Shown here: positions 1 to 51,995 of the stretch, one piece after another | Numbering within the stretch: position 1 is the stretch's first letter | Layout of the letters: every line of letters begins with the position of its first letter | IMG/VR virus record: IMGVR_UViG_3300017987_000120 | Location: 1 to 51,995 of that record | Length of the DNA: 51,995 bases | Strand: one strand, 5' to 3' | Source: a virus | The notes under the pieces: generated by a model | The model's database searches: none | Told to the model about the DNA's origin: nothing | The model's input: the letters and a program-made list of their open reading frames with translations, nothing else | Translations under genes and position numbers: made by a program

Positions 1-1883
1 CGCTTGACTTTGGCAGCGGCCAGGCCCTTACACGCCTCACGGGTGGCTGAGGTGTTGCGGGTGCGGTGGCCCTCGTCGAGGGTTACCATGTCGACACCAC
101 ATTCGTCGATCAGCCACTTCGAGCGCCAGTAGTTGCGGTCGAGCTTTGGCTGCCCGGCGCGCTTGGTCTTCGGGCCCCACACCTTCCCATTGTCCACCGG
201 AATCCAACCACTGCGCAACCACTCGTAGGAGGTAAGGACAATGGTATTCGGCGGGGCGCTGCGGATCATCTCGGCAAACTCCTCCTCTGGACTCTCGAGA
301 GCCTTCCAGGAGGTGGTGTTGATAGCGATGATGTTGATGTTGTCGCCGAACTTGTGCATCAACTCGTCGATCTGCTGATCGACGGTGTTGGTGGGCATGA
401 CTATGCACGGCCGGGTTGCGTCCCCCGCAGCTACGCGAGTCATTGCGTCCATCAGGTACAGTGAAGTCTTGCCGCCGCCCATGTCCATGTCGACGATGGC
501 TACATCAGGACACTCGTTGAGGAAGGCTCCGGCCTTGGCCTGGTGCGGATAGAGGCTGATCTCCTTACGCAGGTGTGGGATCATCGGACAGTTGTCCGGG
601 TGCGCAAACTTCCGCTTCCGGAAGTTCTCTTCCTCTGTCTTCTTGATTTCCTCGTAGCGGTGACCGTCCTCTAGGGCGATCCGCTTGCCGGTCATGTCGC
701 CATCCCACAGATTGTAGGCGGCCTCGGAGGTATCTTCCCCTGACATCAGGTTGTCGTACTGCTCGCTCTGCTGCCGAAGGTGTTCGCGATAGTGCGGTAC
801 CCGCGACATTTCGTAGAGCGGCAGCCACGGGGGCGAATACTCATAGTCTTCCGAACGCAGGACTTCTGGAAGTCGCCTTCCTGGCTCGATGTTGGCGCCG
901 TCAGCCACTCCCCACTCAGCGTAGTGCCCGGCGTTCGCTGCCCGCTTGATAGCAGCGAGGTATTCCCCTGTGTGTGTCAGCAGCTCCTTCCGACGCGCTA
1001 ACTCCCCTTCGAGAGCCTCTAGCAACCCGTCGGGCCACTCCCGGTATCCCTGGGTGACGTAGTAGGAGTCTGACTTGGGGAAGTTCTCCCGAACGAAGGG
1101 CTCGAAAGAGTAGGGAATCCGAACATCGGTACCACTGATCGGCGGGGTCTTGGTACGCGCCGTGGCTAGCACACGCTCAAGACCGGCGGTGTCTGGATCT
1201 GGGTGTTCGGCGGTTGCTCCGGCAGCAACCAGTTTGGCGACATCGTCCGGAAGCTCGTAGTCCTTTTCGAGGACCTGTAGCCGGTCATACTCGCGAATGG
1301 GCTGGATCGAGGTGATTTCGAAGCGTGAACGTCTTCCCGAGGTGTTGTAGTATTCGATGATGCGGTCAGCGAAGGAGATACGGAACACCCGGTTGGTATA
1401 CGGGTGGTTTGGCCGCTTGGCATCCTCCCAAGTCACCTTCTCTGGGCGGCCCATCTTCTCTTGGAGCTTGGTAGCTTCGCGCTCGACACGGTCAGCGATC
1501 TGCTTCTTGGCCTTCTCGCGCTCTTCGTATTCGCTGTACGGGATGTCCGACAAGACATCCGACAGCTTCTTGCGCCAGTCGCGCCGTAGCTTCTCTTCCG
1601 CTTGCTTGTACGCCTCCCAGGCGTCCCGGCGCCGTTTGTAGTCCTCCTGGTGGTACGCTCCCGGATAGGAGTAGTCCCCTGCCTCGTACTGCTGCGACCA
1701 CTTCTCGAACTGCTTGTCCGCGGCATCAGCTCCCGCAGTGTCATCGAACTCACGCTCAATGTACATCATTCGGGGATTCTGCCCGTGGGCAATCTTGAAA
1801 TATCCCGGAAGGGAGGCGGTCAGGGCTGTCGCAACGATGCGCGCTCCCGCAGTCTCTACCATTTTCCGTACTGCAAGGTTCAT
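1..1883 (-). CDS. SF2/SNF2-type DNA helicase-ATPase, C-terminus beyond the window
   Basis: An open frame of 627 codons reads leftward off position 1, so the C-terminal helicase lobe is missing. The first 450 or so residues are charged, with no family I recognise. They are followed by a Q-like motif (YPHQAKAG), a Walker A loop (MDMGGGKTS, about residues 465-475) and a Walker B/DEAH-like box (VTLDEGHR, about residue 598), which together define the first RecA lobe of an SF2 helicase. The ATG at 1883 is preceded by GGAG eight bases upstream. The frame stays open upstream to about 1958, but no better start was seen. A replication, recombination or transcription-remodelling role is likely. The ATPase call is firm; the subfamily cannot be decided without the missing half. 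Confidence 0.8.
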   Translation of the reverse strand, partial: MNLAVRKMVETAGARIVATALTASLPGYFKIAHGQNPRMMYIEREFDDTAGADAADKQFEKWSQQYEAGDYSYPGAYHQEDYKRRRDAWEAYKQAEEKLRRDWRKKLSDVLSDIPYSEYEEREKAKKQIADRVEREATKLQEKMGRPEKVTWEDAKRPNHPYTNRVFRISFADRIIEYYNTSGRRSRFEITSIQPIREYDRLQVLEKDYELPDDVAKLVAAGATAEHPDPDTAGLERVLATARTKTPPISGTDVRIPYSFEPFVRENFPKSDSYYVTQGYREWPDGLLEALEGELARRKELLTHTGEYLAAIKRAANAGHYAEWGVADGANIEPGRRLPEVLRSEDYEYSPPWLPLYEMSRVPHYREHLRQQSEQYDNLMSGEDTSEAAYNLWDGDMTGKRIALEDGHRYEEIKKTEEENFRKRKFAHPDNCPMIPHLRKEISLYPHQAKAGAFLNECPDVAIVDMDMGGGKTSLYLMDAMTRVAAGDATRPCIVMPTNTVDQQIDELMHKFGDNINIIAINTTSWKALESPEEEFAEMIRSAPPNTIVLTSYEWLRSGWIPVDNGKVWGPKTKRAGQPKLDRNYWRSKWLIDECGVDMVTLDEGHRTRNTSATREACKGLAAAKVK

Positions 1884-1933
1884 TCGAGGTGCTCCGGTTC
1901 GGAAGTGCAAGAGCGGAGAGAAGGTCTTACCCT

Positions 1934-2278
1934 TTAGCGATCCGCAAGATGAGCTAGGTCACGCTCGGAATCGGCTGTCGGGCGGTTGTCGAAGCGTAGC
2001 GGCTCGATATCGATCTCGCCAACCATGTCGGCGTGAAGCTCATCGAACTTGCCAGGGTTTTGGATCATGTCGATCCAGGCGGTAGGCACCGGAAGCTCCT
2101 GTGCCCCCACCTTCTCGACGAGGTACTTGGCAAGCTCTACCCGACCTTCGTTGGGGTAGGCTACCATCTCGTTGTAGGTCCAGCGCTCGATGGCGGCAAT
2201 GGCTTGCTCGCGCGTTTCGATACGCAGGATTTCACGGAAGTCGCGGGGCGGCGGTGACGGCCGATGCTTTTCGCCCAT
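1934..2278 (-). CDS. small conserved-looking phage protein, function unknown
   Basis: The protein has 114 residues and starts at MGEKHRPS. It lies 50 bases upstream of the helicase gene and 11 bases downstream of the 2290-3069 gene on the same strand, so the three are probably co-transcribed. It is mixed-charge and soluble, with a helical middle (REILRIETREQAIAAIERW) and an acidic C-terminus. The frame is open further upstream to 2611, but that part is low-complexity, Arg/His-rich and overlaps the neighbouring gene, so it is not used. I do not recognise a family. Confidence 0.6.
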   Translation of the reverse strand: MGEKHRPSPPPRDFREILRIETREQAIAAIERWTYNEMVAYPNEGRVELAKYLVEKVGAQELPVPTAWIDMIQNPGKFDELHADMVGEIDIEPLRFDNRPTADSERDLAHLADR

Positions 2279-2289
2279 AGGGAACCTCA

Positions 2290-3069
2290 CTAAGACAGGC
2301 GGATGGGGGATACGCCGACGGAGATATCCAGCGTGGATGCTGCGATACCGGCGGTGATCATTGGTAGTACCCACGGACTGGTCACGTCGAGTTCGAGTCG
2401 CATGGAGCTGGCGACACCGGTGGCACTGTAGATCGCGACCACAGTATCGGTGCTGGGGTTGTAGGAGTACACGGTGAGGGTACACGAGTCGGCACCTGCC
2501 TGGAACACGATGTCGACCAGCAGCTTGCTGCCGGCAAGGCGTGGCAGATAGAGAAACTCGTCGGTGTAGGAGGCCACCGGGGCGACTTGGTTGGCTACGA
2601 TGCCGTCCCACAGCAGCCGCGGCTCGATGTACTGCCGTGCTAGCTCCTGTCCGGTGAGCTTCGGACCGATGGGCTCCATGAGAGCGTTCGATGCTGTTGC
2701 TGCACCAGTCATAGTACGCCCACGGTTGAGTAGCCGCGCCGTGAGTATCCCGCTGCTGCCATCACCAACGTACTCTGCGAGGTCTTCCACCGTGCGTCGG
2801 TTCAACGACCAAAGCTGCGAGAGCGGCAGGCGGAGGCCGCCGCGTCCGATGGCGAGACTCTTGCTGTCCCCAACCATCCGTGACGAGTGACCGGATAGAC
2901 CGGAGAAGTGCGCTTGTCGGGCACGGTTGCCGGGAGCGTGATGCACCGCCGCGGCACCACCCTTGCCACACATCACCACCAGTGCTCGCTGCTGTACAGT
3001 TTCCAGCGAGTCATAGAACGAGTGGCTGGTGTTGATCTCGAGATTGATGTAGGTGTCTTCGAGCGCCAT
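2290..3069 (-). CDS. probable virion structural protein, unrecognised
   Basis: This is a 259-residue protein. The N-terminus (MALEDTYINLEINTSHSFYD) and the long Ser/Thr/Val/Gly-rich second half (about residues 165-259), predicted to be beta-strand-rich, are typical of phage particle or tail-associated proteins. No catalytic motif is visible. The ATG has a good Shine-Dalgarno (GAGGA) and lies nine bases after the stop of the 331-residue gene, so the two form one operon. The structural role is inferred from composition and from the cysteine-ribbon neighbour; no family was recognised. Confidence 0.6.
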   Translation of the reverse strand: MALEDTYINLEINTSHSFYDSLETVQQRALVVMCGKGGAAAVHHAPGNRARQAHFSGLSGHSSRMVGDSKSLAIGRGGLRLPLSQLWSLNRRTVEDLAEYVGDGSSGILTARLLNRGRTMTGAATASNALMEPIGPKLTGQELARQYIEPRLLWDGIVANQVAPVASYTDEFLYLPRLAGSKLLVDIVFQAGADSCTLTVYSYNPSTDTVVAIYSATGVASSMRLELDVTSPWVLPMITAGIAASTLDISVGVSPIRLS

Positions 3070-3078
3070 CGGTTGTCC

Positions 3079-4074
3079 TCATGGAACGAGGTGGTAGTTT
3101 TCAAACTTTTGTACCAACCGTGCTGTCCCGTCATAACCTACGAGGTGGCCTTCAGGCTTGAACGGCGTAAGCTCAGTCAGCTTCCATCGTGTATTGTCGC
3201 GCACACGTACAAAGAAGTCTTCGGTGTTCAGTGCTCGCAACTTGTTTCCGAAGACCATCTGCATCACTTGCCACGAGTCGTAGAGGCCCATCTCGGAGAG
3301 GGTAATGCTCTGCTGGTCTCTCGGAATGTCCACGCTCACAGAAATATCTTCACGTGTGCGATATCTGAAGTGCAAGTAGGTAAAGCTCGGGCTTTTGGCC
3401 TGCGGTGCCCGAGCAAGTAACACCCGGAAGGTCAGGGTTTCCGGGTTGCCGTTGGCGTCAAGCAGCCGGTCTTCTACTTGGTCCTTTCCGGTCACTTCAG
3501 TAAATGAGGATTCCGTGCTGTCGCGCACGTAAAGAACGACCATGGTCCCACGTGGGGCCACTGCGCCTAGCCGGAGGGCGTCGACAGGCACCAGCCGTTC
3601 GGTCTCTCCGGCAGGGAGGTAGCCGTTCGACTGTATCTGCACCGACCACTCGATATAGCCACGCACCGCCCCGTTGATCAGCGAAAGCGACACGGGACGT
3701 CGTTGGCTGTCGTAGTTCGGCGCAACGTTGACCATGGTGGTTTGTTGCGCGGTAACGTCGAGACACTCCCAGATGCACCCGTACTTTTTGAACCCGGTAA
3801 CGTAGCCCATGCCAAAGCACACCGGACATTGCTTGTCTGGCCCCGCGTCTACATCATTCCAGCAGGAACACCGACGCCCGAAGGACAGCCGGTTGTAGTA
3901 GAGGAAGGCCACCGGGTCAGTGGCCACCGAGATTCGGTGGTGCTCACTGATGCGCGGAACAAGGTCCTGATTGATGTGCTCTTTGATGGTATCTTCGAGA
4001 TGATCCAGCCGCGTCACGGTCTGACGCTCGATGCTGGGTTCGTCGCGACCACCGAACCGCACGAGAATCTCCAT
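3079..4074 (-). CDS. probable virion protein with a DnaJ-like cysteine ribbon
   Basis: The protein has 331 residues. Around residues 69-100 it carries a CxC...CPxCxGxG ribbon (CSCWN, then CPVCFGMGYVTGFKKYGC), a zinc-binding pattern like one repeat of the DnaJ cysteine-rich domain. Similar ribbons occur in structural proteins of tailed phages, from memory. The rest is beta-rich (residues 110-331) with no enzyme motif. It is the first gene of the leftward operon and diverges from the gene at 4112, so the 38-base gap should hold a promoter, although I cannot assign boxes. The exact particle location is unknown. Confidence 0.65.
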   Translation of the reverse strand: MEILVRFGGRDEPSIERQTVTRLDHLEDTIKEHINQDLVPRISEHHRISVATDPVAFLYYNRLSFGRRCSCWNDVDAGPDKQCPVCFGMGYVTGFKKYGCIWECLDVTAQQTTMVNVAPNYDSQRRPVSLSLINGAVRGYIEWSVQIQSNGYLPAGETERLVPVDALRLGAVAPRGTMVVLYVRDSTESSFTEVTGKDQVEDRLLDANGNPETLTFRVLLARAPQAKSPSFTYLHFRYRTREDISVSVDIPRDQQSITLSEMGLYDSWQVMQMVFGNKLRALNTEDFFVRVRDNTRWKLTELTPFKPEGHLVGYDGTARLVQKFENYHLVP

Positions 4075-4111
4075 AAGGTAGGGGCGTACCCGCCCAGTCT
4101 TTTAACATGCC

Positions 4112-4864
4112 ATGTACTGCCAAACTATGACACCTCCGACGCCATATAGGGACGAGAGGTCCCAACACACACCCCCCACAGGGTTTGTTCCGGAGCCGGT
4201 AGGAATATCTGCTGTGCGGGTCGCCAGTGCCGGGATGGGGGTGTGTGCAGCAGCGCGGAGAGCCCGGTTGGGTCGCTTGCTCCGAGATGCTAGCGAATAT
4301 CGCGCAGCTACCTTCCCCGGGGTGAGATTACTGCGCACGTACAAACACTCCCGCCCCGCCCCGCACTTGATGGCTCGGACCGGAGACTACGCCAAGTGCT
4401 ACGGTCGGCAGGAACACAACATCTTCGATCTGCAACTGCTCACCGCCGACTACACACGCTTCGATCACGAAGCGCAGCATACGCTGGCAACCGCAGCGCC
4501 ACTGCGCACTATGCTAGCATGGTCGGAGTACGCTCCGCACCGCGGCACTTGTTTGATTTGCGGGAAGTGGTATGAGCTACGGGCAGGAATCTGCCGCCGT
4601 TGCTGTGCCAACAAACACTTCCGACGGCTAGCCTACGCCAGTACCGTCCGACGCGCATGGCGCAAACGAGTACAACACCCGGCGCCTATCGTCGAAGTAT
4701 ACCCCGATGGGCGGCTGTTGGTCTTCAGCGGCTCTCGGGTGCTCGCCAGCGCCCTCGCGCTAGGCTATCGCGCGGCCGAGGCTGTGTTCTACTGGCATCC
4801 CGATGTTGAGGAGCTACCGCCGCTCCAGCCGTTGCACAGCGATCACTTCGGCTACTGGGCCTAA
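4112..4864 (+). CDS. zinc-finger protein of unknown function
   Basis: An open frame of 250 codons. It carries a CxxC...CxxCC finger (CLICGKWY, then CRRCC) near residues 148-166, followed by an Arg-rich helix, as in small DNA- or RNA-binding proteins. The start is uncertain: ATG codons lie at 4112, 4127, 4235 and 4370, none with a convincing ribosome site. The first 85 residues look less protein-like than the rest, so the true start may be 4370 (MARTGDYAKCYG). It stands alone, divergent from the leftward operon and convergent with the nuclease at 5052-5513. Confidence 0.5.
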   Translation: MYCQTMTPPTPYRDERSQHTPPTGFVPEPVGISAVRVASAGMGVCAAARRARLGRLLRDASEYRAATFPGVRLLRTYKHSRPAPHLMARTGDYAKCYGRQEHNIFDLQLLTADYTRFDHEAQHTLATAAPLRTMLAWSEYAPHRGTCLICGKWYELRAGICRRCCANKHFRRLAYASTVRRAWRKRVQHPAPIVEVYPDGRLLVFSGSRVLASALALGYRAAEAVFYWHPDVEELPPLQPLHSDHFGYWA

Positions 4865-5051
4865 CCCCTATTCAGTATACGCAGGCGACGCATCGTGCCG
4901 TGACCGCGCGGTTTGACAATGAACCCTGCCAGAAATTCCCGGCGCGAGTACCACGTCCCCGTGACCCGCTCCCCGCTGCCACTATCGACCCACACCCGAC
5001 TGATCCGCTTGGGCTCGACAGCACCTCTTTAAGGGCTGAAGCGTGCGGCTG

Positions 5052-5513
5052 TCAACCATCGCTGGATAAAGAGGCTATGGCGTTACATATCCGGCGCCGC
5101 ACAGCTTCCGGCTGTGCTCGCACAAAGCGCGCCGAGAAGACCAAGCAAAGCACCCCAGCACGCGCATACTCCGACTTCACGTAGCGCGCCTCGGCCGCCG
5201 TATGATACTTGCCAAAGCCAAACACCTCGACTACCAGCAGCGGTTGGCCACCCTTCTCCGGACCACGCCAGCCGTAGGCGAAGTCTGGATGCTTACGCCA
5301 CGGTTTCTCTCCTGGTGTCGCCCAGTGCATCTTGCGCACGTCGCGGTAGCGGCGCTCGTCTGGGTGCCGCAGCAGCACGTAGCGGCTGGTGCCTACACAG
5401 CACTCCAATCCGGGGATCCCCAGCTCCACAACCGACTGCTCACTCTTGTTAGGCAGTCCGCGCCGGTTGTACCACTTGGCACTGCGGTAACGTCGTCGGC
5501 GTCGTCGAGCCAT
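5052..5513 (-). CDS. putative Vsr/EDxHD-like PD-(D/E)XK nuclease
   Basis: The protein has 153 residues: a very basic N-terminus (MARRRRRRYRSAKW), then a compact region with HPDFAYGW (about residue 80), LLVVEVFGFGKYHTAAE (about 95-111) and a final AGVLCLVF strand. The order PDF, then VVEVFG, then a His, then a helix, then a hydrophobic strand matches the core of Vsr-like and DUF559/EDxHD endonucleases, in which the D, E and H residues bind metal. It is a lone gene on the opposite strand to its neighbours, as free-standing homing endonucleases often are. The family call is from motifs only; a resolvase-type or host-nuclease role is possible. Confidence 0.5.
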   Translation of the reverse strand: MARRRRRRYRSAKWYNRRGLPNKSEQSVVELGIPGLECCVGTSRYVLLRHPDERRYRDVRKMHWATPGEKPWRKHPDFAYGWRGPEKGGQPLLVVEVFGFGKYHTAAEARYVKSEYARAGVLCLVFSARFVRAQPEAVRRRICNAIASLSSDG

Positions 5514-5568
5514 AGCTTATGGTATCTCCACGGTGTGTCACTGTGAGTGAACTACAGAGGAGGCCGTT

Positions 5569-6168
5569 GTGGCCCATGAATACGTGACCGAGCGTGACAA
5601 GCTCTTTGAGCAGTTTGGCAAGATTCCAGTTACCGGGATCATCCGCACCGGTCTGCCGATGACACTTTCCTTTGACCCCGGGAAGCGTAACACCTGGTGG
5701 ACGTTGTGGTGCGGTCGAAAGCTGACGCGCTCCAATCAACTCCGCACTCCAACACACGTGAACGAATTGGTCAACAGTGAGCTGGTCCGCTACCTCCGAC
5801 ACTACTTCCTGCCAGAGCTAGGAATGCTGCAAAACCCTTCGCAGAACGAGGTGGTTATTGAGCGCTACCAGCACCGGGGTCCCGGCGGTGGAGGCACCCA
5901 ATCGGAGGTAGTCAATGCGATTATCTTCACCATTGCAGCAGTAGCCCGTGGCGCAGGACTCAAGGTAGTGCTGGTGGTTCCGAGCGCACACAAGAACAGC
6001 TACAACAAACACCACCGGGATCTGTATCCCCGAAAGATCATAAAGAGATTGGGCCAGAGGCACGGCACCTGGCGGCCCCGGGCAGAGCGCCTAGATCCTT
6101 GCGAACATGTCATGGATTCGGCTACGCTTGGGGCCTATCGAATACTGAAACGTGAGGGGAGGATCTGA
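5569..6168 (+). CDS. RuvC-like Holliday junction resolvase
   Basis: This is a 199-residue protein with an RNase H-like fold signature in RuvC order: LSFDPGKRNTWW (Asp36), VVIERYQ (Glu98) and HVMDSATLGAY (His180 and Asp183). These match the four acidic/His metal ligands of RuvC (D, E, H, D). It should cut branched DNA during phage recombination, replication or before packaging. The start is GTG at 5569, with a strong AGAGGAGG Shine-Dalgarno six bases upstream. An internal ATG just before the first Asp would remove 30 residues and is less likely. It begins the rightward operon that includes the RRM gene. Confidence 0.8.
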   Translation: MAHEYVTERDKLFEQFGKIPVTGIIRTGLPMTLSFDPGKRNTWWTLWCGRKLTRSNQLRTPTHVNELVNSELVRYLRHYFLPELGMLQNPSQNEVVIERYQHRGPGGGGTQSEVVNAIIFTIAAVARGAGLKVVLVVPSAHKNSYNKHHRDLYPRKIIKRLGQRHGTWRPRAERLDPCEHVMDSATLGAYRILKREGRI

Positions 6169-6196
6169 TCCTTCCGGGTTACTATCGAGGACTGAA

Positions 6197-6499
6197 ATGA
6201 GCGACAATCCCAACGGAACCCGCCTGTTCGTCGGCAACCTGGCTTGGGCCATCGACGACGAAGAGCTGCGCTACGCCTTCGTACCCTTCGGCGAAGTCAC
6301 CGACTGCAAAGTGATCACCGAGCGCGAAACTGGGCGTTCGCGTGGCTTCGGGTTCGTCACCTTCGCTTCCAGCATCTCCGCCGAGCGCGCCATGCGCGAC
6401 ATGAACGGTAGCGAGATCCGCGGACGCAGCATCAACGTCAGCGAGGCACGTCCCCAACGGCCGCGCGGCAACCGCCGACAGCAAGGACAGCACAGCTAG
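6197..6499 (+). CDS. single-RRM RNA-binding protein
   Basis: The protein has 100 residues and is one RNA-recognition motif with a basic tail. RNP2 (LFVGNL, residues 10-15) and RNP1 (RGFGFVTF, residues 49-56) are complete, including the aromatic residues that stack on RNA. The tail (residues 83-100) is Arg/Gln-rich. Layout and length are those of small glycine- or arginine-tailed RRM proteins common in cyanobacteria and also found in other bacteria. ATG 6197 has GAGG upstream; an upstream in-frame ATG at 6152 lies inside the resolvase gene and is rejected. It may chaperone phage or host mRNA. Confidence 0.88.
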   Translation: MSDNPNGTRLFVGNLAWAIDDEELRYAFVPFGEVTDCKVITERETGRSRGFGFVTFASSISAERAMRDMNGSEIRGRSINVSEARPQRPRGNRRQQGQHS

Positions 6500-6522
6500 C
6501 TGCTTCGAGAGGGAGAACCACC

Positions 6523-6867
6523 ATGGGTGCTACCGACTACAAGACCATCGACTACAAGAGCTGGGAGGAATTCCAGCGCAGCGGGTTGTTCTGGGCAGCC
6601 AACCGCTTCCTGCACCTCTTCGGCTGGGCCATTGTCATCACGGTCAACGCCAACAACGAGGTCATCAAGGCGATGCCGGCGCGGGTGGCCTTTCGGGGCT
6701 TCGTCCGCGAGATCGAGGACGAAGGTTTCGACAAGCTGCACAGCTACCTCGAACAGCAGATCCCCGAGATCGCCTCGCAGACACGACGCGAGTTCGAGCT
6801 AGACCGCGCGGCTGACGAGAAGAAGGCGCAAGAACGCCCGAAGGGCTACCAGATCGGTCAAGGCTGA
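6523..6867 (+). CDS. conserved phage protein with a WxxNRxLHxFGW-type motif
   Basis: The protein has 114 residues. The N-terminal third (SWEEFQRSGLFWAANRFLHL followed by FGWAIVI) resembles a family of small phage and prophage proteins of unknown function that I recall. The C-terminal half is a charged helix (residues 68-114). It has a strong ribosome site (GAGAGGGAG) and lies 23 bases after the RRM gene. No transmembrane segment is certain, although residues 24-40 are fairly hydrophobic and could sit at a membrane surface. Function unknown. Confidence 0.7.
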   Translation: MGATDYKTIDYKSWEEFQRSGLFWAANRFLHLFGWAIVITVNANNEVIKAMPARVAFRGFVREIEDEGFDKLHSYLEQQIPEIASQTRREFELDRAADEKKAQERPKGYQIGQG

Positions 6868-6905
6868 TCTCCAACTACAACCACCCAATACAGTACGAGA
6901 ATAAC

Positions 6906-7529
6906 ATGAACATCAGAGACAACGAGGATGCTCGCGAAGTCTTCCGTGAGGAACTGGTGGGCGCGCTCACCGGCTCTCCAAGCCCAGATGCCGAGTGGGT
7001 GCGGATCTACAGCGACGACGTCGAAAAGATCCCCAACTTGCTGGTGTTCGCACGCAAGGACCCTGACGGTGCTTGTCGCACCTACGCACTGGTCGGGCTC
7101 AACATGCAACTGGAAGCCGCGCTGAGTCACCAAACCAAGTCCCCCACCGAGATTGCCGACGATCCAGGAGTGGACTACTCCGGCTCAATCTCCGAAGCCG
7201 ATCTGGGGCTGCACCTCGACTGGGGTGCTGGGGACTTCTGGATCGAGATCATCAACTTCCAGCGCAACGACCCGAGGGTCTCCTGGAATGGGATGACTAC
7301 CACTGCTCTCATCGAGGTGCTCAAGCACCACCTCGATTCCTTCAACCACTCGAAGCACGGACCCGAAGGCAAGCCAGGGGGACGGTGGAGTGCCCGAGCG
7401 ATCAGTGCGCTAGAGGACGCCGGCAACTACCTCCGCCAGCGGCTCCGCTGGCGCCAGGCTGTTGGTGTTTTCGGCAGACCCGGCAGCGGCCAAGAGGCGC
7501 ACGACGCCCTCGGCAACATCCGCCCATAG
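6906..7529 (+). CDS. hypothetical acidic protein
   Basis: This 207-residue soluble protein has no motif I recognise. It contains regular alternation of strands and helices (for example WIEIINFQRN and a helix around TALIEVLKHHLDSF). The C-terminus contains RQRLRWRQAVGVFGRPGSG, which is not a convincing nucleotide-binding loop because GRPGSG is followed by Q rather than K-T/S. It lies between the small phage protein and the SpeD-like gene in the same operon, 10 bases upstream of the latter. The ribosome site is weak. Confidence 0.6.
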   Translation: MNIRDNEDAREVFREELVGALTGSPSPDAEWVRIYSDDVEKIPNLLVFARKDPDGACRTYALVGLNMQLEAALSHQTKSPTEIADDPGVDYSGSISEADLGLHLDWGAGDFWIEIINFQRNDPRVSWNGMTTTALIEVLKHHLDSFNHSKHGPEGKPGGRWSARAISALEDAGNYLRQRLRWRQAVGVFGRPGSGQEAHDALGNIRP

Positions 7530-7539
7530 GGGAAACCAG

Positions 7540-8088
7540 ATGAACAACGAAACAGAAGCGGTACTGCTGGAGCTGCGCGAGCTGGTCAATCAACGTATTG
7601 CCGACTGCCGACAAGCACACCCAACCCGCCCTCACGAGCCTGGATCCACCACTTTCGGCAGGATTCTCACGGTCGATGCCTGGTGTTGCAGCAACAACCC
7701 GGCTGTTGCCGCAGCGACGCGAAACCTGCTGAATTCTCCAGAAGCCCTCGCTCAGGTGCTGAACGACGCAGTCGAGCACGTCGGTATGACCATCCTGCGT
7801 CCAGCAGACATGGTAGTCGTACCTTTGGATCCAGGCAAAGTGAGTACCGGAGAGGACGACGGTGGAGTCACCGGCACAGTGATTCTCACTACCAGCCATG
7901 CGGCAATCCACACCTGGCCGCTACAGCGACAACTGAGCTTCGACATGTTCTCCTGCCAGGACTTCGCTGCGGATGAGCTGCTAGACTTCCTGGTCTCACG
8001 GCTGTACATCACCGGAGCACAGGCCCGGACCTATGTTCGGGACCACAATGTCATCCCGAAAGACCGCATCGTGCTTTTCTCCCCGTAG
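7540..8088 (+). CDS. SpeD-like pyruvoyl decarboxylase (AdoMet decarboxylase family)
   Basis: This is a 182-residue protein. Its centre carries the SpeD signature SHAAIHTWP and DMFSC. Ser119, His124 and Cys139 have the same spacing (5 and 15) as the pyruvoyl-forming Ser, the processing His and the catalytic Cys of class 1 bacterial SpeD. The family normally self-cleaves between Glu and Ser (ESH), but here the preceding residue is Thr (TTSH). The usual product is decarboxylated AdoMet for spermidine synthesis; relatives have become ornithine or arginine decarboxylases, so the substrate here is open. The N-terminus is about 55 residues longer than the minimal family. The start is ATG 7540 after an AGGGGAAA ribosome site. 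SpeD genes are known in cyanophages. Confidence 0.75.
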   Translation: MNNETEAVLLELRELVNQRIADCRQAHPTRPHEPGSTTFGRILTVDAWCCSNNPAVAAATRNLLNSPEALAQVLNDAVEHVGMTILRPADMVVVPLDPGKVSTGEDDGGVTGTVILTTSHAAIHTWPLQRQLSFDMFSCQDFAADELLDFLVSRLYITGAQARTYVRDHNVIPKDRIVLFSP

Positions 8089-8163
8089 TTCCAAGACTAC
8101 CCCCGAACAGTCTCCGTCAGTCGCAATCCCTCCCCAGGCACCCCGCCGTCGGTGACACGTCCT

Positions 8164-8943
8164 ATGGACCACGAAAACATCAGCGTTGCTCAGGCTATGC
8201 TATTCCGCATCTTGCAGCGCTACCAGATGCGTCTGACCCCCGAAGGGGTCCACAACGAGCTAGAAGTGATCGTTCGCGCGGTGTATCCCGACGTGGACCC
8301 CTTCGACCGCAGGACGATACGCAACGCTCTCAGGTGTCTGGGGCTGGCAGCAGTTGCCGAGGTACTCAAGGGTTCCGTAGCGGTTGCCAAAGAGGCGGAC
8401 TATTCCTGCCCGATGTTAGGGACGACTGTAGTTATCCCATGCAGGAACGTAGGATGCCGTTACCACCTGAAAGGTCACCCGGAACACCAAGACTGCCTAC
8501 TTGTGCGCTCGCGCGAGTCGGAAATGTCCGTCGACGCCATCTCGGAAGTGACTGGGCTCGACTCGGAAGACGTGCAAGATATCTTGCTCGCAGCAATGCG
8601 GCAGATGCGGCAGGCGACAGTGACCGTTGCCAAAGACACCGCCGAGCTTCACCAACAGTTTGTATTCCTGCACAACCCGAAGGTTTGTGGTGTCTGCGAG
8701 CGACGCATCGACGGAAAGCCCTTCTACGTCGAAGACTCCGTAGTGATCTGTTCCCCGGAGTGTTGCAACATCCGACCGCCCTCACACATCGTCATCGAAT
8801 CCCGCACCGGGATTGCGGCCCAGCAAGTCATTGACTGGGCCATGCGGCATTTCGAGACTATCGAAGCCGCTGCCCAAGCTCTCCAGTTCCCACCGTCCGT
8901 CCTACTTGCAGCGGTCGGTAACCACCAACCCAACCGACAGTGA
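8164..8943 (+). CDS. cysteine-rich protein with HTH-like segment
   Basis: The protein has about 259 residues. Three cysteine groups (CPML...CRNVGC, CGVCERRI and ICSPECC) suggest one or two zinc sites. Between them lies a helix-rich stretch (SVDAISEVTGLDSEDVQDIL, about residues 122-141) resembling a helix-turn-helix, and a similar AAQALQFPPSVLLAAV near the end. A DNA-binding regulator is possible but not shown. ATG 8164 is chosen; GTG 8152 is in frame and neither has a clear ribosome site. The stop overlaps the leader of the next gene. Confidence 0.6.
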   Translation: MDHENISVAQAMLFRILQRYQMRLTPEGVHNELEVIVRAVYPDVDPFDRRTIRNALRCLGLAAVAEVLKGSVAVAKEADYSCPMLGTTVVIPCRNVGCRYHLKGHPEHQDCLLVRSRESEMSVDAISEVTGLDSEDVQDILLAAMRQMRQATVTVAKDTAELHQQFVFLHNPKVCGVCERRIDGKPFYVEDSVVICSPECCNIRPPSHIVIESRTGIAAQQVIDWAMRHFETIEAAAQALQFPPSVLLAAVGNHQPNRQ

Positions 8944-8957
8944 AACAGGAGAAGACC

Positions 8958-10223
8958 ATGACGTCTTCCATGCTCGGCGGAACCGACCGGCTCGGTGAGA
9001 AGCTCTCCCAACGCTTGTCCGAACAGGTCGGCTACCGCAGCGATCTCTACCTCGGCGACTACCGCATGGCCGGAACCCAGCTCGCTACCATCGGCATCGG
9101 CTACGACCAGGTGCTCGGGCAGCCCTCGGGCGAGCAGATCGAGGAATTCGTGATCAAGCGCTTCCAGGGTCGGATCCGAGCGCACATGTCCTCGGCCTTC
9201 GCCCACTCCTCGCAACGGGTGGTGACCCTCAACGTCACCGCGAACCGAGTCTCCGCGGCCTTCGACTCGATGCGCCAGCGTCTCGCCTGCATCGGCCCCA
9301 ACCGCTACGTCGAAGCCGGCACCAACGCGGTGTGGGAGCTGGAGGATGTCGAGGGGCGTCCGGTGGTCTTCCGGGTGGCCGAGGAAGACCTCGAAGAGAT
9401 CCTCAAGAAGACGCGCGGCAGCCTGGCGCGCTCCAGCAGTGTACGCCTCGCCGACTGCGTCGAAGGCGGCGAACAGCTGGTGGTGCTCAACGCCAACGTC
9501 GCCTACTTCGACCTCAACGGCCAGCAGCGTGTCGGCACTGTGATGTCGGTCCCCGACAACGAGGGTTACCTCACTGTGCAACACGACAGCCAGACCAACC
9601 GCGTACACTACAACCAGGTGCGCGAGGTGCTAGCCAGTGAGGGCCTCGACGGTGCCACCAAGACCAAGCTAGAGCGCTACTTCACCGAGATGTTCGGCGA
9701 CAAGGACTACGCCAAGGATCTCGTGCGCGAGGCCCAGGTAGTCACCGGCACCGCCGAGGAGTTCGTGGCCTTCGTGACCACCGCCGGGATGATGGACGCC
9801 ACCACCGCGCTGCTGTTCGTGGACGACCTCAAGCGCGAAGCGGGCATCGTCCTTCCCGCCGGCCCGAAGAACATCCCCGGTCTGGTGCTCGCACGCTGGA
9901 ACGGCAACGGCGTCGAGTTCCAGCTCGACATCGAGGCGGCCGAGAGCGCGCTCGGGCAAGACGCCCCTCGGGGTCGGTTCAACGCTGACCGCACCGCTGG
10001 GCGGATGCAGCGGGACAACTCCCCCTTCGGGAAGCTGGTGGAGAAGGCAACCAAGTTCGGAGCCAGCGCCTTCGAGAGCTGGAACGACAGTGGGATCATC
10101 GGTCTCCCCAAGGGGAGCAACGTCTCGGCGTTCAAGCGCTGGGTCAAGCAGCAAGGCTGGAAGGTCACCGACTCGGGTGGTGACGGGCAAGGCGGCTGGA
10201 TGATCGAAGTCGTCAAGAAGTAG
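8958..10223 (+). CDS. large conserved-looking phage protein, function unknown
   Basis: The protein has 421 residues and starts at MTSSMLGG with AGGAG upstream. The composition is that of a well-folded soluble protein: an alpha/beta N-terminal half to about residue 200, a helical middle (KTKLERYFTEMFGDKDYAKD) and a C-terminal segment with SAFKRWVKQQGWKV. No catalytic motif is recognisable. Codon use is strongly GC-rich (third-position C/G), like the capsid genes and unlike the flanking small genes, which suggests high expression. It may be an abundant early or virion protein; this is inference only. Confidence 0.65.
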   Translation: MTSSMLGGTDRLGEKLSQRLSEQVGYRSDLYLGDYRMAGTQLATIGIGYDQVLGQPSGEQIEEFVIKRFQGRIRAHMSSAFAHSSQRVVTLNVTANRVSAAFDSMRQRLACIGPNRYVEAGTNAVWELEDVEGRPVVFRVAEEDLEEILKKTRGSLARSSSVRLADCVEGGEQLVVLNANVAYFDLNGQQRVGTVMSVPDNEGYLTVQHDSQTNRVHYNQVREVLASEGLDGATKTKLERYFTEMFGDKDYAKDLVREAQVVTGTAEEFVAFVTTAGMMDATTALLFVDDLKREAGIVLPAGPKNIPGLVLARWNGNGVEFQLDIEAAESALGQDAPRGRFNADRTAGRMQRDNSPFGKLVEKATKFGASAFESWNDSGIIGLPKGSNVSAFKRWVKQQGWKVTDSGGDGQGGWMIEVVKK

Positions 10224-10227
10224 TGCT

Positions 10228-10701
10228 GTGAACCACCGAGCGCTGGTCTACAATCCGCGACTGTCGCCATGCGCTCGTGTGGTACTGCTCATTGCTGCCG
10301 AGTCCTTGGAGCCGCATGTACCCTTCCGGAAGCTACCGCCGGAAGTACAGCGATTCGTGCAAAGCTACTTGCAGCGGATGGCTGCGGAGGGTGGTCCGCA
10401 GTCGCTCTTCGGCAAGGAGTTGGTGGCCCAGAACCCCGCCCCCGAACGGGTACGCAACACGTGGAAGTGGCGGGCTACCCGGCCGGTGATGAACAAGCTG
10501 CGCATCCCGCGCTTCGCCTTGGAGTGCGAGCTAGTACGTGCGGCTTATCCAACCCGCAACCTTACCCGCGTGGACATCAGCGACATTGTGCGCTACCTCC
10601 GGGTGCAAGGGCACACCGACAACCTGATCGCCTTTGTGGGTGAGCACGGGATGGAGAAGCTCTCCGGGTTGATCCAGGCAACCTTGTCGCGCATTTCGTG
10701 A
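10228..10701 (+). CDS. hypothetical basic protein
   Basis: The protein has 157 residues and begins with GTG four bases after the previous stop, so it is probably translationally coupled. It is rich in Arg and Leu and helical throughout, without Cys clusters or enzyme motifs. The segment SDIVRYLRVQGHTDNLIAFV could be a small DNA-binding helix pair. It is the last gene of the rightward operon before a 133-base gap. Confidence 0.5.
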   Translation: MNHRALVYNPRLSPCARVVLLIAAESLEPHVPFRKLPPEVQRFVQSYLQRMAAEGGPQSLFGKELVAQNPAPERVRNTWKWRATRPVMNKLRIPRFALECELVRAAYPTRNLTRVDISDIVRYLRVQGHTDNLIAFVGEHGMEKLSGLIQATLSRIS

Positions 10702-10834
10702 CCTCGGCAGCATGGAAGAGGCATACGAAGCAGCCGGAGAAGATTCCACCGTTGACTGACCAGAAGACTAGTCCGAAGCACACCTGGTGCGGAGAAGGGC
10801 AGATTGTCAGCAGCAACGATCATAGAGGATGCTC
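10702..10834 (+). other. gap before the effector-like block
   Basis: This 133-base stretch holds no gene I trust. A 15-codon acidic frame (10710-10757) and a longer frame continuing to 10961 both lack support, and the second overlaps the real gene at 10835. An AGAGG ribosome site sits at 10824-10828. A promoter here is plausible because gene content changes, but I cannot point to defined boxes. Confidence 0.3.
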
Positions 10835-12595
10835 ATGTCGCACCTATCTGATACTCTTCTCCGAGTGGCTGGATCCTTCCGACACCCCAAGTCCGAGCAC
10901 TCTTTCCAGCAGTACGTCGCTGACAAGAAGTTCAAGTCGGAGAAGTCCGGCCGCGGGGTGAAGTTTCGGTCCTTGCCCACCAGCCAGCAGCGCAAAATCC
11001 GCAAGCAGTGGAAGCGCAACGAGGGCAAGGGCGCGCACCGCAACGAGATGGGAATTGACTTCGGGAGCCACCTGCGCGACCTCAAGCGGCATGTGCGGGA
11101 TCAGCTTGGTGGCAGCAAGATCGGCAACCTGGAACACTTCGTAGACGACGACGGCGACGAGACCATCGGACTGGACTTCAAACGCGACGGAGAAAACCAC
11201 GAGTTCTACATCCACCACACAGACAACCACGAAGTGCTGGTTGTCAACCACGCCACTGGCGAAGAACAATCGCTCAACCTCGAGGGGCACAAGAACGTTG
11301 AGGCAGCAATCATGGGGGCGGTGGATCGGCTCTCCAAGCCGAAGCACGCCGGCAGCCGCTTCCTAGCCGAGTGCCTCGAAGAAGACAGCGACACCCTCAA
11401 GAGCGTTGCCAAGGATCTCGGATGGAAGGTCAAAGGCGCGAAGAAGATCAAGCGACGCATCCAACGGCTTCTCGACGACCCAGACACCGACTGGGATGAC
11501 CTCGCACGCAAGCTCGGGAACGCTGGCTGGGATGACCTGGAAGACCACGCCGATGACAACCCCGACAGCGGGGATGTGCCCGATTCGCACCCGAAGCCAG
11601 AGAAGGAAGTCCATCCGAAGACCAAGCTGCTGCAACAGCACGGTGACGTGCTGCGAGAACGGGGCTTCACCGAGAAGCAGCTCCAGCGTGCTACCCCCGA
11701 GACCATCCAGCAGATCATGGACGAGGGATTAGAGAACCGCGGTCTGTCGATCATGAATGACGGGCGGTTAGTCAAGATCAAGCCGAAGAGCGCGCTACGT
11801 GAGACTGGACGCACCACCCCCGGAGGGGGAACCGAATTCGTCTACGGCCCGCTCAGCACCGAACGGGGTGAAATACAACACCTGGCGCACAGCAAGAGCT
11901 ACAGCACCCACCGCAAGAACGGAAAGAAGGCACGGGGCGTAGCACGCAGCACCGGCAAAACCCAACACACTTCGTGGTCCTGGCGCGGCGATCCCTCGGG
12001 ACACGCTTGGCACTTCCCCGATGGATCTTCCATCGGGGTAGAACACGATCCGATCAATCGAGAGTATGTCGTCAAGCGCACCGATAAGCGCGGGAACCCG
12101 ATGTCGGGAACCGTGTTCTCAGGTAGCTTGGAAGACGGAATAAATCGCCTCCGAGAAGAAGAAGGCGTGTCGGTACCTGAGGAGAGCCTGCTCGAGCGCC
12201 AATCGAGTGCAGGTGCGGTCTCAAAGACCAGCCGCGAGGTGGTGCGTACCTTGCTCACCGAGTTCGGTGTCGAAGACCTGTCACAGCTCAGCCCCAAGCA
12301 GCGCCGTGAGGTGATGAACGCCATCGAAGATGCTCCCGAAGCCAAGAAGACTGTGAAGGGAGTAGTCGTGCGGGCTTGGATGCACGGAATCATCCCCCCA
12401 GGCAAGGGGCCGAATAAACCTTCTGGGCCGGGACCTGATCCCGACTGCGAACAACAGGACGGCAGCGGCGACGAGGAAGATGAGACCGATGCCTTTTTCG
12501 GTCCTGGGGCTACTGGAACACAGAACATGCGAGTACAGCCAGCACCCGACGGCAACCCCAACCTCGACGAGTTCCGACACTGGCCCAACGGGTGA
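10835..12595 (+). CDS. large basic/acidic multi-segment protein, possible internal virion protein
   Basis: The protein has 586 residues. It begins with a short amphipathic segment, MSHLSDTLLRVAG, followed by a basic module (KFKSEKSGRGVKFRSLPTSQ and QRKIRKQW, residues 31-60) that recurs in the protein starting at 23554. The middle is acidic and helical (residues 165-215). About residues 290-420 contain GGGTEFVYGP and repeated Trp/His-rich beta segments. The C-terminus is Pro/Gly/Asp-rich and probably disordered. ATG 10835 is favoured over 10829 by ribosome-site spacing. No enzyme domain was recognised. Position and N-terminal features suggest a prohead-core or injected protein. Confidence 0.55.
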   Translation: MSHLSDTLLRVAGSFRHPKSEHSFQQYVADKKFKSEKSGRGVKFRSLPTSQQRKIRKQWKRNEGKGAHRNEMGIDFGSHLRDLKRHVRDQLGGSKIGNLEHFVDDDGDETIGLDFKRDGENHEFYIHHTDNHEVLVVNHATGEEQSLNLEGHKNVEAAIMGAVDRLSKPKHAGSRFLAECLEEDSDTLKSVAKDLGWKVKGAKKIKRRIQRLLDDPDTDWDDLARKLGNAGWDDLEDHADDNPDSGDVPDSHPKPEKEVHPKTKLLQQHGDVLRERGFTEKQLQRATPETIQQIMDEGLENRGLSIMNDGRLVKIKPKSALRETGRTTPGGGTEFVYGPLSTERGEIQHLAHSKSYSTHRKNGKKARGVARSTGKTQHTSWSWRGDPSGHAWHFPDGSSIGVEHDPINREYVVKRTDKRGNPMSGTVFSGSLEDGINRLREEEGVSVPEESLLERQSSAGAVSKTSREVVRTLLTEFGVEDLSQLSPKQRREVMNAIEDAPEAKKTVKGVVVRAWMHGIIPPGKGPNKPSGPGPDPDCEQQDGSGDEEDETDAFFGPGATGTQNMRVQPAPDGNPNLDEFRHWPNG

Positions 12596-12598
12596 GCC

Positions 12599-14149
12599 GT
12601 GGATTACGACTACGCCAAAGATCGCTTCCTTGCACTGAGCAATAGCGACATGCTTGCTGCTGCGCTATTAGACCCCCCACGTAGCGAATGGAACCACGAC
12701 CAGACCGCAGTGTGGTCAATCATTGTGCGTCTGGCGATGTACTTCGCACGCGAAGATGGCGACGAAACAGAATGGATGTCCTACCTCCCGGTGATCAAGG
12801 GAGAAGACGAGCAGGGCAAGAGCCGCGACCGAGCTACCCTCAAGGCTTCGATCCTCAAGGACATTGAGGATACCTACCAGGACTGGCACGACCAGGAGCA
12901 ACACCGACAGAAGTGGCTCAAGGAGCACCCGGGTGAGAACTACAGCATTGCTCCGGAGCCAGTCATCGGTATTTACTACCTGCGCGAATACTTCAACCAG
13001 GCGGGGGAGAGCCTCACCGGAGGACACTACCCTACCCTCGGTGAGCGCCAGAAGTCCCACCTCATCCGCACGCTGCTACGCGAGCTGGTGAAAGAAGGTA
13101 AGCTCGAACGCAGCACAGCTTACGACCCAGTACGCAAGCGCGAGACTCCGGCGTACAGCCCAGTAACCTCGAATCAAGAGGAACAAGAGGGTCCGGAACA
13201 AAACGTCGGTTCCCCGCCACCCAAGCCCGGCATCACCAACCCCGCCGACATTGACAAAGACGCTTACTACACCGTTTGGGAGCGGCACACCGACGGCAAG
13301 ACTTGGATGCTCGACCGCTCCTACCGTGGCATCTACTTCACCCCCAACACCGAGGGGGTCTTCTACGTCAACTCGCCGGACCATGTAGTCATGCCGCAAG
13401 GAGAGAATCCTAACGAAGGTGTGGCAGCGGACAAAACAGAGCAGCCAATACTCGGACTTGAGCCGGGTCCTTACAACGACATCCTTCGGGAAATCTGGGA
13501 CAACTACCACACAGGCAAGTGGGACGACAAGCGCATCGCACGCAAAGATAAGCGCCGACTCTCTAGGATGGCTCGGCTGATTCCGTTGGACCATAACGGC
13601 ATTCAACTGATCGACATCCTCACCACCCGCTCCGGATGGATGGGCGCTGACAAGATCCTCACCCGGCGGTACGCCGACGACACACGGCGCAACCGCGAGA
13701 TTGCTGGGGCACGGTCTGGGGGCAAGTTAGCCGCAGGCATAGCCTTTGTGCGCAAGGGCAAAGAAGGTCCCGAGGTGCTACTGGTGCATCCGACCAATGC
13801 CGGTTGGCGAGGCAGCTACGGGATTCCCAAGGGGATGGTCGAAGAGGACGAAGCTCCAAAGGCTGCTGCCTTGCGTGAGACTGCCGAAGAGATCGGCATC
13901 GAGGTGCCTGCCGGAAAGATTATCGGCGGTCCGTTCCACATGACCCACAAGGGAAAGGTGGTCACCTACTGGATTGCCGACGGTGCTGGGATGAAAGACC
14001 GAATCCCGAAGGCGCGCTTGCAAACGGAGGAGGTCGATTGGGCCGGCTTCGTAGCACTGGGCACCGAAGCTGAGCGCCGTACTCACATCGGACAGTATCA
14101 AGTGCTCCAACAAGTTGCTGAATTCTATCGGCTGTGGAAGGGCAAGTGA
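12599..14149 (+). CDS. Nudix hydrolase-tailed phage protein
   Basis: The protein has 516 residues and a GTG start three bases after the previous stop. Residues 380-516 form a Nudix domain. The Nudix box runs from GMVEEDE through seven residues to RETAEEIGI (about residues 411-433), with all catalytic Glu and Arg positions present. Nudix enzymes cleave nucleoside diphosphates linked to another group, such as ADP-ribose, NAD, caps or oxidised dNTPs. The N-terminal 45 residues (AKDRFLALSNSDM, then W...Q.AVW) match the N-terminus of the next protein, so they look like a shared module. The middle (100-370) is unrecognised. Its stop overlaps the next ATG (TGATG), so the two are co-translated. Confidence 0.8.
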   Translation: MDYDYAKDRFLALSNSDMLAAALLDPPRSEWNHDQTAVWSIIVRLAMYFAREDGDETEWMSYLPVIKGEDEQGKSRDRATLKASILKDIEDTYQDWHDQEQHRQKWLKEHPGENYSIAPEPVIGIYYLREYFNQAGESLTGGHYPTLGERQKSHLIRTLLRELVKEGKLERSTAYDPVRKRETPAYSPVTSNQEEQEGPEQNVGSPPPKPGITNPADIDKDAYYTVWERHTDGKTWMLDRSYRGIYFTPNTEGVFYVNSPDHVVMPQGENPNEGVAADKTEQPILGLEPGPYNDILREIWDNYHTGKWDDKRIARKDKRRLSRMARLIPLDHNGIQLIDILTTRSGWMGADKILTRRYADDTRRNREIAGARSGGKLAAGIAFVRKGKEGPEVLLVHPTNAGWRGSYGIPKGMVEEDEAPKAAALRETAEEIGIEVPAGKIIGGPFHMTHKGKVVTYWIADGAGMKDRIPKARLQTEEVDWAGFVALGTEAERRTHIGQYQVLQQVAEFYRLWKGK

Positions 14150-15903
14150 TGACTGCCAAGGATCGGTTTTCTGCGCTGTTGAACTCGAAGAACATGGAAG
14201 CCTTTGCTGCGCCCTTCGAGGCGTGGGGCGCTGAACAGCGCGCCGCCTGGGCCGCACTAGAGGCTGTTCGGAAACTGATCTCTCCCGAGAGCCACCTTCC
14301 CGAGTTCACCTTCAGTAGTGGTAGCGCCCCCTTCGTGCATCGAGGACACTTCCGGGTTGAATACTTGGCGAAGCACGCAGACTTCGTACCAAAGTTGATA
14401 GCCCATCTCCAGCAATGCGAGAGCGCTTACGCCGGTGCCGGGATACGCTTTCAGGGGACTGTTCCGGTGGCGATCAAGGGCAAGGGCAAAAGCAACCGGC
14501 CGTTCTACCTCAAGCGTTGGGGCGATGCGGGATTCATCCAGTTTGTACCGCGCCGACTCAACCGTGAGGAAGACCTTGAGATTAGCGTTCACGAAATGGC
14601 GCACTACCTGCACAACGAGTGGTTGCCGTCTGGCTTCCAAAACAAGCACATCCGATCCCAATTCGAGGAACACGAAAACGACGAAAACACTGGCGGCTCT
14701 CGCATCGAGGCGCTTCGGGACGAAATAGTAGATATCCTCGCCGAGATCCGCAAGCTCGCCCGACGGTTTTTCAGAAAGGGCCGGGAATTCCCGAGCGAGG
14801 GGTACGAGGTGCTTGGCACTCGCAAGGGCAAACATCTGCTGTGGCTTCCCGAAGTCAAGATACGTTACCGAGGAAACTCGACGGGCACCTGGGCCAATAT
14901 CAGGTCTGTCGCATACATGCTACCAGACATTGAGAAGCGTGCCATCGAGGATCTGCTTGAGATATACGAACGCGCTGCCAAAGACTACAATTACGTGAAC
15001 CAGCAACAATCGGATGACAAGTACCAGTCGTGGCGCAGCAAGTGGGTGCCAACCGACTACGCCAAAACCAACCACAAGGAGTGGTTCGCGGAGGTACTGA
15101 CGGCAACGCTGTTGCACCCCGACAAAGTCGATCCCGAAGTGAAAGAATGGGTGTTAACTGTAGCACGCACGGGGGTTGCCCCAGAGAAGCAGCATACTCC
15201 CGCTAAGCCCTCTTCGTCAAGTAAGGTCGAAACACCCGCCGAGCCAGTGAAGCTACCAGAGAACAACCACCTTCGCAAGAAGTATGGGGCGTTGCACTCC
15301 TTCGTGATGGGTGAGTGGGGCAATCAATCCTTCCGCCCTACCAGCCTGGCCGTCGCCGGAGCCTTTGCCAATGCCCTTGGTGATGACATCGGCCCACAGT
15401 CTTTCAAAGATGCTGCCGAGTACAAACAAGCGAAGCAAGCGCACAAACTCTTCAACAAGCCACACCGGAAAAAGATTCCGGAATATGTTCAGGATCTCTA
15501 TCGACTGAACCAGCAAGCCCTCGCCAGGGAGTTTGGAGATACGATCACGCTCTATCGGGGTATCCCTGTCAGCGAGGCACCAAAGATTTACGCCGATATC
15601 CAACGCGGGATGAACCAGGTCTCAATACCAGTACGGTACCTTTCATCCTGGACGGTGCTTCGGCAGGCCGCGGTGAATGAGGCTATGCGTGACTCCCTAG
15701 AGGGTGTTGGAGTGCTGCTTCAGATCACAGTGCCGCGAGAGCAGATTGCTTTCTCGTATTTAGTGGCCAATGCTGATGGTCACCGCGAGGAGCGTATTGA
15801 CCGTTACGAGTGTGTACTGCGTGAGACCAGCGGCAAGATCAGCGCACAAGCCGAAGTTACCACAGACAGCTTCAACGAGGATTTTGAGGACGCGGACTGG
15901 TAG
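14149..15903 (+). CDS. metalloprotease-like / ADP-ribosyltransferase-like fusion protein
   Basis: This is a 584-residue protein with three parts. Residues 1-45 (TAKDRFSALLNSKNM) repeat the N-terminal module of the Nudix protein. Around residue 147 there is a zinc-protease motif, HEMAHYLHNEW (HExxH), in a region of about 250 residues; a third ligand is not certain. Residues 365-584 follow a disordered Pro/Ser linker and resemble an R-S-E class ADP-ribosyltransferase: LYRGI (Arg, about 469), YLSSWT (about 497) and REERIDRYECVL (Glu pair, about 546-555). The usual S-T-S reads S-S-W, so activity needs testing. T4-type phages inject ADP-ribosyltransferases to modify host proteins, and a similar role is inferred here. 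Confidence 0.65.
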   Translation: MTAKDRFSALLNSKNMEAFAAPFEAWGAEQRAAWAALEAVRKLISPESHLPEFTFSSGSAPFVHRGHFRVEYLAKHADFVPKLIAHLQQCESAYAGAGIRFQGTVPVAIKGKGKSNRPFYLKRWGDAGFIQFVPRRLNREEDLEISVHEMAHYLHNEWLPSGFQNKHIRSQFEEHENDENTGGSRIEALRDEIVDILAEIRKLARRFFRKGREFPSEGYEVLGTRKGKHLLWLPEVKIRYRGNSTGTWANIRSVAYMLPDIEKRAIEDLLEIYERAAKDYNYVNQQQSDDKYQSWRSKWVPTDYAKTNHKEWFAEVLTATLLHPDKVDPEVKEWVLTVARTGVAPEKQHTPAKPSSSSKVETPAEPVKLPENNHLRKKYGALHSFVMGEWGNQSFRPTSLAVAGAFANALGDDIGPQSFKDAAEYKQAKQAHKLFNKPHRKKIPEYVQDLYRLNQQALAREFGDTITLYRGIPVSEAPKIYADIQRGMNQVSIPVRYLSSWTVLRQAAVNEAMRDSLEGVGVLLQITVPREQIAFSYLVANADGHREERIDRYECVLRETSGKISAQAEVTTDSFNEDFEDADW

Positions 15904-15947
15904 GGGCGACACAGGGCGCTACGCGAGCAACATTTAGGGACGGTAAC

Positions 15948-16673
15948 ATGAAGTCAACACGCGACAAAAGACGCGGAACCAGGGGGCAGTCTTTCGATCC
16001 TAGCGCCGTCGAGCTGATGCCGATGGTCAAGCGTTTGCAGATAGCGCGACAGCTTGCTCGCAAGGGCAAGAGCAAGAAGCTCATCCGCAAGAAGACGCAA
16101 CTAGACGACGACGAAATCCAGGCGATCATCGACGCAGAGACCGGCATCGCCGAGCGACTCTCGCACCGCGATACACTCAAGAAGATGCTCGTGAAGCTGC
16201 AAGGGTTGTTGCCTACTGCATACGCCACCTACGAGAGCAACCCCAGCGGGTACAACGCGGGGGCCATCAACACGCTATCAGCCGAAGTGCGCTCGATCAT
16301 GGCGCATATCGACGATCTGCAACGTCCGGAATCGCAAGTCCTCGAGCTGATTCAGACCATTCTGCAACCTTTCATCCGTGATTCCATGCGGGACCACGTG
16401 GTCGAGCTACGCACTGCTCGGCAAGCCTGCATCGCAGTAGCGGAAACCCCCGAGGCCGAGCGCGCTATTCGTGCAGCCTTTGGGAGCTTGGCCAAGAACA
16501 TGGGCATTTCGTTTCAGGACCGTTACTCGGAGTACACTGAGAAGCTCGGCCTGCTGATGCAGTGCGATCTCGAAGAGCTGCGCAAGGTCGCCCGAGACTC
16601 CATGAGCGAGAGTGTCGACCAACAAGCGGCCCTCGGAGACAGCAACGTAGTCTCCCTTCCGGGAAGGCGCTAG
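15948..16673 (+). CDS. candidate small terminase subunit
   Basis: The protein has 241 residues and lies directly upstream of the large terminase, whose GTG start overlaps this stop (TAGTG). The basic N-terminal part (LQIARQLARKGKSKKLIRKK, then LDDDEIQAII) has helix-turn-helix character, and the rest is a long helical region that could oligomerise (residues 60-215). That layout and position fit a TerS that recognises packaging DNA. No sequence family was recognised, so the call rests mainly on synteny. ATG 15948 gives an N-terminus of MKSTRDKRRG. Confidence 0.55.
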   Translation: MKSTRDKRRGTRGQSFDPSAVELMPMVKRLQIARQLARKGKSKKLIRKKTQLDDDEIQAIIDAETGIAERLSHRDTLKKMLVKLQGLLPTAYATYESNPSGYNAGAINTLSAEVRSIMAHIDDLQRPESQVLELIQTILQPFIRDSMRDHVVELRTARQACIAVAETPEAERAIRAAFGSLAKNMGISFQDRYSEYTEKLGLLMQCDLEELRKVARDSMSESVDQQAALGDSNVVSLPGRR

Positions 16674-19192
16674 TGGGCGCACCTCTCCCACCGCAGCGTT
16701 TGCTTAGTGTACTCTTCGGAGGTGCGCTAGAGGCTTCCGAGCTGCAAGAGCTGTATGACTACGCCGGGCGCAGCACCCCTGCGATGCGTCGTGTGTGTGG
16801 ATTGCAAGGCGCTATCAAGAGCAAAGCTCTTGCTCGGAAACTGCATGAGTTTGGGGTGCTACTGACGCCTACCGACCTCAAAAAGGCCGGAATCCACAGC
16901 CGGGCGGTACAAGCCCTAGAAAATAGTCAGTATGCGCTGTTCGACCTCGGTGATGCCTTCGATCCAGCGAAGATGATGGAGGAAGCCGTAGAGTCGGACT
17001 TGGACCCCAGCGTCTTCGAAGACATGGACCTGCGCGAGCTGCCCCGCGCCAAGAACATCCTCGAATGGGTCACTGGCCGTCGGTTCCTCAACACCACTAT
17101 CTTCCCTCGGCAGCTCCAGATCAACCTGGCCATCTTCGAAGAGTGGTGCCCCTATTGCTCTGACCGCGACTTCGTACAGGACTTCCACCTCTCACCACAC
17201 CAAGGCGAAGATGGCTACCGGCGTCCGTGGACCGTTGACGAGATGCGATCCCGGATCACCATGCTGGAGCACGGTGTTTGTCCGAAGTGTGGGAAGACTT
17301 ACGTCGAGATCCTCAACGATCCAAGCACCCCGCACTGTGCGCCCAACGAGGTAGACGCTTGTGTCGGACAGCGCGCAGGCAAGACGCGCATGACCGAGCA
17401 CATGATGACTTACAACAACCACCGATTCCAGCTGTTAGCGCCTAGCCCGCAGCAGTTCTTCGGTGAGGACATTACCCAGAAGTTCTCGGCTATCTTCACA
17501 GCACTCCAGCTCTCGCAGGCGCAAGACACGCTATGGGGCGCGTACCACCTCCGGGTGCTAGCTGCCCCGTGGTACAAGACCTACCACGCTTGGCTCGATG
17601 ACCACGCAGAGCGCTTCGGAACCGAGCTGTATCGGATCAAAGACACCTACCATTGGTGGGCGAACACGATGCTCCACGACGTATTGCGTCCGCCCTACGC
17701 GAAGGAAATGCGTGGCCGGACCGGCTACCAGATGGGCATCGACGAGATCGGTATGTTCTCACGCGGCGAAGGCCGCATCCAAGCCAATGCCGATGAAGTC
17801 CACAAATCCATGAACAACGCCCTGTTGACTCTTCGTGAGGATGCCAACAGCTTGCTGCGTCGCGGACGGCTGAACGTCCCCACCCCGGGGATGTTCTGTG
17901 TCAGCTCCCCGTGGGAGCTGCTCGACAAGATCATGACCTTGGTGCGCACAGCGGATCGTGATCCAACACGAGTAGCCTTCCACTACCCGACTTGGGAGTT
18001 CAACCCACGCATCCGCCGCGACAGCCCACAGATCGAAGCAGAGTACATCAAAGACCCGGTGGGTGCAGAGCGAGACTTTGGTGCCCTTCCGCCTTTTGCC
18101 ACGGATCCATTCCACACCAATACCGAAGTGGTTGACGCGCTGGTTGCGCCAAGCCACCAACCGCTCTTTGCTCAGAAGATCAAGCGGGTGGTGAGCAAGC
18201 GCGGCAACCATCGTATCTACGCCATGCCGAAATTGCTGCGCCCCGACGCCCGAGTGCCTCGGATTGTGACCCTGGACGCCGGGGAAACTGACAACAGCTT
18301 CGCCATCGGGGTATGGAGCCTCAAGGCTCTCCCAGCACCGCCGCTAGACATCGGGGTTGAGGATCTCGAAGACGACATTGAGGACGAGGAGGACGAGGAT
18401 GTGCGCGCTATCCTCGAAGCCAACCTCGCTGAGCGCCGTACCCAACCGCATCAAGACCCGGAGCAAAAAGGTCACGTAGAATACCTCCAGTGCGACGGTT
18501 TGGTTGAGATTCAGCCGGAGACCGATGACGTCGGTATTGAATGGAAGGTACACTTCCGGCGTGTACTAGAGCGCTGCATCCTCCCGATCTGCCGTACCTA
18601 CAACATCATCGGAGTGTTTAGCGACCGGTGGAACATCACCCAAGCATTGCAGACGCTAGACGATGAGGGTTACTACACCGAACAATACAGCCTCACCTAC
18701 AACGACTTTGTAGACCTGCGCGCGAAAGTCAATGCCCGCGAGATTCGTATTCCGGAGCCGGAGAGAGACTTCAAAGAAGTCTTTGAGGACTACAATCGGG
18801 CGATTCGCGGCGCTCCGATCCTACATCTGTTGGTGCAGATCAAGACCGTGCGTCAGGTTGGTCGAACAGTCACCAAGCCTCGTGGCGGCACCGACGACCT
18901 CTATCGAACATTGGCATTAGCCCACCGCTTTGCGTTCAGTGAAGACGCAGTAATCGAGGTCGACGGAGAGGAAAAGACCGTCAACGAGCTGCTCAAAACC
19001 TACGGCAAGGTAGAGCAAGTAAAGCGCGCCGTGTCAGTTGTATTACTGCATGGTGGCAGCGCTGGAGGTCAGCAGGGCGGAACCAGCTTTACCCGAGTGG
19101 GTGGCTATGTTTCACGCGGTTCCGGCGCCGGCGGACAACGCTATAGCAACGTGCAGACACGCGGCGGAGGCGGCGCGTCAGGACGGAGATGA
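16673..19192 (+). CDS. terL: terminase large subunit (packaging ATPase-nuclease)
   Basis: The protein has 839 residues, long for TerL. The ATPase domain has Walker A VGQRAGKT (about residues 231-238) and Walker B MGIDEIGMF (about 352-360). The nuclease domain opens with VTLDAGETDNSFAIGVW (about 530-546), an RNase H-like first acidic strand. Before the ATPase there is a zinc ribbon with WCPYC and VCPKCG (about residues 162-205), an uncommon insertion. The C-terminus ends in a Gly/Arg/Ser-rich tail. GTG 16673 overlaps the preceding stop and has a GGGAAGG ribosome site; an open extension to 16562 lies inside the upstream gene and is rejected. It pumps DNA into the prohead and cuts the concatemer. 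Confidence 0.92.
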   Translation: MGAPLPPQRLLSVLFGGALEASELQELYDYAGRSTPAMRRVCGLQGAIKSKALARKLHEFGVLLTPTDLKKAGIHSRAVQALENSQYALFDLGDAFDPAKMMEEAVESDLDPSVFEDMDLRELPRAKNILEWVTGRRFLNTTIFPRQLQINLAIFEEWCPYCSDRDFVQDFHLSPHQGEDGYRRPWTVDEMRSRITMLEHGVCPKCGKTYVEILNDPSTPHCAPNEVDACVGQRAGKTRMTEHMMTYNNHRFQLLAPSPQQFFGEDITQKFSAIFTALQLSQAQDTLWGAYHLRVLAAPWYKTYHAWLDDHAERFGTELYRIKDTYHWWANTMLHDVLRPPYAKEMRGRTGYQMGIDEIGMFSRGEGRIQANADEVHKSMNNALLTLREDANSLLRRGRLNVPTPGMFCVSSPWELLDKIMTLVRTADRDPTRVAFHYPTWEFNPRIRRDSPQIEAEYIKDPVGAERDFGALPPFATDPFHTNTEVVDALVAPSHQPLFAQKIKRVVSKRGNHRIYAMPKLLRPDARVPRIVTLDAGETDNSFAIGVWSLKALPAPPLDIGVEDLEDDIEDEEDEDVRAILEANLAERRTQPHQDPEQKGHVEYLQCDGLVEIQPETDDVGIEWKVHFRRVLERCILPICRTYNIIGVFSDRWNITQALQTLDDEGYYTEQYSLTYNDFVDLRAKVNAREIRIPEPERDFKEVFEDYNRAIRGAPILHLLVQIKTVRQVGRTVTKPRGGTDDLYRTLALAHRFAFSEDAVIEVDGEEKTVNELLKTYGKVEQVKRAVSVVLLHGGSAGGQQGGTSFTRVGGYVSRGSGAGGQRYSNVQTRGGGGASGRR

Positions 19193-19194
19193 TT

Positions 19195-19530
19195 ATGAGC
19201 AAGAAGTTAAACCGTACCCAACGACTTCTCGACGAGGCCGAGCCGCGCTCGGTGGTGCAAGAAGCACTGCGGCGCGGCGGCTTGCGTGTCGGCAAAGCGG
19301 ATGTCGCCGAAGTCTCGGCAGGGCTTGCCGACCGCTTCCGCATCCGCACCCGACCGAGCTTCACCCCTCCAAGTCATCCCGACCTGAAGACTGCCGACGT
19401 GCGCCACTGCCCGCGCTGCAAGGCCGCCTTCGTGGAAGCCAAGCTCGGTGACGAGCAAACTGTCGACTACTGCCCGGCATGTCGCTGGGCCATGCCGCGC
19501 CCAACACCTGAACCTAGAGAAAGCATATGA
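19195..19530 (+). CDS. small zinc-ribbon protein
   Basis: The protein has 111 residues: a basic helical N-terminus (KKLNRTQRLLDEAEP) and a C-terminal CPRC...CPAC ribbon (about residues 71-96) that should bind one zinc. It follows the terminase stop by two bases and its last codons overlap the next ATG, so it belongs to the packaging operon. ATG 19195 is chosen over 19189 because the GGAG ribosome site is correctly spaced. It could be a head-completion or nucleic-acid-binding accessory; the function is not recognised. Confidence 0.6.
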   Translation: MSKKLNRTQRLLDEAEPRSVVQEALRRGGLRVGKADVAEVSAGLADRFRIRTRPSFTPPSHPDLKTADVRHCPRCKAAFVEAKLGDEQTVDYCPACRWAMPRPTPEPRESI

Positions 19531-20114
19531 CTACCGTTGTTGAAATCGTTGCTAACTACCGTGAGGCTGCTGCGGGAGCCAAGCCTCCCGGCTCCGGGTG
19601 GAAGCCGGTTGGCAAGTCCAAGCACGGGGGCTACCGACGTCCCAAGGACAGTGGAGGCTACGAATACTGGTATCCCTCGAAGGATCATGCCAGGAAGGCA
19701 GCGAAGCATCACTACAAACAATCTCGAAAGCACGTCGACCACGCCAACTTCTTGAACAGCAGCGGGAAGGGGGACGAGGCCGACAAATACTACGACAAGT
19801 CCTCGGAGCATATGGACCATCACCGTGGCGCGCGAGCCTTCGCCCGCGGGGAGGTGTCAAAGCCTTCGTGGCACGAGCACCTCCCTCGTAGGGTCACCAA
19901 GAAGCACGTCGACAAACTCGCCACAAAGCTCCGGAAGCTCAACCGCAGCAAGGTTCTGGACCACGATACCACCCGTGGCGTGCTTGGTGACCTCGACCTC
20001 TACGATGGTTACGACGACGCCCGCGAGGTCTACTCCGGCAGGGGTAGCCACCTCGACAAACACCCGCAGGTGCGGAACACCATCAAGAAGCACCTCAAGA
20101 AGCAACACGGCTAG
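19527..20114 (+). CDS. basic His/Lys-rich protein, possible internal head protein
   Basis: The protein has 195 residues, rich in His, Lys, Tyr and Asp. It starts with a short helix (MTTVVEIVANYREAAAG) like other proteins of this block. It then has GWKPVGKSKHGGYRRPKDSG and EYWYPS, a W/G/K/Y pattern I associate with phage proteins of unknown function. The remainder is charged helix (DHARKAAKHHYKQSRKH). The strong positive charge suits DNA-associated head contents. It overlaps the zinc-ribbon gene by four bases and lies just upstream of the portal gene. Confidence 0.55.
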   Translation: MTTVVEIVANYREAAAGAKPPGSGWKPVGKSKHGGYRRPKDSGGYEYWYPSKDHARKAAKHHYKQSRKHVDHANFLNSSGKGDEADKYYDKSSEHMDHHRGARAFARGEVSKPSWHEHLPRRVTKKHVDKLATKLRKLNRSKVLDHDTTRGVLGDLDLYDGYDDAREVYSGRGSHLDKHPQVRNTIKKHLKKQHG

Positions 20115-20138
20115 CAACCTCTCAAGACCGGACACTCA

Positions 20139-22214
20139 ATGTTTCGCATCTACCCGGAAGACAAGCGAGGACGGTTTGACGCGGGGCGTCCCGTCAACCT
20201 GGCCGGCGCACCTGCCGGGACAGTGCAGCGTCGCACAGCGGCGGCCGGCTCGGTGAACGTAGCCGGCCGCAACGGTACGTCACAACGACGACAAGCCAGC
20301 GGGGGTACCTATCAGGCCGACAGATACAACCCTGCCTTCGACCGTCTCGATGAGGGCTCGGTTGTTGAGGACTGGATCCCGCGGGACCAGCCAGGCATCC
20401 ACAAGATGCTTCGGCTCATCTACCTCCGCGATGAGGTTGGTGGGCCGATGGTCGACATCTACAAAGAGATGGCCTGGTCAGACTTCGACCTCCACGGTGT
20501 GTCGGACAGGGCGCAGATGCAGCTCTACGAGGAATGTGTCGAAGCAGTCAACCTACTAGGCTTCCTTCCGGACGTTTCTGGTGAGGTGTTGATCATCGGG
20601 CGTGCCATTAACAGCCTGATCTGGGATGACCGCCGAGGCATCTTCACCGGAATCGTACCACACGATCCCGACTTCTGCAAGATCACACCGATGCCCATCC
20701 ACGGCCATGACCCGTTGGTGGATCTCCGGTCCACCCCAGCGTGGAAAGCGTTTACCGACAGCGACGACGAACGCATCCAAGACATCAGATCGACGCTTCC
20801 TCCGCGCATCATGGAGACGCTCTCGAACAGCGGCTTCGTTCCGCTAGACCCGGTAAGCACGGTGTTCTTGCGGCGTCGAGCCAACGCTTACGACCACATC
20901 GGAACCTCGCTCTATACCCGGCTGATCAACTTCCTGGCCATCCAGAAGGCGTTACTCGACTCCACAGTAGTGAGTCTGCGTCGGCGAGCTGCCGGAGTGT
21001 TGCACATCATCGCTGGCAACGAGCGCTGGGAGCCCAACGAAGAGGAGCTAGCAGCGCTAGCCGGTATGTGGATGCAAGCGGAGGAAGACCAGGGCGGCGG
21101 CATTGTAGCCACTCGTGACGGGGTACAAGCCGAGCGCGGTGCCAGTGCGCAGTCGGATGTCTGGAAGCTCAGTGACGAGTGGAGCTTCCTCTCCGAAGGC
21201 AAAATGCGCGCCCTCGGTGTATCTGATGCTTTCCTCGCAGGTGATGCTACCTTCTCGAACATGGAGATGGCTCTGAGTGTGTTCCTCGAGCGGCTGCGCG
21301 GTTTCCGGGAGCACATGACCAACCAGCTTATCGTACAACGGATCTTCTATACCCTTGCCCGAGCCCATGGCTTCATCAAACCTGAGCGCAACTCGCCACA
21401 GGGGCGTCGACAAGCAGCATTGATGAGCCACCGCGAGGCACTCAAGTTGCCTGCGTCGCGACTCATCGTCCCCGAAGTGCGCTGGCACAAAAGCCTGCAC
21501 CCGGTAGGCGACGAAAGCTACCTGACCATCCTCGACCGGATGAAAGAAGCTGGTCTGCCGGTGACCCTCGAACACTACGCCGCTGCTGGCGGATTCAACC
21601 TCAAGCGTGCAATGGGGATGCTCAAGAGCGATATCAAGCGCCGCGAGCAGTTACGCGACTGGCAGAGCGCGGCGTCACCCGCCGACGAGGAAGGCATGGG
21701 CGGCGACATGGGTGGTGGCTCCATCTTCGGCCGTGCTGGCTACGTGGCGCATCCGCTGCAAGAGGTTCGCCAAGCTGCTTGGCGACGTGCTGCTCCCCGG
21801 GCACTCGATGCGCTGGACCTTTGGGATCGTCGTGAGCGTTTCGCTGGTCTCGACAAGAGCAAAGCGCATCGAGCGCTACGCAAGGTGTTGCCGTTGGTAG
21901 CCCGAGACAACCCGGCCGATGCTCACAAGGTACTCCAGCGCTCGGGGCTCAGTGGTCGCGACCGGGAAGCCTTCCACTACTTGCTGACGCGCATGGGGGT
22001 TACCCCGACGTACAGCATGGACGAGAACACCCAAGGCCGAGTAACCAAACACCTTGTTCGGACATTACCTCCCAGCGAGGTGATGCGTGAAGTGCAGATC
22101 CTTGCGAAGGCGTGTGCTGGTCAAGACAGTCCGCCGCAAGGATACCAGCAGCGACGACGAATGATGCACGGCCCCAGCGGCAAAGAGTTGCTCTCCGGCT
22201 ACACTAGAGAGTGA
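20139..22214 (+). CDS. portal protein
   Basis: The protein has 691 residues. Position between terminase and protease, size and composition fit a phage portal, the dodecameric ring through which DNA enters and leaves the head. The N-terminal 60 residues are basic and disordered. They are followed by a clip/wing-like alpha-beta region (EDWIPRDQPGIHKMLRLIYL) and a helical stem region (YTRLINFLAIQKALLDSTVV, about 262-281). The segment GVSDAFLAGDATFSNMEMAL (about 367-386) is the typical portal pattern preceding the stem. Residues 510-691 form an extra helical C-terminal domain. The ribosome site is weak, and a CAACCTCTC motif lies 16 bases before the ATG. Confidence 0.8.
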   Translation: MFRIYPEDKRGRFDAGRPVNLAGAPAGTVQRRTAAAGSVNVAGRNGTSQRRQASGGTYQADRYNPAFDRLDEGSVVEDWIPRDQPGIHKMLRLIYLRDEVGGPMVDIYKEMAWSDFDLHGVSDRAQMQLYEECVEAVNLLGFLPDVSGEVLIIGRAINSLIWDDRRGIFTGIVPHDPDFCKITPMPIHGHDPLVDLRSTPAWKAFTDSDDERIQDIRSTLPPRIMETLSNSGFVPLDPVSTVFLRRRANAYDHIGTSLYTRLINFLAIQKALLDSTVVSLRRRAAGVLHIIAGNERWEPNEEELAALAGMWMQAEEDQGGGIVATRDGVQAERGASAQSDVWKLSDEWSFLSEGKMRALGVSDAFLAGDATFSNMEMALSVFLERLRGFREHMTNQLIVQRIFYTLARAHGFIKPERNSPQGRRQAALMSHREALKLPASRLIVPEVRWHKSLHPVGDESYLTILDRMKEAGLPVTLEHYAAAGGFNLKRAMGMLKSDIKRREQLRDWQSAASPADEEGMGGDMGGGSIFGRAGYVAHPLQEVRQAAWRRAAPRALDALDLWDRRERFAGLDKSKAHRALRKVLPLVARDNPADAHKVLQRSGLSGRDREAFHYLLTRMGVTPTYSMDENTQGRVTKHLVRTLPPSEVMREVQILAKACAGQDSPPQGYQQRRRMMHGPSGKELLSGYTRE

Positions 22215-22252
22215 GTTCACTTCAGGAACACTGAGAGACGGAGCACCCTCCT

Positions 22253-24421
22253 ATGGCCCACAGCAAACACACTCCGATGGCAAGCCCCGAGCTTCGGCAA
22301 GCAATGCTCACCGAGCTACCGCGCGTGCTCAATACCTCCGAAGAGCGCGTTGCCGACTTCTTGGCGACCCTCGATCCACAGCAGCCGCGTGCTTTGTTCG
22401 AGCCGCCATACAACCGCTTGGGGCAACTCTTCGTGCGCTTCGCAGCCGAGGACGAAGAGTCGGAGATGAGTCCACCACCACCAGTCGAGGGTGAGGACAT
22501 CGACGAGTTGCGTGAGGCGGATGAGCCAGAGGAAGACGAAGAGGAGGAAGACGACTTCGTCGAGGAAACCGAGACGGATCGGCATCCTGACGAGACCACC
22601 AAGGTCTTCGACGCCATCGACAAGCTCCGAGCCAAGGTGCGTGGCACCGACCGATCCCACTACGTGCGCATCGCTCCGGTGTTCCACAAGCTCGAGAAGA
22701 GCCTGCACCAGCTCGCCGAGCTGCTCAAGGACGCCCCGCATCCGAGGCCCAGCAAGATGCGCAGGGCCGAAGCGGTGCTGCGGAGAGCCTCGATCCCATG
22801 GCGCAACTGGTGGTTTGTGACCAAGCGAGGAGACCAGCCCTACTCTGGACCGGCTTGGAATAAGACCGGTATGACCCCCCAGTTTTTCAAGAGCAAGATC
22901 GCAGCCGAGAAGGCGGCAGCGGCACTCAAGAAGGTGAATCCAGTGGGATTCACCGTGAAGAAGATGCCCACTCAATACAAGCCAGGCAAGTATCCGCTGA
23001 TGGTCAACGCTCGAAGTGCCACCTTCAACGACCCGGTCGACCTGGAGCAGATCTCGCAGTTGTTGGAGTCATACGGGCTACCCAACATGAACATCCGAGG
23101 AGATGGCCCACACCCCCACGACAGCACTGGAGTGGCCTTCGTCTACTCGAAGAAGTCTGGCGAGCTGGCCAAGGCACAGCGCGTGCTCCAGCACGGCGGG
23201 TACCGGGTGAAGAAGGAGCGCGGTGAGCTTGTAGTCTCCTCGGTGATCGCCATGGATGACTCCGAAGGTGAGCGCCCGCAAGAGGACAACGAGAGCCTTG
23301 ACAAGCTGCAAGAAGAAATTCGATCCAGCATCGACAGTCTCCTCAACACCTTCAAGACCGAGATGGGACGCAAGCTAGTGATCGAGATTGACGCCGAATA
23401 CCGGCGGATGGCAGCCGGGCGCAAGGGAGCAAAAAGAAGCGCAAGGGCTCTTCTAGCCTCCGCTCCGTCGTCTCCCGAGCTGCCAACCTCGACTGATTCT
23501 ATCGACAACCTCTCAAACCACAGAACAAACCCCACTTGTACAAAGGCAGATACCATGAGCATCAAAGACGTTCTCCGTAGATACGCCCAAGGCGACGAAG
23601 GTGAGGAGGCAGCCCCCTCCGGTGGCGGCGGTCACCGCGGCCACGCCCCCTTCCACGACGAGTTCATCCAAGAGATGAAGTCGAAGGGCAAGCAGTTCAA
23701 GTCGCCGAAGACCGGCAACAAGATCATGTTCGGATCGCTGCCTTACGAGAAGCAGAAGGAAATCTACCATCGGTGGATGCACGGCTACATCGCCAAGCAC
23801 AAGTCGAACAGTCGCGCAAACCAGACAGGCGAGTCTGATCTGTACAACTTCGGCAAGGACCGTTGGCAGAAGCGCGGGCTTCGCACTGATCGAAGCTACG
23901 CACGTCACGAGGCTACATCCTCCCACGGGGATTACACCTACCACCCAGACCAGGGTACGTTGCACTTCGACTCCACCGACGATCGCGACCATCACGTCCA
24001 CAAGGGAATCACCGACGCTGACCATGCCCACGAGGTAGCTGCCAAGCACCACAGTGAGTTTGTAGAAGGCTTCCGTGAGCCGAGTATGTTCGCAGGCGAT
24101 TGGGACCACCCAAGAAAGTCGAAGGCGAAGGGCGGTGGCGGCGAAGACGACGGTTGGAGGCTACATGATGAGTGGGGACGTTACCGGCGAGACACCCACC
24201 ACGGTTCGTACACATACGAACCAGCAGCAGACGGAGCTGGAGGCTTCCTCTCCTACACCCCGAAGGGGGCAAAGACCGGCCCCGGGGGTAGAAAAAAGAG
24301 CGCGTTACTCAGCAAGGGCGACTTGGCCAAGGCCAAGCGTAAGGCACAAGAACACCATGAACAGCAACAGACTCGCCCTGCCAGCGGCAAGAGGAAGAAG
24401 GCAAAGACCAAGAAGCAGTAG
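22253..24421 (+). CDS. 722-codon open frame that probably joins two genes
   Basis: As read, one frame runs from ATG 22253 to 24421. Residues 1-390 contain an acidic disordered stretch (about 78-120) and an alpha/beta domain with NWWFVTKRGDQPY and a VVSSVIAMDD strand. Near 23430 the run GCAAAAAGAAG can be read in the -1 frame as SKKKRKGSSSLRSVV..., ending at TGA 23494-23496, which looks like the natural C-terminus of the first protein. In the zero frame the sequence between 23435 and 23553 codes for atypical residues and resembles an untranslated leader. I therefore infer two genes (about 22253-23496 and 23554-24421), separated by an indel or a frameshift site. Functions unknown; a head-associated role is likely from context. 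Confidence 0.6.
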   Translation: MAHSKHTPMASPELRQAMLTELPRVLNTSEERVADFLATLDPQQPRALFEPPYNRLGQLFVRFAAEDEESEMSPPPPVEGEDIDELREADEPEEDEEEEDDFVEETETDRHPDETTKVFDAIDKLRAKVRGTDRSHYVRIAPVFHKLEKSLHQLAELLKDAPHPRPSKMRRAEAVLRRASIPWRNWWFVTKRGDQPYSGPAWNKTGMTPQFFKSKIAAEKAAAALKKVNPVGFTVKKMPTQYKPGKYPLMVNARSATFNDPVDLEQISQLLESYGLPNMNIRGDGPHPHDSTGVAFVYSKKSGELAKAQRVLQHGGYRVKKERGELVVSSVIAMDDSEGERPQEDNESLDKLQEEIRSSIDSLLNTFKTEMGRKLVIEIDAEYRRMAAGRKGAKRSARALLASAPSSPELPTSTDSIDNLSNHRTNPTCTKADTMSIKDVLRRYAQGDEGEEAAPSGGGGHRGHAPFHDEFIQEMKSKGKQFKSPKTGNKIMFGSLPYEKQKEIYHRWMHGYIAKHKSNSRANQTGESDLYNFGKDRWQKRGLRTDRSYARHEATSSHGDYTYHPDQGTLHFDSTDDRDHHVHKGITDADHAHEVAAKHHSEFVEGFREPSMFAGDWDHPRKSKAKGGGGEDDGWRLHDEWGRYRRDTHHGSYTYEPAADGAGGFLSYTPKGAKTGPGGRKKSALLSKGDLAKAKRKAQEHHEQQQTRPASGKRKKAKTKKQ
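23554..24421 (+). CDS. probable separate gene with a targeting-like N-terminus, inside the longer frame
   Basis: From ATG 23554 the sequence encodes 288 residues beginning MSIKDVLRRYAQGDEG, a short amphipathic start like those at 10835 and 25329. It continues with a Gly/His linker and a basic module (KQFKSPKTGNKIMFGSLPYE and KQKEIYHRW) closely matching residues 31-60 of the 10835 protein. The rest alternates His-, Asp- and Tyr-rich beta segments (HGDYTYHP, HGSYTYEP) and ends in a Lys-rich tail. A CAAAGGCAG leader precedes the ATG. It is likely a DNA-associated or prohead-core protein; no enzyme motif was seen. Confidence 0.5.
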
Positions 24422-24477
24422 GTCAAGGATCAGGTCGAGACACCCTAGTACACAAAAAAAGTAATACCGAGGGAAAC

Positions 24478-25329
24478 ATGAGCCGCATCATCCTCCCCTC
24501 CGGTCAGATCATGATCACTGGCCGAGCCCAGCCCACCCCGTGGGACATGGGACACATCATCGAGGGGCACCGTGCCGTCGCCGAGCTGCGTACTGCACGC
24601 GCCCTCGACGGGAGGCCGGTGCCCAAACTCATCCTCGCTACCAAGACCCCCGGCGGCGGCGTCGCTCGGCGCGAGATGGACATCAGCTTCCTCAAGGATG
24701 CCGCTGACGCCTACCAGATCAGCCCGGATCCGCGTGACTACGTCTTCGTGAGCTTGCCCATTGTCACCGCCGGGATTCCCAACCGGAACATGGACTGCTT
24801 TCGACACGCTGAGCTGACTCGGTTCAGCCCGATCCATGGGCGGCGCGTCTACCAGACCTTCAGAGGCAAGCCGACACACCAAAACCACAAGAACCAGGAC
24901 CCGACCAAGGCCAAGGGCATCCACTTCGACAGTACCTTCCGGAAATACAGTGTGCGTCCGGGGCAACTCGGCTATGACGCGCAGACCGAGCCGATGGAGC
25001 TGTGGAAGGTACGGATCCTCACCGGCTGGGACCGTACCAAGGACCCTGAGCTGGCACGCAGCATCCTCAAGCGCGAGCGCACTGGCTACTCCATGGGGGC
25101 GCTCATCGACTACGCGGTGTGCAGCCTGCCGTGGTGCCAGAAGGTCACCACCCCGACCCCGTGTGAGCACGTGGCAGCCGGCAAGGGGCGCGTGATCCGG
25201 GGCTACGTCTGCTACGACAACGTTTATGGTGTCAACTTCATCGAAACCAGTGTCCTCGACGAAGAGCCGGCCGATCCTGATGCTTGGGAGACTGAGGCAA
25301 TCTGGAGCGTCGGTACGGAGGCTGCCTGA
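24478..25329 (+). CDS. prohead maturation protease
   Basis: This is a 283-residue protein. It contains RRVYQTFRGKPTHQNHKN and a following KAKGIHFD (about residues 120-150), and later TGYSMGALIDYAV (about 202-214). This His...Ser layout is that of phage prohead serine proteases of the T4 gp21 and herpesvirus-assemblin type, with the likely catalytic His in THQNH and Ser in GYSMG. A Cys pair region (CSLPWC, then CEH) is present near 215-230. It should cleave scaffold and head proteins during maturation. The C-terminal codons (EAIWSVGTEAA) are repeated 1.2 kb downstream. The stop overlaps the next ATG. Confidence 0.8.
   Translation: MSRIILPSGQIMITGRAQPTPWDMGHIIEGHRAVAELRTARALDGRPVPKLILATKTPGGGVARREMDISFLKDAADAYQISPDPRDYVFVSLPIVTAGIPNRNMDCFRHAELTRFSPIHGRRVYQTFRGKPTHQNHKNQDPTKAKGIHFDSTFRKYSVRPGQLGYDAQTEPMELWKVRILTGWDRTKDPELARSILKRERTGYSMGALIDYAVCSLPWCQKVTTPTPCEHVAAGKGRVIRGYVCYDNVYGVNFIETSVLDEEPADPDAWETEAIWSVGTEAA
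25291..25329 (+). repeat. direct repeat copy A: protease C-terminal codons
   Basis: The last codons of the protease, T-E-AIWSVGTEAA-stop. The same peptide is encoded at 26540-26578 (T-K-AIWSVGTEAA-stop). The copies differ at five synonymous positions, one E/K change and the stop codon (TGA versus TAA). They bracket the 403-residue gene. Confidence 0.85.
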
Positions 25330-26540
25330 TGAATGCAATTGCTCAAACATTAGTGCGCCTAGCCAAGGTTCCCGAGTGGGCCAAGGGACGTAAGTTCCCG
25401 TACAAAGGGGACCAGCTAGCGTTCTCGACAATCGAGCGGCGTGACCCCGCAGCAGCACGCCGCATCCGTGAGCAACACCGCGCCGGCGTTGTGCCGGCGT
25501 ATCACATTTCACCAGTACGCAACTCACAAGAGTTACAGCAACGCGAGAAACTACACAAACTTCACCCGCGCAGTGTTTTGCACACCCAAGGGCAGTATGA
25601 AGACAATCTCGCCAGCAACCCGGAGATGGTCTACTTCTTCGGAGATATGCGCAGTCCGCCAGGGCACTTCGGACCAGAAGACGTACATTTAGATTCTCCG
25701 CTCTCTGTGGTGTTCTCTCCGGAAAACATCGACGAAACCAATCTGCACCCCGATGAAGATTCGCTACCCTACGTGCTGCCTATCGAACACGAGCACTTCA
25801 AAAAGGCGATTCAGCGCCTACGTGGCCGGAGGCATCGTGGTAAGGGCAAAGACAAGCAAGCCAAAGCTACGAAGGCAGAAGAACGGCGCGTACGGAGACC
25901 ATCCACAGCACAAGCACTAGACCCGAAGACCCGATTCCGACACCAAGAGGAAAACCAACACCTGTGGCGCGACTCGTTGGAGGCGCACAACACAGTAGCC
26001 CACAAAGGCTCAGTGCCTGTGTCCGTCGCAGGACACATACTTCGGCGTGAACACTACAACCACCTAAAAGATAAGCTCCACGGGGAAGCACAGCCGGTCG
26101 AAGAGCAGCACCACGGTAAGCGCACCCGCCGCCGCGAGTCGTCCTTGGTATTTCTTCCCCACCACCCCGAACACAGTGCTGTCTTCCACAGCGAAATCCT
26201 CAGTGGCAAAGCGGATAAGGAGATCAAGGAGCGCAAGCAGCAAGAACGGGAACAACGCCAAGCGCAGCAAGCGAAACACCAGAAGCACGCCAAAAAGCTC
26301 TCAAAGGATCTCGGTATCCAACTGCATTTCCGACGGGGGGAATTCACGGGGGATATTAGCCAGCAAGTACACCCCGGTGGCCGCGTCCTGAGTACCTCTG
26401 CGCATTTCACGCCAAACAGCGCTCGGCCATACAGCATTAGTACGGAACATCTAGGCAAACATGGTGAAATTCGCAGTCGCAGTCGGCGCTTCAAGAATCG
26501 CGACTCGTTTGTGGCAGCAGTGCGCGGGATGCAAGAGTGA
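25329..26540 (+). CDS. basic protein inserted between protease and scaffold genes
   Basis: The protein has 403 residues and starts on the TGATG overlap with the protease. It opens with MNAIAQTLVRLAKVPEW, a short amphipathic start, and KGRKFPYKGDQLAFSTI. It is then very basic and His/Gln/Arg-rich, with a long charged coil (about residues 295-325) of Lys/Glu/Arg/Gln. No nuclease or transposase motif was recognised. The codons are more A/T-rich than those of the protease and scaffold. Both ends are flanked by copies of the protease C-terminal coding sequence, which suggests that this gene was inserted or arose by a tandem duplication. A role as a DNA-binding head protein is possible. Confidence 0.55.
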   Translation: MNAIAQTLVRLAKVPEWAKGRKFPYKGDQLAFSTIERRDPAAARRIREQHRAGVVPAYHISPVRNSQELQQREKLHKLHPRSVLHTQGQYEDNLASNPEMVYFFGDMRSPPGHFGPEDVHLDSPLSVVFSPENIDETNLHPDEDSLPYVLPIEHEHFKKAIQRLRGRRHRGKGKDKQAKATKAEERRVRRPSTAQALDPKTRFRHQEENQHLWRDSLEAHNTVAHKGSVPVSVAGHILRREHYNHLKDKLHGEAQPVEEQHHGKRTRRRESSLVFLPHHPEHSAVFHSEILSGKADKEIKERKQQEREQRQAQQAKHQKHAKKLSKDLGIQLHFRRGEFTGDISQQVHPGGRVLSTSAHFTPNSARPYSISTEHLGKHGEIRSRSRRFKNRDSFVAAVRGMQE

Positions 26541-26578
26541 CTAAGGCAATCTGGAGCGTCGGCACGGAAGCCGCATAA
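26540..26578 (+). repeat. direct repeat copy B: orphan protease C-terminus
   Basis: Second copy of the AIWSVGTEAA coding end. It is in frame with a GTG at 26537 that overlaps the stop of the preceding gene (GTGA), giving a 13-codon mini-frame ending directly before the GTG start at 26579. It may be a relic, or a short coupling peptide between the two genes. Confidence 0.8.
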
Positions 26579-26845
26579 GTGGCTGACCGAACGGCTTTTA
26601 TCCAAGAACACTTGCGGGTATGGTTGGTTTTCCGTCCCGGGCTTCCCGGTCAGAAGATCATTACTACCTCGGAGTTGACAGCCACCCACGCTTATGCCGC
26701 CATCACTGGCGGCAGCGATGTTGGTTTGGTTGCGGTTCAGCTAGATGAGCCGATACCTGACGCCGTTGTTGACGCCGTGTCTATTATCGCGGAGTCTTTG
26801 GACGAAGACGAAGACATCGCGTTGGAATACGAAGAAACTGCGTAA
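26579..26845 (+). CDS. small acidic protein, unknown
   Basis: The protein has 88 residues and a GTG start immediately after the repeat-copy stop, so it depends on translational coupling. It shows alternating strands and helices and a strongly acidic C-terminus (SLDEDEDIALEYEETA). It lies upstream of a hairpin and the scaffold gene. No family was recognised. The size and charge would suit a small prohead-core component, but that is inference from position only. Confidence 0.5.
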   Translation: MADRTAFIQEHLRVWLVFRPGLPGQKIITTSELTATHAYAAITGGSDVGLVAVQLDEPIPDAVVDAVSIIAESLDEDEDIALEYEETA

Positions 26846-26883
26846 AACTTCGTAGTTACAGCACACCAGGGAAGCCTGGCCTT

Positions 26884-26934
26884 CAATCTCTCCGGCCCCT
26901 CGGGAGCATCCCGAGGCCATGCACTCAATCTCTC
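26884..26934 (+). promoter_or_regulatory. hairpin flanked by two CAATCTCTC motifs
   Basis: An 8-bp perfect stem (CCTCGGGA / TCCCGAGG, 26898-26916) with a 3-base loop lies between CAATCTCTC at 26884-26892 and 26926-26934. No U-tract follows. It could terminate, protect or process the mRNA ahead of the scaffold gene. The motif recurs before other head genes. Confidence 0.5.
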
Positions 26935-26997
26935 TTGTACGTTTGCACTTGCCGCATGGCAGTGACCTCTACACCAACCATCGGAGAAGAAAAAACC

Positions 26998-29307
26998 ATG
27001 GCGAAGAGCAAGAACAAGGACCTCCGGCGCCTACGCGAAGAGCAGTTGGCAGCCGCCAACCGCCGTACCGCCGCTGACGACGGTGTTCATGACGACGCCG
27101 TCGACGCCGAGGGCTATGACGAGGGCTATGACGAGGGAACCAAGGGCGGTCCCGTCGACGAAGAAGAGCTGGACCTCGATGCCTTCGACCTCGACGACCT
27201 GGGTGACGAAGACGACGACAGCGATGCTGGCGATCTCACCATCACCCACGAAGATGACGAAGACGATGACGCCGACGCCGGTGACCTCACCATCACCCAC
27301 GAGGACGATGACGAGGATGATGAGACGGATGCTGGCGATCTCACCATCACCCACGAGGACGATGACGAGGATGATGAGACGGATGCTGGCGATCTCACCA
27401 TCACCCACGAGGACGATGACGAGGAAGACGACACCGAAGCCTGGGTCGAAGAGAACGTCGTCTCGGGTATGGTCGAAGCCGCCCTGCTCGGTGAGAACAC
27501 CCACAGCCGCAAGGCCATGGTACGGGCGCTCAGCGAGCGCGGATTCGAAGCCGGTGCCGCACTGGTCAGCTCGCTCTCGAAGCGACACTACGGCCGTCTC
27601 GCCATGATCCTCGACAATCTGGTTGAGGCCAGTCGTGAGGTTCTCGCGGAGGTCCGCGCGGCCGAGGCACGCTGCGCCACCATCACCGAGAAGCTCCGCG
27701 ACGAGGGCAAGGAGCGCGAGGCGCAGCAGGTCGAGCAGAACTACCGCGAGGCCATGAGCGCCGATCTGGAGGAGAGCGACCTCTCCTTCGAGTGTCCCGG
27801 ATGGCTGACAGCAGCGGCCGAAGACTTCCTCGGCGACCAGGACGATGACGAGGATGATGAGACGGATGCTGGCGATCTCACCATCACCCACGAGGACGAT
27901 GACGAGGAAGACGACACCGAAGCCAGCCCCGACGAGCTGGTGGCCCAGGCAGTCTACGCTGCGGTCAAGGCCAAGAAGTCCAAGAAGGCGGCCCGAATCA
28001 TCGCCGGGGTGATCAACGAGGACAGCATCGAGGCCGCGCGGGTCTGTGCGCGCCTGGTACACCAGGGGCGGATCGAGATGGCTGCCGAGATGGCTGCCGA
28101 GATCCGTCAAGCGGCCTACAACGTCGACCCCGACGTGAAGCCGGTGCAGGTCGACCCGAGCCAGCCGGTGACCCCTGGCGCACCCAACCGCATGATGGGG
28201 CCGCCGCCCGACGCCGGCTTCTCCTATGGAGGCAGCATGGACGAGAAGCAGCTCAAGCAGGCATGTGACACCCTGGCCTGTGGTCCCGAGGCGATGGCCT
28301 GGGTCAAGCAAGCCCCGATGACCGACGACGGCCAGATCGACCCCACCGGCAAGTGGGCCTGCTACACCGAGGGTGCCGGCCAGGGCCCGGCAGAGGAGAT
28401 GGACACCGAAGCGTGCAAGGCGTACCTCGCCAAGCGTGCGTCCACGGTACACGCGATGTTGCTAGCCAACATCGCCAACCTCGACGGCGAGGACGTGCCC
28501 AAGGACTCCGTGGCCATGACGCTGCACGACGCCACGAGCGACAGCCCATTCTGGAACGTGATCATCGGCGGCGTCCCCGTCGGCACGATCCACCTCCAGG
28601 ACCAGGAGCGTCCCGAGCAGATCCGCGCGATGTTCGTCTCGGACACCTACCGCGAGGGCATCCGAGACAGCATCGCCACCTTCGGGTCCTCGCAGACCCT
28701 CGAACGGGTGGCAGCGCGCTACTGGGCGGCAGCCTTCAACGAGGCCGAGGCAGTGACCCACGCCCGAGACGCCATCAGCGCCGAGGCCGAGAAGGTCCTC
28801 GAAGAGCGCGTGGCGGTGGTCGTCGGCGACAAGATGGCGCTGATGGCACTGGCCCACGAGGCGTTCCAGCGCAACCTGGTGGAGCAGGACAACCCGCTGA
28901 AGTGGGCGCTGACCGAGCGCCTGGCAGCCGCAGGGATCGCCGACCCGGCCCTGGTCGCCGAGGAGGCGCTGTCCTACCAGATCCAGGCGGGGGTGGACAA
29001 CAACGGCGATCCGGTCTTCATGCCGGCGTCGACCATGTACCTCCAGGCGCTCTACGCCCAGGCCGAAGAGTACAGCAAGCTGCACCCCGAGGCCCTGGAG
29101 CAAGTCTCGATGCACATCCTCCAGACGCCAGTGAAGCTGCGGCAGGCCGCAGTGGATCCCAGGGCGGGCCAGTCCCTCCGTGAGCGTCTGGCCTCGGCCA
29201 ACGTTCCGGTGATGTCGGTCCCGACAGCCCAGGGCGACACAGAGGAGCGTCCGACGTCCAAGAACGAGCTGCGAGCTGCGCTGCGCATCGGCAACCGCTG
29301 GCGGTAG
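26998..29307 (+). CDS. acidic repeat protein, probable prohead scaffold/core protein
   Basis: The protein has 769 residues. Residues 60-150 are extremely acidic and contain tandem copies of DAGDLTITHEDDDEDDET; another copy lies near residue 285. Between and after these are helical domains (for example AALLGENTHSRKAMVRAL and AVKAKKSKKAARIIAGVI, each near an acidic repeat). The C-terminal 350 residues are helical and contain CGPEAMAWVKQAPMT and TPVKLRQAAV. Position between protease and capsid genes, size, acidity and GC-rich, highly expressed-type codons suggest a scaffold or core protein later cut by the protease. ATG 26998 has GGAGAAG upstream; the frame extends upstream to 26935 with an implausible Cys-rich start. 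Confidence 0.6.
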   Translation: MAKSKNKDLRRLREEQLAAANRRTAADDGVHDDAVDAEGYDEGYDEGTKGGPVDEEELDLDAFDLDDLGDEDDDSDAGDLTITHEDDEDDDADAGDLTITHEDDDEDDETDAGDLTITHEDDDEDDETDAGDLTITHEDDDEEDDTEAWVEENVVSGMVEAALLGENTHSRKAMVRALSERGFEAGAALVSSLSKRHYGRLAMILDNLVEASREVLAEVRAAEARCATITEKLRDEGKEREAQQVEQNYREAMSADLEESDLSFECPGWLTAAAEDFLGDQDDDEDDETDAGDLTITHEDDDEEDDTEASPDELVAQAVYAAVKAKKSKKAARIIAGVINEDSIEAARVCARLVHQGRIEMAAEMAAEIRQAAYNVDPDVKPVQVDPSQPVTPGAPNRMMGPPPDAGFSYGGSMDEKQLKQACDTLACGPEAMAWVKQAPMTDDGQIDPTGKWACYTEGAGQGPAEEMDTEACKAYLAKRASTVHAMLLANIANLDGEDVPKDSVAMTLHDATSDSPFWNVIIGGVPVGTIHLQDQERPEQIRAMFVSDTYREGIRDSIATFGSSQTLERVAARYWAAAFNEAEAVTHARDAISAEAEKVLEERVAVVVGDKMALMALAHEAFQRNLVEQDNPLKWALTERLAAAGIADPALVAEEALSYQIQAGVDNNGDPVFMPASTMYLQALYAQAEEYSKLHPEALEQVSMHILQTPVKLRQAAVDPRAGQSLRERLASANVPVMSVPTAQGDTEERPTSKNELRAALRIGNRWR
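27222..27441 (+). repeat. tandem 54-bp coding repeats
   Basis: About four consecutive units encode DAGDLTITHEDDDEDDET (18 residues). Units at 27328-27381 and 27382-27435 are nearly identical, and two earlier units are diverged. The last 84 bases (27358-27441) reappear exactly at 27841-27924. The repeats are in frame and not spacer-separated, so this is not a CRISPR array. Confidence 0.9.
27841..27924 (+). repeat. distant exact 84-bp copy of the acidic repeat
   Basis: Identical over 84 bases to 27358-27441 and in the same frame. Separation is about 480 bases. The identity implies a recent duplication or gene conversion and makes this locus prone to deletion. Confidence 0.9.
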
Positions 29308-29320
29308 CCTGTGTGGGGCT

Positions 29321-29352
29321 GGGTACGGGGTCGGTGACTAGGCCCCGTACCC
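29321..29352 (+). terminator. strong hairpin after the scaffold gene
   Basis: A perfect 10-bp stem, GGGTACGGGG / CCCCGTACCC, with a 12-base loop, starts 13 bases after the stop. No U-run follows, so it may be a weak terminator or an mRNA-stabilising structure. CAATCTCTG and CAACCTCTC follow at 29362-29379. Confidence 0.6.
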
Positions 29353-29450
29353 CACCGAATTCAATCTCTGCAACCTCTCCGACCACCTAGATCACAGAAG
29401 GCAGGGAAATCTCCCAACGCCTTCGCTCTACAAACCCAAGGAACAGTACC

Positions 29451-30215
29451 ATGGCCATCGATCTGAAGCACACGATGAGCGACTGGGAGTTCGAGAAGCC
29501 CGTGGCCTCCACAGCCTCGTTCGTCGAGGAAGGGCAGCTCGTCGTTCGCTCCTTCAACGCAACCACCGGCGAAGAGGAAGCCGCAGTTGGCGCCGAAGCC
29601 GGATCCCAGGTGGTGCTCGGCTTCGCCAAGCTCGACACCATCTCCCCCGCAGCCACCCGCGTCTACACCGAGACCACCGAAGTCCCGGCAGTCGCCGACG
29701 GCTCCGGCGACTACAAGGTGACCCTCGGTCACACGCTGTGTACCGCTGCCATCGACGCCAACGGCGACGTCGCGGTCTACGACAAGACCAACTCGGCGTG
29801 GCTGGCCGTCGGCGCCGCCATCGCCTCCGGTGTGTTCACGCTGTTCAACGCGGCGTCGGGCATCCTGGAGTTCCACGCCGACGAGGCCGGCATCGAGATC
29901 GACGTCTACGCCCGGGTCACCATGACCGCGCGCGAGCGCGATCAGATGTACCAGCAGCGCCACGTCAACTCCGACGCCATGGATGACCTGGAGAAGATCG
30001 GCGTGATCAGCGGCACCGGCAAGATCCGCACCGACCAGTACGACGTGAGCGTCGGCGACTGGTCCAGTGCCACCCTCGAGACCGGCGCCCTCGGCGTGAT
30101 CACCGACAGCGCAGGCGGCGGTACCAACATCGCCTCCTACGTCCGGGTCACCAAGGTGCCCACCGTCGACGACCCCTTCATGGAGCTGGAGTTCAACCTG
30201 CCGATGTCCTCCTAG
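29451..30215 (+). CDS. probable head decoration or stabilising protein
   Basis: The protein has 254 residues. The sequence is rich in Ala, Gly, Thr, Val and Asp, with short predicted strands and almost no Lys (VVLGFAKLDTISPAATRVYT, YKVTLGHTLC). This resembles capsid decoration or other abundant head proteins. Codons are very GC-rich, matching the capsid gene. It lies between the scaffold-like and capsid genes with a good AAGGAA ribosome site. The family was not recognised; the role is inferred from position and composition. Confidence 0.55.
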   Translation: MAIDLKHTMSDWEFEKPVASTASFVEEGQLVVRSFNATTGEEEAAVGAEAGSQVVLGFAKLDTISPAATRVYTETTEVPAVADGSGDYKVTLGHTLCTAAIDANGDVAVYDKTNSAWLAVGAAIASGVFTLFNAASGILEFHADEAGIEIDVYARVTMTARERDQMYQQRHVNSDAMDDLEKIGVISGTGKIRTDQYDVSVGDWSSATLETGALGVITDSAGGGTNIASYVRVTKVPTVDDPFMELEFNLPMSS

Positions 30216-30270
30216 GCTTCGACCTAGCGAGTACGGAAGCAACTCCCACCCCCTAGGACACACGAGGTCA

Positions 30271-30822
30271 ATGGTGCTCCTGTCACTCTCCAACATCATC
30301 GGGATGCTGGTCACGTCCCAAGCCAAGCTCTCCGAGGCGGGGCTGGTCGAGGAAGTCACTTCCCTCGACCAGCACGTCTCGGCCCTGTTGGATGCCGACC
30401 TCGACAACCCTACCTTCGTTTCCGACCCCACGGAAGCAGACGATGGCATTGCCAGCGTCTACAGCCGTGACTTACTAAGCTCTGTTGCTGCACGGACAGC
30501 CTCTTCCGATGGCCGGAGAATGTCTCCTGCCGAGTGGAGGGAAATCCGCCGTCGTATTCGCAGACACCCCCCGCGCCGCAAGCGTTGGATCTGCTGCGAA
30601 AAGCCCGAACGCCGACGTACCCGAAAGGGCAAAACCACTTGGGGATCCGTGTGTCGCTGCAAGGTGATGAGCGGACCCAGTCGTGGCGAACTGATGAGTA
30701 CCTGGGTCACCCTCTCGCGCTCGGACAAGCGCCCAAGCGTAGTGAAGGTGGACGGCAAGCGTGCTCGCCGTTGTACCCCGCAGCTCATCAACCGCTACAA
30801 GAACGCGCCGGCGGGCAAGTAG
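30271..30822 (+). CDS. hypothetical basic protein with Cys pairs
   Basis: The protein has 183 residues. A hydrophobic/acidic N-terminal 70 residues are followed by an Arg-rich region (EIRRRIRRHPPRRKRWICC, about residues 90-108) and a second Cys pair (CRCKV). The two pairs could hold one zinc. Base use differs from its highly biased neighbours. It sits between the decoration-like and capsid genes. Function unknown. Confidence 0.55.
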   Translation: MVLLSLSNIIGMLVTSQAKLSEAGLVEEVTSLDQHVSALLDADLDNPTFVSDPTEADDGIASVYSRDLLSSVAARTASSDGRRMSPAEWREIRRRIRRHPPRRKRWICCEKPERRRTRKGKTTWGSVCRCKVMSGPSRGELMSTWVTLSRSDKRPSVVKVDGKRARRCTPQLINRYKNAPAGK

Positions 30823-30870
30823 ACGACGTACCCTCCATCCACTCGAACGCAACAGCGCAAGGAAACAACA

Positions 30871-32088
30871 ATGCCTTCCGTCAACCCCTTCGGCAACTTC
30901 AAGGGCAAGCGCAGCCACGTGGTGCTCGCAGGCACCAACCAGAGCGTGCGCCACGAGACTCCAAACTTCGGTTTCACCCGCACCGGCTCCGCCCAGGTGT
31001 CCGGCTCGGGCCTGCCCGTCACCCCCGAGAACCTGCGCCGCAACCGAGGCGGCGAGTCCCTGTTCGGGCGCAACGGAGAGATCAACGCCTCCGACACCAA
31101 GGAGCTGATCGCCAAGTTCGCGGCCCTGGTCACCGGCGCGGCGCAGCGCGATGCCGGCAGTGCCTCGGAGCGCCTCTTCGAGCGTCGCACCACCGACGAG
31201 TACCAGCAAGTCCAGGAGCGCCGTGCCCAGGCCCTCCGCGAAGCCCGTGCGGATCGCTCCGGTCAGGGCTACATGGTCCTCGGTGAGGTGCTGGGCGACG
31301 AGGTGTACGAAACCCTCGGCCGTGAGGGCTTCGCCCGCAACTGCCTGATGGTCCGGGATCTCGGCGACAAGGAAGTCGGCCGGGTGCGCGTCCGCAAGAA
31401 GGACGTGGTGGCCCAGATCAGCACGACCAACATCTACACCACGCGGGTGATGGTCAGGCAGCACTGGGTCTACCCCGGCGAATACTACATCACCGGCTAC
31501 GCCAGCATGGAAGAGAAGGAGATCAGCCAGGCCGGAGCCGAGCTGCTCGACGACAAGTACCAGGATCTCCTCGAGCAGGTGATGGTGTCTGAGGACACCC
31601 ACATCAAGGAGCACTGGGACTCCACCGTCGGCACCTTCAATCCGCTACTGTCCTTCAACACCTTCACCCCGCTGTTCTTCTCCCAGGGCAAGATCAGCGT
31701 CGACCACTGGGGCATCCCGTGCGTCCGCGCCGTCATGGCGTGGGACCTGTGGAACGACATCGCGGCCGAGCCCGAGTTCGCGAACTGGTTCGACCCCGTC
31801 TCCAAGCACGAGCTGGTCCTCGAAGGCAAGCTCGGGTCGCTGATGGACGTGCAGCTCATCACCGACGCCTTCCGCTACGACACCCTCCGGGTGCTGGACG
31901 ATGGCGAGATCTACTTCCTCGGCCCGCAGATCGCCGTGGGAACCATCACCCAGCGTCGGCCGCTCCAGGCCGAGCCGACCAACCGCTACAACTTCGGCCA
32001 GCCCGAGCGCGGCTGGTTCATGTTCCAGATCCAGGGCACCGCGGTCTTCCCGCGCGCCGTCGCCAAGGCCGCCCGCGTCAGCTCGTAG
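30871..32088 (+). CDS. major capsid protein (HK97-fold, inferred)
   Basis: This is a 405-residue protein. Context (portal, protease, scaffold-like, this gene, then a terminator-like hairpin), strong ribosome site and the most biased codon use in the window point to the main shell protein. The first about 75 residues are basic/flexible (FKGKRSHVVLAGTNQSVRHE), as expected of a removable or assembly arm. The body has the alternating helix/strand pattern of HK97-type shells: a long helix rich in Glu/Arg (ERRTTDEYQQVQERRAQALR, about 108-127), strands such as NCLMVRDLGDKEVGRVRV, and a C-terminal RYNFGQPERGWFMFQIQGTA. Direct family recognition is weaker than the synteny. Confidence 0.75.
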   Translation: MPSVNPFGNFKGKRSHVVLAGTNQSVRHETPNFGFTRTGSAQVSGSGLPVTPENLRRNRGGESLFGRNGEINASDTKELIAKFAALVTGAAQRDAGSASERLFERRTTDEYQQVQERRAQALREARADRSGQGYMVLGEVLGDEVYETLGREGFARNCLMVRDLGDKEVGRVRVRKKDVVAQISTTNIYTTRVMVRQHWVYPGEYYITGYASMEEKEISQAGAELLDDKYQDLLEQVMVSEDTHIKEHWDSTVGTFNPLLSFNTFTPLFFSQGKISVDHWGIPCVRAVMAWDLWNDIAAEPEFANWFDPVSKHELVLEGKLGSLMDVQLITDAFRYDTLRVLDDGEIYFLGPQIAVGTITQRRPLQAEPTNRYNFGQPERGWFMFQIQGTAVFPRAVAKAARVSS

Positions 32089-32110
32089 TAGCTGACCGGT
32101 AGTCGACCAT

Positions 32111-32145
32111 GCGACCCCGGTAGTCCCAGCGGCTCCCGGGGTCGC
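32111..32145 (+). terminator. hairpin downstream of the capsid gene
   Basis: A perfect 10-bp GC-rich stem, GCGACCCCGG / CCGGGGTCGC, with a 15-base loop, lies 23 bases after the capsid stop. A second small stem (AGGTGC / GCACCT, 32163-32179) follows. There is no long U-tract. It probably ends or protects the capsid transcript. Confidence 0.6.
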
Positions 32146-32259
32146 CGTGCGAACACCCTTGGAGGTGCGCTAAGCACCTTGCGTCGGGTGGGCTACCTGC
32201 GCGACAAGTAGTTATGGGGTGTCACAAAGACTCTTCCGGATCTGTCTCGGAGTGCATGT

Positions 32260-33651
32260 ATGCCCAAAGAGCTGTTCAATCCCAAGCGGACGGCAACGGT
32301 GGCTGAAGCCGTATGGGAAGCCGCACAATCTCACATCGGAAGTCTTCCGATGCAGCAGATGGGTTTCCTATATGTCCGATTCTTGCGTGCTGCTCCGGCA
32401 GAAGCCCGTAAGGATCCTCCGTCTTCGGCCCCGGCGCTGTCTTCGATAGACCACGTGTCTGACATCAACAAGGCTTTCCGCATTTTATGCGCTGTCTTCC
32501 GATACTACTACCACAACCCTAGTCAACGAGTAGCTTCCATGCCTCGCCGCCCCGCTGGAAACCTCTCCGCAATCACCAACAAGTACCTCACCCGGTTGGT
32601 TGGGAATCCGGCTGCTCCCCAGACGCGCACCGCGCAGGCGCAGGTATCTGACCCGGCGCCAGTGAAGCTGCGGCAGGCAGGGGTCAGCGCACCCGCCAAT
32701 ACACTGCCACAAGAGACGTCGAGCCATGCCTTCTACATCAAGGACTCGCAAGGACACTGGTCCGTGCAGAGCGCCCGCAACGTCTACGAGACTATCGAAG
32801 CAGGGGTCTACGAGATCGGGATGGACCCCTACGGCGGGTGGTTCCTCGAACCAAAGCGAGTAGCCACAGATACCATCGTTCCGGTGCCCAATCCGGCCAC
32901 TGCCGAAGCGATGCGGCTGGCCACCAGCTTCATCAACGGTGACTTCGACAAAAGCCTCAAGCGCATCGGTATGATCAACAAGCTGGCGATGCTACTCTGG
33001 GGCGAGCCGGGCACTAGCAAGAGTGTCACCATCTACCGCATTGCGCAGTATGCCATCGACCGCGACTGGGTGGTGATCAACGTCCCGAAGGAGGTGGGAC
33101 TGGTACGTGCCGCACTAGAGGGTCTACGAGCAGTAGAACCGGATCGCGGCATCATCGCGGTGTGGGAGGAGTTCGACGAGGTAGTAGCCCATCGACGCAC
33201 CGAGGGGGAGATGCTCCAAGTGCTCGACGGCCCCCACCAAGTCCCGAAGGTCATGCACATCGCGACCACCAACTACATCGACCGAATCCCAGCGCGTATC
33301 CTGGCGCGTACCCGGCGCATCAGCTTCCAGGTGGAGTTTGACATGCCCAGCGCCGAGGAACGCCGAGCTTACTTCCAGGCCAAGGTCCCCAGCGACCACC
33401 GCCTTGGAAGCGTCGTCGACATCGACGAGTGGGTGCGGCGCAGCGAGGGTATGAGCATCGACAACTGCTCGCAGATCATCGTCGGGGTGTTTGCCTACAA
33501 GCAGACCCTCGATGAGGTCATCGCTGACCTCCACCAACGCCTCAAGATCGCCGGCAAGGTCAAGGATGACCCGGAGTATGACGGGGACGAGAACCATCGT
33601 CCCCTTCGCTACCGGAAGCACTACGATACCAACGACTCTTCCCTGGGGTAG
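32260..33651 (+). CDS. AAA+ ATPase
   Basis: The protein has 463 residues. The ATPase core shows Walker A WGEPGTSKS (about 246-254), a Walker B-like IIAVWEEFDEV (about 298-308), where the usual hhhhDE reads WEEFDE, sensor 1 HIATTNY (about 331-337) and a likely arginine finger in RILARTRRISF. This is a MoxR/FtsH-like remodelling ATPase, and phages use such proteins in head or DNA remodelling. Residues 1-93 are of different character and an internal ATG at 32539 (MPRRPAGNLSAITNKYLTRL) could be the true start. The segment APVKLRQAGV is shared with the scaffold-like protein. Its partner and substrate are unknown. Confidence 0.75.
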   Translation: MPKELFNPKRTATVAEAVWEAAQSHIGSLPMQQMGFLYVRFLRAAPAEARKDPPSSAPALSSIDHVSDINKAFRILCAVFRYYYHNPSQRVASMPRRPAGNLSAITNKYLTRLVGNPAAPQTRTAQAQVSDPAPVKLRQAGVSAPANTLPQETSSHAFYIKDSQGHWSVQSARNVYETIEAGVYEIGMDPYGGWFLEPKRVATDTIVPVPNPATAEAMRLATSFINGDFDKSLKRIGMINKLAMLLWGEPGTSKSVTIYRIAQYAIDRDWVVINVPKEVGLVRAALEGLRAVEPDRGIIAVWEEFDEVVAHRRTEGEMLQVLDGPHQVPKVMHIATTNYIDRIPARILARTRRISFQVEFDMPSAEERRAYFQAKVPSDHRLGSVVDIDEWVRRSEGMSIDNCSQIIVGVFAYKQTLDEVIADLHQRLKIAGKVKDDPEYDGDENHRPLRYRKHYDTNDSSLG

Positions 33652-33654
33652 CGG

Positions 33655-34029
33655 ATGGCGGCTGCCGGACTTAGCGTTGCTGCCACTTACTACGAGGTCC
33701 CTGACCACGTAGAGGTGCTCGCTGCGTTAGTAGACGATGACAGTGAGCCACTAGACCCTATCGAAGTACGCAGCGTCTCTGTGTACTTGATGAAGGGCGA
33801 GACAGTGCTTCAAAGCGCTTGCAATCTCGACCGATTCTACGCCGACCAAAACCTGTTCACTACTGTGTTCTTCTCGCGACCAGCGCACATCCGAGGACTG
33901 CAAGTAAAGGCAGTGGCAATCGAGCGGGACACCGCAGAGACGTTCACCCGATACGTGACCGTCAGAACCAGCGAGGTAGATCCTGCCGAAGATGAGTTCG
34001 GAGACAACGCTCCGAACGTGATGGAGTAG
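33655..34029 (+). CDS. small beta-rich protein, probable virion component
   Basis: The protein has 124 residues, with strand after strand (VEVLAALVDDDSEPL, VRSVSVYLMKGE, LQVKAVAIERDTAET) suggesting an Ig-like or similar sandwich fold. It starts four bases after the ATPase stop and four bases before the next ATG, in a tight operon. No family was recognised; a particle role is inferred. Confidence 0.55.
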   Translation: MAAAGLSVAATYYEVPDHVEVLAALVDDDSEPLDPIEVRSVSVYLMKGETVLQSACNLDRFYADQNLFTTVFFSRPAHIRGLQVKAVAIERDTAETFTRYVTVRTSEVDPAEDEFGDNAPNVME

Positions 34030-34033
34030 GTTG

Positions 34034-35509
34034 ATGAAGCCGCGCCCAGCAGACGCCTTCGAGGAAGTGGAAGAGTCGGAAGAGAACATTCAAGGTGTTG
34101 CTCTCGACGACCTACTCCAGCGGGTGGCCGCCACCGCAGGCACCGATACAGCCACGCTCTACGCCCTGGCTCCGGAGGCACTGTGGCGGTTGATCCTCGA
34201 CGGGCGTTGGCTGGATCACGCCGAAACCCTCTGGGCTGGTGCAGAGGGTAGCGCAGACCCGAAAGTGATGGATCAGCTCGTGACAGAGCACGGAGGGGCA
34301 GTATTCCACACGGGTTCTGATGGCATTTTTGATGTGCGGGTTCCAGACGCAGTAGAGGAACAAGGCTTCCAGCCGCCATATGGCACCCAGATTGAAGCCG
34401 GCCCCCACAAGACAGGAATTCAGTGGCTCGTTGAGATGATCTTCCCGAGCTTCTTGCAGGGACTCATCGGACGCTGGTTGCTGACCAAGCTGTTCGACAC
34501 CCTCAAGAATACCGGGGTACTGCCGACACGGTTTTTCAAGTGGCTACACAAGCGGATGCCACTGAAAGCACTCAAGCGCACCGCATCGGTGTACCCGCTA
34601 CTCAGCGACGCACTGTCGGATACCGTTGCTGTCGAAAACGCACTGGCGCAGATCCAGGCAGACGCCGAAACCCCCGAGCAGCGGGCGGCCTGGCAGCACC
34701 TCGTATTCTTCCTAGAACGCCTAGGCTCGCTTCCAACGCCCGAAGCGGTTGTTGCTCCCACAGCAGCGCAGGTTCTCGCATACTACGGCTACTCACGGGT
34801 GGCTGCCCGCCGCCACGTCCGGTCGCCAACCAAGAACAAGCCTCCGCGCGGTATTACCAACGCCGCACTTCCGGTCTGGGAAGAGGTCATCGAGCAGTTC
34901 AAGGCTGAGATCAAGGGTCTCGGCCATGGCGACCGGCTGCGCGAGTGGTCGGCAGCGATCCTTATCTTCCAGCGGGTGTGCCACGACCGCGACATCGAGC
35001 CTTGGCGTCCAGGTGTCGCACCGCTGGGATCTTCCCCGGCTGTTGCCGACTCTCGCCGCAAGCAACTAGTAAAACGCCTTCTGAAGATGGACCGATACGG
35101 TGTGGTCAAACTGACCAAACTCGAAGAAAAACTCTCAAACGAATTCGAACTTGAGACCCCCGAAGGGTTTGAGTACACTCCGCCTGTCTATGACCGCAGC
35201 CGCGATGAGTACCAAATTCGGTTTCTCTCCTCGTTTGAGGTACCAGCAGATCGGGCTACGCGCGCCGCACTCAAGGATCGTCTGCTCAAGCTCGGGTTCA
35301 CGCGCGGCTCCCGGAAGTTCTTCTACTCCGGTAAACACGGCTATCGCCTGACCTTCCAACAACAGCGTTCCGAAGCCGTGCTGGCGCTGGTCATCCCGCT
35401 GACTCGGGGCGACGCCATGCTCCTGGCCCGAGAGCGCCACCCAGACAAGCTCGACGCCAAACTCGCCCAGGTGGCGAAACGCTGGTTCAACACCAATAGC
35501 CTGACTTGA
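34034..35509 (+). CDS. large protein with an amphipathic hydrophobic segment, unknown
   Basis: The protein has 491 residues. The N-terminal 60 are acidic. Around residues 125-155 there is a hydrophobic/aromatic segment (IQWLVEMIFPSFLQGLIGRW) that could contact membrane. Residues 165-330 are helical and 375-490 alpha/beta (RDEYQIRFLSSFEVPADRAT). No catalytic motif is seen. ATG 34034 has GGAG correctly spaced; a TTG three bases earlier is ignored. It may be a tail or injection-associated protein; this is speculative. Confidence 0.55.
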   Translation: MKPRPADAFEEVEESEENIQGVALDDLLQRVAATAGTDTATLYALAPEALWRLILDGRWLDHAETLWAGAEGSADPKVMDQLVTEHGGAVFHTGSDGIFDVRVPDAVEEQGFQPPYGTQIEAGPHKTGIQWLVEMIFPSFLQGLIGRWLLTKLFDTLKNTGVLPTRFFKWLHKRMPLKALKRTASVYPLLSDALSDTVAVENALAQIQADAETPEQRAAWQHLVFFLERLGSLPTPEAVVAPTAAQVLAYYGYSRVAARRHVRSPTKNKPPRGITNAALPVWEEVIEQFKAEIKGLGHGDRLREWSAAILIFQRVCHDRDIEPWRPGVAPLGSSPAVADSRRKQLVKRLLKMDRYGVVKLTKLEEKLSNEFELETPEGFEYTPPVYDRSRDEYQIRFLSSFEVPADRATRAALKDRLLKLGFTRGSRKFFYSGKHGYRLTFQQQRSEAVLALVIPLTRGDAMLLARERHPDKLDAKLAQVAKRWFNTNSLT

Positions 35510-35521
35510 TCGGGGGATCCT

Positions 35522-35962
35522 ATGGCGCTGGTCGCTGCCAACATCCGTGAAGCATACACCGTCCCCGCCGGGGGAACCCTGACTGGGCAAGTGGTCGAGG
35601 ACGCACTCTCTGTCACCGAGGTTCTCCTCCCCAAACTGGTGTTCATCAACTTCCACGACAGCGATGCCGTGACGCTGACCATCACCCGACTGACAGACCT
35701 TGGGGTGTCAGGCGATCCCGAAGATGACGGGAGTGTCACCGAGTCACTAGTGACCGATCAGTCTATCGCCGCGGGAGAGTCCTACACCTACACCCCGGAC
35801 TTTCAGAATCTCGTAGCCGCACAGTCAACCCCCTGCGTACAACACCTCCTCGCCTTCGACAACGGCGGAGGAAGTGAAGACATCATCGTGCAGATGTTCA
35901 TCAGTGGGATGGTTGAAGAGGCCACACGCACGACGATCCTCCAGTACGAACGCCAGACCTAG
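35522..35962 (+). CDS. beta-rich probable virion protein
   Basis: The protein has 146 residues, mostly strands with Thr/Val/Asp-rich turns (YTVPAGGTLTGQVVEDAL, AVTLTITRLTDLGVSGD). The N-terminal half resembles Ig- or jelly-roll-like phage particle proteins in composition only. It has a GGGGGA ribosome site and ends 10 bases before the next gene. Not recognised by family. Confidence 0.55.
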   Translation: MALVAANIREAYTVPAGGTLTGQVVEDALSVTEVLLPKLVFINFHDSDAVTLTITRLTDLGVSGDPEDDGSVTESLVTDQSIAAGESYTYTPDFQNLVAAQSTPCVQHLLAFDNGGGSEDIIVQMFISGMVEEATRTTILQYERQT

Positions 35963-35972
35963 GATGCCGAAC

Positions 35973-38036
35973 ATGACTCCCGACATCGCGCTTCGCCGCT
36001 TGGCCCTCACCGGACAGAACGCCCTACAAGACCTCTGCGTTGAGAAGCATCCGGTTCTCCGACGCACACTGGCATTGGCCGCAGCAGACGCCTACGACGA
36101 CGCACTAGTCCGCGTCGATCAGGTGTTGCGTCGCGCAGCACGTCCCGAGTACGCCCGAGCAGAAGACTACGCACTGCTGCTGGGTGATGCCGGGGAGAGT
36201 CTGCGGGCGCAAGTGCTAACTCTCGGGCGCTGTGCTCGCCTGCTGGAGCGGTTGCCCTCGTGGGATGTGTCGGAGCTTCCCGAGTACCTGTGGCAAGCCA
36301 CGGCAGAAGTACACCAAGCTCTCGATCAACTCGAAGAGGAAATCGTAGCTCGGAGGGCCCCCGAGCAGCGGCTATCGTCGGAGCAGCAGACCTCGCTGAA
36401 GCAGTTAGTCGAGGAGATTCTCGACGCCGTGAGCCGCACGCGCAAGACGTTCACCTTCGAGCACCGCATTCCCGAGCAATTCCGCTCTTCCCTGCGCCAC
36501 GACGCAGCCATCCAACAAGTACAGCGACTGATCCCACCCTTCAGCGGTCAGCAGAAGCGGGACTTTCGGAGGGTGCTGTGGGAACAGGCCCTCGACGACG
36601 ACGTAACGGTCAACGCGCGCGACTACACCGTAGCCTACAACAAGGCCATGGCCAACTACGAGCACCGTCTTCGTGACGGCTACTTGCCTGGCGGGGGTTC
36701 GGCGACAGTGCGGCTCGGCAAGGATGTAGTTCCGAACAAGAGCTACACCATCGCCCGAGAGTTCGTTCTCGGGTCAGGCGAGAACAACCGAGTACGCTGG
36801 ACGGTGACCCTCCAGCTAGTGCCTCGGACAGCTTTCACCCTAGTCTTCCGATTCTCGCTGAAGTCACGCGGCCTACAGTCGGTGATGAAGAAATGGCTCC
36901 GCAGCGCCATGTCCGTGATGCGCGATACTGCCGACAATCCCGAAGCCGAGAAGGACTACCAGCGCGAGCAGATCCGCGAAGCACTGCACGCCGCGCAGGC
37001 ACGTCTGGATCGCGCCTTTGCGCGGGGCCATGTAGCCGCGCAGGTATCCCAAGGCGACGACGGAGGAACCCTGCTGGAAGTCGAGATGACGCGCACGCAA
37101 GAGCTACACCTCCCCACCGACGAGACCAAGCGCGCGAAGCAGATGATGCAGATGCACGGAATCAACCGCGCGTTGTTCGGAACTCGGTCAGCAGCGGAGC
37201 AGAAGGCCCGCGCGCTAGTGGAGCGTCTTGGCTGGGTGTTGGTGGCAGCACAGGAGGTTCGGGAGCGTTCCACCGACCTACACACCTTCGGGTTCAAGTT
37301 CTTCTTCACCCTCCCCGAGAATGTGCGCCCAGGGATGGTCGTGAAGACGCTGGATCAGCTAGCGTGGGCCATCGGCAAAGGTCGCCAACCCATCGACCAA
37401 GATGCCCAGCAACAGATGCAGCAGTTTGAGCAAGAGTTCGGGGTGGCTCGGACAAACAAGCAGTCGGCACAGGTACAGCGTTCGGTTCTCCGCCGCAAGC
37501 TGGCACTACGCATCGACAAGATGCTGCGTGACGAAAACCTGCTGCTGTCCAACTACATGCGCACCCAACTCGAACGCATGAAGGTTGACTGGCTGGAAAG
37601 CCGCGACGTGGCCTTCAAGGATCTGAATGCCCTCGTCTTTGATATCCCCAACGAGCTGGATCGCGTCGAGGAGACCTTCCGACACGCCAGTGTCGCTCGC
37701 CCAGACACTACCAAGCTGCGTGGCTTCCTGCTACGCACCATGCCGAACCTCCGGAATGCCCGGGCGCGCCTGGTCTATGCCGGCCTCGAAGACCGGCGCG
37801 TGCCCTGTCGAGAAGACATCATCGACATGGTAGTCGCCATGGCCGAGAATGACGTAGAGCGCTACGGAAGAAGCAGCGACACCTATCGACTGCACATTAT
37901 CAACGGAACACCGATGACAACGCAGCAGGTAGTGGCTGTGGCCTCTGCCGACGTGAGCCTCTCTTTTGAGAGCACCGGGCGCACCCTGGAAATCGTCACC
38001 GAGATCAGCGCCGCAGCACAACGCCGAGTTGCTTAG
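35973..38036 (+). CDS. large helical protein, unknown, probably virion-associated
   Basis: The protein has 687 residues, charged and helix-rich with long coil-like stretches (DYQREQIREALHAAQARLDR; Gln-rich QDAQQQMQQFEQEFG). Two strand-rich inserts (VRWTVTLQLVPRTAFTLVFR; LHTFGFKFFFTLPENVRPGM) may be related to each other. No enzyme motif was found. ATG 35973 is preferred (AGGA spacing) over 35964; an open extension to 35874 lies in the previous gene. The end overlaps the convergent primase gene by four bases. Confidence 0.55.
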   Translation: MTPDIALRRLALTGQNALQDLCVEKHPVLRRTLALAAADAYDDALVRVDQVLRRAARPEYARAEDYALLLGDAGESLRAQVLTLGRCARLLERLPSWDVSELPEYLWQATAEVHQALDQLEEEIVARRAPEQRLSSEQQTSLKQLVEEILDAVSRTRKTFTFEHRIPEQFRSSLRHDAAIQQVQRLIPPFSGQQKRDFRRVLWEQALDDDVTVNARDYTVAYNKAMANYEHRLRDGYLPGGGSATVRLGKDVVPNKSYTIAREFVLGSGENNRVRWTVTLQLVPRTAFTLVFRFSLKSRGLQSVMKKWLRSAMSVMRDTADNPEAEKDYQREQIREALHAAQARLDRAFARGHVAAQVSQGDDGGTLLEVEMTRTQELHLPTDETKRAKQMMQMHGINRALFGTRSAAEQKARALVERLGWVLVAAQEVRERSTDLHTFGFKFFFTLPENVRPGMVVKTLDQLAWAIGKGRQPIDQDAQQQMQQFEQEFGVARTNKQSAQVQRSVLRRKLALRIDKMLRDENLLLSNYMRTQLERMKVDWLESRDVAFKDLNALVFDIPNELDRVEETFRHASVARPDTTKLRGFLLRTMPNLRNARARLVYAGLEDRRVPCREDIIDMVVAMAENDVERYGRSSDTYRLHIINGTPMTTQQVVAVASADVSLSFESTGRTLEIVTEISAAAQRRVA

Positions 38037-39046
38037 CGAAGACGCTTGAAGCGCGACCCGTCATACTCCCGTATTAACGGGTAGAGACGGAAGCGCCCGT
38101 CCCAACCAGCATCCTGCACATCGGCACGCAGTTGCCGTATCCAACGTTGCGGTGAGCTGCCTACATCATGGTAGTCACCGTCAGCAGCCTTGGGCAGGCA
38201 CACTCGGACAACGCGCAAGTCGTCGCCGAGGTCTTCTTTGACCATCTGCGTAGCCTTCTTGCCGTCAGCGTCAGCATCGAAGGCAGTAACCAGCATCTCA
38301 AGGCGTGTCTGCCCGCGCACAAGCTCTGCCTTCTCAGCCGTCCACACTGACTTAGCGCCAAGATTGGCCCACGCCGGAATGCCATTCTGCCACAGCCGCA
38401 GACAGTCGTAGATTCCTTCTACGAGTACCAAAGCGCGCATCCGACGCACCTGGTCGATACCGAAGAAGGTGTACTTGGAGGGGAACGGTTCGGAAGCCCG
38501 ATACTTGGGGTCGCGCTTCCAGTAACGCCCTTTGGGGTCGGCGCGGCCAGCTTGCCACCCAACCACCTCGTGTTGAAATGTTAGCGGGAAAAGGATGCGC
38601 TCGTATCGAGACACATCATCATACCACCGGAAAACGCCTAACCGAGAGAGGAAATCTGCACGCAAACGACGCCACGAGGTCTGCCACGGCCGCATCTTGT
38701 GGGGAAGCTCTACCGATGCTAACTCCTCTCCGCCTCCTTCACCTTCTCCGTCTAAAAGCTGATGGAGGAAACGCATGGAGTACCCGGAGTCGGTATCATC
38801 GAGGTCATCGATGCGCCGAAGACCCACCTTGTCGGCATACCCGTTCCAGTCAGTCTCTTGTTCGCACTTCCAGCACTTGGCCTTGCGCCCGCTCTTGTGG
38901 ATCCAGAAACCCAGAGACTTACCGCCATGGAACGGACACGCAACATAGATGAAGTGTGATTTCTCACGGTATTGAATACCCGCCGAACGTAACGCACGTA
39001 GAAGGCGCTCGGCACGGGCCGGGTCGTAGACGTGAAACTTAGGCAT
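38033..39046 (-). CDS. DnaG-like DNA primase
   Basis: This is a 337-residue protein. A CHC2-type zinc ribbon is present (C37, H40, C58, C61: CPFHGG, then CWKCE). A TOPRIM core follows: ALVLVEGIYDCLRLW (about 209-223, catalytic Glu) and TAFDADADGKKA (about 253-264, the DxD metal site). It should lay RNA primers for phage DNA synthesis. It is shorter than bacterial DnaG, with no helicase-binding tail visible. It is the only leftward gene in this half and is convergent with the previous gene and divergent from the nuclease at 39086. Confidence 0.88.
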   Translation of the reverse strand: MPKFHVYDPARAERLLRALRSAGIQYREKSHFIYVACPFHGGKSLGFWIHKSGRKAKCWKCEQETDWNGYADKVGLRRIDDLDDTDSGYSMRFLHQLLDGEGEGGGEELASVELPHKMRPWQTSWRRLRADFLSRLGVFRWYDDVSRYERILFPLTFQHEVVGWQAGRADPKGRYWKRDPKYRASEPFPSKYTFFGIDQVRRMRALVLVEGIYDCLRLWQNGIPAWANLGAKSVWTAEKAELVRGQTRLEMLVTAFDADADGKKATQMVKEDLGDDLRVVRVCLPKAADGDYHDVGSSPQRWIRQLRADVQDAGWDGRFRLYPLIREYDGSRFKRLR

Positions 39047-39085
39047 TCCGTCCTACTTCATCAATCAACAAGGCTTTAGCGGCAG

Positions 39086-40042
39086 ATGAGCACTGATTTC
39101 AAACACGTTCGGAAGCTACTGTTCAATGCTATTCTCGACACCGACCGGCGCGGTGAGGGCGTCCGACGCAAGCATCGGGCAGAGTTCCGTGCGTCCAGTG
39201 GAGGGGTTTGCCCGCGTAACGTAGCCCTTACCGAATGGGCCAAGTATGGCAAGGGCGTCCCCCGTGTTGAGTGGCGTATTGAGTCGATGATTTACACTGC
39301 GGTAGGGACTGCGGTTCACGAGGCAGTACAGCAGTGGCTCGGACTCAAGGGCCTTCTCTGGGGGTCTTGGGAATGCCGGGTGTGCGGCAAGACATGGACC
39401 AACCGACGCTCCCCCGGCTGGCATTGCGGACAGCTAGTCCACTACATCGAATATTCGCTAGTCCACCCAGATCCATATATCGGCGAGTACGGGCACGCCG
39501 ATGGTTTGCTCCTGGTTCCGATGGATCTTGGATACGTGGTGCTTGAGTTAAAAACCACCTCGTTACGCCAAGCCAAGATTCGGCAGAAGGAGGGCCCTTT
39601 TCGATCCGCACGACGCCAAGCACACACGTATGCCGAATTCTTCGAACTCGGCTGGGCTCGGGTGATCCACCGAGATGTAGCAGGCAACGTGATCTTTAAT
39701 AAGCGGGCTCGGTTACCTAAGGGGCGCTGCTTCGGTGTGCTAATCATCTATATCCCCCGAGACCGACCCACAATGAAACTGTGGGTGCCGTGGTTCCGAC
39801 GCACCAAGCGCGGCGGAGTCGCCGATCTAGAAGCACTTGTTCCACACACCCGCCGACAGATCAAACGCGGAGAGTTGCCCCCGCCCCGCTGCGAAAAACG
39901 TAGCGATGCTCGCGACGAGTTCTGGCGCTGGTGCCCTTGGGCCGAGACCTGTTTCTCTCCCAACTGCGACGAGATAGCCGAATTGCTCTACAAGCGCTAC
40001 CGCAAAGCAAAAGCTAAAGAACGCAAGAGTAAGGAACGATAG
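39086..40042 (+). CDS. Cas4/RecB-like PD-(D/E)XK exonuclease with Fe-S cysteines
   Basis: The protein has 318 residues. Active-site order matches RecB/Cas4 nucleases: GTAVHEAV (His78), GHADG (Asp139), VVLELKTTS (Glu154 and Lys156) and RRQAHTYAEF (Gln178). A first Cys (C42, in GGVCPRN) and a C-terminal group (C283, C289, C294) fit the iron-sulfur cluster of Cas4 and AddB. A separate CxxC...C group (C97, C100, C114) forms an inserted zinc knuckle. A role in end processing or recombination is likely. No cas1/cas2 or repeat array is nearby, so CRISPR adaptation is unlikely. Confidence 0.8.
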   Translation: MSTDFKHVRKLLFNAILDTDRRGEGVRRKHRAEFRASSGGVCPRNVALTEWAKYGKGVPRVEWRIESMIYTAVGTAVHEAVQQWLGLKGLLWGSWECRVCGKTWTNRRSPGWHCGQLVHYIEYSLVHPDPYIGEYGHADGLLLVPMDLGYVVLELKTTSLRQAKIRQKEGPFRSARRQAHTYAEFFELGWARVIHRDVAGNVIFNKRARLPKGRCFGVLIIYIPRDRPTMKLWVPWFRRTKRGGVADLEALVPHTRRQIKRGELPPPRCEKRSDARDEFWRWCPWAETCFSPNCDEIAELLYKRYRKAKAKERKSKER

Positions 40043-40052
40043 GAGAGCAGCT

Positions 40053-41786
40053 ATGCCGAAGACGCTCCCCCCCGAAGAGCACGACGCCTTTTTCGATCGA
40101 AGCTACTACACTGACCCCGAGCACCCACAGGGGTGGTACTCTATTGGCGACCGCCCGGCCAACCTCGAAGAGGAAGAAGACTATTCTTGGGAAGACGCCG
40201 CACGCACGCTACTGGCGCTCTTCCCAGAAGCAACGTCATTCCTCGATGTGGGGTGTGGTACCGGCAATATCATGGATGCCCTGGTAGCCGTTGGCGCGCA
40301 ACAAAACCGAACCATCGAGGTGTGGGGCATCGACCTCTCTTCAGCGGCGCTGGACCTAGCACAACCGGAGACACGCCAGCGCATGGCGCTGATGGACATC
40401 GCGCAAGCGTCCCCAGTGAATCTCGCAATGGCCGGACTACCGGTTCGGTTCGATGCAGTGTACGCCTTCGGAGTGCTCCAGTATTTCGAGGAGGAGGTGC
40501 TACGTGAGGTTCTCGAACGACTCTTCACCCTCGCTCGCAGGGGCTTCTACACCGAAAATGAAGATGAGGCGGCGCGCGATCCGCACGTGCATGTACGCAG
40601 CCCGAAGCAGTGGCACGCCCTTGTAAAAGACGTGTCGCCGGCAGGGTGGCGTACCACCCTGCACCCTGCCGAGCAATCGTTCTTGCTGGTTGACAGTGTC
40701 CTAGCCGAGTGGACGCCGTCGCGAACGGAGCACGTTTACGATGACTACACCGTTGTCGTTCACAACCTACCCACCGCGCCGTTCGAAGCTACACCACTGC
40801 ACTGCCGCGCGTCCATCGAGACACTCTTCCAACTCGACGGTTGGGGTATGTACGATCTGTACTACCACGGACAGTTAGTAGCCTCCGTGCCCCACGCCAC
40901 CGCCAGTGGCCAAGAACTGTACGAGTGGTTCGAATACATCCGAGAATTCCCGCAGACTTCCTGCTGCCACCGGTGGTACTGCACGGATCCCAAGTACCTG
41001 CTCAAGCTGGCACAGCTTTGCAACGAACATCCGGAGGAGTTGGGCACCTTCACCCTCCGACACCTGTGGCCCGAGCCGACAGTGGTGGAGGTCTTCGGAA
41101 GCACTCCCTTCATGTTTCACGATGGCGATTCGTGGCTGATACCCCGAACCAAGACGGAAGAGGCGTTCGTAGCCCTGGTGGGGGCGGCACATTCGGCAAA
41201 GACTCGGCGCAAGTATCGAAGCAAGATTCGCAAGCATCGCGCCATGGGCGATTTCTGTGCAGTTCGAGTGGACGCACAGCGCGTGTTCGAACGTGACTTC
41301 ATGTCCCTTATCCGAAACAGCAACTTCCGGGATGAGGATGAGGATCCCAACACGTTCGACCTTTGGTTCGAGATCAACTACACCCACATCCTCGAACTAG
41401 CACGTACCGCACCCGACTACCTGCGCGTCTTCGAGATACTACGCGACGGCAAGCTCTGGGGTGTTGACATCTGGGCTCGACTAGAGTGGACACAGGGCGT
41501 ATGGGAACGGCTGTGGTTCGGCCACGTCCCGCTATCAAAGCACGAACGCCATGTTGCCCTTGGCCAAGTGTTCACTTGGTTATCTTCGCAGGCGCTAGCT
41601 GCTGAAAACGGGTCGTATCTGTCACACGGCGCGGACGCCGTCGAAATCCTAGAAGAACAGTATACCGCAGGATACTACAAACGCGACTTTGCGTCTAGCT
41701 ATGCAGTCAGCCTCACCGTGAACAGCGACGACTCCTATGGAATTCCAGAGGAGTTACTCCTCCCCGGCATCCACCCAAAGCAGTGA
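40053..41786 (+). CDS. SAM methyltransferase-like / acyltransferase-like fusion
   Basis: The protein has 577 residues. The N-terminal 190 form a class I methyltransferase core: FLDVGCGTGN (about 62-71, AdoMet loop), VWGIDLSSAALDLA (motif II) and FDAVYAFGVLQYF (motif IV). The C-terminal about 300 residues include KTRRKYRSKIRKHRAMGDF and RDGKLWGVDIWARL and end with AGYYKRDFASSY, a pattern like GNAT/FemX acyltransferases. The family of that half is a tentative reading. It opens the island containing DpdA and two QueC genes, so a role in completing a base modification is inferred, with methyl and acyl transfer as candidate reactions. Confidence 0.65.
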   Translation: MPKTLPPEEHDAFFDRSYYTDPEHPQGWYSIGDRPANLEEEEDYSWEDAARTLLALFPEATSFLDVGCGTGNIMDALVAVGAQQNRTIEVWGIDLSSAALDLAQPETRQRMALMDIAQASPVNLAMAGLPVRFDAVYAFGVLQYFEEEVLREVLERLFTLARRGFYTENEDEAARDPHVHVRSPKQWHALVKDVSPAGWRTTLHPAEQSFLLVDSVLAEWTPSRTEHVYDDYTVVVHNLPTAPFEATPLHCRASIETLFQLDGWGMYDLYYHGQLVASVPHATASGQELYEWFEYIREFPQTSCCHRWYCTDPKYLLKLAQLCNEHPEELGTFTLRHLWPEPTVVEVFGSTPFMFHDGDSWLIPRTKTEEAFVALVGAAHSAKTRRKYRSKIRKHRAMGDFCAVRVDAQRVFERDFMSLIRNSNFRDEDEDPNTFDLWFEINYTHILELARTAPDYLRVFEILRDGKLWGVDIWARLEWTQGVWERLWFGHVPLSKHERHVALGQVFTWLSSQALAAENGSYLSHGADAVEILEEQYTAGYYKRDFASSYAVSLTVNSDDSYGIPEELLLPGIHPKQ

Positions 41787-41820
41787 GTCCCGAAGGGTAA
41801 GAGAGTAGCAGGGAGTGAAA

Positions 41821-42033
41821 ATGCCGGAAGACACACCAACCGGATGGTTCATTGAGTCCATCGAGGGCACCGGAATAATCAATAGTGGTCCTGTGTCGAG
41901 GTGGTACCCCACCGACGCGCAAGCCGAAGCCATCTACGCGGCAGCCAAAGCCGCCGATCTTGACCTGAGTTCGTTCATAGCACAGTTTGACAACATCAGC
42001 GAGCTGCTGATGGCTGTTTTCGGAGAGAAATGA
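41821..42033 (+). CDS. small protein upstream of DpdA, unknown
   Basis: The protein has 70 residues and starts at ATG 41821 with GGGAG five bases upstream. It has a beta-start (GWFIESIEGTGIINSG) and a C-terminal helix (SSFIAQFDNISELLMAVFGE). It ends one base before the transglycosylase ATG and is surely co-transcribed with it. It may be an accessory subunit; no family was recognised. Confidence 0.6.
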   Translation: MPEDTPTGWFIESIEGTGIINSGPVSRWYPTDAQAEAIYAAAKAADLDLSSFIAQFDNISELLMAVFGEK

Positions 42034-42034
42034 C

Positions 42035-44032
42035 ATGCCCCTCGAGTGGATCCCCAGCGCCGCTTGGCCGCGCTCTATTACCTGCTTGCGCATCTACTCC
42101 CGATGGGAAAACAATGGCCTGGTGCGGGGTTTCAAAGCCACGCAACCTACCCCGCAGACCACACTGCTGCGGTTCCCACACAGAACCATCCTCACCGTGT
42201 GGGAACCGCGTGACTACCCAGATCCTTCCGAGTGGGAGACTGTCCATGATTTCTCTCCTTTCGAAGAGGGTACGGTAGGCCGACGAATGCTCTCCTCGGT
42301 GCTCATCAGCGCCGAGGCGGCACATGACAAGACGGCCATTCGAGACATGGAGCGTTCGCGTCCGGGTGCAGTGATGCACGACATGAGTACCTGGAATCAC
42401 AGCGAACTAGAGATCATGGGAGATTCCGGTGGGGCACAGCTCTATGCCGGAAAGATCAACTACATCGACCCGAAGAAAGTCATCAACTTCTACAACAAGG
42501 GCGTCAACATCGGCACTGCGTGTGACATCCCGCCACGCATTGTTGATCAAGAGCACCGCAGCGTTGTCAGGGCATGTGCCTATGCGCAACGAGCGAACAA
42601 CCGGGTATTCCACCGAGAGCGCGCCGATGGTCTCCGGCTACTCAACGTAGCCCACGGCTTCGACCTACGCCAGGTGCGCAACTTCATCGACATAGTCTCC
42701 GGACGCAACGGAGAGTACGTGTGGGATGGCTGGGCAGTTGGCTCGGGAGCATGGCTCGAGATGGCGCTACTGCGCAACTGCATCACGGTACTCAAAGAGG
42801 CTCCGTGGAGCACCACTCGCACGGTGGTGAAGCGCTCCAAGAAGAGCGGCAAGCGCCGCAAGGTCGAAGTCCCCTACAAGCACCTGCACCTCTTCGCAGT
42901 CGCTGGACCCTCCCGGATGCCCTTCTACGCCTGGCTCGGAAAGTACATAGACCGTTTCACCGTCGACAGCACCCACTGGTTGCAGGGCGTGCGGTACAAC
43001 CGCTACCTGATGCTCGAACCCGGCGGTGATCTCAAGCTCTACCCGATGGGGCGCGAGCGTACCAAGCAGCAGTACATCGAGGCAGGCACCATGCCAGTGC
43101 CAGGCGTTCCGTTGCCTTGCTCCTGTCCGGTGTGCAGCCTACTTCCAACATGGGATGTCTTCGCACTTCCGGCGAAGTTCCGCATGTACTCGCTGCTGGC
43201 GTGGCACAACATCTATACGCTGCAACGTCTGACCGCCATGTGGTCAAACATGGCAATGACCATGGACGAAGACGAGTATCGCGACTGGGCGGTGTACATC
43301 GCTGGCGAGGGTGCCCACTTCCAGATCGACTTCATCGAGCACTGCATCCACGAGGGATTGGATGCAGCCAACGAGTCAGAGCGCATGACCTTCGCCTTCG
43401 AGAAGGCGGGGCACGGGGCGGCACACGTACTATTCCCGGGAGCAGAGCACGAGGACCCGAACGACCCGGTAAGCCTGCTCGGATCCAGCAACATGCTGGC
43501 TGGGAGCACCCTGCCCTCACAGGTCGAGACAACACTCCCCAACTACCTTCCACCGAAGGTACTACGCAAGCTCGGGTTGGATGTCCACCCGATCACCAAG
43601 GACCGCAAGCGGGCGATCACCAAGAAGCTGCCGCGCAAGCGCTACAAGTACAAGCAACACTCGAAGGAAGACTTGGTCAACGCCATCGAGCAGTGGCTCG
43701 AAGAGCACCCGGATGTGCAGATCGAAAACCTGCATATCGCCAAGCCGCCACCAAAGAAGGCCAAGGACGGAACAGTCACCGCAGTAGCGCCGTACACCAT
43801 CGTCTTCAAGGACCAAGAACTCATCCTCGACAAGCTCAAGAGCAACGTTGAGCGCCGTGCCTTCATCAAGAAGTACAAGATTCCGCTACCCAAGCTCCAG
43901 AAGATCGGGGAGGTAGTGCTCATCACCGATGAGGAGTGGCAGCGTCAAAAAGACGAAGAGAAGAAGAAAAAGTCGCGATACCGCAAGAAGAAAGTGAAAC
44001 GCGCTCTCCGGAACAAGAAGCGGAAAAAGTAA
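42035..44032 (+). CDS. dpdA: DpdA-like DNA 7-deazaguanine transglycosylase
   Basis: The protein has 665 residues and resembles the tRNA-guanine transglycosylase/DpdA superfamily. MGDSGGAQL (about residues 126-134) matches the TGT DSGGFQ base-binding motif. GTACDIPP (about 158-165) gives a candidate catalytic Asp. VWDGWAVGSGAWLEM aligns with the conserved Gly-rich loop, and HLFAVAG/RFTVDSTHW precede a zinc site, CSCPVC (about 361-366). The enzyme exchanges guanine in DNA for a 7-deazaguanine base. The last about 130 residues are exceptionally Lys/Arg-rich and likely bind DNA. QueC genes directly downstream support a DNA rather than tRNA role. Confidence 0.78.
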   Translation: MPLEWIPSAAWPRSITCLRIYSRWENNGLVRGFKATQPTPQTTLLRFPHRTILTVWEPRDYPDPSEWETVHDFSPFEEGTVGRRMLSSVLISAEAAHDKTAIRDMERSRPGAVMHDMSTWNHSELEIMGDSGGAQLYAGKINYIDPKKVINFYNKGVNIGTACDIPPRIVDQEHRSVVRACAYAQRANNRVFHRERADGLRLLNVAHGFDLRQVRNFIDIVSGRNGEYVWDGWAVGSGAWLEMALLRNCITVLKEAPWSTTRTVVKRSKKSGKRRKVEVPYKHLHLFAVAGPSRMPFYAWLGKYIDRFTVDSTHWLQGVRYNRYLMLEPGGDLKLYPMGRERTKQQYIEAGTMPVPGVPLPCSCPVCSLLPTWDVFALPAKFRMYSLLAWHNIYTLQRLTAMWSNMAMTMDEDEYRDWAVYIAGEGAHFQIDFIEHCIHEGLDAANESERMTFAFEKAGHGAAHVLFPGAEHEDPNDPVSLLGSSNMLAGSTLPSQVETTLPNYLPPKVLRKLGLDVHPITKDRKRAITKKLPRKRYKYKQHSKEDLVNAIEQWLEEHPDVQIENLHIAKPPPKKAKDGTVTAVAPYTIVFKDQELILDKLKSNVERRAFIKKYKIPLPKLQKIGEVVLITDEEWQRQKDEEKKKKSRYRKKKVKRALRNKKRKK

Positions 44033-44036
44033 GCCC

Positions 44037-44723
44037 ATGTCCCGAAGAATCCTTGTCCTGCTTTCCGGTGGGTTGGATAGTGCAGCACTGCTGTACCAAG
44101 CCTGCCGCATGGTCTCTCCACGAAACGTGGAGGCTATCACCTTCGACTATGGGCAGCAGCACCACCGTGAGCTGCTAGCTGCCAAGGTCATGGCTCGGTC
44201 CTTGCTGGCTTGGAACAACTGGCAACAGCTCAACTTAGCAGTGATTCCGGAGATTGTGCAGTCGCGACTAACCGGCAACGGTGACAACGACTGGGTTCCC
44301 GGACGCAATCTCATCTTCGTTTCGGTGGCCGTTGCCTACGCAATGACACATCGATGCCAAGAGATACTCCTCGGTTCTGTGGCGGCAGACATCTACCCCG
44401 ACAACAGCACCAATTTCGTCAAAACAGTCAATGCGACAGTACAGGAAACCTTCCCCGGACACACTCTAGGGGTGAGTGTGCCACTCAAGACGCTATCGAA
44501 GCGTCAAGTGATTGAACTAATTCCGCCGGGCTTGGCTCGGCTTACGCACTCCTGTTACGCAGGTGTCTGGCCCCCGTGTGGCGAATGCAAAGCCTGCAAA
44601 GACCGGGAGTTGGGGTATGCAGAGGCCGGAATTCCCGATCCACTGCTGGTAGCAGAAACCGACCCACTTCTCGAAGAATCCTACAGTGACCTTTTGCTTG
44701 TGAGCGACGCTCACCAGGAGTAA
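44037..44723 (+). CDS. queC: 7-cyano-7-deazaguanine synthase QueC
   Basis: This is a 228-residue protein of normal length. It has the PP-loop LSGGLDSAA (residues 8-16), FDYGQ (about 39-43), PGRNLIF (about 87-93) and the zinc motif CYAGVWPPCGECKAC (about 172-186). QueC converts 7-carboxy-7-deazaguanine to preQ0 with ATP and ammonia. No QueD or QueE is in this window, so the precursor comes from the host or from genes elsewhere in the phage. It sits four bases after dpdA and two bases before the second QueC-like gene. Confidence 0.92.
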   Translation: MSRRILVLLSGGLDSAALLYQACRMVSPRNVEAITFDYGQQHHRELLAAKVMARSLLAWNNWQQLNLAVIPEIVQSRLTGNGDNDWVPGRNLIFVSVAVAYAMTHRCQEILLGSVAADIYPDNSTNFVKTVNATVQETFPGHTLGVSVPLKTLSKRQVIELIPPGLARLTHSCYAGVWPPCGECKACKDRELGYAEAGIPDPLLVAETDPLLEESYSDLLLVSDAHQE

Positions 44724-44725
44724 CA

Positions 44726-45556
44726 ATGTCCGCACACCCGCTGACCGAGCCCGCAGTTCTCATCTCTGGCGGTGGCATTGACACCTGGGTTCTCGGACAC
44801 ATGTTGGCTGCCAGTGGCTTGCCGTTGCACCTGATCTGTTTCGACTATGGGCAAGTATCCTTCGCAGGCCAACGCTTTGGCACTTCCAAGCTCGGCCGGG
44901 CGTTGCGGCGTCGTTTCAATGCCGAGGTGCAGTGTGTCTACCCGGACATCAGCGAACACATGCGCAGCCTGCTGGGGCCGCGAGCAGCGGATATTGCGCA
45001 GCTTTCCGGAGCAGCGCCTATCCCGCGCACCTTCGAGAGTGTTGAGGAAGAGCTACAGGACGCAGGCGGCCTGGCCAACTCCAAGACTTTCGGCTTCACC
45101 CCAGGGCGCAACGGGATGTTCCTCTACCACGCCGCTATCTATGCTGCATGTCGCGGCCTATACCGTGTCTACTGGGCGCAGCAATCATCGCTTCGGAGCT
45201 TCAAGGAGACGCGGTGGGGCGAGGATCACTACGGCGACGATCAGTGGTTCCCGTTCCTGGAGAAGCTCAATCGGTGGCTGCCCAACGCCATTGGGCTGCC
45301 GGTTGAGGTGGTTGTACCGCTGTGGTTCCAGAGCAAACTCGAGAACATGCGTCTCGGGGTGGCATTGGGGATGGGTGTTGAAGACTTCGAAAACACCTGG
45401 TCCTGTGAACATGCAAACCGCTGTGGGGTGTGCCCACAGTGTCAGGAGTTCATCGAACTCTACCCGCGGCTGTATCTCAATGATACCCCCACGTGGTGGC
45501 ACCCGATGCTCGCGCGCCGCGAGCGGCGCATTCTCGAACTGACCGCAGAGGAATAG
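44726..45556 (+). CDS. divergent QueC-like PP-loop protein
   Basis: The protein has 276 residues and is clearly a QueC relative. Its PP-loop reads ISGGGIDTW (Gly-Gly-Ile-Asp-Thr in place of GGLDS), FDYGQ and TPGRNGMFLYHA are kept, and CEHANRCGVCPQC (about 228-240) retains the zinc cysteines. It is about 50 residues longer than QueC, mainly in an insert around residues 65-115. The paralog next to a normal QueC implies a different substrate, for example amidation or another change of the 7-carboxy/7-cyano group. It has a good ribosome site (CAGGAG). Confidence 0.8.
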   Translation: MSAHPLTEPAVLISGGGIDTWVLGHMLAASGLPLHLICFDYGQVSFAGQRFGTSKLGRALRRRFNAEVQCVYPDISEHMRSLLGPRAADIAQLSGAAPIPRTFESVEEELQDAGGLANSKTFGFTPGRNGMFLYHAAIYAACRGLYRVYWAQQSSLRSFKETRWGEDHYGDDQWFPFLEKLNRWLPNAIGLPVEVVVPLWFQSKLENMRLGVALGMGVEDFENTWSCEHANRCGVCPQCQEFIELYPRLYLNDTPTWWHPMLARRERRILELTAEE

Positions 45557-45558
45557 GG

Positions 45559-46353
45559 ATGACTTCTGCATTCGGCGAAAACGTACTGTTCACCACCGCG
45601 CTGGCATTAGCGCTAGGCGTTCCGAAGATCGACTGGGGCACCGGAAGGTGGAGCGACACAGACGAGGCGCACCGCATCGTGCTTCCCACAGCAGATCAAC
45701 CGCTGCTGCGGGTTTGGCTGTTCGAAGGAATCTACCTGGCGTACCAATACAAGCATGACGGGGTGCGCGGCAATGGCACCCTTACTGCATGTCACGTACT
45801 CCGGGAGTTCATCAACCGACCTACCTCTGCGAACTTCAACTTGCTGTTGGACTGGGCTGGGATCTTCCTTCACGATCTGCATCGCGACGCAACCGCACTA
45901 GATGTTGTTCGGCTAGAACTGTTAGTCGACATCGAAGATATGTATGCTATTTTCGACGTGGTTGACCCAGACACCCTCTCCGAGGAAGAGGCGGCCGCCT
46001 TCATCACGTGGGACGACGAAGACGAAGACGAAGAAGAGGGTTGGGAAGATGAAACCGAGGAAGAACCCGCAACTGGGTTCTACATTTCGGAGACTATTGG
46101 TATCGTTCCTTCTGACCCGCTGCACGCGGCAGAGCTGGCTGCACAGGGGTTCGAGATGCGCACTGCTACACCACCACCAGCCACTCCCGGTGTCGACAAA
46201 GACTCCGAGGATGAAACCGAAGAGGTCCGGCGGATACGCCATCAGCACGAGCGTAAAGAGGCCATTGAACGCATCGAAGCACGCAACAACGAACGCAAGA
46301 CGCCGGGCCAAAGGGTGGTCTTGTTTGGCCCGGACGGCAAGGAGCTGCTGTGA
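45559..46353 (+). CDS. protein with acidic tail in the deazaguanine island, unknown
   Basis: The protein has 264 residues. The N-terminal 140 are globular alpha/beta (VLFTTALALALGVPKIDWGT, ADQPLLRVWLFEGIYLAYQY). Residues 150-180 are almost all Asp/Glu, and the tail is charged and helical (RRIRHQHERKEAIERIEARN). No enzyme motif is visible. It starts three bases after the second QueC stop and overlaps the next gene by four bases, so it is a member of the same operon. Confidence 0.6.
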   Translation: MTSAFGENVLFTTALALALGVPKIDWGTGRWSDTDEAHRIVLPTADQPLLRVWLFEGIYLAYQYKHDGVRGNGTLTACHVLREFINRPTSANFNLLLDWAGIFLHDLHRDATALDVVRLELLVDIEDMYAIFDVVDPDTLSEEEAAAFITWDDEDEDEEEGWEDETEEEPATGFYISETIGIVPSDPLHAAELAAQGFEMRTATPPPATPGVDKDSEDETEEVRRIRHQHERKEAIERIEARNNERKTPGQRVVLFGPDGKELL

Positions 46354-47441
46354 TCTACCGAACCTCCAGTCCCGAGTCCTGGTTCCTTGAATCCCTCCCG
46401 ATCCGGAACGGGTACGAACGCATGGTCTTTGCGCAGTACGCCCTCCGCAGCCGCAACAGCGAAATCTACTCTGATACCTTCTGGCTCACCAACGGAAAGG
46501 ACTGGTGGGTGGGCATCGAGGAAGAACTGGACTGGGCCGAGTTCAGCATCAGTGTCTCCAAGGGAGAGACCCCAACCTTGGCCACCTTCCCGCGCGTACT
46601 CATGCCGTACTACACCACCACCTACGGTTACCTACTCGACTACTTCATGCCAGCGGGAATCCCGTGGGAAGATTTCGGTATGCGAGCTGTCCCGAAGGGT
46701 TGGACAACCAAGAAGACCTATCCGAAAGATATGGGATTCAAGGCGGCCCCTCCTGGAATCGTGCGCCACCTGCCCTACAAACAACGCGGCTTTGAGCACT
46801 GGCTCCGCTCCAACCGTCGCGACCTTGTCAGATTCTTCTACGGGTCAATCTCGAAGGAAGTGACGTACTCTATCGTCACCGACCCCCTCCTGATCCTTCG
46901 CTCGGCAAGCCGACTCCTGGCACACTTCGAAGGCAAGTGGCAAGAGTATCATGCGCAATGGAGTCAGCAAGTGTCCGAAGTGGTGGACTCGGATACCTTC
47001 CAGACGCTTGCTGACAGCGGCGTGGTCTTGCCTGGACGGCACACCGCTCGGCTGGAGAGCGATAACTCGGTATTCATGTTCTTGCACCTTGAGTTCCTCC
47101 CCGCAGTGCTGTCTGGGCGCGGGTTTGCAGTGATTGCCTCCGTCGACGACAAGCCAATCGCTTTGGTCAGTTGTAGAAGCACCGGCTCAAATCTGGAATT
47201 CCACACCGAGCTAGTGATGCGGCACACCGACCCAAGCTATCGACGGTACGCACTGGTCCCAGTGCTACACGCGCACGCTATTCGAGAGGCGTGCTGGAAT
47301 CGAGGAGCCGATACCCTCGATATGTCGAACAACTGGGACCCGAGTATTGACGGCTACAAGAGCGCCTTCGGGGCTGTCGATGTACCACTCCCCGGGCTGC
47401 GTTGGATTGAGCCCCGGAGGCTAGGCGCACAACGAGTGTAA
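46350..47441 (+). CDS. GNAT/FemX-like acyltransferase-like protein
   Basis: The protein has 363 residues and a GTG start overlapping the upstream stop. Residues 225-345 show an acetyltransferase-like order: a strand pair GFAVIASVDDKPIALVSCR, a strand TELVMRHTDPSYRRYALVPV and helix HAHAIREACW, then DTLDMSNNWDPSIDGYKSAF, as in FemX-type GNAT folds, where Tyr-Lys near the end is common. The N-terminal 200 residues are unassigned. Last gene of the island before a hairpin. A role in decorating the deazaguanine base is inferred from context only. Confidence 0.5.
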   Translation: MIYRTSSPESWFLESLPIRNGYERMVFAQYALRSRNSEIYSDTFWLTNGKDWWVGIEEELDWAEFSISVSKGETPTLATFPRVLMPYYTTTYGYLLDYFMPAGIPWEDFGMRAVPKGWTTKKTYPKDMGFKAAPPGIVRHLPYKQRGFEHWLRSNRRDLVRFFYGSISKEVTYSIVTDPLLILRSASRLLAHFEGKWQEYHAQWSQQVSEVVDSDTFQTLADSGVVLPGRHTARLESDNSVFMFLHLEFLPAVLSGRGFAVIASVDDKPIALVSCRSTGSNLEFHTELVMRHTDPSYRRYALVPVLHAHAIREACWNRGADTLDMSNNWDPSIDGYKSAFGAVDVPLPGLRWIEPRRLGAQRV

Positions 47442-47452
47442 CTTCCTGGTTT

Positions 47453-47467
47453 AGGGCGAAAAGCCCT
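47453..47467 (+). terminator. small hairpin ending the deazaguanine operon
   Basis: A 5-bp stem, AGGGC / GCCCT, with a GAAAA loop lies 11 bases after the 47441 stop, followed by TCTCTAGG and a TTTTA at 47481-47485. Weak terminator-like structure. The remaining gap to 47559 has no gene. Confidence 0.4.
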
Positions 47468-47559
47468 CTCTAGGGGGTCATTTTAGGCACCGCTAGGTAG
47501 AAGCACGTGCCCAAGTCTCTAGGTTTCGAACAGGCATCTTTCGTTCGGAGAATTTCTCA

Positions 47560-50118
47560 ATGCAAAGCGACACACCCTCGGGCGACTACTTCCTTTCCAA
47601 TTACGAGCGCTCGCTCTTCGAGGGGAGGTACCAAGACCCGGGCTCCGATACCGAGTCCACCTGGGAGGACGCCTTCAGGAGAGTAGGCCACGCAGTTGCC
47701 GAGGGCAGCGTTTTCGAGACACCCGAAGGGCGCATTGCCTTCGAAGAAGAGATCATCGAGATGATGGTCACCGGTCAAGCCATTCCGTCCAGTCCGCAGG
47801 TCTGGAACTATGGCTCTGCCAGAAGGCACAACCGCTGCGGGTCCTCTTGCTATACAGGAGAACTCGGCGATACGCTGGAGGACTTCGCCACAACCAACAG
47901 CCACGCCGAATCCGTCTACGTGGCATCGGGTGGTTTTGGTGTCTGCGGCAACAAGGCTCGGCCCCGTGGCACGAAGATCACCTACGCCAAGAGCTGTGCG
48001 GTTGGGATACTCGGTCGCGGGGGGCCGCTAGACCGAATTGAGCGCACCACTGGATACATCACCAACGGCGGCCGTGAGCGCGGTGCCGCGATGTTCCAAT
48101 TGTCAGCATGGCATCCCGACGCCGTCGAGTTCATTCTCGCCAAGGTGCCGGTGAGCCTCGGGTTCCTTGACGACTGGAGAGCGAATGCCTGTGCCATGCT
48201 TGGCGCAGTCGATTCGAAGCTGCTAGCAGTCATCGATCTATACACCAGCAAGTACGTCTTCCGAAAGGAGTGGCCGACGGCAGATGAGCTGATGCCGGAC
48301 CTCCTAGAGCGCGATGCAGGGCTGGCCTTTGGCCACATGATCAGTGTCGGTGTGATCGCAGAAGACAGCCGCAGGCGCATGGTGCCGCGCGTCTTCGACT
48401 GGGCCTTGAGTGGTTGGCGGGAGGCCAACCGAGACTGGGACCTCCCGATGCAGAACTGCAACATGAGCTTGCGGATCCCGGACGCGTTGTTCAATGCGGT
48501 AGAAAACAACGAACCCTGGGTTCTCTCGTGGTTCAGCAAGGAGAAGCCGAAGCAAGGTGAGTATCCGTGGACCAAAACTGACCTCGGATCTGGCAAGCTG
48601 GAGACCTTTGGCAACGGGGATGTCTTCGATGTCAACGAGGAGCGCACCGAGGTATTCGACATCGAAATCGGAGACGACACCCAACACGCCCCCAACAACG
48701 GGAACTACCGCTACGCGGTGTTGATCACTACCTGGGAGGGGCTGCTCGAGAACCTCAAGCCCAACCCAAACAACTGGAAGGAAACCGAGTACGCTCGACG
48801 CTTCCGCAACGTCATTGTGCCGACACTAGAGCGCTATGGGAAGGGCACCATCATGGCGCGGGACTTCTTCGACCTCATCGTGCGCACCGCCTGGGAGTGT
48901 GGCGACCCGGGGCTAGTGTCCGAAGATACCTATGAGCGGTTCAACCCTGTCGATTCCGAAGTCTATGGTGTGCGTATCTCCAACCCCTGTTCGGAGTATG
49001 TCAGCCCTCCGGGAGGATCGTGCAACCTCATATCGCTGAACCTACGGCTAGCTGCTGAGACGATCAATACCCGAGAGGACAAGGCCGAACTACGAGACTT
49101 GCTGCTTCCGGGGATATGGAACACCTCGGGATTTGCAAGCGCGACAGACTGGGAATACCTCATGGGTACCCGCGCCTTCGCCACATACCTTGCGGCCATC
49201 CGAGCAGCAGCCAAGCGCGCCTTCAAGTACATCGCCCACGCGGCAGAATTCAACAAAGCTCCGGTAGAGTACATCGATCGGATGACGCGCGAGCACTTCC
49301 GGACCGTCGGCGTTGGCATCATGGGCCTCGCAGAAGCACTGATGCTGTTCCACGTGGCCTACGGCAGTGCTTGTGCGCAACGCTTCGCCGCGAGCACCAT
49401 GGCGGAAATCTATCTCACCTGTTGGGAAGAGAGCTTCCGACTGGCTGAGTTCGGTGGGTGGCCCAAGCCAAAGGGATGGAACCCTGACCGGATGCGCAAC
49501 ATCTTCGATGCGCGTATCGAATACGCTGAGGAGTACGTGTTGCTAAGGGAGCAACGCCATCGACTGGCAGCTCTCCAACACAACATCGATGTCGGACTGT
49601 ACGCCACCCACACCGCAGTGACATCTGTAGCTCCTACAGGGACAATTGCCCAGATCGCTGGGTGGCTGATGTCGCGACTGGCTAGCAACGGTGTGGCCCA
49701 CAACATCAGCGTCAACTCGGGACTGGAGCCGGCGTTCTCGTGGGCAGTTGGCCGACAAGACAACAACGGACACGCGGTCATCTACCACGACCTGTGGTTA
49801 CAGCGCGAGCACTACGGCAAGTCGTGGATGCGCAAAGCATCCAGCATTCCCGCAGAAGATCATGTGCGTATGCAAGCGGCTGTGTGTGCCTTCACCTGCA
49901 TGTCGGCAAGCAAGACAATCAACCTCCCGGAAGATGCCACGGCGGCAGACGTAGCCGCCGCATACACTCTCGCACATCGCCTCGGAATCCCCGGCACCGC
50001 CGTCTACCGGGATCGCTCAAAACCCATGCAGGTGCTCACTGCACTGGATTGTCCCTCGGGGGACTGCAAGGTTGACTCCGATGCAGGCTGGGGCAAGGAC
50101 GCGCCAGCAAACGCATAA
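47560..50118 (+). CDS. nrdJ: adenosylcobalamin-dependent (class II) ribonucleotide reductase
   Basis: The protein has 852 residues. Motifs of the RNR barrel are present: RHNRCGSSCYTG (about 88-99, redox Cys), NPCSEY (about 475-480, thiyl Cys and Glu), GSCNLISLNL, and the phosphate loop VAPTGTIAQIAG (about 690-701) followed by SGLEPAFSWAV. The overall pattern is that of NrdJ rather than NrdA or NrdD, and no small subunit or activase gene is nearby. The C-terminus has CPSGDC, a possible re-reducing Cys pair. It makes deoxynucleotides using B12 and works without oxygen, so it needs host cobalamin. It is transcribed alone, with its own downstream terminator. Confidence 0.88.
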   Translation: MQSDTPSGDYFLSNYERSLFEGRYQDPGSDTESTWEDAFRRVGHAVAEGSVFETPEGRIAFEEEIIEMMVTGQAIPSSPQVWNYGSARRHNRCGSSCYTGELGDTLEDFATTNSHAESVYVASGGFGVCGNKARPRGTKITYAKSCAVGILGRGGPLDRIERTTGYITNGGRERGAAMFQLSAWHPDAVEFILAKVPVSLGFLDDWRANACAMLGAVDSKLLAVIDLYTSKYVFRKEWPTADELMPDLLERDAGLAFGHMISVGVIAEDSRRRMVPRVFDWALSGWREANRDWDLPMQNCNMSLRIPDALFNAVENNEPWVLSWFSKEKPKQGEYPWTKTDLGSGKLETFGNGDVFDVNEERTEVFDIEIGDDTQHAPNNGNYRYAVLITTWEGLLENLKPNPNNWKETEYARRFRNVIVPTLERYGKGTIMARDFFDLIVRTAWECGDPGLVSEDTYERFNPVDSEVYGVRISNPCSEYVSPPGGSCNLISLNLRLAAETINTREDKAELRDLLLPGIWNTSGFASATDWEYLMGTRAFATYLAAIRAAAKRAFKYIAHAAEFNKAPVEYIDRMTREHFRTVGVGIMGLAEALMLFHVAYGSACAQRFAASTMAEIYLTCWEESFRLAEFGGWPKPKGWNPDRMRNIFDARIEYAEEYVLLREQRHRLAALQHNIDVGLYATHTAVTSVAPTGTIAQIAGWLMSRLASNGVAHNISVNSGLEPAFSWAVGRQDNNGHAVIYHDLWLQREHYGKSWMRKASSIPAEDHVRMQAAVCAFTCMSASKTINLPEDATAADVAAAYTLAHRLGIPGTAVYRDRSKPMQVLTALDCPSGDCKVDSDAGWGKDAPANA

Positions 50119-50134
50119 TTCTTCTTCGCAAGCG

Positions 50135-50165
50135 CCCCGGGGAGTACCCTCTCCGGGGTTTGTTA
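50135..50165 (+). terminator. intrinsic terminator after nrdJ
   Basis: A 10-bp stem, CCCCGGGGAG / CTCTCCGGGG (one G-U pair), with a TACC tetraloop is followed by TTTGTT. This is the clearest Rho-independent terminator in the window. Confidence 0.8.
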
Positions 50166-50221
50166 CGAGTGGATTGCAGTCTGTTAAAGGTGGGTACAAG
50201 GAACTCACCGAAGGAGAAACC

Positions 50222-51130
50222 ATGCCGAAGTTGCGCTTCCGAACCCACTACGACGCCAAGGGCCGGCCGCAACTGCGCCACGTCAAGGGTCCGCTGGATG
50301 AAGGCGATGCCGTCGATCTAGGGATGCTTTGGTACGAGCCAAAGAAGGACGACCCCGAGCCTGTCGGCTACTACTACTACGAACACCCCCGCAACGAGGA
50401 AGCAGTGCGCCGCATGAAGCGGGTGTTCAAGACGCGCGGCTACATCGCCCAGGTCAAGGTAGTCGACGGGCGGGGCGACCCCGCCGACAACCTGCTGCTC
50501 CCCGACCGCCCCCCGACGCTTCAGAAGCGGTTCGTGTCGGTCTTCGGCGGAGATGTCACCATCGCACCGCAGGGCACCTGGGACCTTGCGGATCTGCTCA
50601 TCGACAAGCACCACCCGCACCTGGCCAACGCCGCCATCCTCTTCGTCTTGGAGGACTTCGAGCCAGAGGACATGGGGGACAAGTTCGGAACCCAGGGCGA
50701 GGTCTGGGGATTCTGCCAGACCCTCGGCGGGCAGTTCCGCAAGCTCACCGGCTTCGACTTCAAGATCACCTTCTGCGAGGGCGTCTGGCGGTTGCTGCCG
50801 TCTCGTGCCCGACGCTGGCTCTGCGATCACGAGATCATGCACTGCGGGCGCAACGACCGCGGTCGTTGGGTGTTGAATGACCACGACATCCAGATGTTTT
50901 CGGAAGAGCTGACACGCTACCCGCATATCGAAGCCAACGTGCTGAAGCTCAACCAGATCGTGGCGGCCAAGCTCCTCGGTGAAGAACAAGACAGGCTCGA
51001 CGAGGAGATCGAAGAAGCCAAGCCGAAGAAGCGCAAGAAGAAGCGCAAGAAGAGAGCCGAAGCCTGCTACGCTCCAGAGCGGCTGGCCACAGCGGTGCCG
51101 CGCGGCACCTATAAGAGACTTCCTCGATGA
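50222..51130 (+). CDS. putative phage metallopeptidase
   Basis: The protein has 302 residues. The zinc motif DHEIMHCGR (HExxH, about residues 201-209) is followed by NDHDIQMFSEEL, the layout of a phage metallopeptidase family I recall as PhageMetallopep (His-Asp plus Phe helix after the HExxH). A beta-strand-rich N-terminal 100 residues precedes it. The tail is Lys/Arg-rich (residues 260-285). ATG 50222 with AAGGAG; the frame upstream to 50072 overlaps the terminator and nrdJ end and is rejected. The role is unknown; proteolysis of host or phage proteins is possible. Confidence 0.7.
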   Translation: MPKLRFRTHYDAKGRPQLRHVKGPLDEGDAVDLGMLWYEPKKDDPEPVGYYYYEHPRNEEAVRRMKRVFKTRGYIAQVKVVDGRGDPADNLLLPDRPPTLQKRFVSVFGGDVTIAPQGTWDLADLLIDKHHPHLANAAILFVLEDFEPEDMGDKFGTQGEVWGFCQTLGGQFRKLTGFDFKITFCEGVWRLLPSRARRWLCDHEIMHCGRNDRGRWVLNDHDIQMFSEELTRYPHIEANVLKLNQIVAAKLLGEEQDRLDEEIEEAKPKKRKKKRKKRAEACYAPERLATAVPRGTYKRLPR

Positions 51131-51154
51131 AGTGCTACTACCTAGACCCCGCAC

Positions 51155-51211
51155 GAGCATGTTGGCTTTACACGCCGCGGGTCGCAGGTTCAAGCCCTGT
51201 TCTGCTCACCA
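51155..51211 (+). tRNA. tRNA-Val(UAC)-like element without a D-arm
   Basis: The anticodon loop TTTACAC (UAC), the T-arm GCAGG-TTCAAGC-CCTGT and an acceptor 3' strand TCTGCTC-A-CCA are present. The only matching 5' acceptor strand, GAGCATG, lies immediately before the anticodon stem, leaving no D-arm. Five acceptor pairs are Watson-Crick, with one mismatch and one wobble. The anticodon stem has three to four pairs. It is probably a tRNA that lost its D-arm; a functional unusual tRNA is not excluded. Confidence 0.5.
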
Positions 51212-51228
51212 CTTCGACTCAACCTTAT

Positions 51229-51314
51229 GCGAGCATGGCGGAATTGGTAGACGCGCCGGACTTAGGATCCGGTGGGTAACTCCCGTGAGGGTTCGAGTCC
51301 CTCTGTTCGCACCA
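51229..51314 (+). tRNA. tRNA-Leu(UAG)
   Basis: Acceptor GCGAGCA pairs with TGTTCGC, anticodon loop CTTAGGA gives UAG (reads CUA), with a long class II variable arm and an encoded CCA. Fully cloverleaf-compatible. Confidence 0.92.
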
Positions 51315-51339
51315 GCCTATATCAGCAGGAGAAAACCCC

Positions 51340-51597
51340 ATGCCGTCCTGTCCCGAGTGCAACGCACCAATGGTAGCTCGAACAAACAACCACACCAACG
51401 AACGATTCTGGGGGTGTAGCAGCTTTCCAAGGTGTCAATACTCGCAGTCTTTCACCGAAAAAGACTATGCAGCGCAGTCGAACAAGAAGTACCAACGAGA
51501 AGCGGCTTCGGTCACCGACTACAGCAACCCTATCGATGACCTCGGAGCTGCCCACTACTTCGAAGAGTATGGGGTATACCCTCCCGGATACAACTAG
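51340..51597 (+). CDS. topoisomerase-type C4 zinc-finger protein
   Basis: The protein has 85 residues. The N-terminal 35 form a C4 finger, CPECNAPMVAR ... FWGCSSFPRCQYS, the same layout as the zinc fingers at the C-terminus of bacterial topoisomerase I, which bind single-stranded DNA. The remaining 50 residues are acidic/aromatic. Inside the tRNA cluster, between tRNA-Leu and tRNA-Lys, with GGAGAAAA as ribosome site. Stand-alone copies of this finger occur in phages and could serve in DNA binding. Confidence 0.78.
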   Translation: MPSCPECNAPMVARTNNHTNERFWGCSSFPRCQYSQSFTEKDYAAQSNKKYQREAASVTDYSNPIDDLGAAHYFEEYGVYPPGYN

Positions 51598-51605
51598 CAG
51601 TCAGC

Positions 51606-51678
<73 letters not shown>

Positions 51679-51685
51679 CCTTCTT

Positions 51686-51772
51686 GCCCGGATGGTGGAA
51701 TTGGTAGACACAGGAGACTTAAAATCTTCCGGCCCATAGGCCATGCGGGTTCGACCCCCGCTCTGGGCACCA
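51686..51772 (+). tRNA. tRNA-Leu(UAA)
   Basis: Acceptor GCCCGGA with TCTGGGC, anticodon loop CTTAAAA (UAA, reads UUA), long variable arm, T-arm GCGGG-TTCGACC-CCCGC, encoded CCA. Confidence 0.92.
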
Positions 51773-51777
51773 GCTTT

Positions 51778-51852
51778 TGGGGCGTCGACAAGCGGTAAGT
51801 CACCGGGTTTTGGTCCCGGCATTCGTAGGTTCGAATCCTACCGCCCCAACCA
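51778..51852 (+). tRNA. tRNA-Gln(UUG)
   Basis: Acceptor TGGGGCG with CGCCCCA, anticodon loop TTTTGGT (UUG, reads CAA) on a CCGGG/CCCGG stem, T-arm GTAGG-TTCGAAT-CCTAC, encoded CCA. Confidence 0.92.
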
Positions 51853-51869
51853 TCTCACAAGAGGACGAC

Positions 51870-51995
51870 ATGGCAGTACCTCACGACAAAGTCTTTGCAC
51901 TCTTGCAACGCTTCGACACGTTGCACAACAAGCGCAAGGCGAGCCTACGCGGTGAGATTGCCGCGAAGCGCGAGGCTCTTCGACTCCCCCCAGAG
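51870..51995 (+). CDS. partial gene running off the right edge, unknown
   Basis: From ATG 51870 (GAGGA upstream) 42 codons are open to the window edge, starting MAVPHDKVFALLQRFDTL and continuing as a basic helix. Too short to identify. It follows the tRNA cluster. Confidence 0.5.
   Translation, partial: MAVPHDKVFALLQRFDTLHNKRKASLRGEIAAKREALRLPPE

Follow-up and report, generated by a model that had tools for sequence, protein, structure and literature searches.

The question raised by this locus is why the coding end of a head-maturation protease gene is present twice, once in the gene itself and once behind the gene that follows it, and what kind of event left the two versions in tandem. The window, meaning the whole stretch of DNA analysed, is the 51,995-base virus record IMG/VR IMGVR_UViG_3300017987_000120, which belongs to an uncultured large phage; the locus lies in its head-gene cluster and comprises the following features.

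24478..25329, + strand: head-maturation (prohead) protease gene, 283 aa (PHROG 18299, head maturation protease, E 1.3e-41)
25291..25329, + strand: copy A, the last 12 sense codons and the stop of the protease gene (TEAIWSVGTEAA-stop)
25329..26540, + strand: p403, the putatively inserted gene, 403 aa, whose start overlaps the protease stop (TGATG)
26537..26578, + strand: 13-codon GTG frame (VTKAIWSVGTEAA) read through copy B, a possible termination-reinitiation bridge judged from its sequence
26540..26578, + strand: copy B, a second version of the protease 3' end, detached from any protease gene
26579..26845, + strand: p88, an 88-aa ORF and second occupant of the slot, whose GTG abuts the copy B stop
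26998..29307, + strand: scaffold-like head gene, the right edge of the variable slot

Copy A reads ACT GAG GCA ATC TGG AGC GTC GGT ACG GAG GCT GCC TGA and copy B reads ACT AAG GCA ATC TGG AGC GTC GGC ACG GAA GCC GCA TAA. The two are identical at 33 of 39 bases. Five of the differences fall in sense codons (4 synonymous and 1 E/K), the sixth being TGA versus TAA, and over the last ten sense codons the changes are silent only. The statement of the first-pass annotation that the codons for AIWSVGTEAA-stop recur after the 403-residue gene is thus borne out. A 19-base exact core was found at only two sites in the window, which are copies A and B, and an 18-base pattern allowing up to 3 mismatches gave two matches in none of the window shuffles. 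When protease tails were compared with downstream DNA over 92 loci, the window scored 27, a value that none of 6000 cross-locus comparisons attained. Similarly, when gene-start regions were paired within 96 loci, the window pair came second out of 307,121, and the sole pair ranked above it looks like paralogous genes. On the 3' side the similarity breaks off at the stop codon itself, with no relationship in the 36 bases beyond it, and on the 5' side it reaches at most about 12 bases further before it is lost. From these limits we deduced that the repeated unit is the protease coding end. The exact repeat pattern was also sought in viral contigs, with no match.

By its profile match and its conserved core residues, found intact in an alignment with 10 phage proteases (25 invariant columns), the upstream gene is a Caudoviricetes head-maturation protease. 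A protease profile search of IMG/VR retrieved 220 relatives, 80 of which were kept, with a best identity of 49%; single-query searches with the protease, p403, p88 and the major-capsid-like protein recovered no close relative. The protease ends of the relatives resemble that of the window (SDRIWGI, TDYIWNVG-stop, SENIWGVG-stop), and tails of the [ST][DE]xIW(G/N) type were found in L021, L023, L024, L026 and others. Because several relatives end in such tails, copy A was assigned as the native protease end. The tail matches of L004 and L027 (scores 13.5 and 12.5) were rejected as chance-level. Copy B is carried by no relative examined, and we rejected the reading of it as part of an unrelated conserved gene. 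On the other side of the protease, a 722-aa gene without detectable relatives lies between portal and protease (window 22253-24421); in L017, L018 and L020 the portal is directly followed by the protease.

The gene enclosed by the two copies is an orphan. No relative of p403 was found by sequence in phages, IMG/VR, GTDB contigs, Pfam, PHROGs, NCBIfam or PADLOC, its comparison with the PDB gave no significant match, and p88 had no relative in any search. The two genes also have the two lowest GC3 values among the 33 window genes compared (0.60 for p403 and 0.57, the lowest, for p88), versus 0.81 for the protease and 0.84 for the scaffold-like gene. The predicted model of p403 has a mean pLDDT of 50 and is confident only at residues ~290-403. 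This C-terminal domain gave no significant fold match, the best VIA-align Z of 6.8 lying below the meaningful level; weak structure matches of p403, including MotA and WGR domains, were left uninterpreted. The AF2 model of p88 (pLDDT 49) is uninformative. A search of p403 for nuclease motifs (HNH, GIY-YIG, PD-(D/E)XK), made with a single sequence and a poor model, gave no family match. We also considered an ADP-ribosyltransferase-like protein on account of a YHISP stretch, which received no support at E-values up to 10, and a relationship to the neighbouring 722-aa protein, for which the comparison was negative. Mobile nuclease, head protein and neutral cargo all remain candidate roles for p403.

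The gene on the right edge of the slot owes the name scaffold to its position, and over its C-terminal part it matches the ORF found at the slot border of the relatives. It contains 54-base tandem repeats (window 27216-27990) encoding an acidic DAGDLTITHEDDDE-type motif. Between p88 and this gene lies a GC-rich hairpin, CCTCGGGAGCATCCCGAGG (window 26897-26917), a candidate terminator or processing site.

Among the relatives, the interval between protease and scaffold is empty in L017, L036 and L042 and holds 1 to 5 ORFs in L018, L020, L025, L033, L034, L037, L038, L040, L046 and L057, none of which encodes a relative of p403 or p88. The protease-scaffold interval is thus variable, and has the look of a cargo slot for acquired genes. 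The comparison with relatives lacking the 403-residue gene, proposed in the first-pass annotation, did therefore reveal empty slots, but all of them in phages distant from the window phage (protease identity at most 49%). In Erwinia phage SNUABM_5 (L006:6645-7724), a gene annotated 'peptidase family M34' occupies the same slot after the protease.

Repeated boundaries were found in two further loci. In L068 (5743-6956), the protease end together with the start region recurs (19/20 bases) ahead of a further ORF, at a distance of 0.75 kb downstream, and the right-hand boundary of the stretch carries exact repeats of 27 and 33 bases; two alternative slot fillings in tandem would give this repeat picture. 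In L050 (5610-7265), a 551-aa ORF located directly after the protease, between CATTTGCATTTAGGAGATTAAATG and CATCTGCATTTAGGAGGTTGAATG, is flanked by a repeat of 21/24 bases including the ATG, the boundary being repeated behind the ORF. The latter matches DUF723 and DUF4379 (treble-clef zinc finger) and, weakly, MTES_1575 (REase domain, 24.2 bits, below the Pfam curated cut-off of 38.2), and is a candidate homing endonuclease on the basis of such domain matches. Start-codon-anchored repeat pairs such as those of L050 and L068 have a cross-locus P of ~1e-4 or less; unanchored, the L050 pair has a P of 0.005 over 92 loci and is not significant. We disregarded the high-scoring start pairs of L033, L067 and L044, which, judged by eye, are probably coding sequence of a paralogous or repetitive kind. 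A search for close relatives of the L050 and L068 phages in which the slot is empty found none.

We propose that p403 was probably acquired through recombination at the 3' boundary of the protease gene, or brought next to p88 in this way; two versions of that boundary now stand in tandem. By the simplest route, copies A and B would each have served as the protease end in one of two related phages, and diverged there, p403 following the protease in one phage and p88 in the other. A crossover would then have linked the 3' end of p403 to the sequence of the other phage, at a position shortly before its protease tail. In the present arrangement, copy A is the working protease end, followed by p403 with its TGATG start and strong Shine-Dalgarno, while copy B represents this end a second time, with p88 directly behind it (TAA GTG). 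Such a two-allele origin would account for the silent differences, the different stops, the unrelated sequence after each stop and the intact protease. The donor arrangement (protease then p88 directly, or p403 alone) was not seen among the relatives examined. As no close relative was found, there is no direct before/after pair at the window locus, and we infer both the direction of the event, gain as against loss, and the two-allele origin. Insertion accompanied by a repeated protease end, one of the two origins put forward in the first-pass annotation, is supported by the empty and filled slots, by the orphan, low-GC3 p403 and by the cases of L068, L050 and Island3 (discussed below).

The other origin put forward there is the nearest alternative, namely a local tandem duplication with subsequent drift or replacement of a gene. 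The protease 3' region would have been duplicated in tandem and its middle later replaced by p403 or decayed into it. Duplication easily produces direct repeats, and L068 has repeats at both boundaries of its slot, but p403 retains no trace of the protease: the profile comparison gave a probability of 0.2%, and at a fixed offset the DNA reached at most 35% identity in 60 bases, which led us to reject p403 as a decayed protease copy. We consider this origin possible but unlikely. That p403 is instead a mobile gene of the homing type, inserting at protease 3' ends, would agree with the presence at the same place in L050 of an unrelated ORF with weak MTES_1575 and zinc-finger matches, and with the preference of free-standing homing endonucleases for intergenic sites (PMC2988022). 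We regard it as quite unlikely in view of p403 itself, in whose single sequence and poor model neither a nuclease motif nor a family match was detected, and whose confident C-terminal domain gave no significant fold match.

The source is a metagenome-derived virus contig. Two strain variants of the protease-scaffold interval could conceivably have been merged in one metagenome contig: copies A and B do look like two strain alleles, and the record comes from IMG/VR and not from an isolate. Such an artefact seems improbable, since the reading frames on either side are intact and similar structures turn up in L050 and L068, which are independent contigs, as well as in the genome record of Island3.

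Beside its proposed origin by recombination, copy B might be under selection today as a working element, providing the translation start region of p88 and, through the 13-codon frame, handing ribosomes on from p403 to p88 by termination-reinitiation. Such a present-day role is compatible with the recombinational origin; we retain it as a tentative possibility. Copy A clearly doubles as a start region, for it also holds the Shine-Dalgarno of p403, TACGGAGGC, whose duplex energy of -9.5 kcal/mol is the best of the 20 gene starts examined. In copy B, the frame GTG ACT AAG ... GCA TAA begins with a GTG that overlaps the p403 stop (GTGA) and ends with a TAA directly before the p88 GTG at 26579, and its last ten sense codons differ from those of copy A silently only. 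The coupling to both neighbours asserted in the first-pass annotation therefore holds as far as an open and suitably positioned frame is concerned, but the Shine-Dalgarno is weak. The energy is -3.5 kcal/mol for copy B and -4.1 kcal/mol for the 13-codon frame, close to the random median of -3.0, and p88 without copy B has -4.1, similar to the value with copy B. The calculation thus gave no support to a strong retention of copy B as the ribosome site of p88.

The same annotation saw in the silent changes a hint that copy B is, or was, translated. Random changes leave at most one amino-acid change in ~2% of trials (P ~0.02), but the hint is weak, copy A being under selection as part of the protease and copy B being perhaps the protease end of a sister phage. 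Since both may have diverged as protease ends, the excess of silent changes needs no present translation of copy B. It could also be imagined that the slot behind the head protease of large phages is a hot spot for incoming genes, each bringing along a protease end of its own, with copy B surviving as a coupling cistron between p403 and p88. This combination appears unlikely; if true, the protease and the next gene would both keep working ends and starts.

With a doubled boundary, the end of the upstream gene is preserved, and so is a sequence ahead of the start of the downstream gene. Gene addition inside essential phage operons would thereby proceed without breakage and leave a readable footprint. 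With candidate cases at one locus in the window phage, L050 and L068, the protease-scaffold interval may lend itself to the study of the mechanism.

Several known systems can be compared with this locus. Free-standing homing endonuclease insertions (PMC2988022, PMC3706429) likewise represent a gene gain precisely between two structural genes. L050 is similar to them, with a nuclease-like ORF in the same slot and a duplicated boundary, whereas no endonuclease signature was detected in p403. The start-associated sequences of Cluster K mycobacteriophages (PMC3203893) likewise lie just upstream of starts, with a Shine-Dalgarno. They are dispersed elements found before many starts, unlike the window repeat, which has two copies only in 52 kb and is protease coding sequence. 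Elsewhere in our set, L008 (9364-10443) has a near-identical 20-base element (CCCAAGAGGAATGCACCATG and variants) ahead of three adjacent genes that are mutually dissimilar by BLASTP, and this element resembles start-associated sequences. In the lambdoid boundary sequences (Susskind and Botstein; Clark et al.), as they are cited in PMC3029335, a short sequence common to gene boundaries is the place of exchange; compared with that account, the sequence common to the two boundaries of the window belongs to the upstream gene, whose coding region it terminates, and is not a separate conserved linker.

A precedent exists in mycobacteriophage Island3, in which the orphan gene 68 follows gene 67, the 3' ends being common to both, and the related phage Brujita has a single copy (Pope et al. 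2011, PMC3029335). Recombination between the ~50-bp sequences, in either direction, was proposed by these authors. We re-found the Island3 repeat, which is longer and less diverged (53/58 bases) than the window repeat. As at the window locus, where the upstream 3' end recurs at the DNA level (33/39 bases) behind an extra gene without homologues, the Island3 insert is an orphan with the upstream 3' end repeated behind it, and gene 68 starts at a TGATG overlap like p403. The two cases differ in that the second Island3 copy is fused in frame to the end of the inserted gene, whereas copy B is not part of p403: it stands in a different frame and immediately precedes p88. Judged by this same anatomy, the type of mechanism would already be known from the Island3/Brujita precedent, to which the window phage adds another case.

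Follow-up and report, generated by a model that had tools for sequence, protein, structure and literature searches.

A compact phage operon with a 7-deazaguanine enzyme set, a divergent QueC paralog and candidate base-decorating enzymes

Analysis of a 51,995-nucleotide stretch of viral DNA (IMG/VR record IMGVR_UViG_3300017987_000120; the window hereafter), part of the genome of a phage with relatives among the 200-310 kb "jumbo" phages, identified a gene cluster at positions 40053-47441 that probably swaps guanines in phage DNA for 7-deazaguanine and then adds a further chemical group. Judged by its enzyme families, this is a 7-deazaguanine set, as an earlier note on this DNA had claimed. Modification of DNA is a well-supported prediction, and the decoration chemistry of the base is putative. 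The sequences support the assignment to enzyme families, the intact and changed active-site residues, the operon structure, and the recurrence of QueC, QueC2 and Acetyltransf_6-like genes together in related phages.

The island consists of seven abutting genes on the + strand, at the positions given in the earlier note, and their spacing of -4 to 28 bases (28, 1, 4, 2, 2 and -4 in gene order) bears out its description as a tight operon. A ribonucleotide reductase gene lies 118 bases after the last gene, the island ORFs are similar in codon-position GC to the window's genes for terminase and portal, and the window also encodes four tRNA genes. Two operon members have no assigned function: a 72-aa ORF with a GTG start (41815-42033), known from the ORF list and its spacing, and an acidic 264-aa ORF (45559-46353; pI 4.4), for which family searches gave no match. 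FolE, QueD, QueE/radical SAM and DUF5591 were not found in the window record; for the ArcS/Gat-QueC route, neither DUF5591 in the record nor a Gat domain on either QueC was found.

The third gene (42035-44032) encodes a 665-aa DpdA-like guanine transglycosylase (TGT) with a Lys/Arg-rich tail, assigned by its homologs, its active-site and zinc residues and a PDB profile match. The DSGG motif and the zinc site noticed earlier are intact: D130 (DSGG), D164 and D311 are present, as is C362xC364xxC367...H391, and all 36 transglycosylases in the alignment have the three catalytic aspartates. The base-pocket Gln of tRNA TGTs is replaced by His207, and the same His occurs in all ten jumbo-group enzymes and in DpdA2 of Vibrio phage nt-1 (YP_008125322, so named in PMC6884629). 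In the phylogeny that the earlier note had proposed as a check, the clade of E. coli Tgt and P. horikoshii TgtA (support 98/99) excludes the window TGT, which falls on the jumbo-phage side with weak support (79/89); long branches weaken both this tree and that of QueC2. By profile, the best PDB match is the archaeosine TGT 1iq8 (E=1e-13), and among phages 9g, nt-1, HVTV-1, CP220, CAjan, 7-11 and MiCath the TGT profile matches nt-1 DpdA2 alone (1.4e-5).

TGT homologs were found in 18 of 50,697 phage records. Twenty-four of the 44 homologous loci in IMG/VR have FolE, QueD, QueE or QueC nearby (18 of 22 among loci of at least 13 kb), and in the window a QueC gene adjoins the TGT gene. Relatives were recovered from viral contigs with the TGT alignment alone; viral-contig scans with P0002, P0004, P0001, the QueC2 alignment, the FemX-like 380-aa family and the terminase yielded none, nor did a genome-contig scan with QueC2. 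Residues, tree and gene neighborhoods place the window TGT with a DpdA-like group of jumbo phages, whose genes neighbor those for preQ0, and not with tRNA TGTs, its own place in the tree being weakly supported.

Both QueC proteins described earlier, one normal and one divergent, were recovered by domain searches. P0003 (44037-44723; PF06508, E=1.6e-40) is a canonical QueC, the predicted preQ0 synthase, with SGGLDS, YGQQHHRE, VPGRN, YPDN and a CxxC zinc site; its only departures from the canonical motifs are an Asn for the Cys of YPDC and the loss of one residue from the zinc loop. P0004, here QueC2 (44726-45556; PF06508, 1.6e-13), is a divergent QueC-family ATP enzyme that retains the ATP and zinc sites; Tyr131 and Tyr189 of E. 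coli QueC, both essential according to mutants (PMC13329287), are here Gly and Glu. The same replacements are found in QueC2 of the Vibrio phages vB_VcorM_GR7B and GR11A, with which the window QueC2 forms one clade (97/95). P0004 also carries a 'CE' zinc motif, CEHANRCGVCPQC, of the type characteristic of Cap9, which ligates carboxy-deazaguanine (CDG) to a glycine amine (PMC13279940); its spacing falls two residues short of the published CE(x)6C, and P0004 has about the same score with QueC as with Cap9. QueC2 is without residues on which preQ0 synthesis depends, and it could be an amine ligase that forms an amide with CDG.

The flanking genes only partly match their earlier description as a methyltransferase/acyltransferase-like fusion and a GNAT/FemX-like protein. 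The methyltransferase of P0001 (40053-41786) is clear (class-I SAM domain at aa ~45-165; Methyltransf_12, E=5.3e-13); its FemX/GNAT-type C-terminus is weaker than stated, as is P0006 (46350-47441), a possible acyl or aminoacyl transferase. In a Pfam hmmscan against Acetyltransf_6 (PF13480) they scored E=0.049 (14.2 bits) and E=0.0054 (17.3 bits), respectively, both under the gathering cut-off of 22. In a search restricted to the window record these two genes gave its only Acetyltransf_6 matches (P0006, 4.1e-5, 47100-47327; P0001, 2.8e-4, 41196-41498). TBLASTN of both proteins against phage records found no homolog, phmmer searches of PDB with P0006 and with the C-terminal part of P0001 no match, and profile-profile comparison with the FemX-like families of GR7B no support; P0006 is the best non-member for a profile of related island proteins, yet with E=1.2. 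Single-sequence AlphaFold models of the P0001 C-terminus and P0006 (pLDDT 34 and 38) are too poor for assignment of the double-GNAT fold. Both proteins may act on the modified base.

Richer comparable clusters sit unnoticed in several cultured phages, and our literature search found no published description of such an island. GR7B and GR11A (MT366760, MT366761) share with the window the adjacent QueC and QueC2 followed by an Acetyltransf_6-like protein, as well as a related TGT and terminase; their gene order is DUF5591 (ArcS domain), QueC, QueC2, Acetyltransf_6-like, FemX-like, ATP-grasp (a ligase), lysine aminomutase (lysine-2,3-aminomutase) and GNAT. Unlike the window, they have the extra DUF5591, ATP-grasp, aminomutase and GNAT genes, encode the TGT elsewhere and lack the methyltransferase fusion. 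Related islands, with QueC-family gene(s), FemX-like proteins and a related TGT, are also carried by Pseudomonas PpuM phages (Peetri) and Xanthomonas PhiXhv; the second QueC of Peetri lies outside the QueC2 clade, and PhiXhv differs in its Gat-QueC, DUF5591, Leu/Phe-tRNA-protein transferase-like gene and sugar-type enzymes.

Extra decoration-type genes, of the kind that the earlier note placed with the 7-deazaguanine set, travel with a QueC pair in cultured relatives. All PF13480 matches lie inside the islands in the window (2/2), GR7B (2/2), GR11A (1/1) and PhiXhv (2/2), the single match of Peetri is off-island, and NCTB and Motura, which have no such islands, gave no match. The FemX-like 380-aa family occurs in 15 phage records, every one of which has the TGT family as well. 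Genes for FolE and PTPS/QueD-like proteins are present in GR7B, GR11A, Peetri, NCTB, Motura and PhiXhv, FolE/QueD/QueE lying away from the islands in the cultured relatives. The ~340-aa proteins of NCTB were considered as FemX-like and rejected, being one paralogous family of the tail region with no Pfam match.

We hold with middling confidence that this operon equips phage DNA with a decorated 7-deazaguanine through DpdA-type insertion, amide formation by QueC2, acylation and methylation. CDG would be supplied by FolE, QueD and QueE, either from another part of the phage genome, whose full length is expected to be about 200 kb or more, or from the host, and QueC would turn part of it into preQ0. 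QueC2, with the two preQ0-forming tyrosines lost and the ATP-binding site kept, would activate the CDG carboxylate, join CDG to an amine and stop at the amide. The transglycosylase, its basic tail holding the DNA, would swap guanine for the modified base; the two Acetyltransf_6-type proteins would then acylate or aminoacylate the side chain, the fused methyltransferase would methylate it, and the resulting bulky base would block host nucleases. In this scheme we infer DNA as the substrate, the amide, the identity of the amine and the acyl donor, the order of the steps and the protection.

Counted against a decorated base were the sub-cut-off Acetyltransf_6 scores, the negative profile comparison, the poor models, the equal QueC and Cap9 scores and the long branches, together with the window's lack of FolE/QueD/QueE and of the genes that GR7B has for ATP-grasp, aminomutase and DUF5591. 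FemX-like genes usually act on cell-wall precursors, which counts the same way.

More tentatively, a jumbo-phage lineage may possess amino-acid-decorated 7-deazaguanine DNA, a hypermodification class not yet described, in which a QueC paralog turned amine ligase would couple CDG with an amino acid or an amine, for extension by transferases of the Acetyltransf_6/FemX type; ATP-grasp and lysine aminomutase would join in the extension in the cultured relatives, and the methyltransferase in the window. To our knowledge, the side groups on 7-deazaguanine bases in phage DNA are all small (cyano, amido and aminomethyl; reportedly also formyl and methyl, Cui 2023, NAR). DpdL, DpdM and DpdN reportedly modify the 7-deazaguanine of phage DNA further (methyl, formyl), a likeness to the window; they are not known to include a QueC-type ligation.

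If true, a QueC paralog acting as an amine ligase with downstream transferases would provide a modular attachment point for larger side chains on phage DNA, in parallel with CBASS deazaguanylation and with the carboxymethylcytosine-glycine system, where glycine is joined by phage CmoY to the carboxylate of 5-carboxymethylcytosine in DNA (PMC12783734). The logic of CmoX/CmoY is that proposed here, a DNA-base carboxylate amidated by an ATP-dependent ligase, with cytosine in place of deazaguanine and an asparagine-synthetase-like ligase in place of QueC. As related islands occur in cultured phages, the predicted new base is directly testable, and at once, in island phages that grow on Pseudomonas putida KT2440.

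Unlikely, but the best-surviving alternative, is a plain known modification, in which DpdA inserts preQ0 or ADG, QueC2 makes ADG from CDG and ammonia or is defunct, and the methyltransferase and GNAT-like genes are passengers. With CDG supplied, dPreQ0 requires no more than a canonical QueC and a DpdA-like enzyme (PMC6884629), the loss of Tyr131 and Tyr189 also fits an ADG-only enzyme, and the Acetyltransf_6 matches are weak; however, the genes with these matches, the only ones in the record, abut the core genes, and comparable genes recur beside QueC-QueC2 in GR7B and GR11A. The phage DpdA/preQ0 systems of 9g, CAjan and nt-1 (PMC6884629) resemble the window in combining a transglycosylase with QueC and in having homologs beside FolE/QueD/QueE, and nt-1 DpdA2 has the base-pocket His in common with the window TGT. 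The window adds a methyltransferase, a pair of Acetyltransf_6-type proteins and a second QueC of divergent sequence, the fragment has no FolE/QueD/QueE, and its TGT has the zinc site that nt-1 DpdA2 lacks in this alignment.

Distinctly improbable is that QueC2 conjugates CDG to a protein N-terminus like Cap9 or QatC, with the TGT as a Cap10-like binder, for counter-defence or on a phage protein; this CBASS-like reading was ranked below decorated DNA. Type IV CBASS does pair a QueC-like Cap9 with a TGT-like Cap10 for protein deazaguanylation (PMC11996544), Cap9 and QatC are, like QueC2, QueC-family enzymes (CDG-protein ligases), and Cap9 shares the 'CE' zinc signature, but the scores do not place QueC2 in Cap9 and its substrate-site Tyr of YxDC is replaced. 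The window TGT keeps all catalytic aspartates and has homologs beside FolE/QueD/QueE in many phages, PADLOC gave no match for it and no CBASS partner among the proteins scanned, and the operon, in which a canonical QueC is also present, has no CD-NTase and no protein beginning Met-Gly as an acceptor or QatB-type partner.

We give still less credence to insertion of a deazaguanine into tRNAs of the phage or its host for better translation: the closest solved relative is an archaeal tRNA TGT (1iq8) and the fragment has four tRNA genes, but the window TGT lies outside the tRNA-TGT clade, has His for the base-pocket Gln as in nt-1 DpdA2, bears a basic tail and is linked to preQ0 genes in phages. 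That the targets of the Acetyltransf_6-type proteins are components of peptidoglycan, tail or capsid, and that their genes neighbor the deazaguanine genes by chance, is hardly credible, since, for all the classical action of FemX-type enzymes on peptidoglycan precursors, Acetyltransf_6 genes are absent from island-less relatives, repeatedly adjoin QueC-family genes and here form part of a tight operon.

Seven plus-strand genes at 40053–47441, with successive gaps of 28, 1, 4, 2, 2 and −4 bases, form the compact operon described in the earlier note; 118 bases separate the last of them from a large-subunit-type ribonucleotide reductase gene (47560–50118). The operon reading frames look real, since their codon-position GC resembles that of the structural genes in the window. 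The window is the whole virus record (51,995 bases) and is probably a fragment of a phage genome, as no end repeats are reported. Its terminase has matches in 91 phage records, mostly jumbo phages of ~200–310 kb (PpuM, PaBG, PhiXhv, NCTB, Motura, Erwinia and Dickeya phages).

In the DpdA-like transglycosylase P0002 (42035–44032, +), the Pfam TGT model detected only the zinc end, at a poor score (E=0.017); the archaeosine-TGT model TIGR00432 gave a match at 3.6e-7. A TGT profile of seven homologues, compared with solved structures, matched P. horikoshii TgtA best (1e-13), the E-value for the bacterial DNA-guanine transglycosylase 7ui4 being 0.011; among seven reference deazaguanine phages, it matched only a gene of nt-1 (1.4e-5), named DpdA2 in a 2019 paper (PMC6884629). 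TBLASTN identified P0002 homologs in 18 phage records, all of them large phages: nine PpuM, three PhiXhv, Ep032, GR7B, GR11A, NCTB and two Motura. Forty-four homologous loci were found in an IMG/VR scan, 24 of them with at least one preQ0 gene; among loci of at least 13 kb, 18 of 22 had a preQ0 gene. In the tree, the window enzyme is separated from two tRNA TGTs (support 98/99) and leans toward the jumbo-phage group (79/89), in agreement with the DpdA/TGT-like assignment proposed earlier. The base-pocket Gln of tRNA TGTs is replaced by His in all ten jumbo-group enzymes (window included) and in nt-1 DpdA2, and most jumbo-group TGTs share a Lys/Arg-rich tail. The preQ0-gene linkage, tree placement, His residue and tail suggest that the substrate of P0002 is DNA, and 7-deazaguanine modification of the phage DNA is very likely.

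The claimed pair of one normal and one divergent QueC was also recovered. P0003 (44037–44723, +) retains the canonical QueC signature. In P0004 (QueC2; 44726–45556, +), the PP-loop is kept but carries one extra residue; YGQ, the RN motif, the Asp of the substrate site and four cysteines for zinc are also retained. It has Gly and Glu at the columns of E. coli QueC Tyr131 and Tyr189, each essential for queuosine by mutagenesis (PMC13329287). Both changes are also present in QueC2 of the Vibrio phages GR7B and GR11A, which form a long-branched clade with P0004 (97/95). Among 19 QueC-family sequences, these three alone have "CE" at the first zinc cysteine, a feature also of Cap9 (PMC13329287). Cap9 attaches carboxy-deazaguanine (CDG) to an amine of a protein, and QatC is proposed to do likewise (PMC13279940, PMC11996544). 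From the tyrosine changes, the "CE" signature and this precedent, we infer that the QueC2 product may be an amide rather than preQ0. The data do not place P0004 within Cap9: its scores for canonical QueC and Cap9 are comparable, no CD-NTase was found, nor any Met-Gly acceptor among the operon proteins. QueC2 is likely non-canonical; its identity as an amine ligase is tentative, at slightly below even chances.

The flanking genes corresponded in part to their earlier description. In P0001 (40053–41786, +), described as a methyltransferase/acyltransferase-like fusion, the methyltransferase domain is solid; it matches small-molecule and tRNA methyltransferases, and neither of the motifs typical of classical DNA methyltransferases, DPPY and PC, was seen in it. 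The Acetyltransf_6 matches of P0001 and of the GNAT/FemX-like P0006 (46350–47441, +) are weak in the library-wide scan, though in a search with this family alone the two proteins are the sole matches in the record (P0006, 4.1e-5; P0001, 2.8e-4). In the same search, every match in GR7B (two), GR11A (one) and PhiXhv-15 (two) lay within an island; the single match in Peetri was off-island, and NCTB and Motura had none. Profile comparison gave no support for direct homology of P0001 and P0006 to the GR7B FemX-like proteins. On balance, we slightly favor action of the flanking enzymes on the base.

Among the cultured relatives, the GR7B and GR11A islands encode DUF5591, QueC, QueC2, two FemX-like proteins, ATP-grasp, lysine aminomutase and GNAT. 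In Peetri (PP496444), a mostly unannotated thirteen-kb run (6531–19988) contains two QueC-family genes, several proteins without assigned function, a homologous ATP-grasp, a FemX-like protein and a lysine-2,3-aminomutase-like radical SAM protein; nine P. putida phages share the FemX-like and ATP-grasp genes of this run. The FemX-like 380-aa family occurs in 15 records, all TGT-positive, representing about three lineages as the nine PpuM phages are closely related. The PhiXhv-15 island (PV764602, 6807–16064), possibly a sugar- and amino-acid-decorated variant, encodes FemX-like proteins, a GNAT fusion and a weakly matching DUF5591. Beside its Gat-QueC are a gene resembling Leu/Phe-tRNA-protein transferases and sugar-type enzymes, with a MocA-type oxidoreductase, a glycosyltransferase and a PIG-L deacetylase-like gene. 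Motura (MN094788, 15312–21530) carries together QueC, an asparagine-synthetase-like gene, the TGT homolog, QueE and FolE; by analogy with CmoY for carboxymethylcytosine, the AsnB-like protein might offer another ATP-dependent route to ligation at the CDG carboxylate.

In the proposed pathway, CDG would be supplied by phage or host, QueC would produce preQ0, and QueC2 would couple CDG with an amine, forming a CDG amide. DpdA would insert the base, and the Acetyltransf_6-type enzymes and methyltransferase would elaborate it before or after insertion. FolE and PTPS/QueD-like genes are present in each of the six reference phages searched, and a radical SAM gene near FolE in GR7B may be QueE; the absence of FolE, QueD and QueE from the window is therefore probably due to incompleteness. 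Among modifications of phage DNA, the closest chemical parallel is the attachment of glycine to carboxymethylcytosine (PMC12783734). No description of the island was found in the literature searched, and the PhiXhv genome paper is silent on deazaguanine. DpdA-type modification is of a known kind; the QueC2-plus-transferase variant appears new.

Elsewhere in the window, a 720-aa protein with a GTG start (35874–38036) adjoins the primase locus and has no Pfam match, and a 516-aa protein in the structural-gene region (12599–14149) has a Nudix-like stretch (PHROG 1.7e-10, aa 373–436). A phage metallopeptidase-like gene (50222–51130) also lies after the island. Four tRNA genes (Leu, Lys, Leu, Gln) are located at 51229–51852, ~4 kb downstream of the operon; aminoacyl-tRNA can serve as the donor for FemX-type enzymes.
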